64,000 nucleotides of DNA. Source: Liolophura sinensis. Taxonomy: Eukaryota > Mollusca > Polyplacophora > Chitonida > Chitonidae. The stretch's first letter is position 1, and each line of letters begins with the position of its first letter. Below, piece by piece: positions 1 through 64,000 of the stretch. Below the pieces are notes generated by a model. The model was not told where the DNA came from, searched no databases, and worked only from the letters and a program-made list of their open reading frames with translations. The position numbers and the translations under genes are program-made. Location of the stretch: positions 45,565,116-45,629,115 of the forward strand of contig NC_088301.1 of the NCBI RefSeq assembly GCF_032854445.1. Reading direction: 5' to 3'.

Positions 1-2490
1 ATCTGAATCAGAATGTTATCCAGCGTATGACATATCTGAAACAGAGTGTCATCTGGCGTTCGACTATCTGAAACAGAATATTATCTGGCGTCGGACGTAT
101 CTGAAACAGAATGTTATCTGGCGTCAAACGTACATGTATCTGAAACAGAACGTTATGAAGCGTATGACATTTCTGAAACAGGATGTTAATTGGCGTCAGA
201 CGTACATGCATCTGAAACAGAATGTTATCTGGCATCAGACTATCTGAAACAGAATATTATCTCGCGTTTGACGTACTGGAAACAGAATGGTATCTGGCAT
301 CTGATGTATATAAAACAAAATGTTATCTGGCATCTGACATATCGGAAACAGAATATTATCTGGCGTCGGACCTATCTGAAACAGAATGTTATCTGGCGTC
401 AGCCTATCTGAAACAAAATGGTATCTGGCGTCAGCCTATCTGAAACAGAATGGTATCTGGCGTGGGACATATATAAAACAGAATGTTATATGACGTCGGT
501 TGAATCTGAAACAGAATGCTATCTGATGTCAGATGTATCTGAAACAGAATGTTATCTGGCATCTGGAACAGAATGTTATCTACCGTTAGACGTATCTGAA
601 ACAGAATACTCTCTGGTCTCTGATGTATCTGAAACAGTATGCTATCTGGCGTCTGACGTATTTGAAACAGAATAGCGTCGGATGTATCTAAAGCAGAATA
701 TTATCTGGCGTGTGAAGTATTAAAATAGAATGTTTTCTTTCCTCGGATGTATCTGAAATGGAATGTTATCTGGCGTCTGACATGCATATCAGAAGCAGAA
801 TATTATCTAGAATCTGAAACTTAATATTTTCTGCCATCAGACGTATCTGAAACAGAATGTTATCTGGCATCTGTGGTATTTGAGTGTACTTAATCTTGCG
901 TCTGGCAAATCTATCTGGCGTCAGACTATCTGAAACAGAATGGTACCTAGCGTCAGACGCATGTGAAACAGAATGTTATCTGGCATCAAGTTATCTGAAA
1001 CAGAATGATATCTAGCGTCTGACGTATGTGCAACACAATGTTATCTGGTGTCAGACTATCTGAAACAGAATGTTATCTGTCACCTGATGTATCTGAAACA
1101 GAATGTTATCTTTCGTCCTACATATCTGAAACAGAACGTTATCTACCGTCAGATGTATCTGAAACAGAATGTTATCTGACCTCTGATGTATCTGAAGCAG
1201 TATGCTATCTGCCATTGCACGTATCTGAAACAGAATAGCGTCTGACGTATCTAAAACAGAATATTATCTGGCGTGTGACGTATTGAAGCAGAATGTTATC
1301 AGGCGTTTGACGTATCTGAAACAGAATGTTATCTGGCATCTGACATACATATCTGAAACAGAATATTTTCTAGTGTCAGACATATCTGAAACAGAATGAT
1401 ATCTTGCGGCTAATGTACCTGAAACAGAATGGTATCTGGCGTTTGACATATCTGAAAGAGAATGCTATCTAGCGTCTGATGTATTTGAAAGAGAGTGTAC
1501 TTTATGTGCCATGTGGCGAATCTGAAACAGAATGTTATCTGGCGTCAGACTATCTGAAACAGAATATTATCTGGAGTCGGGCATATCTGAAACAGAATAT
1601 TATCTGGTGTCGGATGTATCTGAAACAGAATTTTATCTCGCGTCGGACGTATCTGAAACAGAATATTATCTGGCGTCGGGCATATCTGAAACAGAATATT
1701 ATCTGGCGTCGGATGTATCTGAAACAGAATTTTATCTCGTGTCAGGCGTATCTGAAACAGAATATTATCTGGCGTCGGATGTATCTGAAACAGAATTTTA
1801 TCTCGTGTCAGGCGTATCTGAAACAGAATATTATCTGGCGTTGGATGTATCTGAAACAGAAATTTTTCTCGCGTCGGACGTATCTGGAACAGAATGTTAT
1901 CTGTTGCTTGGCATATCTGAAACAGAGTATCATCTGGCATCAGACGAATCTGAAACAAATTGTTATTTGGCGTCTGGCGTATCTGAAAAAATATTATCTG
2001 GCATCGAACATATCTGAACAGAATGTTATTTGGCATCTGACATGCATATCTGAAACTGAATATTATCTACCGTCAGACATATCTGAATGTTAATCTGGCG
2101 TCTGATGTATCTAAAAAAGAATGGTATCTGGCGCTTGACATATCTGAAAGAGAATTTTATCTGGCGTCTGATGTATTTGAAACAGAGTGTACTTCATGTG
2201 CCATGTGGCGAATCTGTAAGAGAATGTTATCTGGCGTCAGATGTATCTGAAACAGAATGTTATCTGGCGTCAAACGTATCTGAAACAGAACGTTTTCTTT
2301 CGTCTGACATATCTGAAACAGTATGTTATTTGGCGTCGGATGTATCTCAAAACAGAATATTATCTGGTGTTGGATGTATCTGAAACAGAATGTTATCTGG
2401 CGTCAGACATATCTTGAACAGAGTGTTATCTGTCTCCTTACGTATCTGAAACAGAATGTTATCTGGTATCTGACATGTCTGAAACAAACA
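1..2490. repeat. 33-bp minisatellite array, cut by left window edge
   Basis: About 75 head-to-tail copies of a 33-bp unit built on TATCTGAAACAGAATGTTAT followed by CTGGCGTCAGACG. Copies vary by substitutions and small indels. Between about 1590 and 1860 alternate copies differ in a fixed way (GAATATTATCTGGCG versus GAATTTTATCTCGTG), giving a local 66-bp dimer. Because 33 is divisible by three and the unit has few stops, long open frames appear in two plus frames and one minus frame at once; I take these as a by-product and not as genes. The true left boundary is outside the window. Confidence 0.93.
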
Positions 2491-3225
2491 CCAAGTCTTT
2501 GTGACAAATGTTCCAAAGAAAGTTTGAATATATTAGTTACGGAAATAATTCAAATAATTCTCATTCTATCTGAGAGCAACAACTATTTGGCACTCTCAGA
2601 TATATTGCTGAAAGAAAGTCGCATCTTGGTAGTTTTACATTGTTGAAAGAAAGCAATATCCGACATTAATGCATCTCAAACCGAGGTTAGTATATATAAC
2701 GCCATTAAACGCTTGAAACAAACTAGTATCTGCATGAGAGAACTCTACTTTCCGGAATCCGGAAAGGAGAGACTGGCAATAACATACTCCTAAAATTAAA
2801 ATGTAAAAATTTTAAATTTCAGAAATACCTATTTGGTAGTAAATATTTGTGAACCAAAATTGCACCCGACAAAATAGTATCAAATAGTGATTTCTATTTG
2901 AATGAGCCATATCCTTCGCAAATTGTGCAAATTGTCCACATCTGTTCAAGGTCGACTATAATCTGTTTCAAGTTCGACTATAATCTGTTACGTCGGCGCG
3001 TTTTTGTTCTCATGACCTTTACGTTCTAGTCGTATCGTTTAATTGAATTCGGTCAACTCTGCAGTTAGTTATCTCAGTCTTCCTTTCAGGCATTTAGCTG
3101 CTGATAATCCAAATTTCCATGTGAGTCTGTAAGATAGATAGTCCCATCTTCCATTGTTGTATGTGTTTAGATTTCCTACCTACCTTTGCCAATTCTGTGT
3201 TTAGTATAAGGCAGAACTTTGGTAC
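2490..3225. other. AT-rich spacer between two tandem arrays
   Basis: The last decayed 33-bp copies fade out near 2650. The rest is unique AT-rich sequence with no convincing exon, splice-site pair or RNA gene. Confidence 0.5.
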
Positions 3226-4195
3226 ACTCTCTTATTAAGCAGCAAATACATGAGAGAACTCAACTTTAGGTAGCTTTCTTGTTAAGCAGCAAATCTATGA
3301 CAAAACTTGACTTTAGGTAGCCTTCTTGTTAAGTAGCCAATCCATAACAGAACTTGATTTTAGGTAGCCTTCTCGTTAAGTAGCAAATCCGTGACAAAAC
3401 TTGACTTCAGATAGCTCTCTTATTAAGCAGAAAATCCATGACAGAGCTTGACTTTAGCTAGCCCTCTTGTTAAGCAGCAAATCTATGACAGAGCTTGACT
3501 TTAGGTAGCCCTCTTGTTTAGTAGCAAATCTTTGACAGAACTTGACTTTAGGTAGTCTTCTTGTTAAGCAGCAAATCTTTGACAGAACTTGACTTTAGGT
3601 AGCCGTCTCGTTAAGCGGGAAATCCATAACAGAACTTGACTTTAGGTAGCTTTTTTGTTAAGCAGCAAATCTATGACAAAACTTGACTTTAGGTAGCCCT
3701 CTTGTTAAGCAGCAAATCTATGACAGAGCTTGACTTTAGGTAGCCCTCTTGTTTAGTAGCAAATCTATGACAGAACTTGACTTTAGGTAGTCTTCTTGTT
3801 AAGCAGCAAATCTTTGACAGAACTTGACTTTAGGTAGCTGTCTCTTTAAGCAGCAAATCCATGACAGATCTTGATTTTTGGTAGTCTTTTTGTTAAGCAG
3901 CAAATCTACGACAAAACTTGAGTTTAGGTAGCCCTCTTGTTTAGTAGCAAATCTATGACAGAACTTGAGTTTAGGTAGCCGTCTTGTTAAGCAGCAAATC
4001 TATGACAGAACTTGACTTTAGGTAGCCCTCTTGTTTAGTAGCAAATCCATGACAGAACTTAACAGTTCTCTTGTTAGGAAACCAAACTATGACAGAACTC
4101 GACCTTAGTTAGCCCTCTTGGTAAGTAGCAAATCCATGACAGAACTTGACTTTAGGTAGCTTTCTTGTTAAGCAGCAAATCCATGAACGAATGGA
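3225..4195. repeat. 47-bp satellite array, first block
   Basis: About 20 copies of a 47-bp monomer containing AGCAGCAAATC, ATGACAGAACTTGACTTTAG and GTAGCCCTCTTGTTA. I measured the 47-bp spacing directly between copies at 3675 and 3722. Copies are moderately diverged, and no dimer structure is evident here. The same monomer returns at 5950-9310. Confidence 0.92.
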
Positions 4196-5950
4196 TTACC
4201 CAAATCATTCATCTTTTCTCATCTGTTTGATGATTTAATTTAACCTTGGCTGTGTTTGGAGTACCAGTGGCAATTGTGTTTTATCTGTGTACTCTTATAC
4301 ATTTGTGTGATCCATATCACCTATTTGTGTGTTGAACAGGAAGATGGTCCATTTCTACAATGAACTGTACCAGCTTGATATCCTAATCCGAATGTTGTGT
4401 GTGCATGTTAATCTGTATATCTGCTACCTGTTTGTTGGTTTGCTGGGTGACTGAGCCAAACGTATAATGCGAGCGATTAAGCTGTTGATTTCAAATACAT
4501 CACCTGTTCGTTTACAAATCAAATTCTCAATTTTTTCCCGTCTGGCCATTTACAAGTGAAATGTCTTGCAATTATTCACTGACAAGATGGATCATCCACA
4601 TGCGCAATGCATGCGATTACAAGCTTTGTGGTACTGATTTGGACTCCTGTGTTTAACAGGTAAAGGGTTGTAATATTTCACCTTTGTTTTTATAAGTTTG
4701 ATGATCGTCTAGAGATGCAAACATACAAGTTGAATCATCCAAATCTTTCATATAGGCTTTAAAGTTGTTTCTTTATCAAGGGGGTCATTCTCTTTTGTAC
4801 ACCTACCGTCAACAAAGAGCCAAAAGCCATGTCTTGTAGTCTCATTTTATTTCGTGTAGCCTCATTGGTACCCTTAATTAATTTACCGTTGGGTTCGCCA
4901 TTAGTAAGTCCAAATCTTCCTTCTCCAGGCATACTAGTCGAAAGAACAAAGTCTATCGTCCATGTACTTAAATTCGTTGGTTCACCGTTTGGATGTGTTT
5001 ACACCTGTTGGTTTGTCCGACTGTCTCACCTATCTCCCTGTTTACGAGTAGAATAGGGAGAATGCTTTTCATCTGATAAATTGAAAATGATTACAAATTT
5101 TCCAGTTGTGCCTTTATCATTTAGGTAACCCATACGTTCCACACGTCTACTGCATAAACTACTTATTTTTGAATGATTGCTCCTTTAAACTGGAATACAA
5201 GTCCTTGATAATGGTACTTGACAAATCTTCATTAATTGGCTTGTTAGATGAAGAACATCGACTGTTCTTTGAAAGATGTCTTTCGATAAAAGAAAGTTCT
5301 CTTGTGAGTTAAAAATTCTTAATACTTCTCTTGATGGACGCAAAATCGTCAATAGTTTTCCTTTGATGTGGAAAATTTTTCGACATTTCGTGATATTTGA
5401 CAAATTCTCAATAGCTCTGCTCAGATAAAAATTCTGGTTAATTCCTTTATTACATGATATACCATGGTATTTATGTTGGTGGCTGTCTTGTTAGAGGGAC
5501 GCTTTTCGATAGCTCTTGCATTGAATACACGATGACTTCATGACAAATTAGGTTACATATCCCAGACAGTTGTCTTGTAATAATACTTTCCTCATGATAT
5601 CTTTTTTTGTTAAATCATCGACAGTTCTTTTGTTAGATTCAGTTCTCATCTATTTAAAACAAGAAATTTTCCCCACCCCTCTCATTCTTCTGGATAGATC
5701 GTTCTCTGACTTGATTAGATGACATGTCCTTGATAGCCTTCTTTGTTATCGTCCGCAATAACCCGGTTGTGTTAGGAGAAATTCTCCTCGGCTCTTTTAT
5801 TTAGATGTGAAATCCTCCATACCTCCGTTGTTACAAAAGAAACAAAAGCCAAGTCATAAAAATGTCTCTTGTTTCGACGACAAATCCTCAATAACTCTCT
5901 TGTTGCATGAGAGAGCCAGGTGAAAAATATTTGATCACTCTCTTCTTTTA
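4195..5950. repeat. Unique sequence grading into heavily decayed 47-bp-like monomers
   Basis: 4195-4750 reads as unique sequence. From about 4750, and more clearly from 5215, fragments such as GACAAATCCTCAATAACTCTCTTGTT recur irregularly. They resemble the 47-bp monomer (ATGACAGAAC...TCTCTTGTTA) but are badly eroded. I read this as ancient satellite between two recognisable blocks. No gene is seen. Confidence 0.5.
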
Positions 5951-7560
5951 CAGCAATTCCTTGACAGAACTTGGCTTTTGGTAGCTATTTTGTTTGGTAG
6001 CAAATCCACGATAGAGCTTAGCCTTAGGTGGTTCTCTTCTTACATAGCAAGGACGTGACAGAGCTTGACTTTATGAGGCTCTTGTTAATTAACAGAATCT
6101 TCACAGAGCTTGACGTTGGGTAGCTCTCTTCTTAGATAGTAAATCCATGACCGAACTTGATTGACATTAGGTAGTTCTCTTCTTCCATGGCAAATCTGAG
6201 AACTTAACTTTATGTAGCTCTCTTCCCAGATAGAAAATCTCTGACAGAACTTGATATTCTATCTCAGATAGTAAATCTTTGAGAGAACTTGACTTTACGT
6301 AGCTCTCTTCTTACACAGCAAATGCTTGACAGAGATTGACTTTAGATAGCTCTTGTTAAGTAGTAAATCCTTGACAAAACGTAACTTTACGTAGCTCTTT
6401 TGAGTAGCAAATCCTTAACTGAGTTTGACTTTACCTAGCCCTTTTCTTAGATGCAAAATCCTTGACAGAAGTTGACGTCATGTAACTCCCTTCTTACACA
6501 GCAAATCCATGACAGAACTTAACTTTAGGTAGCTTCCTTAGAAATTCTTTGAGAGTTTGACGTTACGTAGCTGTATTGTTAGATAGCAAATTCGTGATAG
6601 ATCTTGACGTTATGGAGCGTTAAAGAAGGTATGTAAATCCTTGATGAAACTTGATTTTAGGTAGCTCTCTTCCTACACAGCAAATCCGCACAAGGTTTGC
6701 AGCTCTCTTGTTACTAAGCACATCCGTGAAGAACTTGACTTTCTTTGATAGGAAATCCATAACAGAGCTTGACTTTAGGTAGCTTCCTTAGAAAGTTTGA
6801 CGTTAAGTAGCTATCTTGTTAGATAGCAAATTCGTGATAGAGCTTGACTTTAGGGTGCTCTCTTCTTAGATTGTAAATCCTTGACGGAACTTGACTTCAG
6901 GTAGCTTCCTTAGAAAGTAATTCTTTGAGAGTTTGAAGTTAGGTAACTCTCTTGTTAAATAGCAAATTCGTGATAAAGCTTAACTTTAGGTAGCTCTCCT
7001 CCCACACAGCAAATGCGCGCAAGATTTGCAGCTCTCTTGTTAAGTAGCAGATCTGTGAAAAACTTGTCTTTACATAGCTCTCTTCTAAGATGGAAAGTCC
7101 TTGACAGAACGTGACTTTACGTAGATGTTTTAAGTAGCAAATCCTTAACAAAGTTTGGCTTTGGGTAGCTCTCTTCTTAGATAGCAAATCGTTCACAGAA
7201 CTTGACTTTAAAGAACTCGTTGAAGTAGCAAATCCATGACACAACTTGACTTTAGGTAGCTCTTTTCTAACATAGCAAATCCACGACTGAGTTTGACTTT
7301 AGATAGCTCTCTAGTTTAAGAAGCAAATCCGTGACAAATTGACTTTAAATAGTTTTCTTTTTAAGTAGCAAGCCCATGGCAGAACTTGACTTTACGTAGA
7401 TCTCTTCTTACATAGCAAATGCGGTACAGCTAATCTTTAAAAGTTCTCTTCTTAAAAAGCAAATGTATGACAGTGCTTGACTTTATGTAGCTATCTTGTT
7501 CGATGGCAAATCCATGACAGATCTTGGCGTTAGGTAGCTGTCTTCTTAGATGCTAAATCC
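5950..7560. repeat. 47-bp satellite array, diverged monomeric block
   Basis: Roughly 33 diverged copies of the 47-bp monomer with frequent indels, carrying ATCCTTGACAGAACTTGACTTTA-like cores, GTAGCTCTCTTCTTA and variable spacers. No regular higher-order period is visible until about 7560, where the homogeneous dimer block begins. Confidence 0.9.
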
Positions 7561-9310
7561 TTGACAGAGCTTGACTTTGGATAACCCTCATGTTAAGTAA
7601 AAACTCCATGACAGAACTTGACTTTAGATAGCTCTTTTCTTAGATGCTAAATCCTTGACAGAGCTTGACTTTGAATAGCCCTTGTGTTAAGTAACAAATC
7701 CATGACAGAACTTGACTTTAGATAGCTCTCTTGTTTGATGTTAAATCCTTGACAGAGCTTGACTTTGGATAACCCTCGTGTTAAGTAACAAATCCATGAC
7801 AGAACTTGACTTTAGACAGCTCTCTTGTTTGATGCTAAATCCTTGACAGAGCTTGACTTTGGATAACCCTCGTGTTAAGTAACAAATCCATGACAGAACT
7901 TGGCTTTAGACAGCTCTCTTGTTTGATGCTAAATCCTTGACAGAGCTTGACTTTGGATAACCCTCGTGTTAAGTAACAAATCCATGACAGAACTTGGCTT
8001 TAGATAGCTCTCTTCTTTGATGCTAAAGCCTTGACAGAGCTTGACTTTGGATAACCCTCGTGTTAAGTAACAAATCCATGACAGAACTTGACTTTAGATA
8101 GCTCTCTTGTTTGGTGTTAAATCCTTGACAGAGCTTGACTTTGGATAACCCTCGTGTTAAGTAACAAATCCATGACAGAACTTGACTTTAGATAGCTCTC
8201 TTGTTTGATGTTAAATCCTTTACAGAGCTTGATTTTGGATAACCCTCGTGTTAAGTAACAAATCCATGACAGAACTTGACTTTAGATAGCTCTCTTGTTT
8301 GATGCTAAATCCTTGACAGAGCTTGACTTTGGATAACCCTCGTGTTAAGTAACAAATCCATGACAGAACTTGACTTTAGATAGCTCTCTTGTTTGATGCT
8401 AAATCCTTGACAGGGCTTGACTTTGGATAACCCTCGTGTTAAGTAACAAATCCATGACAGAACTTGACTTTAGACAGCTCTCTTGTTTGATGTTAAATCC
8501 TTTACAGAGCTTGACTTTGGATAACCCTCGTGTTAAGTAACAAATCCATGACAGAACTTGGCTTTAGATAGCTCTCTTGTTTGATGCTAAATCCTTGACA
8601 GAGCTTGACTTTGGATAACCCTCGTGTTAAGTAACAAATCCATGACAGAACTTGACTTTAGATAACTCTCTTGTTTGATGCTAAATCCTTGACAGAGCTT
8701 GACTTTGGATAACCCTCGTGTTAAGTAACAAATCCATGACAGAACTTGACTTTAGATAGCTCTCTTGTTTGATGCTAAATCCTTGACAGAGCTTGACTTT
8801 GGATAGCCCTCGTGTTAAGTAACAAATCCATGACAGAACTTGACTTTAGATAGCTCTCTTGTTTGATGCTAAATCCTTGACAGAGCTTGACCTTGGATAG
8901 CCCTCGTGTTAAGTAACAACTCCATGACAGAACTTGACTTTAGACAGCTCTCTTGTTTAATGCTCAATCCTTGACAGAGCTTGACTTTGGATAACCCTCG
9001 TGTTAAGTAACAAATCCATGACAGAACTTGACTTTAGATAGCTCTCTTGTTTGATGCTAAAGCCTTGACAGAGCCTGACTTTGGATAGCCCTCGTGTTAA
9101 GTAACAAATCCATGACAGAACTTGACTTTAGATAACTCTCTTGTTTGATGCTAAAGCCTTGACAGAGCTTGACTTTGGATAACCCTCGTGTTAAGTAACA
9201 AATCCATGACAGAACTTGGCTTTAGATAGCTCTCTTGTTTGATGCTAAAGCCTTGACAGAGCTTGACTTTGGATAACCCTCGTGTTAAGTAACAAATCCA
9301 TGACAGGACT
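7560..9310. repeat. Homogenised 94-bp higher-order (dimeric) satellite block
   Basis: About 18.5 copies of a 94-bp unit made of two diverged 47-bp monomers. Monomer A carries TTGACAGAGCTTGACTTTGG and ATAACCCTCGTGTTAAGTAA. Monomer B carries ATGACAGAACTTGACTTTAG and ATAGCTCTCTTGTTTGATGC. The A-monomer core recurs at 7561, 7655 and 7749, exactly 94 bp apart. Copies differ by only a few bases, far fewer than in the flanking monomers, which indicates recent amplification or gene conversion. The 3' edge near 9310 is abrupt. Confidence 0.93.
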
Positions 9311-9660
9311 TAACTTCGAATATCTCCTCTTGGATCATTTGATTCTCTTCAGTAATTCTCTTATTAGTTGACGATTTCCGCAGCTCTTTTTTTTAAAGAT
9401 GATAATCCCTCATTAGCTATACTGTCAGATGTCAAATCTTCATTACCTCACTTTTGTGATGATATATACTCTGCAGCTCTTGTTGGATCATTTCCTATAT
9501 AAGTGTCTCCCACAGTCTAGCTTGCTTACGTGTAATAAAGGCTTATTCTCTTATTACATTACAATTTTTCCATGGGCAAATGACACATCATCCATAATTC
9601 TCGTTAGATGATAAATCTTTGATATCAACATCATTAGCATATATATCCCGCAGTTTTTTT
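9310..9660. repeat. Decayed satellite flank
   Basis: Short pieces such as AGTAATTCTCTTATTAGTTGACGA and CATTACCTC recall the 47-bp monomer, but no intact copy remains. It mirrors the eroded flank at 4750-5950. Confidence 0.4.
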
Positions 9661-11400
9661 TTTGAAGCGATACTCTGTGCTTGTGATCTTGGGTTGGGCT
9701 TCAAGCTCAGCACTCTTGTCCTTTAAACAGCTTGCCTGGTTATGACTGCTTGCATCTTTACATCCGCATGTTTGACTGAAAATGTATATCCCTCAAAATG
9801 TAAAGCAAAGAATAGTATCACGGAAAGTGAAAACTCGCAGCCAGAATGTGTTCCAATGTTACACGGGGAAAACCGCCATAAATCGATAACGTCGCGCTCA
9901 CCATGATGATGCATAATACCCGGCGTCCATGGAAACGTTGTGAGCAGGGGTAGGACAAGTGAGGACTTACATTAGGCACTGTAAGTAAAAGTCATCTCCA
10001 TTAGGCGATTTACATTCAGTATTCTCCCAAATATGAAGGTTGTTTTTAAACATTTGATATGTACAGTTTTTTCACATCTGAATTATTGCCACTTACATTT
10101 TTGTAGAAATACTATATACTCTGCTTTATGAGGAATGAAATTTCGTCTTTCCTTCCTCAGTTATAGCAGGCTATGTGTTAGTGGGAAAGACAGTATGCCA
10201 AGAAAAAAAAAAAACAAGACACACCGTCTTAAGAATGCGCTGGCTCTTTGGTGTGTCATTTAGACGAAATTTCATATGGGGTCACATACATACATGTCCA
10301 GAAGAATTTGGCCATGTGATAAATGCCAACCTATCTTCCTTTTTTGTTGAATTTCTCTTTCACAAAGATATATACATTGTCTTTAGTGATTATACAAGAA
10401 GTATGTGATGTTGCATACATTCATTAGTATTTAAAACCATTCATACTACTTCATTCACATCTGTGTCGTGGGAAATTTGTTGAATCTGAAAGTATAAAAG
10501 CACAGAGCATGTCATGATTATAATGATGGTTAGTTTAATTTAAAAATATTAGAACGAATCTGTCTTTATAATGTACAACATATGGAAAATAATACACAGC
10601 AATCTAGAAATAAAAAATACAAAGTCAAAATTTACTAGAAAATCAGTGACGCTTTCATGTAAATAAAAGAAATCACATAAATAGCTGAAATGTTGACGAA
10701 GTGTTGCCCCTTGTTTGCACGTTTAAGGATCGTTCTGATCTGTTAATGACAGTAGGTTTAATCATACCCATACCACGTACAGCTGAGACGAAAACTGATT
10801 CCAACACCGACCGTGTGAACAAAACAAACGAAATAATTGTTACTTTTTGCCTGGTCTAATTGTGGGCAATCGACACGTGAAATTAGCAAGCGTATACAAT
10901 TTCTCCCGCATATTACACTCACGCAAATATTACCTTCCAGTCTCACGATATATGCAGATTATTAGCCTGGTAGATTTGATATCGGCATCATCTCGAAGTC
11001 CGAATCATATGCTGTACTCTCGACATCGAACGTGACGTCATGATGCAATGTTTCGGCCCGCATTTAGCACCGTGTTAAAGCGTAAATCTTGCTTTGCCAT
11101 GCACTACAAGAACTAAATGTGAATCTGTATCAAGGTACAATTTTCTGGTTTAACAACACGATGGATTTATGATAAATAGTCCAGTCGTTTATAATAATAC
11201 TGTGTTATCGTAGCTTTCTTCAGATTCAGTCTTTTATTTGGGGATGTGAATGTTCTGATTCCTGACAGCTGTAAGCGTTTACCTTGCTGACCTTTCTCTC
11301 ACCTGTCTGAACGCTCGCTTCTGCTCATATAATTGCGTCAAGCATTAAAGAATAATCTTTGATAAGATGTGTCAGTAAACATTGATGGAATGCTCAGAAC
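9660..11400. other. Intergenic, no gene seen
   Basis: AT-rich DNA. The short open frames here have no domain motif, no splice-site pairing and no codon regularity that I can see. One poly-A run lies at about 10203-10213. Confidence 0.4.
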
Positions 11401-11580
11401 AGAAGCTCTGGCACTATGTGTCTAATTCTGCTTATGGATATATTATCACTTGCAATCAAAGTTCAACTGATATATACATTTAACGACAACGTGTAAATTA
11501 GCTCTATTTAGGTACTACGTTTTCGCGCATGTAGAACATTCCTGGTCTATTTCCGGCATCACTGAAAAACAGATGAATTA
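11400..11580. repeat. Dispersed repeat, copy related to 16500-16760
   Basis: Shares with 16500-16760, in the same order, GCACTATG...TGTCTAATTC, TGCAATCAAAG, TTAACGACAA and CGCG(C/T)...TGT...TCATCAC segments. The two are diverged copies of one element with no coding content. The element type is unknown. Confidence 0.55.
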
Positions 11581-12289
11581 GAATGACGCCTATACATCAG
11601 TTCTACCGTATCACATTCTTTCACTTAATAGAGCCAACCTAGTTGTTAACCTATACTGTTGGCTATTTTGTTCGTATGCTAAAATAAAGGGAGGCAAGTT
11701 TCAAAATGTTCGAAAGAGTTACGGTTCTTGCTGATGCTTGTATATACATGTATAATGGCCTGCCCTACAATGGCACTTCAGTGGTAAATTCTTGACGCCT
11801 GCCCAAAAGATATGTATCCACCGTTCAGCTAATTGCATACGTTACTATATGATATGCTATGCTATACAGAAATTAAAAAAAAAACACAAAAACGGGAGTA
11901 CGTAAGCTACGTTTACAACAGCTTCTGGAAGCCGACATACATTATGCCACAATACTACAGCATGGAGAACAACACAACATTATCACACTGTCAAAACACA
12001 AAAGTAGGATTAAACCAATTTTATTTTAATTCATTTAAATGCATAAAGATGTTCATTGCAATCCGTATGCTGTTTCATTCGGATAACTGGTAAGTGAGAT
12101 TCTCTAGAGTTTGCGCTTCTGCACGTATACGGGTTTTTGGTTGCTGAAAGATGGAAGAACGTTATGGAAGGGTTAGAGTAATTCCAGACCAGTGACATCT
12201 AATACACTGTAATTAATAGCATTGCATTATTTGTACCTAATTAGTTTTAATCCATGTTGCCAGGGGACGTCTAAGCTGCTACTTTTTAA

Positions 12290-12480
12290 AGATTTACATG
12301 AACAGTTAACATAAAACCTTAATTGAAGTAAATGGACAAATGGCCGTATTTTACAGGTTACATGTGACCGTTTTGTCAACCTCTGTAGTCTTTACTTTCA
12401 AACTATTTTTCAAACCCTGAAACTCTGCAGGCTTTACTTTCAACATACTGCAGTCTTTTTATATACCAAGTATACAACAG
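12290..12480 (+). repeat. Dispersed repeat family A, copy 1
   Basis: Contains TTTACATGAACAGTTA and a run about TGTAGTCTTTACTTTCAAAC. Related segments occur at 20445, 29580-29760, 33580, 47205 and 60690, and in inverse orientation near 30665-30770. No open frame or terminal inverted repeat was identified. Confidence 0.4.
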
Positions 12481-12496
12481 TCAGATACAGAAGGTT

Positions 12497-12610
12497 GCAG
12501 CAGATCTGAGGCATTCCCAAATTTATTGAGTTCGTTCACTAAACCACATTGTCGGATCTCAGCGAATGCGTGGGCCTAGTCTTCGCGGATCTGCGACATT
12601 CCCTGAATTC
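12497..12610 (+). repeat. Recurring GATCTGCGACATTCCCTG motif, first cluster
   Basis: The motif occurs as AGATCTGAGGCATTCCC near 12497 and GGATCTGCGACATTCCCTGA near 12587. It returns three times at 13320-13500. Confidence 0.55.
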
Positions 12611-12897
12611 AGATCATTGACCTATAGCGCTACAGGCCTTGTCAAGCACACTGATTGGCTGGATCTGAACAGGGATACCTTGACGTTCCCTATATTCTAA
12701 TTATACATTATTGATTTATATGATTGGTGTTGGACGCCGCAAACCGCTGTTCCATTATGTACGTGGCGATCAGTCTGGGACTGGGAAACATCCGAAGCAC
12801 ATGGCATAAAACTGCTCGACCTACATTCGTTAAAACACTATAGTACCACTATAATGTCAAAATAGCCTATACGTTTTTCATATTTATGCCATCTGAG

Positions 12898-12946
<49 letters not shown>
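12898..12946. repeat. (TA)n microsatellite
   Basis: Uninterrupted TA dinucleotides, about 24 units. Confidence 0.98.
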
Positions 12947-12948
<2 letters not shown>

Positions 12949-13319
12949 ACCCTTCACATCAGGATGTTCTGCTACAATGGCTGGTTTTTTGTTTCTTGCT
13001 TAAAATTGTTTTGTATTTTATTGAGCATGTTACGTCTCAAGAATATATCACTTATATGATAGTGGCTTGATGTATAACTAAAACAATACCGGACATAGTC
13101 TGGTCGCAACAATTACGCACTGTCAGCTCCCAGATAATACTGCTGATTTGATGCCTTAAAGGATCCTAGGGGCTAATGAATGTTTGGGTATTCTATAACT
13201 AATGTACATCGGATTCTGTTAAGGCACATATAATATAGAGCTCAGGACTTCAAAATGATCAATAGCTCTGACGCTTTAGCAAAATTAATGAAAACAGGAG
13301 AAAGCTTGGTCTTGGATAG

Positions 13320-13502
13320 CCGATCTGCGACATTCCCTGGTTTCCGACAGTTTAGAAGCATTGTGAATTAGGGGGAATTTCCAGCTTGAGGTGCAGATCT
13401 GCAACTTTCCCTGATTTCCGACAAATGAGAGGAAGTGTTTTAAAATCTGAATCAGGGGAAATCTATTTGACATGCAGATCCGCCACATTCCCGAAAATCA
13501 GA
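13320..13502 (+). repeat. Recurring GATCTGCGACATTCCCTG motif, second cluster
   Basis: Three copies near 13321, 13396 and 13480: CGATCTGCGACATTCCCTGG, AGATCTGCAACTTTCCCTGA and AGATCCGCCACATTCCCGAA. The first two are followed by TTTCCGACA. Spacing is about 75-80 bp, so this is a short diverged tandem array. An open frame crosses it but has no recognisable domain. Confidence 0.6.
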
Positions 13503-14119
13503 TATATAACCAGAAGGCGAGGGCAATTGCTACCTGTCAGTGCACTCTGTCTGCTGTACTTATCTACCTATTATACGTATATCTGGCTTCTTAATCCGAA
13601 ACAATGCTATTTTTTGACAGGTGAATATAGGTCAATAATATCTCTCCTGGCCCATTTTCTTTTTCAAAATCTACGTTTAATGATATCAGTATTTCGTCAA
13701 CAAAAATGTTGCAGAAAATATTTCAAAAAGTTACAAAAATATTTGCTCTTAATGCATGTATGTTCCAAGGGAGGTAATACGTTATGGTAACAATTTACTT
13801 CCTCTGTACACTAAGCTATGGGGCATCGATTTTTATCTGGGGTGTCTGCTGAACAATATTGATCCACCACTTCAGTCCGCAAGGCCTAGCATTTCCAATA
13901 CATACAGGCCGGTAAGAAGCATAAACGTATATAATTACTTTCATTCATCAGGTCTGTGAAAGTGGATCAACATGTTACTCATCCGAAGATAATTTTTTCT
14001 ATCGATTCAATACTGCAATAAAATGTAAGCCTAAATCTTCAGTAATGCAGATATTATATTAGGACTGGTATGATACACGCATATTCGAACAATTACGAAA
14101 AGAAAATTGTTAGGAAAAG

Positions 14120-14265
14120 TTTTTTTTTTTTTTTTGATTGGGGTTTTACGCCGTACTCACTTATACGACGGCGGCCAGCATTATGGTGGGTGGAAACCGG
14201 GCAGAGCCCGGGGGAAACCCACGACCATCCGCATGCTGCTGGAAGACCTTCCCACGAGGAAAAGT
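14120..14265 (-). repeat. tRNA-derived SINE (family 1), 3' part
   Basis: After a 16-base T run comes GATTGGGGTTTTACGCCGT, then CTTATACGACGGCGGCCAGC, the GGTGGGTGGAAACCGGGCAG block and CCACGACCATCCGCATGCTG. This is the conserved central and 3' part of the SINE seen complete at 29185, here on the minus strand and lacking the tRNA-like head. Confidence 0.85.
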
Positions 14266-15699
14266 TTAATTGCATGTAAAATTGTTTTTATACGAAAACC
14301 ATATCAGGAGTTAACAAGAAATTTGCTTCCCCCAAATTCCTAAGCTGACCAAATCTGCACAAACAGCCAATCAGTGTATCTTATTCCGTTCCTACTTGCA
14401 CGTTTCACGACACTTCACATACATGTACACAATATTTTTTGAATCATTGTTAAACGTGCACTCAAGAATGTTGCCCTACTTCGATCAAGTTAACTTGAGT
14501 GTAACCACCGCCCATGATCAGTTACCAGCAAACCTCCTAAATGAGAGCAGCAACTGAACAGCAGAATTCGATGCAAAAACTGGAATGGGTCAGCTAACCT
14601 AAGGGAGATAATTATGGAGATGTTATACTACAATTACTTCCTTTTGTACACCCTTGCCCTTGGAGTAAACAAATTAGCGTTTTTTTTTAGCTTAACGTTT
14701 AGACAATGAACACTCTTTTTGATCCACACTTTAACATATAACAAGATTACCACACAATATCTAGGCTATCTGGCACAAATTTATGAGAAAGAAATATTAT
14801 TTTTAATCCATTCCAAGCTAGCTTTCCTTTTTCTGATGTAACTTTGATTCATAAAGAAATATTTATCTTCCAACTCGTATTTATGCCTGCAAGTTCTCTT
14901 CAAAACTACTGTGTCGAATTAATCTCTGCAAATCAGCCTCCGGTGCTTGTCTTTTTCTCCGTTAGAACTCTGATTTATCAATTCACATTCGCTTCTCCTT
15001 GTCAACAAGATGTCTCCTAAACTACCTGATCAAGTTCTGCGCATTTTGGTTTAAAGCTTTCTGATTATTACCTTAATAAATGATTACAATTTGCCGCCTG
15101 TCTATGTGACCACGTCTTAGTAATTCTGATTGGCTGCAGCTTGTTGAACTAATCTGGTATTATGAATGATACTCTCCTTATGCAGAGGACCGTAACCGTA
15201 AGTACTAGATAACCGGTATGACGGTCCGGTTTAGAGAGACTATATGACTGATTGCAATGAACGGTTTTATAGCATTGTTATAAGAGTTACTGGAGAGGGG
15301 ATATATTCTCTTTGGTTACGAAACGTCGTAAGCTGTGTTAAGGTAATAACGGCTTTCTGTAAGATGTAGCCAAGTTTAACAAAATTGTTGTGTAGGGCCT
15401 GGATGTGGGCGCCTGTACCCTACGTGTTGGGCAACATGTTTGTGACACATTATGAACATGTCTTCTCTCACGTTATCCCCAGAGTGCGTACACCAAGTTT
15501 AGCTGATTCACGCTCGTACCAGGTCACACTAGGTCTCTTTGCACACTTGTACGCAACGAGTTGCCCTGTGTGGTATGTAGTTTATATATCAGTGCCCCGG
15601 CGCGTAAAAAATAAAGTTGCGTTTGCACATAGATAGACTAATGAACTGGTATGACGCAACTTGATATTTTACTTTGATTAATACTCTCACAGAATTCCG

Positions 15700-15880
15700 T
15701 TCAAGTCATGGTGTCAAAGTGTGATTTCAAAGAGTAATAGTTCAAATTTTGACACTGTTAATTATCTTTACCTGTATAGCAATATACAGACGGGGCCTAT
15801 GTATAAGTCGTGTGCATGTTTCGCGGTGTAGAGTTTGTTGGATGCTGTGTTGTGACGATTTCAATCAACGTCATAGGCCT
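15700..15880 (+). repeat. Dispersed repeat family B, copy 1
   Basis: Contains TTTTGACACTGTTAATTATC, TTTACCTGTATAGCAATATAC, GTGTGCATGTTTCGCGGTGTAG and TGTTGTGACGATTTCAATCAA. A parallel diverged copy lies about 500 bp downstream at 16215, and inverse copies at 20219 and 28543. Confidence 0.65.
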
Positions 15881-16214
15881 TCTTCAGTTTCACTGCATTC
15901 ATGCTCATTGTTCATTGGGTTGCTTGAGTTTCTCATTAGTAACATCTGTATGAAATTCTAGGAAACCGTGCTCTTAGCCGTGTACATATAAGTATACCGA
16001 TTGGTATACTCACTTATATACCTGTTCTCTTATCAATACGTATTTATGCAAACTCTTACAAGAGTGATGTTTATCAAACCAAACATTTCTTATTCATTTT
16101 CATCATCTGCGTACAAATCGAACACATCACCTTCGTTGGATTTAAATGAAACTCCAGGCTCTCCAGATGGCACATTTTATCTGGACCTGTGATTGCACAA
16201 AAGCCACAATAACT

Positions 16215-16386
16215 TCCTGTCAAGCCCACTTTACATCAAAGTGCGAAAGTTTTAATTTTCACATTGTAAATTATCCTTACTTGGACAGCAATATACCGAA
16301 GGGTCCTACATATTGCGTGTACATATCTCACCTTGTAGCATTTGCTAGATCATACATGTGTGTTGTGTGACGATTTCAATCAAGGT
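16215..16386 (+). repeat. Dispersed repeat family B, copy 2
   Basis: Follows copy 1 segment by segment: TTTTCACATTGTAAATTATC, CTTACTTGGACAGCAATATAC, GTGTACATATCTCACCTTGTAG and TGTGTGACGATTTCAATCAA. Its flanks differ from those of copy 1. Confidence 0.65.
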
Positions 16387-16499
16387 AGAAGTTAATACAA
16401 TAAAAACTAGTGTGTTAAGGATATTCTATCAAACGCCTTCACTTCAAATTTATTAAATTGTACAAGAGTACATAGTTCTGTTGTAAGTAAAATATGAAA

Positions 16500-16760
16500 G
16501 GAGTGTCCAAAATCTCGAGCACTATGCTTCATTATTGTCTAATTCCGCTTAGCCCCGGGGTTATAGGGACCGTATGCTGTTGGTGCTGAATAAGGCCGCC
16601 ACGGTGGACATGCAAACAGCTGCAATCAAAGCACAACTCCGATACATAGTTTGATTAACGACAATTTATGAACTAGCATGGTGTACAATTTGGATATTGA
16701 TTTAGGCTAATTCATTCGCCCAGAACGTTCTTTGCGCGTGTCCGTCATCACAACAAAACG
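16500..16760 (+). repeat. Dispersed repeat related to 11400-11580
   Basis: Holds GAGCACTATGCTTCATTATT, TGTCTAATTCCGCTTA, TGCAATCAAAGCACAACT, GATTAACGACAATTTATGA and GCGCGTGTCCGTCATCAC, matching the order of blocks at 11400-11580. Confidence 0.5.
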
Positions 16761-18230
16761 CCTTGACGGCTTTAGTCATAATTTCTTACTTTAAATACTT
16801 TCTCTAAATTCTTAGGGGGATGTATGTTGTACGTTGTTTTAGAAACTGAACTTGCCATTATTGACCCAGAACATACATTACATTGGACGGCTATAATGCA
16901 CAAATCTCTGTTCCAAGGCCTAGATTCAGAAATGTGATCATGGTTTGCGTGGCAACACATGAACAACATGTTGTGTATGAAATAAGGCAGGTTTAAATGT
17001 TGTCCATGCATAATGTCACGTTATGACAAAACCATAGCTTTGTATCTTATACCCTTACTGCCACGTTCTGAAACAATCTCACTAAGTTCAAGTCGCTAAC
17101 AATATAGATCTGAAGGAAAGCCAAACTTAGCCAGTTCACTTTTGGACCAATCAAAATCTGGCGAAGCGAAGTCGAAGAACCTTAACGTAAGCAAATCTAT
17201 ATTACCATATTTTCTTTTATGCATCTGCCAATACAAACGCTGATCAATATTTATTCTATATGTCGGCATCAATAATGATATCCCAGCAACTTTGTGGGCT
17301 CTGAAAAGGGCAGCTGTAAATCTTCTGCTGCGGCTATAGCACTGAAAAACCAAAGTTGACGAGATGAGCACAGGTGAGGTCGTCGATGTTGCAGCTCAGT
17401 AGATATCACAGTTGTATTCCCCTTGAGAATAAATTCCGTACATCTGCGACGAATAATCCACAGCCACGGTAAATCCACACCAAACGAATCACTTCCATAT
17501 ATAAGCTTCTTTCCGTAAGAAGGAATATATATTCCACACACTTTTAAAGCACAGGGCGATCACTCGCCACGCTGCATTTTCCAGAGAAGCACACACACAT
17601 ATTATAGTGTGAAATTACCAGATATTTAAAATGCATTACACATGCCTGGTAATATAACACACAAACTTTTATGACCACATAATGGACATATAAAACACAT
17701 GCTCTGCAGCACCAGAGCTAATACTCCATATGCAAGTCATGGAATACAAGTAAAACTCCAAAGCGAACACTCCACATCCGTTGTAAATCCAGAGGAATGG
17801 AGCACTCCAGTCGACCTGAAACTTTTGGGAATTTCCCCACCCATGCTCACTTCGTCAACTTTGTTATTTTTATCAAACGCATCAGTGCATAACAGATTGT
17901 TATTTCTTTAACGAGCCTGCTACAATCTCGATGGGATATCATCTAAAGAATACATCATGAACTAATGGTTTTGCAAATGGCATGGCCATATTACTCCACT
18001 TTATCAAATAAACTCCGTCTGAGAGACTTAAAAAAGATCGATAGGTGATTTTCAATGTATGCGTTTTAAAGGTATTCATGAACACCTTGGAGATGTTGGC
18101 GTGTTGAGCACATGTAAGCAAACTGTCCGCGCGTCCTCGAGATTCATATGTGTAGAGGGCAGGAAGAGGTGCTCCTGCAAACTACACACTAAATAGAATA
18201 CTACCACAGATTCCTAAGCCAAGAGGAAAT
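16760..18230. other. Intergenic, no supported gene
   Basis: Two overlapping minus-strand open frames of about 90 codons (17096-17541) are present but have no recognisable domain or paired splice sites. Otherwise I see no feature. Confidence 0.4.
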
Positions 18231-18239
18231 TGCCGCACA

Positions 18240-18900
18240 TCAGCAAGGCGATGATTCTGCTTGACTCTTCCACGAATACACTGGAACCACAAATTGGTGA
18301 TGGTAGTACAGAGCGACTTTATTTTACTCTTCCACGAATGTACCGGAACCACACATTGCTGATGGCAGTAAAGAACGATTTTAATCGCTCTTCCACGAAT
18401 ATACTGGAACCACAAATTGTTTATGGTAACACAGAGCGACTCCACTTTTCCCATGAATATACTGGAACCACAAATTGCTTACGGTAACACAGATCGATTT
18501 TTATATGCTCTTCCATGAATATACTGGAACCACAAATTGCTTATGGTAACACAGAGCAATTTTACTCCACTTTTCCATGAATATACTGGAACCACAAATT
18601 GCTTACGGTAACACAGAGCGATTTTTATAGGCTCTTCCATGAATATACTGGAACCACAAATTGCTTATGGTAACACAGAGCGATTTTACTCCACTCTTCC
18701 ATGAATATACTGCAACCAGAAATTGTTCGCTGAAATCAGAGCGATTTTGAATCACTCTTCAACGAATATACTGGAACCACAAATTGCTCGTGGCAATGCA
18801 AAGCAATTTCATCTACTCTTACAGAATATACTGGAACCACAAATTGCTCAAGGCAATACCAAGTGATTTTACTTGACTCCTAATTCCACGAATATAACGA
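18240..18900 (+). repeat. 62-bp minisatellite with local dimer structure
   Basis: About 10 copies built on GAATATACTGGAACCACAAA, TTGCTTATGGTAACACAGAG, CGATTTTACT and CCACTCTTCCAT. Starts at 18455, 18517, 18579, 18641 and 18703 are exactly 62 bp apart. Within that stretch copies alternate between two spacer types (TTTACTCCACTTTTCC versus TTTTATAGGCTCTTCC), a 124-bp dimer. Outer copies are more diverged, with a last trace near 19005. Confidence 0.92.
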
Positions 18901-19029
18901 AAACACAAACTGCTCACGTAATCCAGAGCGATTTTGCTTCACTTTTCCACGAAAAGAAAAACACTATTTGCACAAAATTGGTTTTAATTTGCACTTCCAA
19001 GAATATACTGGAACCATATTTACCGACAC

Positions 19030-20215
19030 GAAAGCCAGTACATTCCGCACACATGGAATGAATGATCACAAGCTTACATTTATCCCGGATATATCACACA
19101 TCCGCAGTTTTCCTCCCGTCCAATGAGCTCAACACTGCCGTATGCACATGCTGTATATGTAGACACCGGTGTCTTTGATGATTCGCCAACGAATGCTCAA
19201 CACGTCAACGTCTCCCATGTGCTTTTGCATGTAATCATTAAAACGGAAATGTATATACGCCTACCAAGGCCTCAGATTTACAAGTCTCTCAGACAGATTT
19301 AGTTAGCTTATGTCCCTTTCTCTAAACGTCGTGAGCAATGCATTTTCAACAAGAAAATCATTATCATTGTCTAGCAAAGATAATCTATCCGGTTTTGTAT
19401 AAGCTATAAATATTATTTGGTAAATGTATGGTAATGCATGTTTTAAAGATATGTTTCATGTTTGATTTGTCAAAAACGTTGCAAACTATGTTTAAGTCGA
19501 ACTGCATCTTAATAGTCTCTCTATCCATTAAGCTGAATGACATCCTACAAAGGAAGTGTGGTTGATTCTGGAGTATTCCTGGTGTTTAAACAATAAACCA
19601 TCAATCAGCTTCATATGCATGTGAAACGGCGGGTATCCTCCATCAACAATGTGTATGTGAGGAAGACATTATTACTTTACTTTTATCTAATTTACACATT
19701 GACGTCTAGGCCACGAAACAGACATTCGTATACAAGTCGTCAATCAGAATGGACGTACCGGGTCAATAATCGCTGGATCAATTTCCAAAACAACGCTCTA
19801 CACATATGAAACAACTAAGAAGATATACAAAGTAAGAAACTACGACGGATTTATGCCAACAAAAGCAGTAAACGGTTTTCAATGTTGCCGGAGATACGCA
19901 TGGTATGGGGCGCATGATTTAATCTGTATCCATATCGTGTCCCAGGTTAGCTCATAAGATGTTCATCAATCTATGTATCTCAGTTGTGCTTTGCCTGAAA
20001 CTTCTTACCTATTTAACGCTGGCATTGTATATTGTACACAATGCATACATACAGGCAAAATTATGTAACAAAGCACCATTAGTTCTGGACAATCCTCCCA
20101 AATGTGCATACAAGAAACCTGTACTCCTTTTAAAAGTTAAGACTCTCTGGCTGAAGACGTTTGATGTAAATTACATATTATAGTGTTCGTTAGTAACAAA
20201 CGTTCACGTAAAAAA
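19030..20215. other. Intergenic, nothing recognised
   Basis: No exon, RNA gene or clear repeat was identified. The open frames here are short and lack features. Confidence 0.35.
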
Positions 20216-20218
20216 GTA

Positions 20219-20340
20219 ATCGTCACACAACCATCTATAGCAAATGCTGGTCATAAAAGACTAGACGTGCACAACATAAAAGCTTACAGCATATGCAGGA
20301 ACATTCGTTACATTGCTATCCAAGTAACGAAAATTAACAG
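20219..20340 (-). repeat. Dispersed repeat family B, inverse copy
   Basis: TCGTCACACAACCATCTATA and GCAAATGCTGG are the reverse complement of the 3' end of the 16215 copy (TAGCATTTGCTAGA...TGTGTGACGA). Only part of the element is clear. Confidence 0.45.
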
Positions 20341-20735
20341 TATGAAAATTTAAACTATTTCCCAACAGTACAGATGTTCTTTATAAACCGTGTCAGATTC
20401 TGAATTTATCGGTTGCGTGTGACCATTTGTTAACCCAGTATATAATATTGTCGTCGCTGCTCTGGTTTTACTGTAATCTTTTATACTTTGCAAATCGATT
20501 ATATTGAGTATATGTACACGCAAGATGCACCATCTGGACAGTCTGTAATCTTTAAATCCAATGAAGATGCATACATTTCTTTCACAGCCTTATCCATATA
20601 AGGGTTGCTGGTAGTATTTAAAGCAAAATGTCGTCAGTATAGAGAAGTAAATGGGATGGTGCGAGCTTGAAAAAGATTACGGTTAAATATCCTCTGTGTG
20701 TTGTCGTTTTCATAAATACGACAACGGTATGGACA

Positions 20736-20965
20736 CTTAGGGTTTAACGTCGTACTTAACAATATAAATCGTTATATGACGACGCGGAGCCATTAGGCGT
20801 GTGTACATAGATGTATACTGTATCTTCATGTGGCAGGGCGAGTTCAAGTCGTCGAAATGCTGCCGTCACTGAAATATCGTGCCGCGAGCACCACCCACTC
20901 TAATTATATTGACACAGGTCCAACCAGTCCTGTTTCCTAGCTCTAGCCTCTTAGTGCCAAGAGGA
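20736..20965 (-). repeat. SINE family 2, diverged copy
   Basis: Begins TTAGGGTTTAACGTCGTACT, then ATATGACGACGCGG, a GTGGCAGGGCGAGTTC segment and ATTATATTGACACAGGTCCA. The first part parallels the fuller copy at 34131, and the last part parallels 46965. The tRNA-like head is lost. Confidence 0.6.
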
Positions 20966-23900
20966 GGCATTGTATGAATATATACATACATATATATGTG
21001 TGTGTGTGTGTGTTGAAAGAAGGTTATCATTGCACAGTATTTATGAATCTAAACGTCATCCGACATTCGTATACTGCTCGTAATATATAACGAGGTGTTC
21101 CTCATGTGTAAGAATGTGCAAAAAATAGTGGGTGATTATTTACGAGAGAAAATAAAATAGCAATAACCTGATCATTCAATGTTTATTAATACTCAGTGAC
21201 ATCATGTAATGCATGTTCAAAGTAACTAAACTTATCTTTATGTTGAAGTGGGATATTTTTTTTATGAAAGTTATTTGTCTACTCATTTTTAAATTAATCC
21301 ACACATTGCTTTTTTCAAACTATTAAGGGACCAAAATTTGTGTTTATTTCGTATAAATCAGAGTTTTCCCAAGGTATGTCGAAGGTTTATGCTAATGGTT
21401 TTAACATAAAGCAAGTAGCAATACAAATATATAATATTGCGTATACCTGTATACATGCTTTCAGCAATTGCTACATATTTATCTTCTTTTGTCCCGGATC
21501 TGATACAGTCATTAATTAGTAAGGGGCGTGTCATATTTTCTCATGCAGTGTATCCGGGTAAATAATCAACCTCTCTGGTGTATATTAGGGAAAGCCGAGT
21601 GACACAATAGCTTTTTGGGATGCGGGGTTTATAGAAAGACATTTGATTTGTCGACAATATTAACCGTTTAATTAGGATGTAGTGACTTTATATTGTGTAG
21701 AAACAGTTCCTTTTACTCATGAATAGTTCACTTCCTTCAATCTTTATCCTGGTTCCCCACAGTTAATCCCCTGCATTAAACATGCAGCCAGTAAACCCCA
21801 CAGCTATGTAGATTTGCATAATGTTGAGCCTTCACATAGTGAATGTTAACTGTGTTGGACTACAGAAGTGTCTTTTCTTCTTGATTATATACCATCTGGA
21901 TGATAACTGTACATGAATAACCATGTGCTGGATAGCCCAACGGCATGTGCAAAAGTGAAATTCAAATTCATCCCAGGGGAGACAGACTCTGAAGCCGGTC
22001 ATAATTTATTCATAGCGCTACGACACGGTTAACTTTCCCGAGTCCAAACATTGTCATACCGAATGGAGACCATCCTTCACAAACCCATAAAAGATATGTT
22101 ATGTTGAGAAAAATCAGGACTTGAGAAGCAATTATCTCTCTCTGTCGCAAGACTGTCCCATTCCATTAATTTACAGCATACGACTTGGCGTAGGGTGGCC
22201 AGAGTGCGTCAGTCAAAACCGATCGATAAATACAATTATGGTTTGACCAGGCATGTACGTTGTTCCTGGAACCCTGTACCCAGATTTGAGAGGTGTTTGA
22301 AGAAAAACTTTAATATATGAATTTAACATCGGAATAGTACAACTATGTGAACTTTTTTCTAAGTTGAATGCTACTTATTTTCTGTCAGAAACCTAATTAA
22401 ACTCAACCATGTCTTCTGAATTAGAGAGCTATTTGAACTGCATTTATCTTAAAGTCACGCGGTATACAATCTTAGCATGCCTCAACAACAAATGTGCATC
22501 AGTATTAATTCGTCGCCTCGTAACGTTTGTGTGTGGAATGCAGAGCGACCCATGACAATACATTAAATGAATCAAACAGAAAACCAAACAAGTAACGATA
22601 GCTCCGTAGCTGAACAAATTCATTTTGGTGTGTATAGCTAACACATTTAACGTGTATACTCGTATATAAGCTCACCGGTACCTTAAACTCGTCTCTCCAA
22701 CAGGACATTCGACACTGAGAAATATCTGTTATAACCGTGCGGGAATGTTTGTGCTCTGCTTACAAGCTATACCTCATGCTTCATCCTCACAGTAGATATT
22801 TACTTCACGTTTTTGTCATGCAAGATTGTCTTCGTCTTTTGTATTGTATATATATATATTTTGGTGAAAATTTGAAAACATTGAATTTTCGATGTGTACA
22901 GAACGACTGTAAGTTCTCTCTGTACTTTTTTGTAACCCTGACAGAAACATTCCCCTACAAATGTCTGTCGGTGGCAACATTTGGAATTTATGTGGCCGTC
23001 TTATTGACGTCACATGCAAGGTATTAGTTTTGGTGGATGGCATCGATTTTAGATTCCCGGAGAGCAGGCACTCGGCGTGTATAGTCTATGGGTAGGCCTA
23101 GCTATAGTATAGCTTATATAGGCCTACGCACCGTGCGCTTAGTTTCATATACATTGGGAACCCCCTGATCATGCTGGTACTATCCCGATGAAATATTCAA
23201 AATGTAACACTTCTACTTTCTGGATGCAGTATGCATGCTTGTATATAATTTTCTTGGTAATATACGCAGAAATATAGGGTTGATTCCTGAAGAGTAACCA
23301 GCTATAAACACAAAACCACATGTCTGAATAGGCGTATCTCTACATAAATCTCCAGTATTCATGAATATCACGAGTGGTTATGAAATTACATTTCCCTGAG
23401 CTTTGTATAGATCATCATTTGGTGTTGCTGACCCTTGTCTGGGTACTTAGACCGGACATATTTGTGCACAAATCCAGAGAAGCTAATATTAGTCTAAACT
23501 ATTAAGCTCTACCGGGGAATACATGGAAGGTTTGCGGCCGTAGGCCAATCGGTTTTTCACTGTTTCTGCAGAATCTTGCGATGACATTTGCCAGATGTCT
23601 ACGACACAAGACACATGATACACAAGTTACATGTTCATTACTCAGAGGATGACAAACCCCTTTGCGATGGCGTAATTACAATACGGTATATATATATCGC
23701 TTATTTAATTGTACCACACCAGAATGATTGCAAATTTGTACTGGATATACCTGGACAGGTCACGTGCACGTTTATTGCCCATCACGTGACCAGTCTCATC
23801 GAGTCTAGTGTTATAACCTGGGCCTTGTAAGATCTGCGCCTATAGCACTCGTAATAAACTGCTCAGACGCATATAGATAACATCTGCTATCTATGAAGGG

Positions 23901-25300
23901 CAGAGATCGGACAGAGTTGTATTCCTCGCGGCTTGTACACATGCAGCTGTTAATCTCTCTCTCTCCCTACATGCATATACATTTGTACTTATACACGGTA
24001 TAATTCTACAAATGTTTGTTGTTTTTAGCTGTTGCATTATTTAAATACCTATTTTAACATGATAAGTTTTAAACACCATTAATGTAAATAAATAAATATA
24101 TAAAGATTATTGGATAGGCCACAGGTTGCCATTATCTGCCCATAGTAGTCGATATGCCATTTCAAAAATATAGAGGCAAGAATCGGCCAAGTTTGACAAA
24201 TGCCTCGAGCCATATTTGCATAGGGAAGAAACGCCCATGTGACTACAAGAATCACTTTATTATTTGAATCCAAAGAATAAGTATACTATCACATCAATGT
24301 TCTCTGGTAGTCTTAATGTTCTCCATGCTGTAGTCTTTGACATTAATTACACGATATTAATAGTTTAAATCCTTGTGGCCTCAAACATGTTGGTATATCA
24401 GATTTTATACAGACAGAAGTGGGTTTTACCTGTAAGCAACGCTGTCATGGTAGACGGGGGAGGGGTGGGGGGGGGGGCTATAGTGTGGTGCATATCTGTA
24501 CGGTTTGTGCATTAGATGGGGAGGGAAGAGGGTATTTCTGGTGCTTGTCCAATGCTGTATAATGCTCAATCTCGAATGCCTTTGGAATGGTTTTGTGGAG
24601 TGCTATATAAATTCAGTATTGATCACCAGGGTTACTGGTGATCCGGCTTGGTCGTCATTGATTCAGACTCAGATAAGTACTTTTACTGAAGGATAGGTTT
24701 ACCCCCGATATTAAAGATTACAGTCTGCTTGCTAAAATTACCATAGTTGTTTTCACACAAGCTGGAGAATTGAGCCTGTAACATGGCCACATGCCTCTCT
24801 CAGTTGTCTGGATGAATTTTCAATCAAATTGAATACATGTCAATAATTATAGAACATCTAGTATATACTGAAAAATGGTTACAAAGGGTAAAATATACCC
24901 TTAAGCTCATTATAAACAGGTGAATCACAATGAACAATTAATTCGCTGTGTAGTGAATTATCTGTCAATAACAAACAACTACACCCATCACATGTTGTGA
25001 CAAATATGCAGCAGTCTTCATAGGAAATTAGGAAAGAATGTAAAAATGTCGACAAAACCGGACTAGACTGCAGAGTTTTTAGTCGAATATCTCTCGGAGT
25101 TTGTGTTGCTATATGAAGACGTGAACAATGGCTTTCTTGATATACCTGATGGTACGGGTTATGCTTTTCTAAAGCCAGCGAGTCAGGAAAGGTGACTGGT
25201 TTCTCATTGTTAACACAATTATGACTGCACGCTCTGGTAGTGCGGGCTTATCAGTAAACCTCTATTACAGGTTTTTGTTTACTCTTTCAAGGTACATGTT
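20965..25300. other. Intergenic, no gene seen
   Basis: Includes a short TATATG(TG)n run at about 20990-21014, a CTCT run near 23956-23967 and a G-rich stretch at 24455-24478 (noted separately). No paired splice sites around a convincing frame were found on either strand. Confidence 0.35.
24455..24478 (+). other. G-rich tract, possible G-quadruplex
   Basis: Runs GGGGGAGGGGTGGGGGGGGG: at least three long G runs separated by single bases. Strand-specific quadruplex potential is an inference from base composition only. Confidence 0.5.
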
Positions 25301-25304
25301 GTAT

Positions 25305-25434
25305 CTATTTCGTTAGCTTTGTATGCTGAAATGTTCGGGAACTTGTGCAATTTTTCTGATATGACTTACCTATTTCGTTAGCTTTGTATGCTGAAATGTT
25401 CGGGAACTTGTGCAATTTTTCTGATATGACTTAC
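25305..25434. repeat. Exact 65-bp tandem duplication
   Basis: The segment starting CTATTTCGTTAGCTTTGTAT and ending TTCTGATATGACTTAC occurs at 25305-25369 and again at 25370-25434 with no difference that I can see. It is a very recent duplication or an assembly artefact. Confidence 0.93.
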
Positions 25435-25991
25435 CTTCAATATGTCTCAGTTGAGACCAAAGGATATTTTAAAAACGACCTTGTAAAGTTAAAAAGGAAG
25501 GAAGGGTGGGTGGTCTTTCTTTGAAAAGTGTGTAAACTTTGTTGATCTCAGTTCAATCTCTTTTAATAATTTAAAGGTGCTTCCATCTTGGCTACTTTTC
25601 AAATTTGTAAACAAATTTGCAAACCCCTAAAAAAGCGAAAATAATGTCTCTTTGTGTTTTTTTTTTCTCTTCAAATAAGAGAAAATACAACTAAGGAAGG
25701 AATATTTTCGCAATTCAACTTGAGTGCAAATTTGAAAGGTTCTTACAACAATAAGAGATGTTGGACATGAACAATAACATTCTTTATTTCGATAATGAAA
25801 TTCCACAGAGAACTTACATTATTTTTCTGTTTATGTTAAAGCAGGTTTTAGGACAAGTAACAGAGCAGGTATCAAAGAACACTGATACCAGCACTGCTGC
25901 CTGCATAAAAACTTGCTGTACATAAACTAAGCCCATACATTTATAGAGTAATCCAGTTAAATGGGCCTTGCAGTCTTCAGCTTGCAACAGT

Positions 25992-26165
25992 CGGGTCTTC
26001 TTCATCATGATGTTTTATCTCTCACATAAAGGGCAGGGTCTTCTTCATCAGGATGTTTTGTCTCACATAACAGGTGGGGTCTTCTTAATCATGATATTTT
26101 GTCTCGCACATAAAAGGTCTGGTCTTTTTTTTCATGATGTTTTGCCTCAAATAAAAAGTCGGGCC
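25992..26165. repeat. About 43-bp minisatellite, four copies
   Basis: Four copies of GGGTCTTCTTCATCATGATG followed by TTTTGTCTCACATAAA(A)GG, with substitutions and small indels. Confidence 0.85.
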
Positions 26166-26880
26166 ATTATCACCTGGTTGGTTGGAGGGTGTCCAAACAA
26201 TATGGCAGATCTCAGGTGGAGTCACTCTCATTGTTCCTAGGCACTATGCTGCAAATGACTACATACATATGTATTGATCATGTGTTCAATGATACTGATC
26301 GATGATATTTCTGAGTAGCATTCGCTCTTCTATCTACACGCTCACTTCAAACAGGTTTCACAGACTCTCACGTATGATAAAACCTGAAGATGTGAATATT
26401 TTGTATAGTGAAATAAGAACTTTGTTACTCCAAAAATATCATGTATCCACTTTCTTGAATTTGTAAATAACGACCAGTTTCATTTCATTAAGCCAATACT
26501 TGAGTAAAGATTAAAACTTTCTCCCAAGGAATTGCTTTCTGAAATGTAAACGTCAGAAATCTACAAACACATCGCAACTAACATACAACCTTTTGATGAT
26601 CACTTTATCACTAGGTCTTCGTTATTAGGAATACAAATTACACACAGCAAATGATCATGATTTATGAATAATGAGCCGCTTCTTTTCACCAATCACATTC
26701 CACAAAAGTTTTTAAAACTCTAAACGTTATGATGATTGGTCAACTGAAGAATCTATCAATCATAAATCAGAGCCTCAACTTATTTATTTCTCAAAGACAA
26801 GCGACAAATTACATTAACCAAGAAAATATTTATGACTGAAAACAGCTTCTATTTGAAAGTTCAAGAAAATGGCCACTCAC
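26165..26880. other. No feature recognised
   Basis: AT-rich sequence between the 43-bp minisatellite and a probable exon. If the gene starting at 27600 is real, this lies in its following intron or introns. Confidence 0.35.
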
Positions 26881-27022
26881 CAATTTTTTACTCCAGTAGT
26901 ACTTCTCTCCATCTGACCTAATATAGGAGTGTCTTCCTTTCACTGCAATTCTGTGAGGGACAAGGCTTATGCGGGTTAGACTGCTCTTGGGAGAGAGTTG
27001 AGGAAGGAGGGGGAGGGCGCAC
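26881..27022 (-). CDS. Probable internal exon of an unrecognised minus-strand gene
   Basis: On the minus strand a good acceptor (TTACTTTCAG) precedes this segment and a consensus donor (GTGAGT) follows it. One frame is open throughout: it begins LPLLPQLSPKSS, and its last part, RHSYIRSDGEKYYWSKKL, has an ordinary soluble-protein composition. I do not recognise the family. The exon lies about 465 bp downstream of a CpG-rich exon with its own GTGAGT donor (27487-27600). I could not connect the two through an in-frame start: the only ATG frame in the upstream exon stops just before its donor. A start at the ATG inside this exon, in another frame, is also possible. Exon status is moderately supported; coding frame is not settled. 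Confidence 0.4.
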
Positions 27023-27486
27023 CTGAAAGTAATACAAGTCAGTCAGCCGCCTGTCTACATATATTTACCCATGTGAATATCGATCTTTAGCCATACTAAG
27101 GGAAGAAAGTTGTCAAGTTATTTTTATCTTTTAGACTGAATATAAAATCATAACATTTAGGTTTATAAAGTTCTTGATCCTCCGAGAATGGAGAGCTATC
27201 CGTTATACGCCCATCCAGACTTACAGGCTGTACAGTGTGAAGGTTCAGGCCCGGGCAGGCTCGGAGTTAATTCGCCCAAACCTGCCCTGCGTACAAGGCT
27301 ACATCCTTCACTGCACCCTAGACCACGGACTCGCTGATGTTTGGTGTGTGTATTTTATAACAACACAACACATTCTCCTGTATATTACTGTGTATAATAT
27401 CTGTGTTCTAATACATCGATTACACACAAGCAGAATACACCAACTATTCCCTATGACTAGCTACAGCCGAACAGAAAAGCACTCAC

Positions 27487-27600
27487 CTCAGCGCGCCTGC
27501 AGTGACACGACGGCCATGTTGGAATGCTTGCTGCGCTCTGCTGCGAGCAGACTGAGCGACAGCTTGTCAGCCTTGACAGCCGTCGACTCGTAACGATAGG
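27487..27600 (-). promoter_or_regulatory. Probable CpG-rich first exon (5' UTR) of a minus-strand gene
   Basis: A GC- and CpG-rich island in AT-rich surroundings. On the minus strand it holds AACATGGCC, a strong initiation context, opening a nine-codon frame that ends in TGA one base before a consensus donor (TGAG|GTGAGT). This reads as an untranslated first exon with an upstream ORF. The 5' end is a guess. A plus-strand open frame of 139 codons (27174-27593) covers the same DNA but shows no domain. Confidence 0.4.
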
Positions 27601-28004
27601 TTACACGTAGTCATGTACGATCCACGCGTAACAACCAATCACCATCGATAGCAGTTTCAACAGAGAAGTACGTGCAGTCTGAGTTCCGGCGTGTCATTTC
27701 ATACTTTTCTTTCATAAACTTTTAATACACAGGTTAAAAATATATATATCTAAGATTAATTTCTATGAGGAATATATAAACGATTGGGGCATTGATAAGG
27801 TATATCAATCGTTCATGAAGGCCTATATATATATCTTTTATAGGCCCCCTATTATAGGCACAGTACGGGTAGATACTTGTTTTATATAAAGAAATCTGTA
27901 ATGTGTTATCGACTAAGACCATATCCTTGTATTTGGCTGCCCACCAGTGTTATTTCACGTGTAGACCTACGTGTGCAATTTGGAGCGGGCCCATAAAGAC
28001 CAAT

Positions 28005-28258
28005 AATTATGAGGTGTTTGCTTTTCAATCGCTGCAACACAATGTGGAGTGGGTTCAAACCTGGCATTGGACAGATTTGTTGATTCCTGCAATCTGTCTG
28101 GTTGTAGGGCAGTCCACCAATATGGTGTGTATCTGTGGGTAAGCCCGTCAGCAATTCGTCGCTCCGGCTTCCTCCAACTATAACACTGACTGCCATCGTA
28201 TAAGTTTAAATGATATATGAGTATGCAGATAAGTAACAATCAAATAGATAAATAATAT
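28005..28258 (+). repeat. SINE family 1, diverged full-length copy
   Basis: TCAATCGCTGCAACACAATG precedes a B-box-like GTGGGTTCAAACCTGGC. The 3' part, CCGGCTTCCTCCAACTATAA then CTGCCATCGTATAAGT and CAATCAAATAGATAAATAA, matches the 3' end of the copy at 29185. The central part is strongly diverged. Confidence 0.6.
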
Positions 28259-28542
28259 ATACACATATGTGTAACAAACCAACAGACCACGTTTTAAGTC
28301 AGTATCCAAATCGTATACCATACTATAGTTGTCGTTAATCGAAATATATATGTCAGTCGCGCTTTGATGTATATACTATTCGTATATACAGCGTGGCGAT
28401 GGGAGCGGAATGAGACAGTTACGAGGCAGAGCGCCAGAGATACTAGGCACCTTTTTCATATTTGATTACGAGAGAAATTTACTCATTGTAAATCTTAAAG
28501 ACACTTAGAGTGAAGACATACCACTTTTTGCAGTAATAAATT

Positions 28543-28670
28543 TTGACGTTGATTGGAATCGTCACCTAACACAGCATCTAACAGTGCACATACATGCCAT
28601 ATACAGGACCCCTCGGTATATATTGCTAAGCAAAGTATACAAGGGTAGCATACAATGTCAAACTTAACAC
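28543..28670 (-). repeat. Dispersed repeat family B, inverse copy
   Basis: ACGTTGATTGGAATCGTCAC is the reverse complement of GTGACGATTTCAATCAACGT at about 15855. ATACAGGACCCCTCGGTATA and TATTGCTAAGCAAAG follow in the expected inverse order. Confidence 0.6.
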
Positions 28671-29184
28671 TATCCTTGTCCTAAAGTCGGCGTGAGAAGA
28701 GATCCTTTTTGGCATTAGTATACGTATAAGATCCAGCTAAGATGTGCCATCTAGAGACTTTAGTTGTTTCATTTAAATCCAACGAAGGACATGCGTTGTT
28801 TAAAGCAAGCAGATCATTCATACATCGTTTAGTGAATCAGAAAGATCAAGCCTGATGAAAATGGATAATTGTGCATGTATATATATTCATTCAAAGAAGG
28901 GGCACAATTTGAACACTGTTGATATAGGCTTTCCCCAAATTTTACATAGATCTTATTATAGTAAGAAATTCAAGCAACTTGAACATCGAAACATCCCAAG
29001 GTAACCTTGCATGTAGTGGGACTGAAGAAGGCTTTGTTACCGTTGACGTTCTAATATAGAGGGGACCAGTTTTATTCTACAGCGAAGCAATTAGTGATGG
29101 AATACTATTAAGTAAGTCATTATGGGGAAATATGAGCACTTGATAGTGCAGGAACACATCATGCTTAAATACAATAATATGGCG

Positions 29185-29474
29185 GTGGGGACCTCTGTGA
29201 CCGAGATGGTGAGTGTGAGAGCGCGGCGCAACGACCATGCACAAGCCTACATATGTGATCAATGCGGTCGCAGCGAACTCAAGTCCAGCTTATGCTGCCT
29301 TCGTCTTCGGCCGCATGTGGGAAGGTCTAAAGCAACCTGCGGATGGTCGTGGTTTTCCCCCGGGCTCTGGGCGGTTTCCTCCTACCATAATGTTGCATGG
29401 CCGCCTTGATATATAAGTGAAACACTCTTGCGTATACGGCGTGAAACACTAATCAAATAAATCCATAAATAAAT
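29185..29474 (+). repeat. tRNA-derived SINE (family 1), full length
   Basis: The 5' head contains an A-box-like TGACCGAGATGGTGAG and a B-box-like GCGAACTCAAGTCCAGC, as in a tRNA-derived pol III promoter. Then come CGCATGTGGGAAGGTCTAAA, GCAACCTGCGGATGGTCGTG, TTTCCCCCGGGCTCTGGGCG, TTTCCTCCTACCATAATG, ATATAAGTGAAACACTCTTG and CGGCGTGAAACACTAATCAA, with an AATAAATCC-type tail. This is the reference copy for the family in this window. Confidence 0.88.
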
Positions 29475-29579
29475 ATGGCGGTGAAATGTTATGTCTACAA
29501 TTGGTCACTGTCGTAAAAGCCACCGAATGACATCTTAATGTATTGCTTCTTTTCTGTAACATGTCCCACTTTCTGTAGC

Positions 29580-29760
29580 AGCAAAAAGTTTCCAAGTTGC
29601 TATTTTTAAAGCCTTTACATGGACAGTTAGAGTAAAAAACCCTTATTCGTATATCACCGGTTATATATATGTGTGACTATTTGCCGAGTATCATACTGTC
29701 GTCGCTGCTTTGGTTTTACTCTCTAGGCTATATGCCTTAGTCTTTTATAATGCAGAGTAA
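29580..29760 (+). repeat. Dispersed repeat family A, copy
   Basis: CTTTACATGGACAGTTAGAG, then TATCACCGGTTATATATATG and GTCGTCGCTGCTTTGGTTTT followed by ACTCTC and GTCTTTTATAATGC. It shares its first block with 12290 and its last with 20445 and 60690. Confidence 0.5.
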
Positions 29761-30409
29761 CACATAGTAGTTTATCAACACTAAATTATGGATAATAAAG
29801 CAAATAATAAACATTTAAAAGTTATTTATCCCGGGATTGAAAATATCAGTCATTACTAAACGGTTAAAAATCGCTTACAAAATTCTTGCACAAATAGGCC
29901 ATTAATAAAGGTTAAAAAATCATCTGAAAAGCATTAATGCTATTTTAAATCCTTAAAATGGCTTTTTTTTATATTAAAGACTTTTCTATACTGTGGGATG
30001 CACGCTTCAGGAAAATAATCAAATAGGTCTATTTCGAAAAACCATTCCTTAATCATTCTAACCTCCATATCAGTGTAAGTTTCGATGTCTAGAAGGTCTT
30101 TGAAATTGTAAAGCTATGTGCACCTTATGTGTATTTATACACTAGACTGTCTGGAGTAATACTATACAAGCGTAAAATTGTCTGCGGGCAAATGCATGAT
30201 GGAAGGAAGTACGGACTCGCAACTGTTTATCTTCTATACTCCACCAAGCGTTGTTATTCTTTAATTTTCTTACGTGTTACGACGTGCAGGAGCTCTGAGG
30301 ATATTAAAACAACAATAAGATCACTTAAACCAGTCATAGTCTTGTCACTTGGCAAATTTTTCTCACCAAATATCGCCCGTGCTCTCTTTCTTTCAATTAA
30401 ACATCTACA

Positions 30410-30780
30410 TTACCGGTGAAATACGGCCTCTTGTCACTTTTACCTCAGTTAGGATATAGATATATCGTCGTGTTTTACTCTCCAAGCTGAAGTCTTTTTT
30501 AACACCTGAGTCATGCCTATTCGGCATGGTATGAACTGATGAATTTATTCCACTGCAAAAAGTTTTACACTTTTGATTTGTCCTATAGCTTTATGAGGAT
30601 TTTGTACGGCACATAAGGCTGAGGGAGTGAGACCAGAGCATCGCCAACAGCGTGATAGGCCAAGCGACAAATGGTTACACGTAACCGGTGAAATACGACC
30701 TCTTGTCAATTAACATCAGTCAGGGTTATATTCTAACTGTTCATGTAAATGCATAAATAGTAGCAACTTACACACCCCAA
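30410..30780 (-). repeat. Dispersed repeat family A, mixed-orientation copies
   Basis: GTCGTGTTTTACTCTCCAAG at about 30467 matches the family on the plus strand. At 30668-30770, ACACGTAACCGGTGAAATAC and AACTGTTCATGTAAAT are the inverse of the 12290-12380 blocks. At least one inverted fragment is therefore present. Confidence 0.4.
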
Positions 30781-30805
30781 GCACCATGGCTTAAGCAGAA
30801 TTATG

Positions 30806-30871
30806 TTAAAAAAAACCCACCCCCCCCAAAAAAAAAAAACAAAAAACAAAAAACAACAACAAACAAACCAT
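30806..30871. repeat. Low-complexity A/C tract
   Basis: Runs of A, a short C run, then AAC and CAA repeats. Simple sequence, possibly the decayed tail of a retroelement. Confidence 0.8.
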
Positions 30872-31266
30872 GCAATGATGTTAATTGCAATTTATTAGAC
30901 GTCACTGGTCTAGAATTACACAAATGACTGAGGTTGGACCGATATCATGCATGGCCTTAACATCGATAGGTCTACATGTACTTCTTTGTAGGCCTTCTGT
31001 ATCGCGATAGTGTGATTACCCCAAGTGTCTGCCAAGTGTAAAGCTGTGTTTGAAGGCACTTCACCATTAATTATAGTTCTTTCAATATCAGTATTACCTA
31101 ACGTAGGCTGAAGTAATGTTCTGATTAAAGGGCAATGGAAAATGAAAACTGTCACTCTTACTAGCTTTAGTCTGCGATATCAATCAAAGGGAGGTAAATA
31201 TTATCATCTTTCCACAGTTTCACATACTTACCCCCCTTCTCTTGCCAAATGTCTGTGAAAAATCGA

Positions 31267-31268
<2 letters not shown>

Positions 31269-31350
<82 letters not shown>
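31269..31350. repeat. (AT)n microsatellite, about 41 units
   Basis: Perfect AT dinucleotide run. The open frame across it is an alternating Ile-Tyr artefact. Confidence 0.98.
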
Positions 31351-31352
<2 letters not shown>

Positions 31353-31622
31353 TACTAAAGATCGATGTGAACGGTTCAGAGGTAAATTGGGACATCAGCC
31401 AGTAGTATTATTTAATAAACTATATCATGGTATAATTGCACACATGAATAAAAAACTTCTACTTAATTATTAATATACAAGGAGGAATATAGATTGAACG
31501 TTAACATTAAACTTAATACTACCCAAATAATTGCAAAAAAATCATGTTTTCCATTACTTTTTAAAAGAGTAGTGACTTCTGCTTGAAAAAGCTAGACAAC
31601 AGATGAAGTATATTGGCCTCTG

Positions 31623-32223
31623 TTAAACATGGATTGCATATACACAGTAATTAGCGTACAAAATGGAAAAGTTAATTTCTTTAAAGAAATCCTCTTTGAA
31701 ATAACCAAAGAGCTTCTGTTTCTTAGAAAGCATTATATTAAAGTTCAGGCACTGAGACAGCCACTGTTGTAATAAATCCCAAAACTGCCTTTCAGCTGAG
31801 CAAGTAACAATATTGTGCACAATACTATGTATCTGGTCACACCAGGTACAGGTAGGGTATTCCAAAACTGCTAATGAAAACAAAAGAACTGATACATGAA
31901 TAAACACAATGTAACAGTTTAAACTGCATAGACTGCACTTTGTTATATACACCAACCTCAGGCTGAGTCCACAATAAATCGTCAGTAACAAGAAAATTAT
32001 CAGGTATATCCTTGACATCAACTTTGGTGGAATATGTTTCCACCGGGAGCGTGTAGAGAAATTTTGTTTTCATTTTATAGCTATCTAAGGTAATATCATT
32101 TATTTTTGAAATGTCAAACAACACTTCTGGCCTGTCTGTATTTCCTGATAATTTATCAGTGAGAGGGCTTTTGGCCAAAGCTGTTTCCAAAGATTTCCAA
32201 AATTTATAATTTTTATAGTCCAA
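31623..32223 (-). pseudogene. Non-LTR retrotransposon remnant (C-terminal end of LINE ORF2-like protein)
   Basis: Two overlapping minus-strand frames together resemble the region after the reverse-transcriptase domain of LINE elements. The upstream frame (32223-31837) runs through FWKSLETALAKSPL and ends around MQFKLLHCVYS. The downstream frame (to 31623) carries the cysteine/histidine motif CTWCDQIHSIVHNIVTC, then FWDLLQQWLS, LFGYF and FSILYANYCVY. That order (zinc-knuckle-like motif, FW, short helix, LFGY, aromatic ILxAxxxxY) is typical of LINE tails. The frame change near 31850-31930 and the absence of any reverse-transcriptase core show that it is a dead fragment. I have not restored the frame. 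Confidence 0.6.
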
Positions 32224-32229
32224 ATTAAG

Positions 32230-33575
32230 TTGAAATTAATTTGCCGAAACATTTACCGGTATTTAATGTTCCTTTGTCCAGAACCATGCTCCACTGTCTT
32301 GCAGGGGCTATGTGATGCCATTGTTCTACTTATGTCATATATTTTAAGCTTTAAAGGCATTTTCATTTTGAAAATCATTTTCAAAGCATGGGAAATCATA
32401 TTTAAAGCTTTAATGAATTTTGTTTTAAGAGTGAAACATCATTTTTGAATCAATGAAAATCATTTCTAAACCGTGAAAATCATTCCTAAACCGTTGAAAA
32501 TCATTTTAAAAGTATAAACTCAGTTTAAAAGGTAAGGAATTTTTTTAGTTACGTTTTTTCTAAAAATGTTCTTTAACATATCCTAATCTGTTAGCAGTGT
32601 AAATTATAAAACTAAATCAAAAAGGTAGAATTTGTAGGCAAAAGGATTACATTTCATCGAGCGCATTGTCAATCCAACGAAAATGCTTGCGAAGGGAGAT
32701 AATCATTAGTGGAATGAACATGTGTTACGTCCCTTTGACCGTTGATATTACCAAACGACGCCTCTCACCAAAAGGAGCCACTTGATGCACTTCCATATAT
32801 ATGAAAGAAAAAACAAAAGAAAAAAAAAAAAAGAAGAAGAAGCAAAAACCTTATTTCAATTTTCGAGTGCTGCTCAATAAGATATTTGCTTGAGCACGAT
32901 TCGAGCCCTGCTATAACGTTTTAGGATTTAGCTGAAATTTAAATCTTGTAACAAATTTCTGGGAGTTATATGGCTTAACAGATACTAAAGTGCTTTATTC
33001 CAAGGTCATCAATGCTTAGCAAGAATGGACTTGGTCGCTGTTTGTCTTGACCACTAATGTTTTAACACATTTTAGAAATTATTTACCTTGGCATGTATAC
33101 CGTAAAAAGTTAATGTAATTAATTACTCAGGAGACTGCTCAAACAGTAGGCCTACAGAAACCAATTTTATCTCGATTCACATTAACAGCAACCCGCTGTT
33201 TGGTTCAATTGCTAAAAATTCTAAATCAGTCAGAATTATAACATTTGATATTGGCCTGAACCTATATCTTGTAATCTTTCTGTATGCCAGCATAAATCAG
33301 GATCCTGCTGATGGATTTTACACCAGAGACTTTGTCCCTTAGCATTGTTTTAATGTGATTGTTTACTAAATCTGAAGACAACACAGTATTTTGAATTATT
33401 CTGAACAAGTCAGGACATCTAATAAATTGCATCACTGCAGTTTCTGTTATCTAACTATTCTTAAACCATGCATGGTTCTAGGGGTCGTATATGTTACTGC
33501 TACTGCTACTGAAGCATTTACAGGATACTTTTACTGTGGTAAATTGACTACTGGCCGGCTTTCCTCGGAACATTT
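32230..33575. other. AT-rich intergenic, no gene seen
   Basis: Short imperfect repetition of GAAAATCATTT-like pieces at 32350-32520 and an A-rich run at 32810-32845. Nothing coding is recognised. Confidence 0.4.
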
Positions 33576-33630
33576 GCCAGCTATCGCACGTAGCTGCTCT
33601 GGTTTCCTGTAGTCTTTATTATTAGTCTAT
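33576..33630 (+). repeat. Dispersed repeat family A, short copy
   Basis: GTAGCTGCTCTGGTTTCCTG followed by TAGTCTTTATT matches the TCGCTGCTCTGGTTTTACTG core at about 20450. Confidence 0.35.
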
Positions 33631-33869
33631 GATTATTCAATAATTTGTTAATGAATATGTTAACATAACGAAGGGAAATAACTCAGTAGAAATATATTTC
33701 ATTACCTCCCTTAGACCACTGCTCGATTTGCAAATTACATGTAGTTTACATACCCAAACTTTTTTTTTTGAAAGTGATGTTAATGTACAATATTAGAGTT
33801 TAATTTCAACAGGAAACCCATGGCTATCTGCAGGATAACAAACCACTTTACTTAAAAGCCGCAGTCAAA

Positions 33870-33960
33870 GCACAGAAACAGCTGGGTTTGAACCCACAAG
33901 CTCATAAGTCAAGTCGCATCCTGTCAGCGTGTCAGTCATCTAAGAGCGTGTCCCCATCAG
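33870..33960 (-). repeat. tRNA-like or SINE-head fragment
   Basis: The minus strand contains GTGGGTTCAAACCCAGC, a good B-box/T-loop match. I could not fold a complete tRNA cloverleaf, so I call this a tRNA-derived fragment. Confidence 0.3.
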
Positions 33961-34130
33961 CTTCCAAGGTGTTCTAGGTTCTTGTGGGATGATAAGTGTA
34001 AGCCCATATGATAGGCTACAGTGTCATTCAACGTTTGAATAATAACTCGATGCAAAGGTTAGATAGTCTTGAAGATCTCACCATTTGACAAATATAAGTT
34101 TTGTGGGAAACGCTAAGTGAGTTAATTAGT

Positions 34131-34463
34131 GAGTGAGTGACTGTTTAGGGTTGAACGTCGTACTTAACAATTTTTCAGTCATATGACGACGAGGGAATCT
34201 TTAGGGTGCCTGTAATGTGCCTCCTTGTTGCAGGGCGGATTTCCACCGCTCTTTTATCTGGTGCTTCTTCACTGAGACCCCTTACCGAAGGCAAGTAAGC
34301 TGGCCCGCCCGAGCCTTTACACTGATACAGGTCAACCAGCTGAACGCCAAACGCAGTTACAACTTCCTCTTCCTAAAGCATTAGGTGTGACTCGACCCAG
34401 GATTGTCCCTGGATCTACCACTTCCGAAGAGGAAGCTCTACCAACTGTACTATCGGGGCCGGT
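34131..34463 (-). repeat. tRNA-derived SINE (family 2), near full length
   Basis: Read on the minus strand, the head begins CCGGCCCCGATAGTACAGTT then GGTAGAGC (A-box region), followed by GGACAATCCTGGGTCGAGTC (B box). The body ends at the 3' end with CGTCATATGACTGAAAAATT and GTTAAGTACGACGTTCAAC. This is a different family from the one at 29185; related pieces lie at 20736 and 46965. Confidence 0.8.
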
Positions 34464-35102
34464 CAGTTAATTAGTAATTCGATCCTATACATATGACTCT
34501 TCCTGCACACAGAATAGAGAGACGTATACATTTCAAACTTTTTATATATACACAAATGTACACGGGGTTACATAGCATCATAAATGTGGAAGAGCACAGA
34601 AAATCAGGGAACAAACTTTTAGCAAGCATGGAAAGGAATATGACAGACTTCAAGCGTGGCATTCCTTGTGTATAGCGAAACTGTGCCGTGCCAGGTCGTA
34701 TTCACGGGCAACATATCACTTAGTCATTCTTGATTTGTGTTGATTTGGCACAGAATCAGTGCCCTAGAAGCAACAACCAGAACACACACACAAAAAAAAA
34801 AAAAATGACGCTAACCAAGGTGTCGGTGATTATAAATCTGTAAAGCGTTTTCTCAAGACAAGGACAACCCAACTACCATGGTTTTAAAATATAAAATCTT
34901 ATACCGTACACTATTAAATATTTGCTGCACACTGCACACGCTACATAAAGAATCTGCTGTTGGCTTATAATGCAATTTTGATCAACGTGCGTCATATAGT
35001 TAAGCTTGAAAACTCCTATTTATAAAATAACGGAACGGTAAGGAAGTCTCCGTCGTAGTGGTCCACGCCTTTCATAAGACAGCAGTGGGTTGGTGCTTAG
35101 CT

Positions 35103-35146
35103 TCATGACGTAGAGCCCACGGGCGACTTCAAGGGAAGTTCAGCAA
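35103..35146 (-). CDS. Exon 33: C-terminal tail and stop
   Basis: A CCCTTCTAG acceptor, in the required phase, leads to [14 protein letters not shown] and TGA. With exon 32 the cytoplasmic part is only about 24 residues. There is no juxtamembrane protein-4.1-binding motif and no hydrophobic PDZ-binding end. It could instead be one of several alternative 3' exons. I see no clear AATAAA within a few hundred bases. Confidence 0.55.
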
Positions 35147-38100
35147 CTAGAAGGGAAACATGCATTTTTTGTTAGTAAATCATAGTCAGAATTGAACTTT
35201 ACGGCCGTATTACACCGATGTTAAATTATTATTAACAGTTTTATTGCAGTGATGAAGATAACGTTATTTAAAGTATAGATAGGTATTTTAATAGGATTTT
35301 TGGCTTTCTAATAACAATCTTAGAAAGATTCCACTAATAGGACGAAACTGATTGCCTACTATGGTTAAATGTTTCTCTTCGGAGTTCATACTTTGCTCCA
35401 TCCAATGCGCAAGATGTATAATATCCCCAGTTTTAAAATTATATGAACAATTACAATAAGTTTTGTTGTAAAATATAACACAGTTTTCTAGAGTAAAATA
35501 GGGTAAGCACCAGCTGTACCATTTTAGGAACAATAGTGCAAATTTAAACATTGTAAGACGTCCATATGTCATCCATGCTGTGTATGTAATGCTACACTAT
35601 TTGTTCTGCAAATGAATCTTGCTAGTCCCAATCCACAATGGACACTTATGCGGGCAGTTTCATCGACATAATACAGATAAATGTAACTTGAGCCTACATA
35701 TTATACCTTCATCTTGACGCCCTTTCTTCCTCCGCCTCGTTATGCAGATTATACCGACCACAGCTCCAATGAACACAACGCCTAGAGTGATGGCAATAGC
35801 CAATCCATATAAAATGGAAGAGTCATCTGGAAAATAAAAGTACAGCTGAAAAACCCGATAACAGCACATATTTTGATTGAGCATACAGAAGACAACTCCA
35901 TTACGCTGGTTTCCAGTAATAAGAAGGAGTAATGTTTTTTTTTAATTTTTTTTAGCGGAGACGAGAATTGTCTGTAAGTGAACTGCGATAGTATAATCAA
36001 GCGTTTCTCTTGTCACCTAATTCCACTGAGGCAATGGAAGGGCGAGGAATGCCCATTACTACTGTTTATCATGAACAGTTAAAATAAAGTTCTAACTGCC
36101 GTGTTCAGTCAACAGGCTGAACTTTCTGCAACAGTCGGCCTCATGTTAATAGTGAAACCCTGCTGTTTGTGTTTTTGTTCGTCGTGTATCAGCTACACTC
36201 CAGCCGACCACCGACAATTATACAGAATAATTTAACGCTCAATCCAGATAACAAGGTAGCTTCATTTTTTCCTACTCTAGATAATGACTGTAATGCACTG
36301 ATTAAGTCATTATATGTTAGTATTTTGTTTACCTCCTGGTTGAGGTGACAGTGGTAACGTGATCACAATCTTCCCTTGTGTTGTTCGCTCGCCCACGCCA
36401 TCCGTAACGACGCACACGTAATACCCAGTGTAGGACATGACGTCTTCGTCAGCCACGTGCTGCGTGTTCAACGTCAGCGTACTGGTGTTACGCGTGGACG
36501 TCACCTTGAAGACTTTGCGTGGATCGCTGTTCGTGGTTTTCAACTTGCCGATATGCTGGTCTGTTTTCAACCAGGTGAAGGTGGCATCTAATTTTTTGTC
36601 CAGAGTAACGGAAACCTGGATTGACACAGTCTCGCCTCTTGTCGCTGACACCTCCCGAGTGTGAGCCACAATCTGTAATGGTTCTGTGGGAAAATCCGGA
36701 TCAGATTCATGCCCATTGGTAGTTATCTTTGAAAAACAATATTCCTTTACCTTTATAAAAAGCCATATCCAGAAATTGTTTAGCAATCCACCGCAAATAA
36801 ATATTCATATCCGTTATGCCAGCTTATAATGTAGAAATTAAGGCTTATGTTAAAATAATGTGGTGAATAAGTGAAATGAAATTTTAAGCACAGTACTACA
36901 TAGATCAAATAAGAGAATTGGTGGTAAACCAGAAAACAGACAAAACTGAGTTCCGGTGGATGCATCTAGAAATGGATTGCCGCGTTTCACATTTTCAGAT
37001 AATTTTGATTTCACATTAGGTGTTGGAATTTTAAGTGCAGAAAGAAATTTCACTCAAGCCGTTGGTTACATTCCGAGACTTAACGATGGAGGCCCAGTAG
37101 GCAATAAGGCTTTTTGACTTACCCACTATATCCAGCACAGCTTCGGCAAAACTATAGCCCCTGTGGTTTGACACATTGCACTGAATAGTTTGAAAGTCCT
37201 TTTCTTTCGTTACATTTTTAATTGTCAGTATGGTGTTGTTCTCTCTAAAGGTATGCCTTTTATCACCTGGGAAAAGACATATTTAATCTGAAGAATAGAT
37301 ACTAAACAGCACATTTTAAGCCTTTGGGATAAAGGTACCAACAAACACTTAACTCATCATGATGTTAAAAGGGAAATCATTTTCTTTTTTTAGAAATTGA
37401 AATTGAGTATCTTTCAGGTCTGTAACAAAATTCGTGAACCTTTCTTCCTATCTTAAAGACTATCAGTTTATTATTAGCACTGCTTAATGAAGATTACACT
37501 AAGTGCAAGAACTAAATGCTATACAACATAAAGGCGTTTGGTATTAAAATATAACTGGCTTACATACCTAACAAACGCCTCCCGTTTTTGAACCAGCGCG
37601 GCTTTCGTGGCAACGGTTCGCCAGCCGCTGATCTAGAAACACAGGTGAAGTTTGCCTGGTCACCACGATACACCGTTGTGGACTTTAACCCTTTCGTCCA
37701 AATTGGAGGAGCTATGTATATGACATTAAGTTTGTTTAAATTACATTTTCCGTGAAATACACATGTTTAAATTGTGACATGTAAATTAAAATATGCACAT
37801 AATCATTCATGGGCTGTATAGTGTTCATATTCATCTTAGCTTTCTGTTATTCAGGTATAGTTTCTGTGGACGCCGTAGTCTGAAGCTTCATATAAAAGAC
37901 ATCTTTAATCACTTCTGGACGGTTTTATCCAATTTATTCAAATTTATGTTAAAAAGCATAGATCAAAGAATATATAGTGATTTGGCTAACTGCAATTTCC
38001 AGATCCGAAATTCATATACCACCTGCCAATCCAAAAGGTTATTTCAAATTAATAACGCGCAAGACACAATTAAGATGAAACCTTGACTGGTACACACTTA

Positions 38101-41100
38101 CAGGTTATGTCCACAAAGAACCTTGCATATGTTGCAATACTGGTTGAACAAAAATACCATCCCTGGTCACTCTCTGTTACATTTGTAATTAAAAGTTGTC
38201 TCCCGTTGTTTTCAAATTCCCAGCGCAAGGTGGCGTCGTCAGTTATGTTCTGCCTGTGCCATTTTAGTTCTTGTGCTGCCCTTCACAAAGGACAATGTGA
38301 ATAGATAAAGATGAATACCAAAAGACATGAAGAACCAATAATTTGAAGAGTCTTACAGTTATAGTAAGGGCTCATTGTCAGCATAGCATGCTTCAACGTT
38401 TTGCATTCCAACTAAAGATAGAATTACTATTTATTGAAAAAGACATAAAACGGCGTAGAAATGCCAATTTAACAAAATACCAAGCTGTGAAAATCGATGG
38501 GAAGCCTCGTAATTTTGCACTATCACAAACAATTATTCCAAGATATCAAATTTCTGTTTTAATTTGTAATAGTCTATGTGTACTCACTCTCCTTTAAGCA
38601 GACACTCCAGCCGCACAGTTTGTCCGATAAAAGCTGTGAGAGGCGGAGGTGTCTTGTATACTAAACGGGTGTCAACCTGAGCAGATTTACTGGAATCCTT
38701 CACTGTTGATTGAGGAGAAAAGAAAAGGCTCATTGAAGTTACAAGTCCGTCAACCGCAAGATTATAAGGATGTTTATATCTATTGGCTTATTCGGTTTAC
38801 TCATTTCTGCAAACATTCGGCATGGCCTGGACAGGAAAATCAGCACACGGCTAAAGCAGTCTTTACTCTCTAACATCGACAAAACAACAAGGCAGGTAAA
38901 TTAGTGTAAATTAGGTGATGGGCATTGCCACGCAAGTGCTGTGGTGCTGTTGTAATATCAAGTAGCAGGTAATCTACGTTGGATGCTTCCGCTAATTTTT
39001 GAAGAGCTTTGTCATGGTTTCATGTAGCATATATAACATTCGTTTCTGTTCAGCAAAGAAGCCTGCATTAATAGTACAACAGATTTTCCATTCACCCAAT
39101 AAGCCATCAATAAGAATTTAACCCACCTGTTACCCTTATAACGGTTAGCGTTATAACCTTGACCTTGATGCTGACATCCAGTAGTTCGTTGGTCTTCACA
39201 CAGGTGAAATTTGATCCGGTGTCTGACTGCATGACTGGCAGTATATTTAACGCACCTGGAACAGAAAAGTACCTCTATATATAGAATAAATATTGGCCCT
39301 GATTCAGGGGCAGCGGAACCATATCCAAAGTGAGGATGGGAGTCTCAAATAAGACGACGGTAAATATGTTCACCGTGATTAAAAACTTTGTTAATCCCTA
39401 GAAGAATGATATCAAATCTAAGTAAAACAGAAATCGTCAAATGCTGCTTACGATCTGACTTCTCAACTCTCCGAAATATTGACCATGAGGTTTGGCAAAG
39501 GAATCTTTGAAATAAGTAGCTGAACCTTGCAGAACATATGGAAATATCCTCACCAGTAGGGCTTTGGAAAATTCGTGTGTTATTGGTCATCGAAGATTTG
39601 TATAACCATGATGTTTTTGTAGCTGGTAGACTGTCAACGTGCTCGCTACATTCTAACCGGAGGAATCCACCTTCTCTAATGACCAGTTTGTGGCGTCGAA
39701 CCGATCGCAAAGCAGTTATTCCTGGAGGGGTATAAAAACATATATCCATGTACACGCACTTAAAGGGTTGCAATGTATAAAATCAGTCAAAAGGGAAGAC
39801 TTACTCCGGAAAAGTCACTAATATGATACCAAGAAAATGATATATTTTCAGACGATGTTTAGACTTCACTGTCACTATATAGGGCCTACGAGCATGCAAG
39901 GCAAAATCTGAAAAGGAAACTGCAAACGGTTTATTCATTGTGAGAGACTATGTATAGTTTATAGTTAACTTAGATTGGCATATATAAATTAACAAAATTT
40001 AAAAAAAAAAAGAACAGCAAAACGTACTGGGCGCCTGGAAATGAACCTTATCGGAGAGAGCTCTACCATTGGCATTGTGAGCAACACACTGGTAACTTCC
40101 GTCCAGCCGATCGTCCTCCGGCATAAGCAGGAGCCCACCAGGTACGACAAGATGTGGGCAGGACAAAGGCCCACCATTCTTCAACCAGGTGTAACTGAAA
40201 TATTGAACATGCATGGCGTACAGTGTCCCCAGCGGCTCGTATGACGTTTTACGTCGTTATATTTGTTGTAACACTCGCGTGGCGCGGTTGTTTACTCTTG
40301 GTTGTGCCTGGTTTTTTGAACACAGAAAGTTGAACTGTCATACAAATATCTGTTTTTTTTTTCACTGCTTAAAACTTAACACTTAAAACATTATCAAGGA
40401 TTTAGTCTGCCCAGAGTAAAGTAGGGTAGTTTTCCCACTACACTGGATCCAGCTGAGTAGAATATGATCCTTACATGTACCTTGGGAAGTTAGGCATCTG
40501 TAGTGCATCAAAGGGCAATGAAATTTTAATGTGGCTTTATGTACGAACACACGAAAATTTTTCCAGAGGTGCCAATATACTAACATGCAAGGCAAAATCT
40601 GAAATGGAAACCGGAAACAATTTATTCAGTGTGAAAGACTATGTATGCAAGCATACATAAATAAACACTGTCAACTCGTCTGAGCAAACAGAACAAGAAA
40701 ACTTACTGTACGCCTGGAAATGAACATTATAGGTATGGGTAATATGCCCCTCCCAACCTCCACCAAATGAAAAGGTACTGGAATAGTAGTTACTAAATGG
40801 GATCACCTTTTAATTTAGCAAATGTTAAAACACCGAGAGTACAGTTTGGTTCAGGTGATGTGTCGTAACCAATCAGTGTCCAAGAAGTGTGGAGCTCAGT
40901 ATTGGTTGAGTGCTAAATTTCGGATGTGAAGATCCAAGTTCAAATCCTGGTCCTGGCCTACATGAGTATAATTCCTTAAATTCTTTAAAGAATGAAGAAA
41001 ATAACTGTTGGGTAAATGTCCTTTTATAAATGACCCACGGTGGCCATAATCCCCCAGGTGTATAATTTTGGTTCGGACAGCCATGGTGATAGCAACATCC

Positions 41101-44100
41101 TTTACCATTCCTCTGCAGACTCATGCCCGAAGACTGTTGCCTGTACTAGGCTACAACCATGGAAATAGCATGATTAAAATACATTTACTCATAGTTTAAA
41201 GACCGTTGAGAATGTCACTAACATAATAAGAAAATGGGTCATCACGTTTTAATCGGTATGTTTTTAGATTTCTTGGCAAATGAGCAAGAAGCAGTGCGTT
41301 GAAGGTGTCGTCTACAGGTACATCACAGCAACATTGATGGCAGCACTGACAAACACTGTATTCTGAAATATTCAAGGTGTCCACATTATCCGAGAGTCCA
41401 TATTATCCCACTTTAACCTATGTTTGTATGAAAGGCATATTTTTAATGCCAAACATAATGAGCACAACATTATTTGAATGGCTGCAATGTGCAGTGGCTT
41501 TGGAAAGCATTGAAATGTGTTTGTTGATTGCTTGTCATAGGTCGGCAGTACACGTGCATAGTGGGAAGCTCTTGCGTTAGTACTATAGCAGTCTCCATCA
41601 CACGTATACTAAACAGGGTCATCTTACAAGGTTTTACGTACATCGGGGAAGGTGCACCGTTAGCTCTACAAGTAACTTCCTGGAAACCGGCCATCACATG
41701 TGATCTTTCCAGGGTTTCGACAACGTCCAGAGACACCCGAGCCGTGAGGTTCGTCACAATTGGCGACTGTGGTGCTTAAGAAAGAGAAACGATACATTAG
41801 TAATAGGTTGACCTTCGCTGATCATACACTTAAAAAGAAGTGGCTTTGTCATTATCATTTTAAGGTCATCACCTGAAATTAGTTCTGTCTCAAAGCATTT
41901 GGAATCGAATCCTAAAAAAAAAAGAAAGTGGTTTAAAGACAAGGGAAATTCAACAAGTTTTGCCGTACGACGTAGGCCTACTCATGAAAAGTTCACTTAT
42001 ATATGTTATTATAAGAAACAGTTACAGTTGCGTAATATGTCTTATGGACAGTATCTTACTATCACACCAGAAATGAGGAAAAGGTAATATAGTGGCATAA
42101 TTGTGTGTTTATTTAGCATACAAAGATTCTTGACGCAGGAGGAAGTGTCATAATTTCCTGCTGATCGCATATGCCTATAACAGAATACTAAGTCAGTTTA
42201 TCCTTACCAGATACCCCTGTGTTTCCTGGAGGAAGAGGCTGAGGTCCGTGGAGCTGTCTAATTTCCCGAGGAACGCTTTCACTCAATCCACAAGAGCTCC
42301 TTCGTATTTTACCTGATTCGGAAAATGATGATATTTAATAGTTTAATCATATAGGCTATTCAAAATCAAAAAATTCTAAAGTTAAGAGTCGTTTCGACAG
42401 AAATTATTTGGAGGGAATTCTGGCTACTGAATCTTGATCAGTAACTGTCTGTTCGACTTAGCCACTGTCGCTTAGGTTTGCTTGGTTTCCTTTATAAAAA
42501 TGTACGCTGTCCTCTAATACCATTTGCCAAGAAGTAGCTTCTCTTTCATAATTAACATTTGCTGTATATTTATTGCCACAATTAAAGAGTGTGTCACACC
42601 ATGCTACTCACCACGTCCGACAAGGAATACATGCTGAGGTGTAGGGTTCAGAAAGACATCCTGTAAAACGGGATGATCGTTGTAAAGTAATCGGAAGATA
42701 CACCCTTCAAATCCTGCACCAGGAACCGTTCTGGCTGAGAAGTAAGTACAACAGCAGTAGAGTGAAAATAAGTCTGTAATTTTATTTTTGGGCACCTTTC
42801 ATTGCGCACCTTTTAGTTTCTGGTTAAAACACGATGAGCAGTAAGATTATTAATAACTTATGATCTGTGCAACATAAGGGATGAACAAAGATAAACTTCT
42901 TACCTACTCTAGCAATATACAAGCGCTTCGGAGTGTCCAGAACGGTGTCCACTCCAGTTGGTGTTCTGGTCAGATTAAACACGTCGGTAACAGTGTCTAC
43001 CTGTGTAAAAAGACTGCATTAGTATAAACAACTTAATATAGCGGTAACAGTACATATCTGATATTTATCTTTAACCTACATGCCTCGTTAGGAGAATCGG
43101 TTGGTTAATCATTTTAATTTAGTTACTCCGACTACTTCCTAATCCATTCCTCGCAGAATTACACCTTATTATCAGTTTAAAAGTATAAAAACGATTATAT
43201 GATTATATACTAGTTGTTACTGCAGTGTTCTTGGGAAAGCGTGGCTCTTTATCTCTGACAATTAACCCAGCGTACTCTGACTGCATATAGAGTCATACCT
43301 TAAGAACGATCTCCTCTTCACTTCTGTTGTAGGTTAGAACTAAATGATGGATTTTGCCGTCGTTCACCTTGCCCGCACTACTGTGGATGGTATCCTCCCC
43401 ATGACCAACGTCAATGTATATCAATACACGGCCTGCATAGATTAAAATGCCAGTCAAAGCTTATCGATAGGCTAATGATTGTGCCAAGAAATAATTATTT
43501 CTCAGGCTACAACAACTGCTTTGATAATTTACCCAGAACGTTCACTTTTGATGCCGATTGAGAAGAGCTGTGCCCCTAATTGACAGTTTTATCTCAAGTT
43601 CCCCATATGGCTGGCGTATTATGCATGTGAAGGAGTTTGCTACATGTCATTACGGATACCGGGAATTTAAATGGAATATAAGGAAAATATACCTGCGTGT
43701 AAATGTTGTATCTTGTCAAAACCTTATTTAGAGTAACAGAATCGTAATTTATTCTAAAGAAAAGATGGAGCAATGAAAATCTGCACCATACCGTCAGTGC
43801 CAAGCTCTATGGAGATGAAGTCTGGAAACCCAGGATGAGCGTTAGTGATGTGTGTTAACACTCCTAGGTTCCTCGTTGTTTTAAAACCAAATTTTAATGT
43901 TCGGAAGATTCGTTCCTCTTCGCTGAGACGTTTGTCCAAACGATACATGATTCCCCCGTCTGCCTTTATATGGGCGCCGAGATCTGATAACACATAATAA
44001 AGACAAACACTGTTTTACGTTGATCTGAAAGGTTACTATTCAGTGAAGTGTTTGCATACGATATTTGTCTTTGTTTAAATGTAATGCTGTTTAATTTCAA

Positions 44101-47100
44101 ATAGATTCTACCACATCATAGATAACATTTTATATTGAATGTTCCCTTGCAATTAATGCCTTACCTAACCCACAGTAGCATCCAGTGAAAGCCGTGGCAG
44201 AGCAATCGCACATGTAAGTTGCAAAATAGTCCTGACATCGCCCACCATTCATGCACGGATTCGACACGTGGTCACATTTTCCTTGACATCCTATGATTAG
44301 AACCACATCTACGATTGTATTATAGTAAAAGTGACATAATTTACATTTTATTTTACCTTCAGTGTACGGTCATTTCAGATCACAAGTAACATAATGTTAA
44401 CTCAAACGGGAAAGGGCTTACAAAGGCACCAATATAGAATCACTGCAAAATGTCAAGACTAATTGCAAGACTTTATCAAATTTTAATACAATTTCTTTAA
44501 GTCAAAAATTTAGCTATATGTTGCCAGACACTCGCACTCCTGAAGCTATGTGAAAAGTAGGACGTAATAACATTAACAGTGCATTGTTCTTTGACTGATG
44601 GAAGTGAAAACTAAGCTACAAGCAACGACGGGCGTTTTTGGAAAAACTACAGTATTTATGGCTTGGCGGTATTTGCTCCCGTGGACTTGCAGCATCCTAC
44701 TCAGTTTTAGATTGAAAAGGTCATAATCCAAAATAGGCCACTGAGTGAAGATAGCATTTACACTAATTGTGTACTTTTATCAGGATGTCTGCGTGGATCC
44801 AATTATCCGAGAGTACAGTAATTTAGTCTTGCGACTGCCTCTACGAGCCCACCTCTTTAATTGTGCACTAAACATTGGTAATTAGTGGTCTTACTACATC
44901 ATAACAAAGGAAATCATGAAATGTTAACTCAATTGCAATATCGCGGTGTTGCAGTTGACCTTCTATTTTATCACCTGTAGGAAACGCACAGGTAAATCAA
45001 CACATTCTATTATTAACAAAGATCCTCATTCTCCTCGCTTTCAAAATAAAATAGAAGTTTCGCACAGACATGGCGCTGAAAAACTGTCTAAACAACATGG
45101 TAGAATACAAATCGCTGGTTCAAAGCCTCATAAATCCAACAGGAAGCTTTAATGACCTTCACAATTGACATATGCTATACACATTGATCTGTTGTCTCAT
45201 GTACTCTAATTTCCGATTATTATCAGTCATAATTCTGAAAATATCGCCCGGTGCTATTAATTGCTCTATACTTTCCCATATTGTTTTTCACCTTGTCGTC
45301 TGCTAACTACTGTCGCATGTAAGTAGACGCGTGTGCCCGATCTCGAATCAAAAGATGTAAATAAAACTTTATAAAACCCAGCCCTTTACAATGTCAAATT
45401 ATCGTATATGAATAGCAAGTAAAATGCGGTAAAACTTCAAATAAAAATATTTTACCTGGTTGTACACCAGTGGAAACTTTTGGACGTTTGCTGGCACCAA
45501 TTAGATCCACATATCGACCGTTCAACTGAAGCTCTCTCATACAACCAAGGAAACCATTCACACCCTTTAAGGAATTGCCTAACAAAGTACAAAAGTAAAT
45601 TGTATGCCTGGTACGTTTTATAGCAAGGCACTTCAAACAAAATGGTTTGGAGAAATAAAATTAGTAATAGCATTATGCATTCAACCTCTATCTGTGCCTA
45701 AAATGCATACAACAATTATTTCACGGATTGGAGAATTGAAACTACAGAACTTTAATCCACTATGGACACACAAAAGCTTACCACAGCTGAGAAACTGTTG
45801 AACATTTAATAGAACTGATAGGCGCTCTACTAGGTAGTTTAATTTCATTTTATTCATTTGGTGATTAGCGTTTCAGTGTCTTACTCAGGAATATTTCATT
45901 TTGATGGGGATAGAAAGTCCCAGGGTCCGGATTAAACCATCAGCATCAGGGAAGTAGCTGATCAACTTTGCCTTAAATGACCTTCAGATATTCACTTGAT
46001 GACAAGAAGCTTGGTGCATGTCCCTGTTTAACATGTGAACATGCGTACGCCATGCCTTTTAAGAATTACATTAAACTCTATGGCAAAACTTACAACAGAG
46101 AGGATTCACCTCTTGTTTGTGACCATTTTTAATATTTAATTGGACCTGATGCAGATATCTTGAACCTGCGAAGATAATGGACACACGGTATTTTGGAAAA
46201 TTTCCAATGCGAGGCTGGAATTGAAAATCTGTGACATGCAGAGTGATTCAGAAACAGGCATCTTATCTCCACGGTCAAGGGAATGGTATCATAGATACAG
46301 ATGAATCTGTGGTGATATAGAGTTAGAAGTCCAGCTGTAGTTAATACAAGCTTTACCAACGACAATTGGTTCCTTTGTCCGGAAATCGTATTTTGGAGTC
46401 CATGCTTCAGTTCTCCATATGCGTCCAGTTTCTCCATCCACGATGACTGTGGCCTCGATGACGTTAAACTCAAAATAAACGCTGTGCCACCTGTTGTCAT
46501 TTAGTCGAAAAGTGACGTCTTTCTTAAAAATTATTCTCTTCTTGTTTAAAATGAAGTCAACCACCAACGAGAAAGAACCTGTGACAAGAATGTTAATAAT
46601 TAATTAAAGGTTATGTCTGTGCTGAAAGAGGAGGTGAAAATAATAAAGATGGACCGCACTGCTGTGGCGGGAATGTTATAACGACAGCTTTGTAAGAGGT
46701 CCGGGATCTAGTCAGCGTCAGATTATAAGAATAATTCATTATATGAAGACTTTATCAATATGAACAATCTTACGTGGTATTTCTCTGGTATAATTACGTG
46801 GTATTTCTCTGGTATAAATGCTTGTTAAAAGTGACGTCAACGTAGCATTTTAAGTAATTGTATATCAGTAACGTCTAAAAAATTAATATTTGGTGCTGCC
46901 GACAGTGAAGTATTACACAGAAGACACTAGACATGACACCACAACTAGTCAAATTATATTGACAACGGGCCAACCAGTCCTGTTTCCTTGCTCTAAACTC
47001 TCAGTGATGAGCCCCAAGCAAAGCAGCAACAAGTACCATATTTTTGGTATGACCCAAGATGACATTGGGAGGTGTGCAAATTAGTACTATTTTAACCATT

Positions 47101-50100
47101 TAAATGAATAGCTGGAATAAAATACTAACGGATGACAACTGACAAGAGGCATGATTTTACCGGTTATGTATTGCCATTCTCCAACTATCACACTGACGTC
47201 GCATTTCGTGTTTTACTCTCCATGATGTGGTTTTTGGTTTGTATTATAAACTATTTATAAGAAGTACTGATCGCCCCTATGCGTTATGATGACTCTGGTA
47301 TCATGTCAAGTGTTTTCGGCATGCAGTTTAAGTGCAATGGTTGCTGCAAGGAGACATCTTTCTGAAATGATTGAAATAGTCGCCATACTTAAACTTCAAT
47401 ATGAAGCAAGTCAGCCAGCAAGCAATCCAAAAATAATACATGAAGAAGGGAAAACCTGCAAAACACAGCAACGTGTTATTTCCAAATCACGTTTCAAAGC
47501 TTAAAGTAAATTTTGATCGTTTTATACAGAACAAACAATTACCTGACAATCTGATTGCCAAAGCGTTGACGATGGCGCCATCTTTTGGATCTGTCAAACC
47601 TTGGGCATGTATTAAATAAGCTCGCCTAATCCCTGTTCTAAACTGGAACGAAAGGTCGAGAGGCGTTTCCGTGAATGTCAGAGGTAGTTTGGTGCTGGCA
47701 CCTAACTTGTTAAACGTCACTGTGTTGTCCAGTACAGCTGAAAGTGAGTAGACATGATAAAAGGAACACAGTGCCATTAATATGAAGCCAACAAATATTA
47801 TGATATTTCAAGGTAATATGCAATTTGCGAGCAGCCAAATTATATCATCGTTCGGTCTAATTCTGTGCAAAAGTCACATATTGGCCATAACGTGGGCGTT
47901 ATGCTGCTACAAACAAATATTTCGGGGGTATTACAGAGCAATTCTTGTTGCATGTTGAGTTACAAATATTAATTGGTTTCTGCTATGCATACAGGGAAAC
48001 TTCAAGAACCAGTAGTTTGAAGAACGTTTTATAAAACTTACTGTCACCTTGGCAAACTACTGGGCCAACACGAAATCTTCCTTCTTTGTCATCATCAATA
48101 GTTCCTGTGTCGCCAAAACGAACCTGTGTGACAGGGAGGTGGGACTTCTCAGACAAGTATCCGCTATCCGAGGCTGGCACCGATGAACCAGCATCACAGT
48201 TGCAAGACTGTTTGTCCAAACAACCCTTGGTCTCACTGGCGCATTCGCAACTATTTGTGTCTGGTTTTGCTCCACCCCAGTACGTGTGGGACTGATTATT
48301 ACGCCCTACCCACCATCCAAAACTGAGAGATTCATGAGGGCCATCTGAGAGCGTAAACCGAAGTTAAACATTTAGCCGTGTTAATCTTTATATATCACTA
48401 CTTTCAAATTAAAAAATTTAAGAATTTTTAAGGCTGACATATTTTCAAGTTGAAAAAATGAATTACCTCCGTTTGACAGCAGTTTCGAATTTGTGCAGTT
48501 GTACTCGATGAACTGCCGACAACTTGCTGAACGATTGATAAGAGCATAAAGTGCGTATGAGTCAGATTCGTATATGATATCCTTTACGAAGGACCCCGGG
48601 GCTTGAAATCCATCCACCACGGTGTCATTCAACGGAATCGTCCGAATAATGGTTTGCGCCGGACGATTTGGATATTCTGAAAAGCACGCGAAAAAAAAAA
48701 AGAAAAAAAAAAACAGATAAGCATCTATGCTTCTTTAGTTATATTCTAATAAAGTGATACAATGGGGCGTACAAAAACCGCTGGGATTTAGGACGTATGC
48801 ATAAAGTATTCATTACAGCCATAACAAATGTTTGGACACCTACAATATTCTCTAGCAGCATCATATTTAGCGTAACCATGCTATTAACATAACCGACCTT
48901 TGTGACAAATAACAGGCTGTGGTCTGATTGGTCCTGACCCGTCAACATCAAGGACAGTAGGCATGAACCTGGTACCGGATGGAATGTCCACAAGGTCGCA
49001 AGACTGTCGGTATAACGCTGGAATGGGGACAGATGAAGTCACTATGTCTGTCGAATACGGTGGTAACAAAATAAATTTAGTTTATATGATTTCCGCTGAT
49101 GTTTCTTTTTAAATACAGCATAGTCTGGTTTAATGGAAGTACGATACCTATCTGGGAAATGCAAATGCAAACTAGAGCATGATTTAATGTCTGACGTGTA
49201 ACTTACGTGTATGGCAAATGGCACCGGTATACCCTGTATCAGAACAGTTACAGGCAAATCCGCTCCTCGTCTGATGGCATTGTCCTCCATGAGAGCAGCT
49301 TTCTTCAGCACATCTGTGCCCAAAAGGGTGAAATTGTTAATTGTTAATGCAATATTTCAATGTTCAAATGCGTTTTCTATTATTATTCATGTTTTATTTA
49401 TTTATTAAGGTCGATAGAGTACAGCTACCGGATTAAAGAATGGTTGGGTAAATCTTACAACTTCAAGGAATGGAGTAATATTTTACGTGCGTAAAAATCG
49501 TGACCTGAACAAGAACATGAGATATTGTGAATTTTGTCAAGGTCTAATGGTATGTGTCGTGACAATTTTATAGGATAACTGCACTGCGGCCTAATAGCAA
49601 AGGTGAGATTCGGGATGCTTTATAGCAGCACAGAGAAAGCCTCGACTATAGCATGTTGTCAAATTTAACTTTGCCCATATGTTCAAAGTAACTTGTTCCT
49701 ATAGGCAATTTTTGTTGTTATGTGTTGGAATTGGGTAATTTACATGCCGTCTATCTGTGCCTATTTGGTGGCATTTAAAACTTTACAATTTCTCAAATGT
49801 GAAACTGTTTTCCGTAAATGATTTGAACAGCAATTGTTATGGAATGGATGGTCGTGTTGTAGACACTTACGTATTTGGAAGATCACATCTGCCAACAGTC
49901 GCCATTGTGATGTCCTGTGGATTAAGTCGAGACAGATCCATGTCTTTACCATCAATGAGAACATCTTTCATACAACCTTTGAAACCCATCGAGTTAGGAA
50001 TTCCACCTATAATAAAACAGTAGTAATATTTTCGAAGATAACGAATACTTTTAACATCTTTGCTTGACAACATTAAGTTTCCAGGTGAGATATCCAGCCA

Positions 50101-51534
50101 CAATGATATCGCAGGGATGTGAGAAGACTACTATACTATAACTACAACTATTCTGGTTTTGTACAAAATCACTATAAAAGTATTCCCTCTCAGAGAATCA
50201 ACTTGGAAAGGAGTCGTGGTAGGTGTTATAACCGTAGTCGAGAATTGATTTAGATCCTTCAACAATTATTGACTTTAACAGGTATAAGAAAATTATACTT
50301 TTACGGAGAGTGACTAAATTTAGGCGATATCTTCCGATTTTGCTGTATAAATACCTAAATAGAACATCCGCGTCTCGCTGTTTACTAAGCTCTTTATCTT
50401 TTCGTCTACGATTGCCCACTTGTCCAGGGTCATAGTAAGCCCCGTTGAGTTGTTCAGTTCAAATGAAAATCTGTGCCATTGTCCGTCAGCTGGTCTTATG
50501 ATGAGCCCTTTGAGTCCAAAAACGTGGAAGAATCATTTACAATTGTTTATGAACAGTTAGCTTTGGTAGGGTTTCAAGGAAGACTCTATCTTAGTCCAAC
50601 ATTCTACAAAGTATCGGCAATATCTAAAAGCCCATTTCGTGCTGATTCTAAACATGGTTTTCATTATTTGCTCTATCTATTTTTATAGCAATACAATTCA
50701 AGTGAAGACTGAGGTTCTGGCCACGGGATCACGAGAGATCTTAGACTTAAATCAAAATTTCAAATCACTTTAAAATTGTTATTTCTTACGTAACAAGGTC
50801 AAAGTATTTCTTGACGTTGTGAATTCTGAGTAAATTATTGTACTACAAATTGGAGCAAAAATAAGGGAGAAGAGCATACCAAGGATAATGATTGAAATTT
50901 TGACATAAGTCTAAGGTTCGTGACCCTGGGGTCTGTTGTGGATTTTCGAATCATACGTATCAGCTAAAGAACAGTCACGTCGCCTATTCCTTACAGTTGT
51001 TAAACATTGCTCTGATTGCTATATTTTACATTCAACATCAGTACACATGTAGTACTACGTTTACATCTCTGTTTGATGTGAAACTAGCAGTTATAGAATG
51101 TTTAAAGACATAAAAGAATCGGCGACGTCACTCGCTTCAGTGTGTCCTTTATGTCCCAAAAAATCTAATGGAGAACCTGAAACAAAACTTAAAAAAAAAA
51201 ACAGACAAAAACATATCTGGAATACCCGTCCATCAATATGGCATATGTTACACGTGGAAAAGTTCGTCACCATAATTTGCCAAATGATATACTGGCAGTC
51301 ATGGTATAAGACAAAAAATCTTGAGTATGGGGAATCTCCGTGGCCGATTTATTTAGCACGCCACCATGGCGCAATGACCGAGAAGCCTCACACGAATGCG
51401 GTTGTGCGTGGGAAGGCCGGTCACCAACCTGTGAATGGTCGTGGGTTTCCCCCGGTCTTTGCCCGGTTTCTTTCCACCATAACGCTGGCCGTTGTCGTGT
51501 GAGTGAAATATTAGAGAACGGCGTAAAACACCAA

Positions 51535-51581
<47 letters not shown>

Positions 51582-54377
51582 ATACAGTCAAGGAATAGCT
51601 ATAAACTACAATTAAATTACAATGAACAAAATTAAATCAAGAGGCAAAGCCTTCATGACCCCACCAAAGTTCACTGATAATACAAGAGAGCCATTAGAAG
51701 ATTAAAGCATGAATGTAGTATTAATCAAGGTTTTCGGAATTGAGGAATTGGAGACAAGTAGAAATGTTCATCAATAACAGAACATGAACCAGACAACAGC
51801 CTTACCTGTGTATAATTCATAAAGAATTTGCACAACGGATTCGCCATCCATATATATCGCCAGTAAGTGCATGTTATCTTCTAAATCAACCTGGAGGTAA
51901 AAAACATGTGTACTTTAAACACCCCACTTTAAAACTGAAGCACAGTTTGAAGGCCAAGGACGATTTTAAGATAGGATCGCCGTCAGTATTCTACAGTATT
52001 CTGACTGTAATGTAAATTTTGGAGCATCAGACCAGCTAGAGACAATGTATTAGCAAGAAATGTTGGGAAAGTGTACTACTTAAATGCGATATACTTTTAT
52101 GCTTAGGTGGTTCTTGTTCTCAAAACATGTTCCCGTAAAAACAGTTATTTCTGACATGGACCACACTTGTAAGGTTTACATCTTGTGTATCTTCGCTAAC
52201 CTAAATAAACAGCTTAACATACGTTGGAAGTCAAACAGAAACATACTGTAATATTCACTCCATGTCCCATGTCCACAAACAGCAGAGTAGCATTGATGTC
52301 GTACGTCCTTAGGTCAAATGCGGCGCTGTACACAGAATTATCCCCTTTTGTCTCAGAAGGAATTCTCAGGTAAGAGTTATCCCCATGGTACGTCACATGT
52401 TTAATTGGGATCTGAATTATGAAATAGGATACTTCAACATAGTACATTAGATAACAAAATTACATGTCGTAGTTTGCAAAGCTTCTTTTAAGTTGGCAAT
52501 TCCGGATATTTTTGACTTGTTCTGACTTTACAGCAGCCAGTATGGATATTAATATTTAACGCAACTTACTTTACATCCGCTTTGAACGTTTCCATGAAAG
52601 TCTGCTGGTGGCTCTTGACCTTGAATGCCATCAAACAACGCTACGCCATTCAACAATACGCCCTGGAGACATCCAATGAAATTCGGCTCTAGAGCGTTGG
52701 GGTTAGATGTACCTGGGTCTGCGCCGCCAATATAAATCTATACTCGGAAAAATAAACGGAAAATTACACATATATAGGCATTTAGAATCGGCTCGGAAAG
52801 TTTCCAAATAATAATCATATTTTACGCTGTTATGATAATAGATTCCAGTAGTAATTTCTAGCTTACCTTGAATGGTAATAATACTAAAAATATACCTGCT
52901 CTGAGGCCAATATTTGAAAAAAAATGTGTGGAAGTAATTCCATACCATACTCCCTAGCTCCAGGTATTGTAAGTTTTGGATGATCTTAGTGTTCGAGTCA
53001 AGCTGAAGACGGACACTGGCACCATCGTAGGTGATTTCCACGCCATGCCACTCACGCTCTACGTCCAGCGGCAGAGACGCCATTTCCATTAAGACATTAT
53101 CTAAATGAAGTATAAGAACGCTAATATTTTTACAGAAAACAACAAGAAACAATGTAGTGGTACTTAATACTAGCAAATTGTAAACTTCATTATCAGATCT
53201 CGATTGTAATTAGTGGTTTTAGAGAAGAAATAAAACCTTATACATTCACTGGTAATTCTTTGCAAATAGTGACGAAAGATAAAGGGATTCGGCAACTGTA
53301 AAATTCCACAATGTTTGTCGATAGCCTTAAACAACTAACCATTTATTTGGTACCAACGAAGACGATATTCCTTTACTTTCACCTGGAACGACTTGTCCTC
53401 GTTTTGCAGAATTGTGCCATGTCCATTGTGAGAGAGGAAGCGAAAACCTAGGTGGAACCGCTTTGTAGTTGTCGTTGAAGTATTATAAGAAGCATAGGCC
53501 TCGCCGTCAAATTGTAACACACCTCCAACTGTTTGTGCTTCTGGAAAAACGGATTTATCAACGAGGTTAAGAAATGTTTTTGTTTGAAAAAAAGAAGAAA
53601 GCTCCACACAGCTGTAAATATACAGGTAGCTTGCTGAGGTGTAAGCTTTTGACTAATATGCAAATAGCTGTTTTGTGACATTTCTTATTTATCTCTTGCA
53701 TCATGTAAGCCACGTAAGTTCCTAAAAATCTGTGATGTCGGTAAGGCTCACATCATCCTGGTTACTATCTGTACATTTTAACACGGATATGCAATGTAGA
53801 TGACAATTAAACTTTCAGATTATGAACACCGTAGTGGTTGAACATTTTAACGTCAACTTCATAGAGTGTAGGATGTCTTCGTCAGAGAGCAAAACAATTC
53901 AACATCGTCTGAATATGTAAACACGAGATCGTGTCTGGGCTCAGGTTTAGCAAACACTGCTTCAGTTATACCAGACGTTGTGATAGCTAGGGCAGGCTAT
54001 TCGGCTAAAGATAATTATAGCAATTCCCCGACTCGCTCTTCCTACACACCTCTGATATGCCTGCACCAGTCTAATGTGCTAGGAGAAACGATAAAGCTTA
54101 TCTAAACCTTTCAAATACAATACGCATGAAAGTTCAAACTATCCATCTGATCAACGATATATCAACTTCAGACGAATGACAGGTTTGGTCTCAAATAGAA
54201 GTGTATACATCTAGAATGTTGCATAAACAGCAGAGAAACAAACACTTGTCAAAATAAAACTAATAAACACATCAAACTGTTACTATGTGTAAAGAACGTA
54301 CCTGTCACATGAAATATCCAAAGTGTACAGCAATAGATCGTAACATACTGAAAAAAATGCCTTGGGGAAACATCCAT
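35103..54377 (-). CDS. Caspr/neurexin IV-like receptor fused to five Ig domains (33 coding exons)
   Basis: Predicted single-pass surface receptor of about 1,650 residues: signal peptide, LamG, LamG, EGF, fibrinogen-C-like, LamG, EGF, LamG, linker, five Ig domains, membrane helix, short tail. Coding exons (high to low): 54377-54302, 53540-53340, 53100-52946, 52737-52570, 52411-52247, 51890-51806, 50507-50355 (or from 50489), 50006-49871, 49313-49207, 49047-48898, 48676-48467, 48344-48042, 47737-47543, 46578-46357, 45578-45456, 44290-44165, 43983-43792, 43432-43299, 43000-42904, 42734-42612, 42312-42208, 41911-41873, 41774-41642, 40194-40028, 39721-39554, 39255-39127, 38702-38588, 38280-38102, 37711-37568, 37266-37123, 36683-36333, 35826-35707, 35146-35103. 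Every junction is GT/AG and phases agree throughout, so the sum is divisible by three. Family members organise glial or neuronal junctions with contactin-type Ig partners. Unlike them it lacks the discoidin domain and gains Ig domains. Function in this animal is inference. Confidence 0.82.
35707..35826 (-). CDS. Exon 32: membrane helix and stop-transfer basic cluster
   Basis: After DDSS comes [20 protein letters not shown] then GIICI, a 24-25-residue hydrophobic stretch ending in TRRRKKGR. This is a clear type I membrane anchor with cytoplasmic basic residues. It ends at GAAG|GTATAA. Reading on without splicing would give a stop after about 15 codons. Confidence 0.88.
36333..36683 (-). CDS. 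Exon 31: Ig domain 5, single exon, first cysteine absent
   Basis: A 351-nt phase 1-1 exon holding a whole Ig-like domain: [47 protein letters not shown] and [14 protein letters not shown]. The B-strand cysteine expected near IQVSV is replaced by valine, so the canonical disulphide cannot form. Unlike Ig1-4 it has no internal intron. Confidence 0.8.
37123..37711 (-). CDS. Exons 29-30: Ig domain 4
   Basis: Residues about 1385-1480. [20 protein letters not shown] then [10 protein letters not shown]; a phase-1 intron follows the C strand, as in Ig2. [20 protein letters not shown] carries the second Cys. The interdomain introns are phase 1. Confidence 0.83.
38102..38702 (-). CDS. Exons 27-28: Ig domain 3
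   Basis: Residues about 1287-1385. [15 protein letters not shown], then ELKWHRQN across a phase-2 intron placed between the first Cys and Trp, as in Ig1. [19 protein letters not shown] gives the second Cys. Confidence 0.82.
39127..39721 (-). CDS. Exons 25-26: Ig domain 2
   Basis: Residues about 1188-1287. [20 protein letters not shown] then SWLYKSS gives Cys and Trp in one exon. The phase-1 intron falls later in the domain, after FQSPT, and [16 protein letters not shown] supplies the second Cys. The domain ends ITLTVIRV at a GTGGGT donor. Confidence 0.8.
39890..40060 (-). repeat. Duplicated segment, copy containing the exon 24 donor
   Basis: GCATGCAAGGCAAAATCTGA, AAACGGTTTATTCATTGTGA, GAGACTATGTAT and GCCTGGAAATGAAC recur in the same order about 685 bp away at 40575-40740. 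One copy is therefore derived from the other, including the 3' end of an Ig exon. Confidence 0.8.
40028..41774 (-). CDS. Exons 23-24: Ig domain 1
   Basis: Residues about 1088-1188. [20 protein letters not shown] gives the first cysteine and core tryptophan across a phase-2 intron. [20 protein letters not shown] gives the DxGxYxC motif. The donor GTACGT at 41641 is the one that keeps phase. The 1.45-kb intron between the two exons holds a SINE-like insert and a partial copy of exon 24. Confidence 0.82.
40575..40740 (-). pseudogene. Relic copy of the 3' end of Ig exon 24 inside intron 23
   Basis: Contains ACATGCAAGGCAAAATCTGA, AACAATTTATTCAGTGTGAA and, on the minus strand, GTTCATTTCCAGGCGTACAG then TAAGT: the last coding bases of the Ig exon with an intact GTAAGT donor. 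The rest of the exon is gone, so it is a pseudo-exon left by a local duplication. Confidence 0.7.
40885..41110 (+). repeat. Candidate tRNA-derived SINE in intron 23
   Basis: GGAGCTCAGTATTGGTTGAG then TGC resembles a pol III A box. AGATCCAAGTTCAAATCCTG is a B-box match about 45 bases later. The body downstream (ACCCACGGTGGCCATAATCC) is unlike SINE families 1 and 2. It may be a third family or a tRNA pseudogene. Confidence 0.45.
41873..42312 (-). CDS. Exons 21-22: Pro/Ser-rich linker between LamG4 and Ig1
   Basis: Exon 21 (105 nt) encodes [20 protein letters not shown] then [15 protein letters not shown]. Exon 22 is a 39-nt microexon encoding [12 protein letters not shown]. Both are phase 1-1 with proper acceptors (AATCAG and TTTTTTTAG) and donors (GTAAGG and GTGATG). 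They join the Caspr-like and Ig parts; a microexon of this kind is a typical place for alternative splicing. Confidence 0.65.
42612..43983 (-). CDS. Exons 17-20: LamG domain 4
   Basis: Residues about 855-1040. [79 protein letters not shown] and [18 protein letters not shown] fit LamG, although the usual W of DGxWH is I (DGKIHH). In Caspr proteins this is the last LamG before the membrane; here the frame continues to a linker and Ig domains without a membrane helix. Confidence 0.82.
44165..44290 (-). CDS. Exon 16: EGF-like domain 2
   Basis: A symmetric phase 1-1 exon. It encodes [18 protein letters not shown] and [17 protein letters not shown], with the NGGxC and Y-x-C-x-C signatures of EGF modules. 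A leading GCQGK and a cysteine late in the exon make one or two cysteines extra compared with EGF 1. Confidence 0.88.
45456..47737 (-). CDS. Exons 13-15: LamG domain 3
   Basis: Residues about 635-815. [60 protein letters not shown] and [20 protein letters not shown], then [13 protein letters not shown], follow LamG order. Exons 13-15 all begin and end in phase 1. Intron 13 carries part of a SINE (46965-47075). Confidence 0.85.
46765..46818. repeat. 25-bp tandem duplication in intron 13
   Basis: TTACGTGGTATTTCTCTGGT followed by ATAA occurs twice in tandem. Confidence 0.85.
46965..47075 (-). repeat. SINE family 2 fragment in intron 13
   Basis: AATTATATTGACAACGGGCC then AACCAGTCCTGTTTCC matches 20910-20945, followed by TATTTTTGGTATGACCCA. 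A body fragment without the head. Confidence 0.5.
48042..49047 (-). CDS. Exons 10-12: fibrinogen-C-like domain of the Caspr type
   Basis: Residues about 415-635. This is the most diagnostic segment. It contains [46 protein letters not shown], the cysteine cluster [39 protein letters not shown] and VGPVVCQGD. In Caspr/neurexin IV proteins the same sequence of motifs (RQYIEYxC, WWxGxxxxxxxYWGG, CxCxxxxxCxxxxxxCNCD, KxxLPVxxVxxGDT, LxVGPLxCxGD) lies between EGF 1 and LamG3. This position and pattern separate the gene from ordinary neurexins, which lack the domain. Confidence 0.9.
49207..49313 (-). CDS. Exon 9: EGF-like domain 1
   Basis: One exon codes for [18 protein letters not shown], then [16 protein letters not shown]. 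Six cysteines fit C-x4-C-x5-C-x8-C-x-C-x9-C, with the GYTG turn before the last cysteine. It starts in phase 2 and ends in phase 1. Confidence 0.9.
49871..52411 (-). CDS. Exons 5-8: LamG domain 2
   Basis: Residues about 200-380. [16 protein letters not shown] opens the domain; [34 protein letters not shown] and [13 protein letters not shown] follow; [20 protein letters not shown] closes it, with GRCDLPNT. Exon 7 may start at 50507 (adding GLIIRP) or 50489; both keep frame. A SINE sits in intron 6. The domain reads straight into EGF 1. Confidence 0.83.
51328..51585 (+). repeat. SINE family 1 with (AAAT)n tail, in intron 6
   Basis: Opens TCTCCGTGGCCGATTTATTT (A-box region), then GCGCAATGACCGAGAAGCCT, GTGCGTGGGAAGGCCGGTCA, ATGGTCGTGGGTTTCCCCCG, CCACCATAACGCTGGCCG and CGGCGTAAAACACC, and ends in about 13 AAAT units (51533-51585). 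It is inserted antisense to the receptor gene. Part of the head, including the B box, is deleted. Confidence 0.88.
52570..53540 (-). CDS. Exons 2-4: LamG domain 1
   Basis: Residues about 26-200. Visible LamG landmarks: [17 protein letters not shown] (first strands), [20 protein letters not shown] (the WHxV block), [12 protein letters not shown] across the exon 3/4 junction, and [12 protein letters not shown] with the final SGC. The two late cysteines form the usual LamG disulphide. For exon 3 two GT donors are possible; only the one after 52946 keeps frame into exon 4. Confidence 0.85.
54302..54377 (-). CDS. Exon 1: start codon and signal peptide
   Basis: Encodes [20 protein letters not shown] then IFHVT. 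A basic n-region is followed by a hydrophobic core, as expected for secretion. It ends in phase 1 at CAG|GTACGT. The overlapping ATG four bases away is in another frame. Because the exon supplies a signal peptide directly before LamG1, I take it as the true 5' coding exon; an alternative upstream first exon is not excluded. Confidence 0.75.
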
Positions 54378-57300
54378 TGTGGTGGTATTCCAGTCCACAG
54401 AGAAATTTGTTCACGTCCGTTGAATTTCAGAAGACTTTACTGAATTTCCAGAAGCCAGGTTTTCTGAATTATTCTGAATTGTCGTCTCGTATGAACAAAA
54501 AATTAACTTTTACAAGTGGAAGCTGACCTTTCAATCTGTCGAACTTGAGCGTGACTACCTGGAAGGCTGCAACTCACGGCGTGATGCATAGCCTAGTAAC
54601 GTATAAACAAATGAGGAGGGGTCGACTAAGCTTAATGATTTACCTTTCGGTGAGTTAAAGCATTTTTTACGTGGTGGTTGATGGAGGTATATTCCGGAAT
54701 GCGTGTAACCTGACCACATTGTCAGAGGTAACCAGTGGAGACGACGAGTGATCGCCAGGCCAGATCTGACTTCAGAAAAAGCAACATTTTCTCACGAAGT
54801 TTCCCCCGTGAATTGTCCTCCCACAGCCCTGGTGAAACGGCGTGGCTGTCTTTCCAAGCTCTGTCGATAACCTGTTATTAACGTTAGAAACTTACAACAG
54901 TTTCTGACACTCACTTGAGGATAACGTTGTCTTCACAGAAGGATCCGAAAAGATCACTCATGAATGTTGGCGTCAAACAAACATTTGTATACCAGCTGTC
55001 AACCAGAATGGATATTACAGATCTATAATTCCAAGGCATGTTCTTAAAACGAGGTTTAATACAAGCCACGTAAAAAGAGACAAAGACAATGCTACAAGGC
55101 AAGGTGTGCACGCCATATGCAATAATCTTTGTTATACGGCGTGCACCTTTGTTATATAAAAGGACAATTTACAATTTTTTGGAATCCATTAAAGTTGCAT
55201 AGTGGCAAAGTTGCATAGTGGCATAGCTGCATAGTGGCATAATGCCTTACTTTGAGAAAGGATCGGTGTTTTAAAAACAATCCCTCCTGAGCGTAGGTCA
55301 CAATACGTTAATTACTAATAATACACGAAGGAAATGCTTGGGCTCTTTTCCTCTGAGCGTGTAGTGTCTCACAATAACTAAACATTTGCGGGTAACCGTC
55401 TTTTTCTTCATTGGAAGAATCTGTCGGGCTTCACAAATGGGTCAACAAGCAACAGAGAGGCAATCCTGTCTCTGCTGTGATATATGTATGTTTTACCTAC
55501 ACTGCTTGACGTGCTGAAAGGAAACAAGGAAACACTGCACATCTCGGGGAATCTCTGCGAAAGACGTGGTGATTTTGCCCAAGATAGGAAATATAAGAAA
55601 ACGATTGATTCATGGTACGCTTCCGGCTATGTGCGCCCAATATTACTAGTATTAAACATCACGATGCTGTGATATTTGCAGATGAAAATTGATTGATTGA
55701 CATTTATCAATCCGTTGTGTCCGTTTGTCGTGTTTAATAAGTAGGACTACAGTAGTTTGATATTTTATCAAAATGTTGGCTATCAACGATAACGTATAAC
55801 TGTGTTTATTCAGGTTGTGGTTTGTGAATCTCTACGTCGAAACAGTCATTCGTATACCAGCCTTCAACTATACAATATGGACGTTCGAGGTCAATAAGCC
55901 CAAGGTCAATTCCCAAAACGGCGTTTAACGCAAACTGCCAAAGAGCAAAGAAGTATATGTACATACCATATGCAGGGCCCTACTATGGCAGGCGATCCGT
56001 CAAATAAAACCCTTAGTCTTACCGATGTCAAAATGAATCGTACAAATTGATGAGTGAATTGGAGGAGGCATTCGATGTCCCTGAACTTATTCAAAACACA
56101 AACAGAAGCTAGGTAATGCCATATGCTTCAACAAAATATGGAATATGAGAGCTGAGTTCATAAAGAACATCACTGAGAAGTAGAAATATGTATGTATGTA
56201 TTTATGTATGTATGATTAGATTATAGGTCGTATTATAGCACGTGGAGTCATTGGATGTATATATATAGTCCTCGATAATGAACGATTCATATGAGAAAGT
56301 AGCGACCTCTAGCTTTCGTTGTTATCATATATACAACAAAGCAAACCACAACATTGACAATGTGATAGCTTGCAAATGAACACAGCTAACAGGTCAAATC
56401 CGGTGTCTTACTAATTTATTTCAATCATGGTTTAATTCTAACAGAGTCGCGCCGAATTATCTCCCTTGAGGTAACTTTCCCGTTTCAATGGTACGTTGCT
56501 AAAAGTAAGCTGTGGTTAGATGGCGCATCACCTAATTACTCAAAATGCTGTGTTGTCACAAATTTGTTATTGTTAGCAAACAATAACATGAAAACAAAGC
56601 CTTCGCTGACAGGTTAGCAACCATATGTGACCCTGATGTGTGTAAGGTATCATAGCGAGTTGCTGCTCAGAGCAAAGAACTGATGAGTCAATAACATTAT
56701 ACACCCAATTATGACCATTCATTTCTGAGCAAACAGCGTGAAGACTTGTCAGTTGTTCCTTCACACAGTCTGACATGCCTCCACCTTCGCTCCATGTTAT
56801 ACAATATCAATGCGAAAATGGAGTCATGTAGGACTGTCACCCACCCATAAACCTGACAGGCGTCATATGGCTGAAAAATTCGTGAGTATGTTATGTGAAA
56901 ACTTTGTGATCGCACTTGAAAACGTTCATGTCAATACACACTGCCGTTTCACTGGGTACAAAGTAAACGCCACGCATTCGCCCTTCGCCAATGCGTCATC
57001 ATAGTTCCTTGTAATTAAAATTAGTGGTAATGGAATGTAAAATTGTTGAAAACAGCTTCTTTACAGAGTTGGCTTATTTCGAGATTCGATGCGATCGACA
57101 GTGGTGTGGCTTTTGTCCAGAAATACATGAACGTGAACGGGAAATGTACATGTATGAATCTGATACATAGCGGAGTCCCAGTCGAATAATGCTTTAAGCT
57201 GTTTTTCTGCCTCTGGATATTATGGAAGAAGCATGTGTTCACATGTATTTACACTGTGCAACTGACTGACCGTTTAAGAGCATTTGTCTTCCACCTAATA

Positions 57301-57660
57301 GTATGTGAGCTGCATAGCTTACGTTCTGGAAACTTAGGTAGTGCTTAATTTATCCCGTGCACTCCTGGGCTGTCGTAAATGTACATGTACGATAATCGCA
57401 CATATAGGACAACGGTCGTCGTACGCCACTTTGTGAAAAGGCAAATAATTGTAACAATCATACTAGATTGATAGCGTGGATCATGTCAGTTTTGCGGGTC
57501 TAAATGATCATTATTTCACTCTTACTGTATGTACAGCTATTAACCGTCAACTCATTACCAGAAGTCACGCTGATCATTTCCCACGGTTTCCCACATGCTA
57601 TTCACAGTTATAGCAAGCAAGCAAGCACTCGCCAAAACAACAGTATGGATTGTCAGGAGA
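54378..57660. other. Intergenic between the two minus-strand genes
   Basis: Would hold the receptor's 5' UTR and promoter (not identified) and the end of the downstream gene's neighbourhood. A short GCATAGTGGCA(A) tandem lies at 55196-55245 and a TATG run at 56190-56213. No exon is recognised. Confidence 0.4.
55196..55245. repeat. Short tandem repeat GCATAGTGGCA
   Basis: About four imperfect 10-17-bp copies of TTGCATAGTGGCA. Confidence 0.75.
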
Positions 57661-57666
57661 GATATC

Positions 57667-57672
57667 TTTATT
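57667..57672 (-). terminator. Candidate poly(A) signal of the cysteine-rich gene
   Basis: AATAAA on the minus strand, 213 nt after the stop codon at 57885. Confidence 0.45.
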
Positions 57673-57884
57673 TGAATGCTTTACATCTCCTTTCTCTTTC
57701 CTCTGTTACTGTGGGTATTTACTAACGTTCCATCAAAGAAACTCTTCATAGTCATGAAATAATTCTTCAATATAATTGGTCTCTTTTGACTTCTTAATTC
57801 TGCGGATGACTTAGCTTTAGGACTATGCGGATTACAGGTAAGTCATATCTATTGCGATATGCAGAATCCAGCGAAAGTGATAGT

Positions 57885-60800
57885 CTAGGATTGGAAATCC
57901 TCCAGGGCTGCGACATCATCGCCTGGAATTCGGTCGTATTTGTTGCCTGTAAAACAACATAATGGCATTAAGAAAAGTGTCAAGTCAAAAAATAAAATAT
58001 ATAAATAAATAAAACATGGTCAAATAACATTCTCTGTAGATAAGGACAGTTAAAAAAATTCAGTAACGGCATATAAATTTTAGTGAAAGAAATATTGCTG
58101 CCCGCAGAGGAAATGACGTAGTAAAGAGTAACCCATTGAACAGATGTCTTGTTGATTACTGTTAACAGCGTACTGATGAAGTTTTCGGTAATTCAACGGC
58201 TGCCGGTTTATATTATGATCAGGAGTAAAGCACTGTCCTTTTGGCAGTTTAAAATTGCAAACTGTTGGCATGGAATCCGTGCAAGGTGAAGTCACGGTGA
58301 ACAGAGAGATTTGCATGTTATCAGATAGATCCATGATCGTGTTCACATGACAGAGCGAAATTTGCAAACATGCCAATCAAATAAACTCATGTTCATATGT
58401 CAGTCCTATAATTTTCAGGAAAATAATGTACATGACGATATAGAAAATTCACCTTAAGAAGCAAAATTTCACAATACATAAACCGTATTCAAAACTTTCC
58501 CATGTGTAACATATGTCATACTGCTGGAAAGTTAGTGGTTTCCAGCAGGTATACGAATGTCTGTTTCAATGCATAGATTGATCAGAGTAAGATTAAATGA
58601 GAAAGCACCAACGACAGCTTGTTGCCACCAAGACCTCAAGAACAATCAGAGAAGAAAAATGTGTCGAGTGAGATAACCTAATGTACATCGTTTATCACCA
58701 TAAATGTTTGATTTATCTATTTATTCTTTTGATTGGTGTTTTACGCCGTCCTCAAGAATATTTCACTTATACGATGGCGGCGAGTATTATGGTGGGAGGA
58801 AACCGTACAGGGAATGTGTGAAACACAAGACATCCGCAGGTTGCTGCCAGAGTGGATAGGAAGTCAGCATGAGCTGGACTTTAACTCACAGGGATCGCAA
58901 TGGGTTGTTGAGCCACGCTGGCACACAAATCGCTATTCCACAAAGGCCACTGTTAAATGTTTGACGCTGCTCTTATTAAAACATATTTTTATCCTTTTTA
59001 TCTAGTTGTTAATAAGAGACGATTGGGTTCGAGAGCAAATGGCTTGTGTATATCGGTTTGAAGCAATATCATGACCATAAAAGCAGTCAGTCAAATTAAC
59101 TTCATCCATAATAAAGTGTAGTGAACTGCTCAGCTGACGTAAACAACGCGACAAATCTCTTCCATCAGGCATACCTTCGTCACATTTTGTCACTATTCAA
59201 CTAATTTCAAAAGAATAGCAGTATGAACACAAGCTGTGAAAAGAACAAAGCAAGATCTTTCAGCTGATGCATGCGTAACGTTTCTCAGGCTATATTCTTC
59301 TAATTACTCAATCACGATCTGCTCCTATGTTAAACATCTATAATGTCTTACCTGCATGCTCTTTCAGAACGCATGTGCCGTACCCAGGAGCCCTCTTCAC
59401 TTCCTGTACATCATAGCATTCAGGATGGGGGTGACCCATGGCTACATCAGCAGCAGCTGTGGCGAAAGCCGTCATTCATGAATGTTACATGTCTTACGGA
59501 TTACTTGTCTGACATATCGTTTAAAAATTATTTTCAGCGCTTTATTTAAATGAATATTGTAAATGTATATAAAAACAACAACATAACTTTAAAGTATGCA
59601 GGAAACAGATTAGGCGCGCTTACGTATCTGTAAATGCACAGACAAAAATCAACAAGGAGATGAATTTCTTTTGTACTTTGAAATGAATACGGTTCTTCTC
59701 AATAAGATATACGGACAAGTTTGGATGGAAGAAAATTCATATCGTACCCCAGAAGAAGCAGTCGTTATCCTTGTTGCAAGGCACGTCTCTGTGACACTCC
59801 TGGTTGTAGCACAGGGCTCTTCCATCGTGGTTGTTGCAGTCTTCCGAAATCACGCATTCACCCTCAGCCTGAAATGCAAGCGATCAGTTCATAAATCAAT
59901 GTGTAAATAAAGTACATGTACCATCAATCATATAAGCCATTCATATCGGCATTTTAACCGCAAAAATTACTCTCTTAAGTTGCTGTCTGTCCGTCGCCAT
60001 GTCTCGTAAAATTTTGGACATCCCATTTTTTAATAAAGGTCATTCACTTAACATGGGCCTGAGTAGGCCTTATCCAGTATGCCCCAGCTATTTCGAAGTT
60101 GTGTTTACTAAAATAGGTGGTAGTGTATCAGTTCACGTGGCGATCAGGGCTAATCATTTTGACAATCACAAAATAATATCCTTTCACACTTGTAGGAGAA
60201 TCTGACACATATATGCATCAGGTGGAATATAACTAAGCAACATGATTTATTGATTCGTTTGGGTGGTTTCTAAAAACCCCGCCTTTCTTGTCCTTACTCC
60301 ATTATAGTACTGGAGTCACGTGACATGATGTTTTTGGTAAGTAGGCTACTACTTGGGCTTAAGAGTGAAAGACTTACAGCATAGATGAGAGTAGCGACGA
60401 CAGTGTAATCTGCAGTAAATGGTCAAACGTAACTAGTGAAATTGTCAACTGTAACCAGTAAATGGTCAAACGTAAGCAGTGAAATGGTCAAATGTAACCA
60501 GTAAATGGTCAAGTGTAACCAGTGAAGCACGAATTCTTACTAGTTTATTCTAGATAGGATCGTATTCTAGGTGTTCTTCTAAACGCTTATAAATAGTGAC
60601 AATTTTCTCGCCTGCCTAGATTCATGGCAGAATTAAGTAAAACAGTGTGGTGATGTTGCCATTTATTAGCTGCCTTCAACTGTCACACTCTCCTCACCAG
60701 TCTGGTTTTACTCTCTATGCATGCTGTAGTGCTCTTTGTTATTTTCTTCTCGCAGTGCCAGTGTGATTTCCTCAGTGTATATTTCCAGTGTGTGTAGTAA

Positions 60801-61044
60801 ATCTAACAAAAATTGAATTTTATTTCTTATAGTGAAACCGCTAGAATTTAATATATCGGCTTTACAAGAGAAAATCTTTTACCAAGCAGAGCCAGGGAAA
60901 GATTGTCCTAGTTTGCTTTATCGCTTTCCATTTGAGTGCACACTACCCCAGTTTACATATGTGGCGAAAAAGCCAAATGACAAATATACTTACCATAGAT
61001 GTGGCCACGAGGCCAAAAAGGCAGATGGCTACCAGAACCTTCAT
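57885..61044 (-). CDS. Small secreted cysteine-rich protein, four exons
   Basis: Coding exons 61044-60994, 59868-59748, 59456-59352 and 57946-57885 total 339 nt, or 112 residues plus stop. Exon 1 is a textbook signal peptide (MKVLVAICLFGLVATSM) ending at ATG|GTAAGT in phase 0. Exon 2 gives ECVISEDCNNHDGRALCYNQ and ECHRDVPCNKDNDC. Exon 3 carries HPECYDVQEVKRAPGYGTC. Exon 4 ends DDVAALEDFQS-stop. The mature protein has eight cysteines, enough for four disulphides, and no membrane helix. Phases agree at each junction (0, 1, 1). I do not recognise the family; the spacing is that of a small disulphide-rich secreted module, and no function is claimed. The chosen ATG is the one that starts the signal peptide; the frame is open a little upstream. 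Confidence 0.75.
58080..58376 (-). other. Open frame inside intron 3 of the cysteine-rich gene
   Basis: A 98-codon frame with five cysteines. I could not find an acceptor and donor that would include it in phase, so I leave it as intronic. It is the best place to look for an alternative exon. Confidence 0.2.
58732..58945 (-). repeat. SINE family 1, near full length, in intron 3 of the cysteine-rich gene
   Basis: TTGATTGGTGTTTTACGCCG, CTTATACGATGGCGGCGAGT, GGTGGGAGGAAACCG and CATCCGCAGGTTGCTGCCAG, then the inverse head with AGCTGGACTTTAACTCACAG (B box) and GTTGTTGAGCCACGC (A-box region). Same sense as the host gene. Confidence 0.85.
60416..60535. repeat. About 19-21-bp minisatellite, six copies
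   Basis: Imperfect copies of AAATGGTCAAACGTAACCAG with GTG or T between them, in intron 1 of the cysteine-rich gene. Confidence 0.85.
60640..60745 (+). repeat. Dispersed repeat family A, copy
   Basis: CAGTCTGGTTTTACTCTCTA, TGCATGCTGTAGTGCTCTTT and the preceding TAGCTGCCTTCAACTGTCAC match 29695-29760 and 47165-47250 in order. Confidence 0.4.
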
Positions 61045-63559
61045 CCTGTCGCTGTTGAGTGTAGTGAGCTTCTCTCGCGAATGTCTGGTGCATCGGTCCG
61101 TTGGGCTTTTTTGTCTGTAATTAATTACATATCTACTAATCACAGGCCATTACTGTGTCGGGTCAGGCCAACGAAATACCCGCTGTTGTCAAAGACACTA
61201 CTGTCAATGAACGGTTAACATGTAATGAGTCATACTGTCAATTACATTGTCATGACCTTGGGGATACATCACTGAGTATAAAAGTCCCTAAAACTACACC
61301 TTGTATCGCAGATGAATACTAAATATTACACGTTTATTTTAAGTATATGCATTTATCAGATAATTTTCTATAACCTTTTTATACTGACATAGCTTTAAGT
61401 TTTACTATATTTTCCTTTTGTCATTTTATACTTATCGCTAGATCTTCTATGAGGTAAAACATAAGATACATGTATAAAAATTTTCGATTCCGTTTTAGAT
61501 ATCCCCCGCACAGGGTGTTTCATACTGAAACAACATTTATGAAAACACCAAAGTTTTGCTCCCTTATGATGCACATGATAACATCGAGACTTGTCCAGTC
61601 ATTGGGCCAGTGATATGGTTTTCTGTAAGAATAAATGGGTAGCAATTTTCTGCCAATCAGCCGATTATTTCGCTTTTCCATCAAACCATCGGCGCTGCTT
61701 TTGCCGCGGTTTTGTGATGTCTAGAATGACCTTGACTTTTCATTAACCTGTAGGTAATGGTGATATTTGTGGCAAACAAACTTGACATTTATATTCGTCA
61801 GCTGATGCATCTGGAAAACGTATACTTATCAAGCTGGCAAAAAATACAGACGCATCTTCGGACTTTAATGATATTATGGGGATATCGAGTGTATTCCTGA
61901 GAAAAAAAGAACTTGAAACGAATAGAGGATGCAGCAGCTAATAGATACATACAATGCTGTTACCTTAAACAAGGCAAAATAATAGCTGGCTGATGTTGGT
62001 AGATGAATTATATTACAGCGTATCATATATACTTGCCGAAGGAATGTGTCTAAAAAAAACATCACTTCACAAGGTGCAAAGCGTCACTGTTTTCTTTTCT
62101 TTACAACGTTAAAACATAGTAGATTGCATTAGTTAACAGTTATACAGGTTGAAGAACAGGTTGTCCTTACACAGAGAAGAGCCGCAGAAAAGATTCTGAT
62201 TCTATGCTCGAGATTCAATGTGGTGTTTATCATCGTGTCTCCTTAACACGATATAGTATAATGCTACATGACTTGAACGCCATGCGGAAGACAACGCCCT
62301 ATCCTGTCACTGTACTATGACACTGGTTTTGGATGATTTTGACTTAACGTCTCTAAAGCAATATTGTAGCCCTGAAAACAGGGTTTTTAGGAATGATGCG
62401 GTTATGGCTTGAACGTCTCTCCCGCTTACTGTATACTCCCGTTTCTACTTTCGGCTACCTTAGCGTGGACATATATAAATAATTAGTGGTCTCAGATTTA
62501 TCATAAGCTTAATGTACCATTATCTATCTACCATCCTTTGTTGTGTTCATTATTTGTTCCATGTGGGTCTCCATTTAGCAGGGATAGGTATGATAATGTT
62601 TAAATTAGGACCCTCTAAGTTTCAATGAACGGACCAAATTATATTATTAGAATAGCAAATACATTGTAATTACTAATACTAATACAAAACTACTATTAAC
62701 ATACTGTGCCACCTATAAATTACTTGAACCTCATCCGGTGGTTGAGCACGTTTTTATCTAATATCTCATAAAACTGCCCGTCGATAAATACCTGACCTCC
62801 AGTTTATCAACTGTCGTTGTCGTTAATATCATAAATAACTTACTAGACAAACAAATATTTGTCGAATTCCGACGAAGTTTGAATTACCCGGAGATAACCG
62901 AGGGTCAGAGGGAATAATGATTATAGCATTATATACGAACACTTATAGTAAGGTCAAGGATAAAAAGTATATCTGCAATTTTTGTTTCCACTCATAAGCA
63001 TCACGCTGAACCTGACTGTTCAACAAATGAATTTGTAAATACTGTTGTGGACATTGATTAAAGTCATTTCGCCCAGAGGGTTTTAGTGATGCTCTACCAA
63101 TATGCAACTTCCTATAAAGCTCTGTATTTTGTATTCACCAAACTTTATAACGTTAAATGACCAAGGATTCCTCTCACATCGATTGTATGATAAGAGAAAT
63201 AAGTTTACTATACTGTTATAAAGATATTGTTAGCTAGTCATTTATGATTGGAAATCCCCCCCCCCCCCCCCCCCCAACACTCCCCCCCACCAGAAAGCCC
63301 TTCATATGAATTGGCATATGTATAGCTGCATATGAAATAGCGTATACTAAAAATCAACAATTTCAATCTATACGTCATAAACTTTCTGCTGAAACTTTAA
63401 GTCAATTCTTGGCTGTCTAACGCCTCCATTAATTGTTTTCTTATGCCAGCCATTATGCAACTTACAGTCACGGCGTTTATACACCTTATATGTGCGGGGG
63501 GAGGATCTGTGGGGCTGTATACGTCGTTAGTATTTATAATTCCGGTGGGCTAGTGGTCG

Positions 63560-63560
<1 letters not shown>
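61045..63560. other. Intergenic, no gene seen
   Basis: A TATA-box-like GAGTATAAAAGTCCC on the plus strand at about 61274 has no exon that I can link to it. Contains the C-rich tract described below. Confidence 0.4.
63257..63291. repeat. Poly-C tract
   Basis: About 19 consecutive C, then AACACT and a further run of seven C. The minus strand is a G-quadruplex candidate. Confidence 0.9.

Positions 63561-63626
<66 letters not shown>
63561..63626. repeat. (AT)n microsatellite
   Basis: About 31 TA units in an uninterrupted run. Confidence 0.97.
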
Positions 63627-63627
<1 letters not shown>

Positions 63628-64000
63628 GACGCAGTTTTAATTAATCATGTACTAGGTTTATATGAACAATTGCAACAAATGCGAAACTAAGATACCTTTA
63701 TGCATTTTCTTGCTTTATATAGCACAATGACGTGTATAAAATACAAATATGGACCTTTCCTTTCATAAACATAAAATGTGATGGACTATACATACAGAAT
63801 GGATCTCATTGGATATTATATACCTCCGACATCGTTATTATTTCTTCTCTTCGTTAAAATTCTATATATGGTTTTTAAAAAATGGTATGCTAATTTTATT
63901 GATGAAACTTGTTTATGGGAATTTCGATATTGTTTTACCGGTGACTTAGATATCATGCACTAACTATTTATGGGAATGTTACAATGCATATATTTGTGCA
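63627..64000. other. AT-rich right edge, nothing recognised
   Basis: A 61-codon plus-strand frame (63778-63963) is rich in Tyr, Phe and Leu as AT-rich noncoding DNA would be, and has no domain. Confidence 0.3.

What the first reader, a model, noticed from the sequence alone, without database searches (positions are those of the whole stretch)
35103..54377. Caspr/neurexin IV-type ectodomain continued by five Ig domains in one reading frame
Seen: 33 exons with GT/AG junctions and matching phases run from a signal peptide, through LamG-LamG-EGF-FBG-LamG-EGF-LamG, into five Ig domains, a membrane helix and a stop. Known: CNTNAP/neurexin IV proteins have that LamG/EGF/FBG order but pass into the membrane after the last LamG, and act with Ig-domain contactins. 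Inference: a gene fusion or exon shuffle joined a Caspr-like receptor to the domain type of its partner, giving a receptor that might carry its own cis ligand.
Basis: partly seen in the sequence, partly recalled or inferred. Interest (0 to 1): 0.88.

Follow-up and report, generated by a model that had tools for sequence, protein, structure and literature searches.

The report
Chiton Caspr receptor with Ig domains
A chiton carries a small family of genes for cell-surface proteins that join, in one chain, the outer part of one junction protein (Caspr / neurexin IV) to binding domains of the kind its usual partners carry, a combination that these searches listed from no other animal.

Summary
On the minus strand, 54377-35103, one open chain of 32 exons (31 introns, 62 of 62 sites GT/AG) encodes 1629 aa: signal peptide, LamG-LamG-EGF-FBG-like-LamG-EGF-LamG, five Ig domains, membrane helix, short tail. 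The 39-nt 'exon 22' lacks support; exon 10 starts at 49017. The organism is the chiton Liolophura sinensis. A two-gene artefact is unlikely: two further NCBI proteins of this species, from another chromosome, have the same order, and gene C matches the window gene in 27 of 27 compared intron phases. Two more copies are indicated 60-90 kb away. The three sequenced proteins form one clade (100/100). A canonical neurexin IV exists separately, without Ig hits. The Ig block matches Ig1-Ig4 of neurofascin/contactin; neuroglian-type hits lie about 110 kb from the nearest copy. Among 120 listed hits (of 1176) only Liolophura proteins carry LamG and Ig, but the searches miss known relatives. The 'own cis ligand' idea is untested: conserved tail motifs are lost and copies diverge with different C-termini. 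I favour a lineage-specific adhesion or recognition family.

The parts
54302..54377 (-). exon 1: ATG and signal peptide (by eye)
   Evidence: under the threshold of the hydrophobicity scan
52570..53540 (-). exons 2-4: LamG1 (follows the signal peptide directly, no F5/8C)
49871..52411 (-). exons 5-8: LamG2
49207..49313 (-). exon 9: EGF1
48042..49017 (-). exons 10-12: FBG-like region of Caspr; exon 10 start corrected to 49017
45456..47737 (-). exons 13-15: LamG3
44165..44290 (-). exon 16: EGF2
42612..43983 (-). exons 17-20: LamG4
42208..42312 (-). exon 21 (phase 1-1): last Cys of LamG4 and stalk; aligned with the canonical stalk exon
   Evidence: absent from P0001, B and C:
40028..41774 (-). exons 23-24: Ig1
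39127..39721 (-). exons 25-26: Ig2
38102..38702 (-). exons 27-28: Ig3
37123..37711 (-). exons 29-30: Ig4
36333..36683 (-). exon 31: Ig5 (single exon)
35707..35826 (-). exon 32: membrane helix and basic juxtamembrane stretch
35103..35146 (-). exon 33: end of the short tail (PVGSTS) and TGA; lacks the canonical EAKGAELADNP and EWF/EFF motifs

Best explanation
A real, single gene of the chiton Liolophura sinensis: a Caspr / neurexin IV-type ectodomain without the discoidin head and without the conserved cytoplasmic motifs, with a phase 1-1 cassette of five Ig domains after the LamG4 stalk exon, whose first four correspond to the Ig1-Ig4 horseshoe block of the L1/contactin class. It is one of three genes with NCBI protein models (A, B, C), with two more indicated (D, E), most simply from one fusion followed by tandem and inter-chromosomal duplication. 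Shown: sequence, architecture, intron phases, one clade for A-C, a coexisting canonical neurexin IV. Inferred: the LamG/EGF/FBG-like head binds partners (contactin-like or others) while the Ig block, here next to the membrane rather than at the free end, provides homophilic or heterophilic adhesion; without the conserved tail the protein would not be held in the septate junction in the canonical way. I take it to be a lineage-specific, diversifying adhesion/recognition receptor rather than a replacement for neurexin IV.
For: Open 32-exon chain, 62 of 62 intron sites. NCBI model P0001 of this gene joins LamG and Ig. P0002 and P0076 of the same species carry LamG and Ig, on contig C1 of 96,433,062 bp. 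27 of 27 compared intron phases equal between A and C. Chimera clade 100/100 and 99/99 for the Ig block alone. The canonical gene at C1:77.44-77.47 Mb has F5/8C, membrane/tail exon and no Ig hit: a built-in negative control. D shows EGF, FBG-like, LamG and Ig hits in order; E one scored EGF hit (LamG pieces by eye) followed by Ig hits; neither fed the Ig profile. Ig1-4 collinear with neurofascin/contactin. Neuroglian-type hits at C7:45,365,676-45,398,727. Identity 33% A-C, 44% B-C; C-termini differ.
Against: No transcript or protein evidence was available. NCBI's model P0001 skips several exons and reads exon 9 in another frame, so its joining of the halves may be prediction, not RNA. B's intron phases were not tested, and its model starts inside LamG2. 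D and E were not assembled; 7 of their 12 Ig hits have E 0.018-0.93, and an N run lies between them. Fly neurexin IV without its cytoplasmic region can still form septae (PMC3195077, passages), so a lost tail does not exclude a junction role. Function and binding are inference. Long branches (warns) make rates unsure.
Confidence: 0.6

Rival explanations
1. Self-contained junction receptor: the Caspr ectodomain binds its own or a neighbouring chain's Ig block in cis, so one chain replaces the neurexin IV-contactin pair in chiton septate junctions.
For: In fly, the first LamG-EGF-LamG module (LEL1) of neurexin IV is needed, and with membrane and cytoplasmic parts sufficient, for contactin association (PMC3195077, passages); by order the matching unit (LamG2-EGF-FBG-like in the naming used here, my mapping) is kept. 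Tail-less fly neurexin IV still forms septae. Ig1-4 belongs to the class of its partners.
Against: Canonical neurexin IV persists in the genome. The tail lacks the conserved motifs; fly neurexin IV without its cytoplasmic region is not enriched at septate junctions (PMC3195077, passages). The Ig block scores no closer to contactin than to L1. Paralogues have diverged to 33-44% identity.
Confidence: 0.2
2. Fast-evolving recognition family (self/non-self, gamete or immune): tandem copies with transmembrane, GPI-like and possibly soluble forms bind varied ligands.
For: Several copies, B and C in tandem, D and E indicated in tandem; long branches; differing C-termini.
Against: No polymorphism, selection or expression data; the GPI-like tail of B is judged by eye and hydrophobicity only; the short form of C may be a frameshift or model error.
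Confidence: 0.25
3. Two neighbouring genes (a Caspr-like and an Ig receptor) wrongly joined by the reader and by NCBI.
For: No transcript was available; exon 22 between the halves is doubtful.
Against: The same order recurs in B and C on another chromosome, in C with the same intron phases. No stop and no second membrane-like stretch lies between the halves of A. The canonical stalk exon has the same phases as exon 21 (by eye).
Confidence: 0.04

Closest known systems
Neurexin IV / Caspr (CNTNAP) family
   Same: LamG-LamG-EGF-FBG-like-LamG-EGF-LamG in this order, collinear with molluscan neurexin-4 at 28-33% identity; stalk exon of equal phases (by eye).
   Different: No F5/8C domain; five Ig domains after LamG4; tail without the EAKGAELADNP and EWF/EFF motifs.
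L1CAM family (neurofascin, neuroglian)
   Same: Ig1-Ig4 collinear; best solved relative is neurofascin (162.9 bits); Ig1 split by an intron at the same place and phase as in the chiton's own neuroglian-type gene (by eye).
   Different: No FN3 family in the Pfam scan; the Ig block sits next to the membrane; the tail is only about 25 residues.
Contactins
   Same: Same Ig class (contactin-4 129.2 bits); B ends in a GPI-like hydrophobic tail, and contactins are GPI-anchored (PMC9633819, passages).
   Different: Five not six Ig, no FN3, Caspr head in front; A has a membrane helix and tail.

Membership tests
Neurexin IV / Caspr | F5/8C (discoidin) domain at the N-terminus | tested here: not met
   No PF00754 in A; local F5/8C profile is convincing only in the canonical gene, best window E 2.2; C goes from signal peptide to LamG1. 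B's model starts inside LamG2, so B was not tested
Neurexin IV / Caspr | LamG-LamG-EGF-FBG-LamG-EGF-LamG order | tested here: met
   (FBG by alignment only)
Neurexin IV / Caspr | membrane helix directly after LamG4 stalk | tested here: not met
   five Ig domains lie between
Neurexin IV / Caspr | tail with conserved juxtamembrane motif and C-terminal EWF/EFF motif | tested here: not met
   present, with variation, in P0003, P0005, P0010 and the chiton canonical gene, absent in A
Neurexin IV / Caspr | binds contactin | not testable with these tools
   needs a binding assay
L1CAM | six Ig then FN3 repeats (recalled) | tested here: not met
   five Ig, no FN3 family up to E 1 in the Pfam scan
L1CAM | ankyrin-binding tail (recalled) | not tested
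   tail is about 25 residues after the helix; no motif search was run
L1CAM / contactin class | Ig1-Ig4 horseshoe block | tested here: inconclusive
   sequence collinear with solved horseshoes; no structure was predicted
Contactin | six Ig, four FN3, GPI anchor (FN3 and Ig numbers recalled) | tested here: not met
   five Ig, no FN3, membrane helix with tail

The most novel reading that the evidence does not exclude
A chiton receptor family of perhaps five genes in which the neurexin IV head and an L1/contactin-class Ig block, parts of members of one junction complex, have become one chain, perhaps after the parent genes came together at a neuroglian cluster, and which has then diversified into membrane, GPI-like and perhaps soluble forms as a lineage-specific recognition system.
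Probability: 0.25. Interest if true: 0.85.

Novelty: new variant of a known kind. Interest (0 to 1): 0.7.

Why it matters
Fusion of two proteins in one species is a classic hint that the separate proteins act together (recalled, the Rosetta-stone argument). Here the parts belong to a conserved adhesion complex (neurexin IV, contactin, neuroglian; Caspr, contactin, neurofascin 155 in vertebrates; PMC3195077, passages) of septate and paranodal junctions. A natural single chain offers a direct test of how Caspr and Ig partners face each other, and the family suggests that a conserved junction protein can be turned into a diversifying receptor family.

Tried and rejected
Rejected: two separate genes (see rivals). 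Rejected: exon 22 and the 49047 start of exon 10. Rejected as proof: the small chance of a long open chain, because exons were chosen to be open. Tried without result: deciding L1 against contactin by tree (one contactin row only, long branches). Papers on a Caspr-Ig fusion or on neurexins in chitons: 7 searches listed 20 of 45, 3 of 3, 20 of 39, 20 of 39, 10 of 131, 10 of 23 and 4 of 4 papers; no listed title or abstract start describes it; only open-licence PMC papers are held. Protein search with P0002 residues 640-1288 (LamG4 and Ig block) returned P0002 itself, 4 sidekick and 1 nephrin protein. It missed the known relatives P0001 and P0076, and one search missed P0076, so silence about other species is weak evidence. 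The FBG-like exon at C7:11.62 Mb (L040) was not resolved. No structure prediction was run: the three NCBI proteins (1221, 1288, 1438 aa) exceed the 1200-residue limit.

Not answered, machine busy (genome search), 22 calls: 3, 17, 18, 19, 22, 23, 29, 32, 36, 38, 42, 46, 52, 53, 54, 55, 56, 67, 69, 74, 84, 85. So no genome-wide F5/8C count and no genome-wide search with canonical neurexin-4 were obtained.

Full report
What is there. The minus strand of the window from 54377 to 35103 holds one open chain of exons. After the two corrections below the model is 32 exons and 1629 aa; the 31 introns have 62 of 62 sites GT/AG (one search prints 64 of 64, two of which the script sets by definition).

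Domains. Pfam gives four LamG stretches, two EGF and five Ig stretches, and no F5/8C domain. Alignment with molluscan neurexin-4 shows LamG1, LamG2, EGF1, the FBG-like region, LamG3, EGF2 and LamG4 collinear with the canonical family, and that the canonical protein then enters the membrane where this one goes on into Ig domains. One helix follows the Ig block (exon 32), then about 25 residues. The signal peptide is judged by eye.

Species and prior record. The best protein hits are from Liolophura sinensis, a chiton. P0001 (LOC135470954, 'uncharacterized protein', 1221 aa, 95% identical over 65%) is NCBI's model of this gene: it joins LamG4 to Ig1 but skips several exons and reads exon 9 in another frame, so it is a weak witness by itself. 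A correction notice about the species name of the chiton genome was seen as listing and outline only (PMC12441733).

It is a family. Of the 70 hits, 2 carry both LamG and Ig in the precomputed Pfam column (P0001, P0002). Of the 120 listed hits (1176 passed the threshold; 7992 candidates, those sharing most words, were scored), 3 do: P0001, P0002 and P0076, all from Liolophura; the next hit falls from 1138 to 525 bits and has the canonical domain list. P0076 begins with a signal peptide and LamG1, again without F5/8C; P0002 starts inside LamG2, so its N-terminus is unknown. Identity is 32.7% A-B (1268 aligned), 33.7% A-C (1416) and 44.3% B-C (1137) (made with the uncorrected A model). The lack of other species is weak evidence: one search missed P0076, one search missed both P0001 and P0076, and I do not know how many other chiton proteomes the database holds.

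Genome census. Search of the own genome with P0002 and local tblastn place: A, the window gene, C7:45,600,218-45,619,492 minus; B (P0002), C1:75.764-75.784 Mb minus; C (P0076), C1:75.807-75.835 Mb minus, in tandem with B; D, C7 plus strand, scored hits 45,511,255-45,521,676; E, C7 plus strand, from a scored EGF hit at 45,524,480 on. In one search a local Ig profile over 6734 open frames gave 30 hits at E up to 1: 9 in the C locus and 9 in the window gene (both partly by construction, since A, B and C fed the profile), 12 in the D/E stretch (not in the profile; E 1.5e-7 to 0.93, 7 of 12 above 0.01), 0 in 55 kb around the canonical gene, 0 in 30 kb right of the window. D and E are therefore indicated, not assembled; an N run lies between them, and LamG pieces of E and the start of D were read by eye. 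A weak hit to the canonical membrane/tail profile (E 0.059) lies at C7:45,542,770, 3 kb beyond the last Ig hit of E, and may be its membrane exon.

Canonical control. At C1:77.440-77.471 Mb the genome has a canonical neurexin IV: F5/8C exons (E 4.7e-28, 2.5e-22, 2.9e-9), LamG/EGF parts, a phase 1-1 stalk exon (phases by eye) and, about 2 kb on, a membrane/tail exon with EAKGAELADNP and EFFI (tail profile E 2.6e-24). The window gives no convincing hit to either profile (best E 2.2 and 0.8). So the chimeras are additions, not a substitute.

Exon evidence. For C, 27 consecutive junctions from inside LamG1 to inside Ig4 were solved with exact agreement to P0076; all 27 intron phases equal those of A without exon 22. 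The first junction, the later ones, and B, D and E were not compared. The Ig cassette enters in phase 1 after the stalk exon, leaves in phase 1, and the borders between Ig domains of A are phase 1, as expected for module shuffling (recalled principle). Exon 10 starting at 49017 restores PLYRQSC, matching PLYPKTC in B and PMYPSSC in C.

Relationship. On the FBG-LamG4 part, A, B and C are one clade with 100/100 support among 24 rows; their end branches (1.77, 1.2, 0.86) are long against a median of 0.4, with the program's warning about long branches. The Ig1-4 part also forms its own clade (99/99) outside the L1 rows (12 rows), compatible with one fusion event.

Source of the Ig block. Single-sequence search of solved structures: neurofascin 130 bits, contactin-2 113. 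Profile of A-C: neurofascin 162.9, titin 129.3 (part only), contactin-4 129.2, Dscam 103.6, Robo2 95.1, sidekick-1 83.9. On local proteins: neurofascin 127.4, contactin-3 121.8, beetle neuroglian 110.1. I read this as L1/contactin class, slightly nearer L1, unresolved. Neuroglian-type hits lie at C7:45,365,676-45,398,727 plus, about 110 kb from D and 200 kb from A; an intron inside Ig1 of one of them falls at the same place and phase as in A (by eye). B and C lie 1.6 Mb from canonical neurexin IV on C1. The closeness of each chimera cluster to one possible parent suggests an origin among parents brought together by rearrangement, but it was noticed after the fact and other Ig genes also lie nearby (C7:45,422,740-45,423,724).

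How it may work. Known from papers: in fly, the first LamG-EGF-LamG module of neurexin IV is required for contactin association and, with membrane and cytoplasmic parts, sufficient; neurexin IV without its cytoplasmic region reaches the membrane and forms septae but is not enriched at septate junctions and does not give the full complement (PMC3195077, passages). Ig1-Ig4 of contactin 1 and neurofascin 155 form a horseshoe and adhere through Ig1-Ig2 (PMC9633819, passages). Inference for the chimera: the head can still bind contactin-like or other ligands; the Ig block, now membrane-proximal and tethered at its N-terminus, can adhere or be covered by the head; lack of the tail motifs removes the canonical anchor. 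B ends in a hydrophobic stretch with three residues after it, GPI-like by eye; C's NCBI model ends after Ig4, with an Ig5 exon present but out of frame, which may be a soluble form, decay or a sequence error. Diverging copies with different C-termini favour a lineage-specific adhesion/recognition family (about 0.45 in my judgement for the functional part, above 0.9 for the fused gene itself; 0.6 overall).

Verdict. It is a new variant of the Caspr/neurexin IV kind, failing three tested membership features (F5/8C, helix after LamG4, tail motifs) while meeting the ectodomain order. Seven literature searches listed nothing that describes it, within an open-licence library and capped lists.

Noticed in passing
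L016 (C1:75,807,371-75,806,964): Ig5 exon of gene C (P0076) is present but out of frame with the NCBI model, which stops after Ig4: soluble form, decay or sequence error.
   Followed up: partly
L016-L017, C1:75,814,888-75,816,530: Seven extra exact copies of the VCRSLGYPE end of the Ig1 first-half exon of gene C lie in the following intron; possible alternative exons.
   Followed up: no
L011, around C1:77.4422-77.4424 Mb: Extra copies of the stalk exon (EDMCGFEE..QP) lie upstream of the real one in the canonical neurexin IV gene (by eye).
   Followed up: no
L040 (C7:11,619,501-11,622,500): A further Caspr FBG-like exon, 38% identical to canonical neurexin-4, in an unresolved gene.
   Followed up: partly
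G000 C7:45.12-45.62 Mb: Cluster of neuroglian-type, other Ig and chimeric Caspr-Ig genes.
   Followed up: partly
G000 C1:77,278,016-77,282,051: Contactin-like Ig hits about 160 kb from the canonical neurexin IV gene.
   Followed up: no
G000 C7:45,542,770-45,542,925: Weak hit (E 0.059) to the canonical membrane/tail profile just beyond the Ig hits of copy E.
   Followed up: no
window 1-2486; 3229-4186; 5938-9316; 18264-18848: Long minisatellite arrays with units of 33/99, 47/94 and 62/124 bases.
   Followed up: no
window 34140-34480: tRNA-like, SINE-looking stretch just downstream of the gene on the minus strand (recalled resemblance); ARAGORN found no tRNA in the window.
   Followed up: no
P0001: NCBI's model of the window gene lacks exons 1, 2, 4, 7, 10, 11, 16 and part of 12 and reads exon 9 in another frame; the public annotation probably needs correction.
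   Followed up: yes
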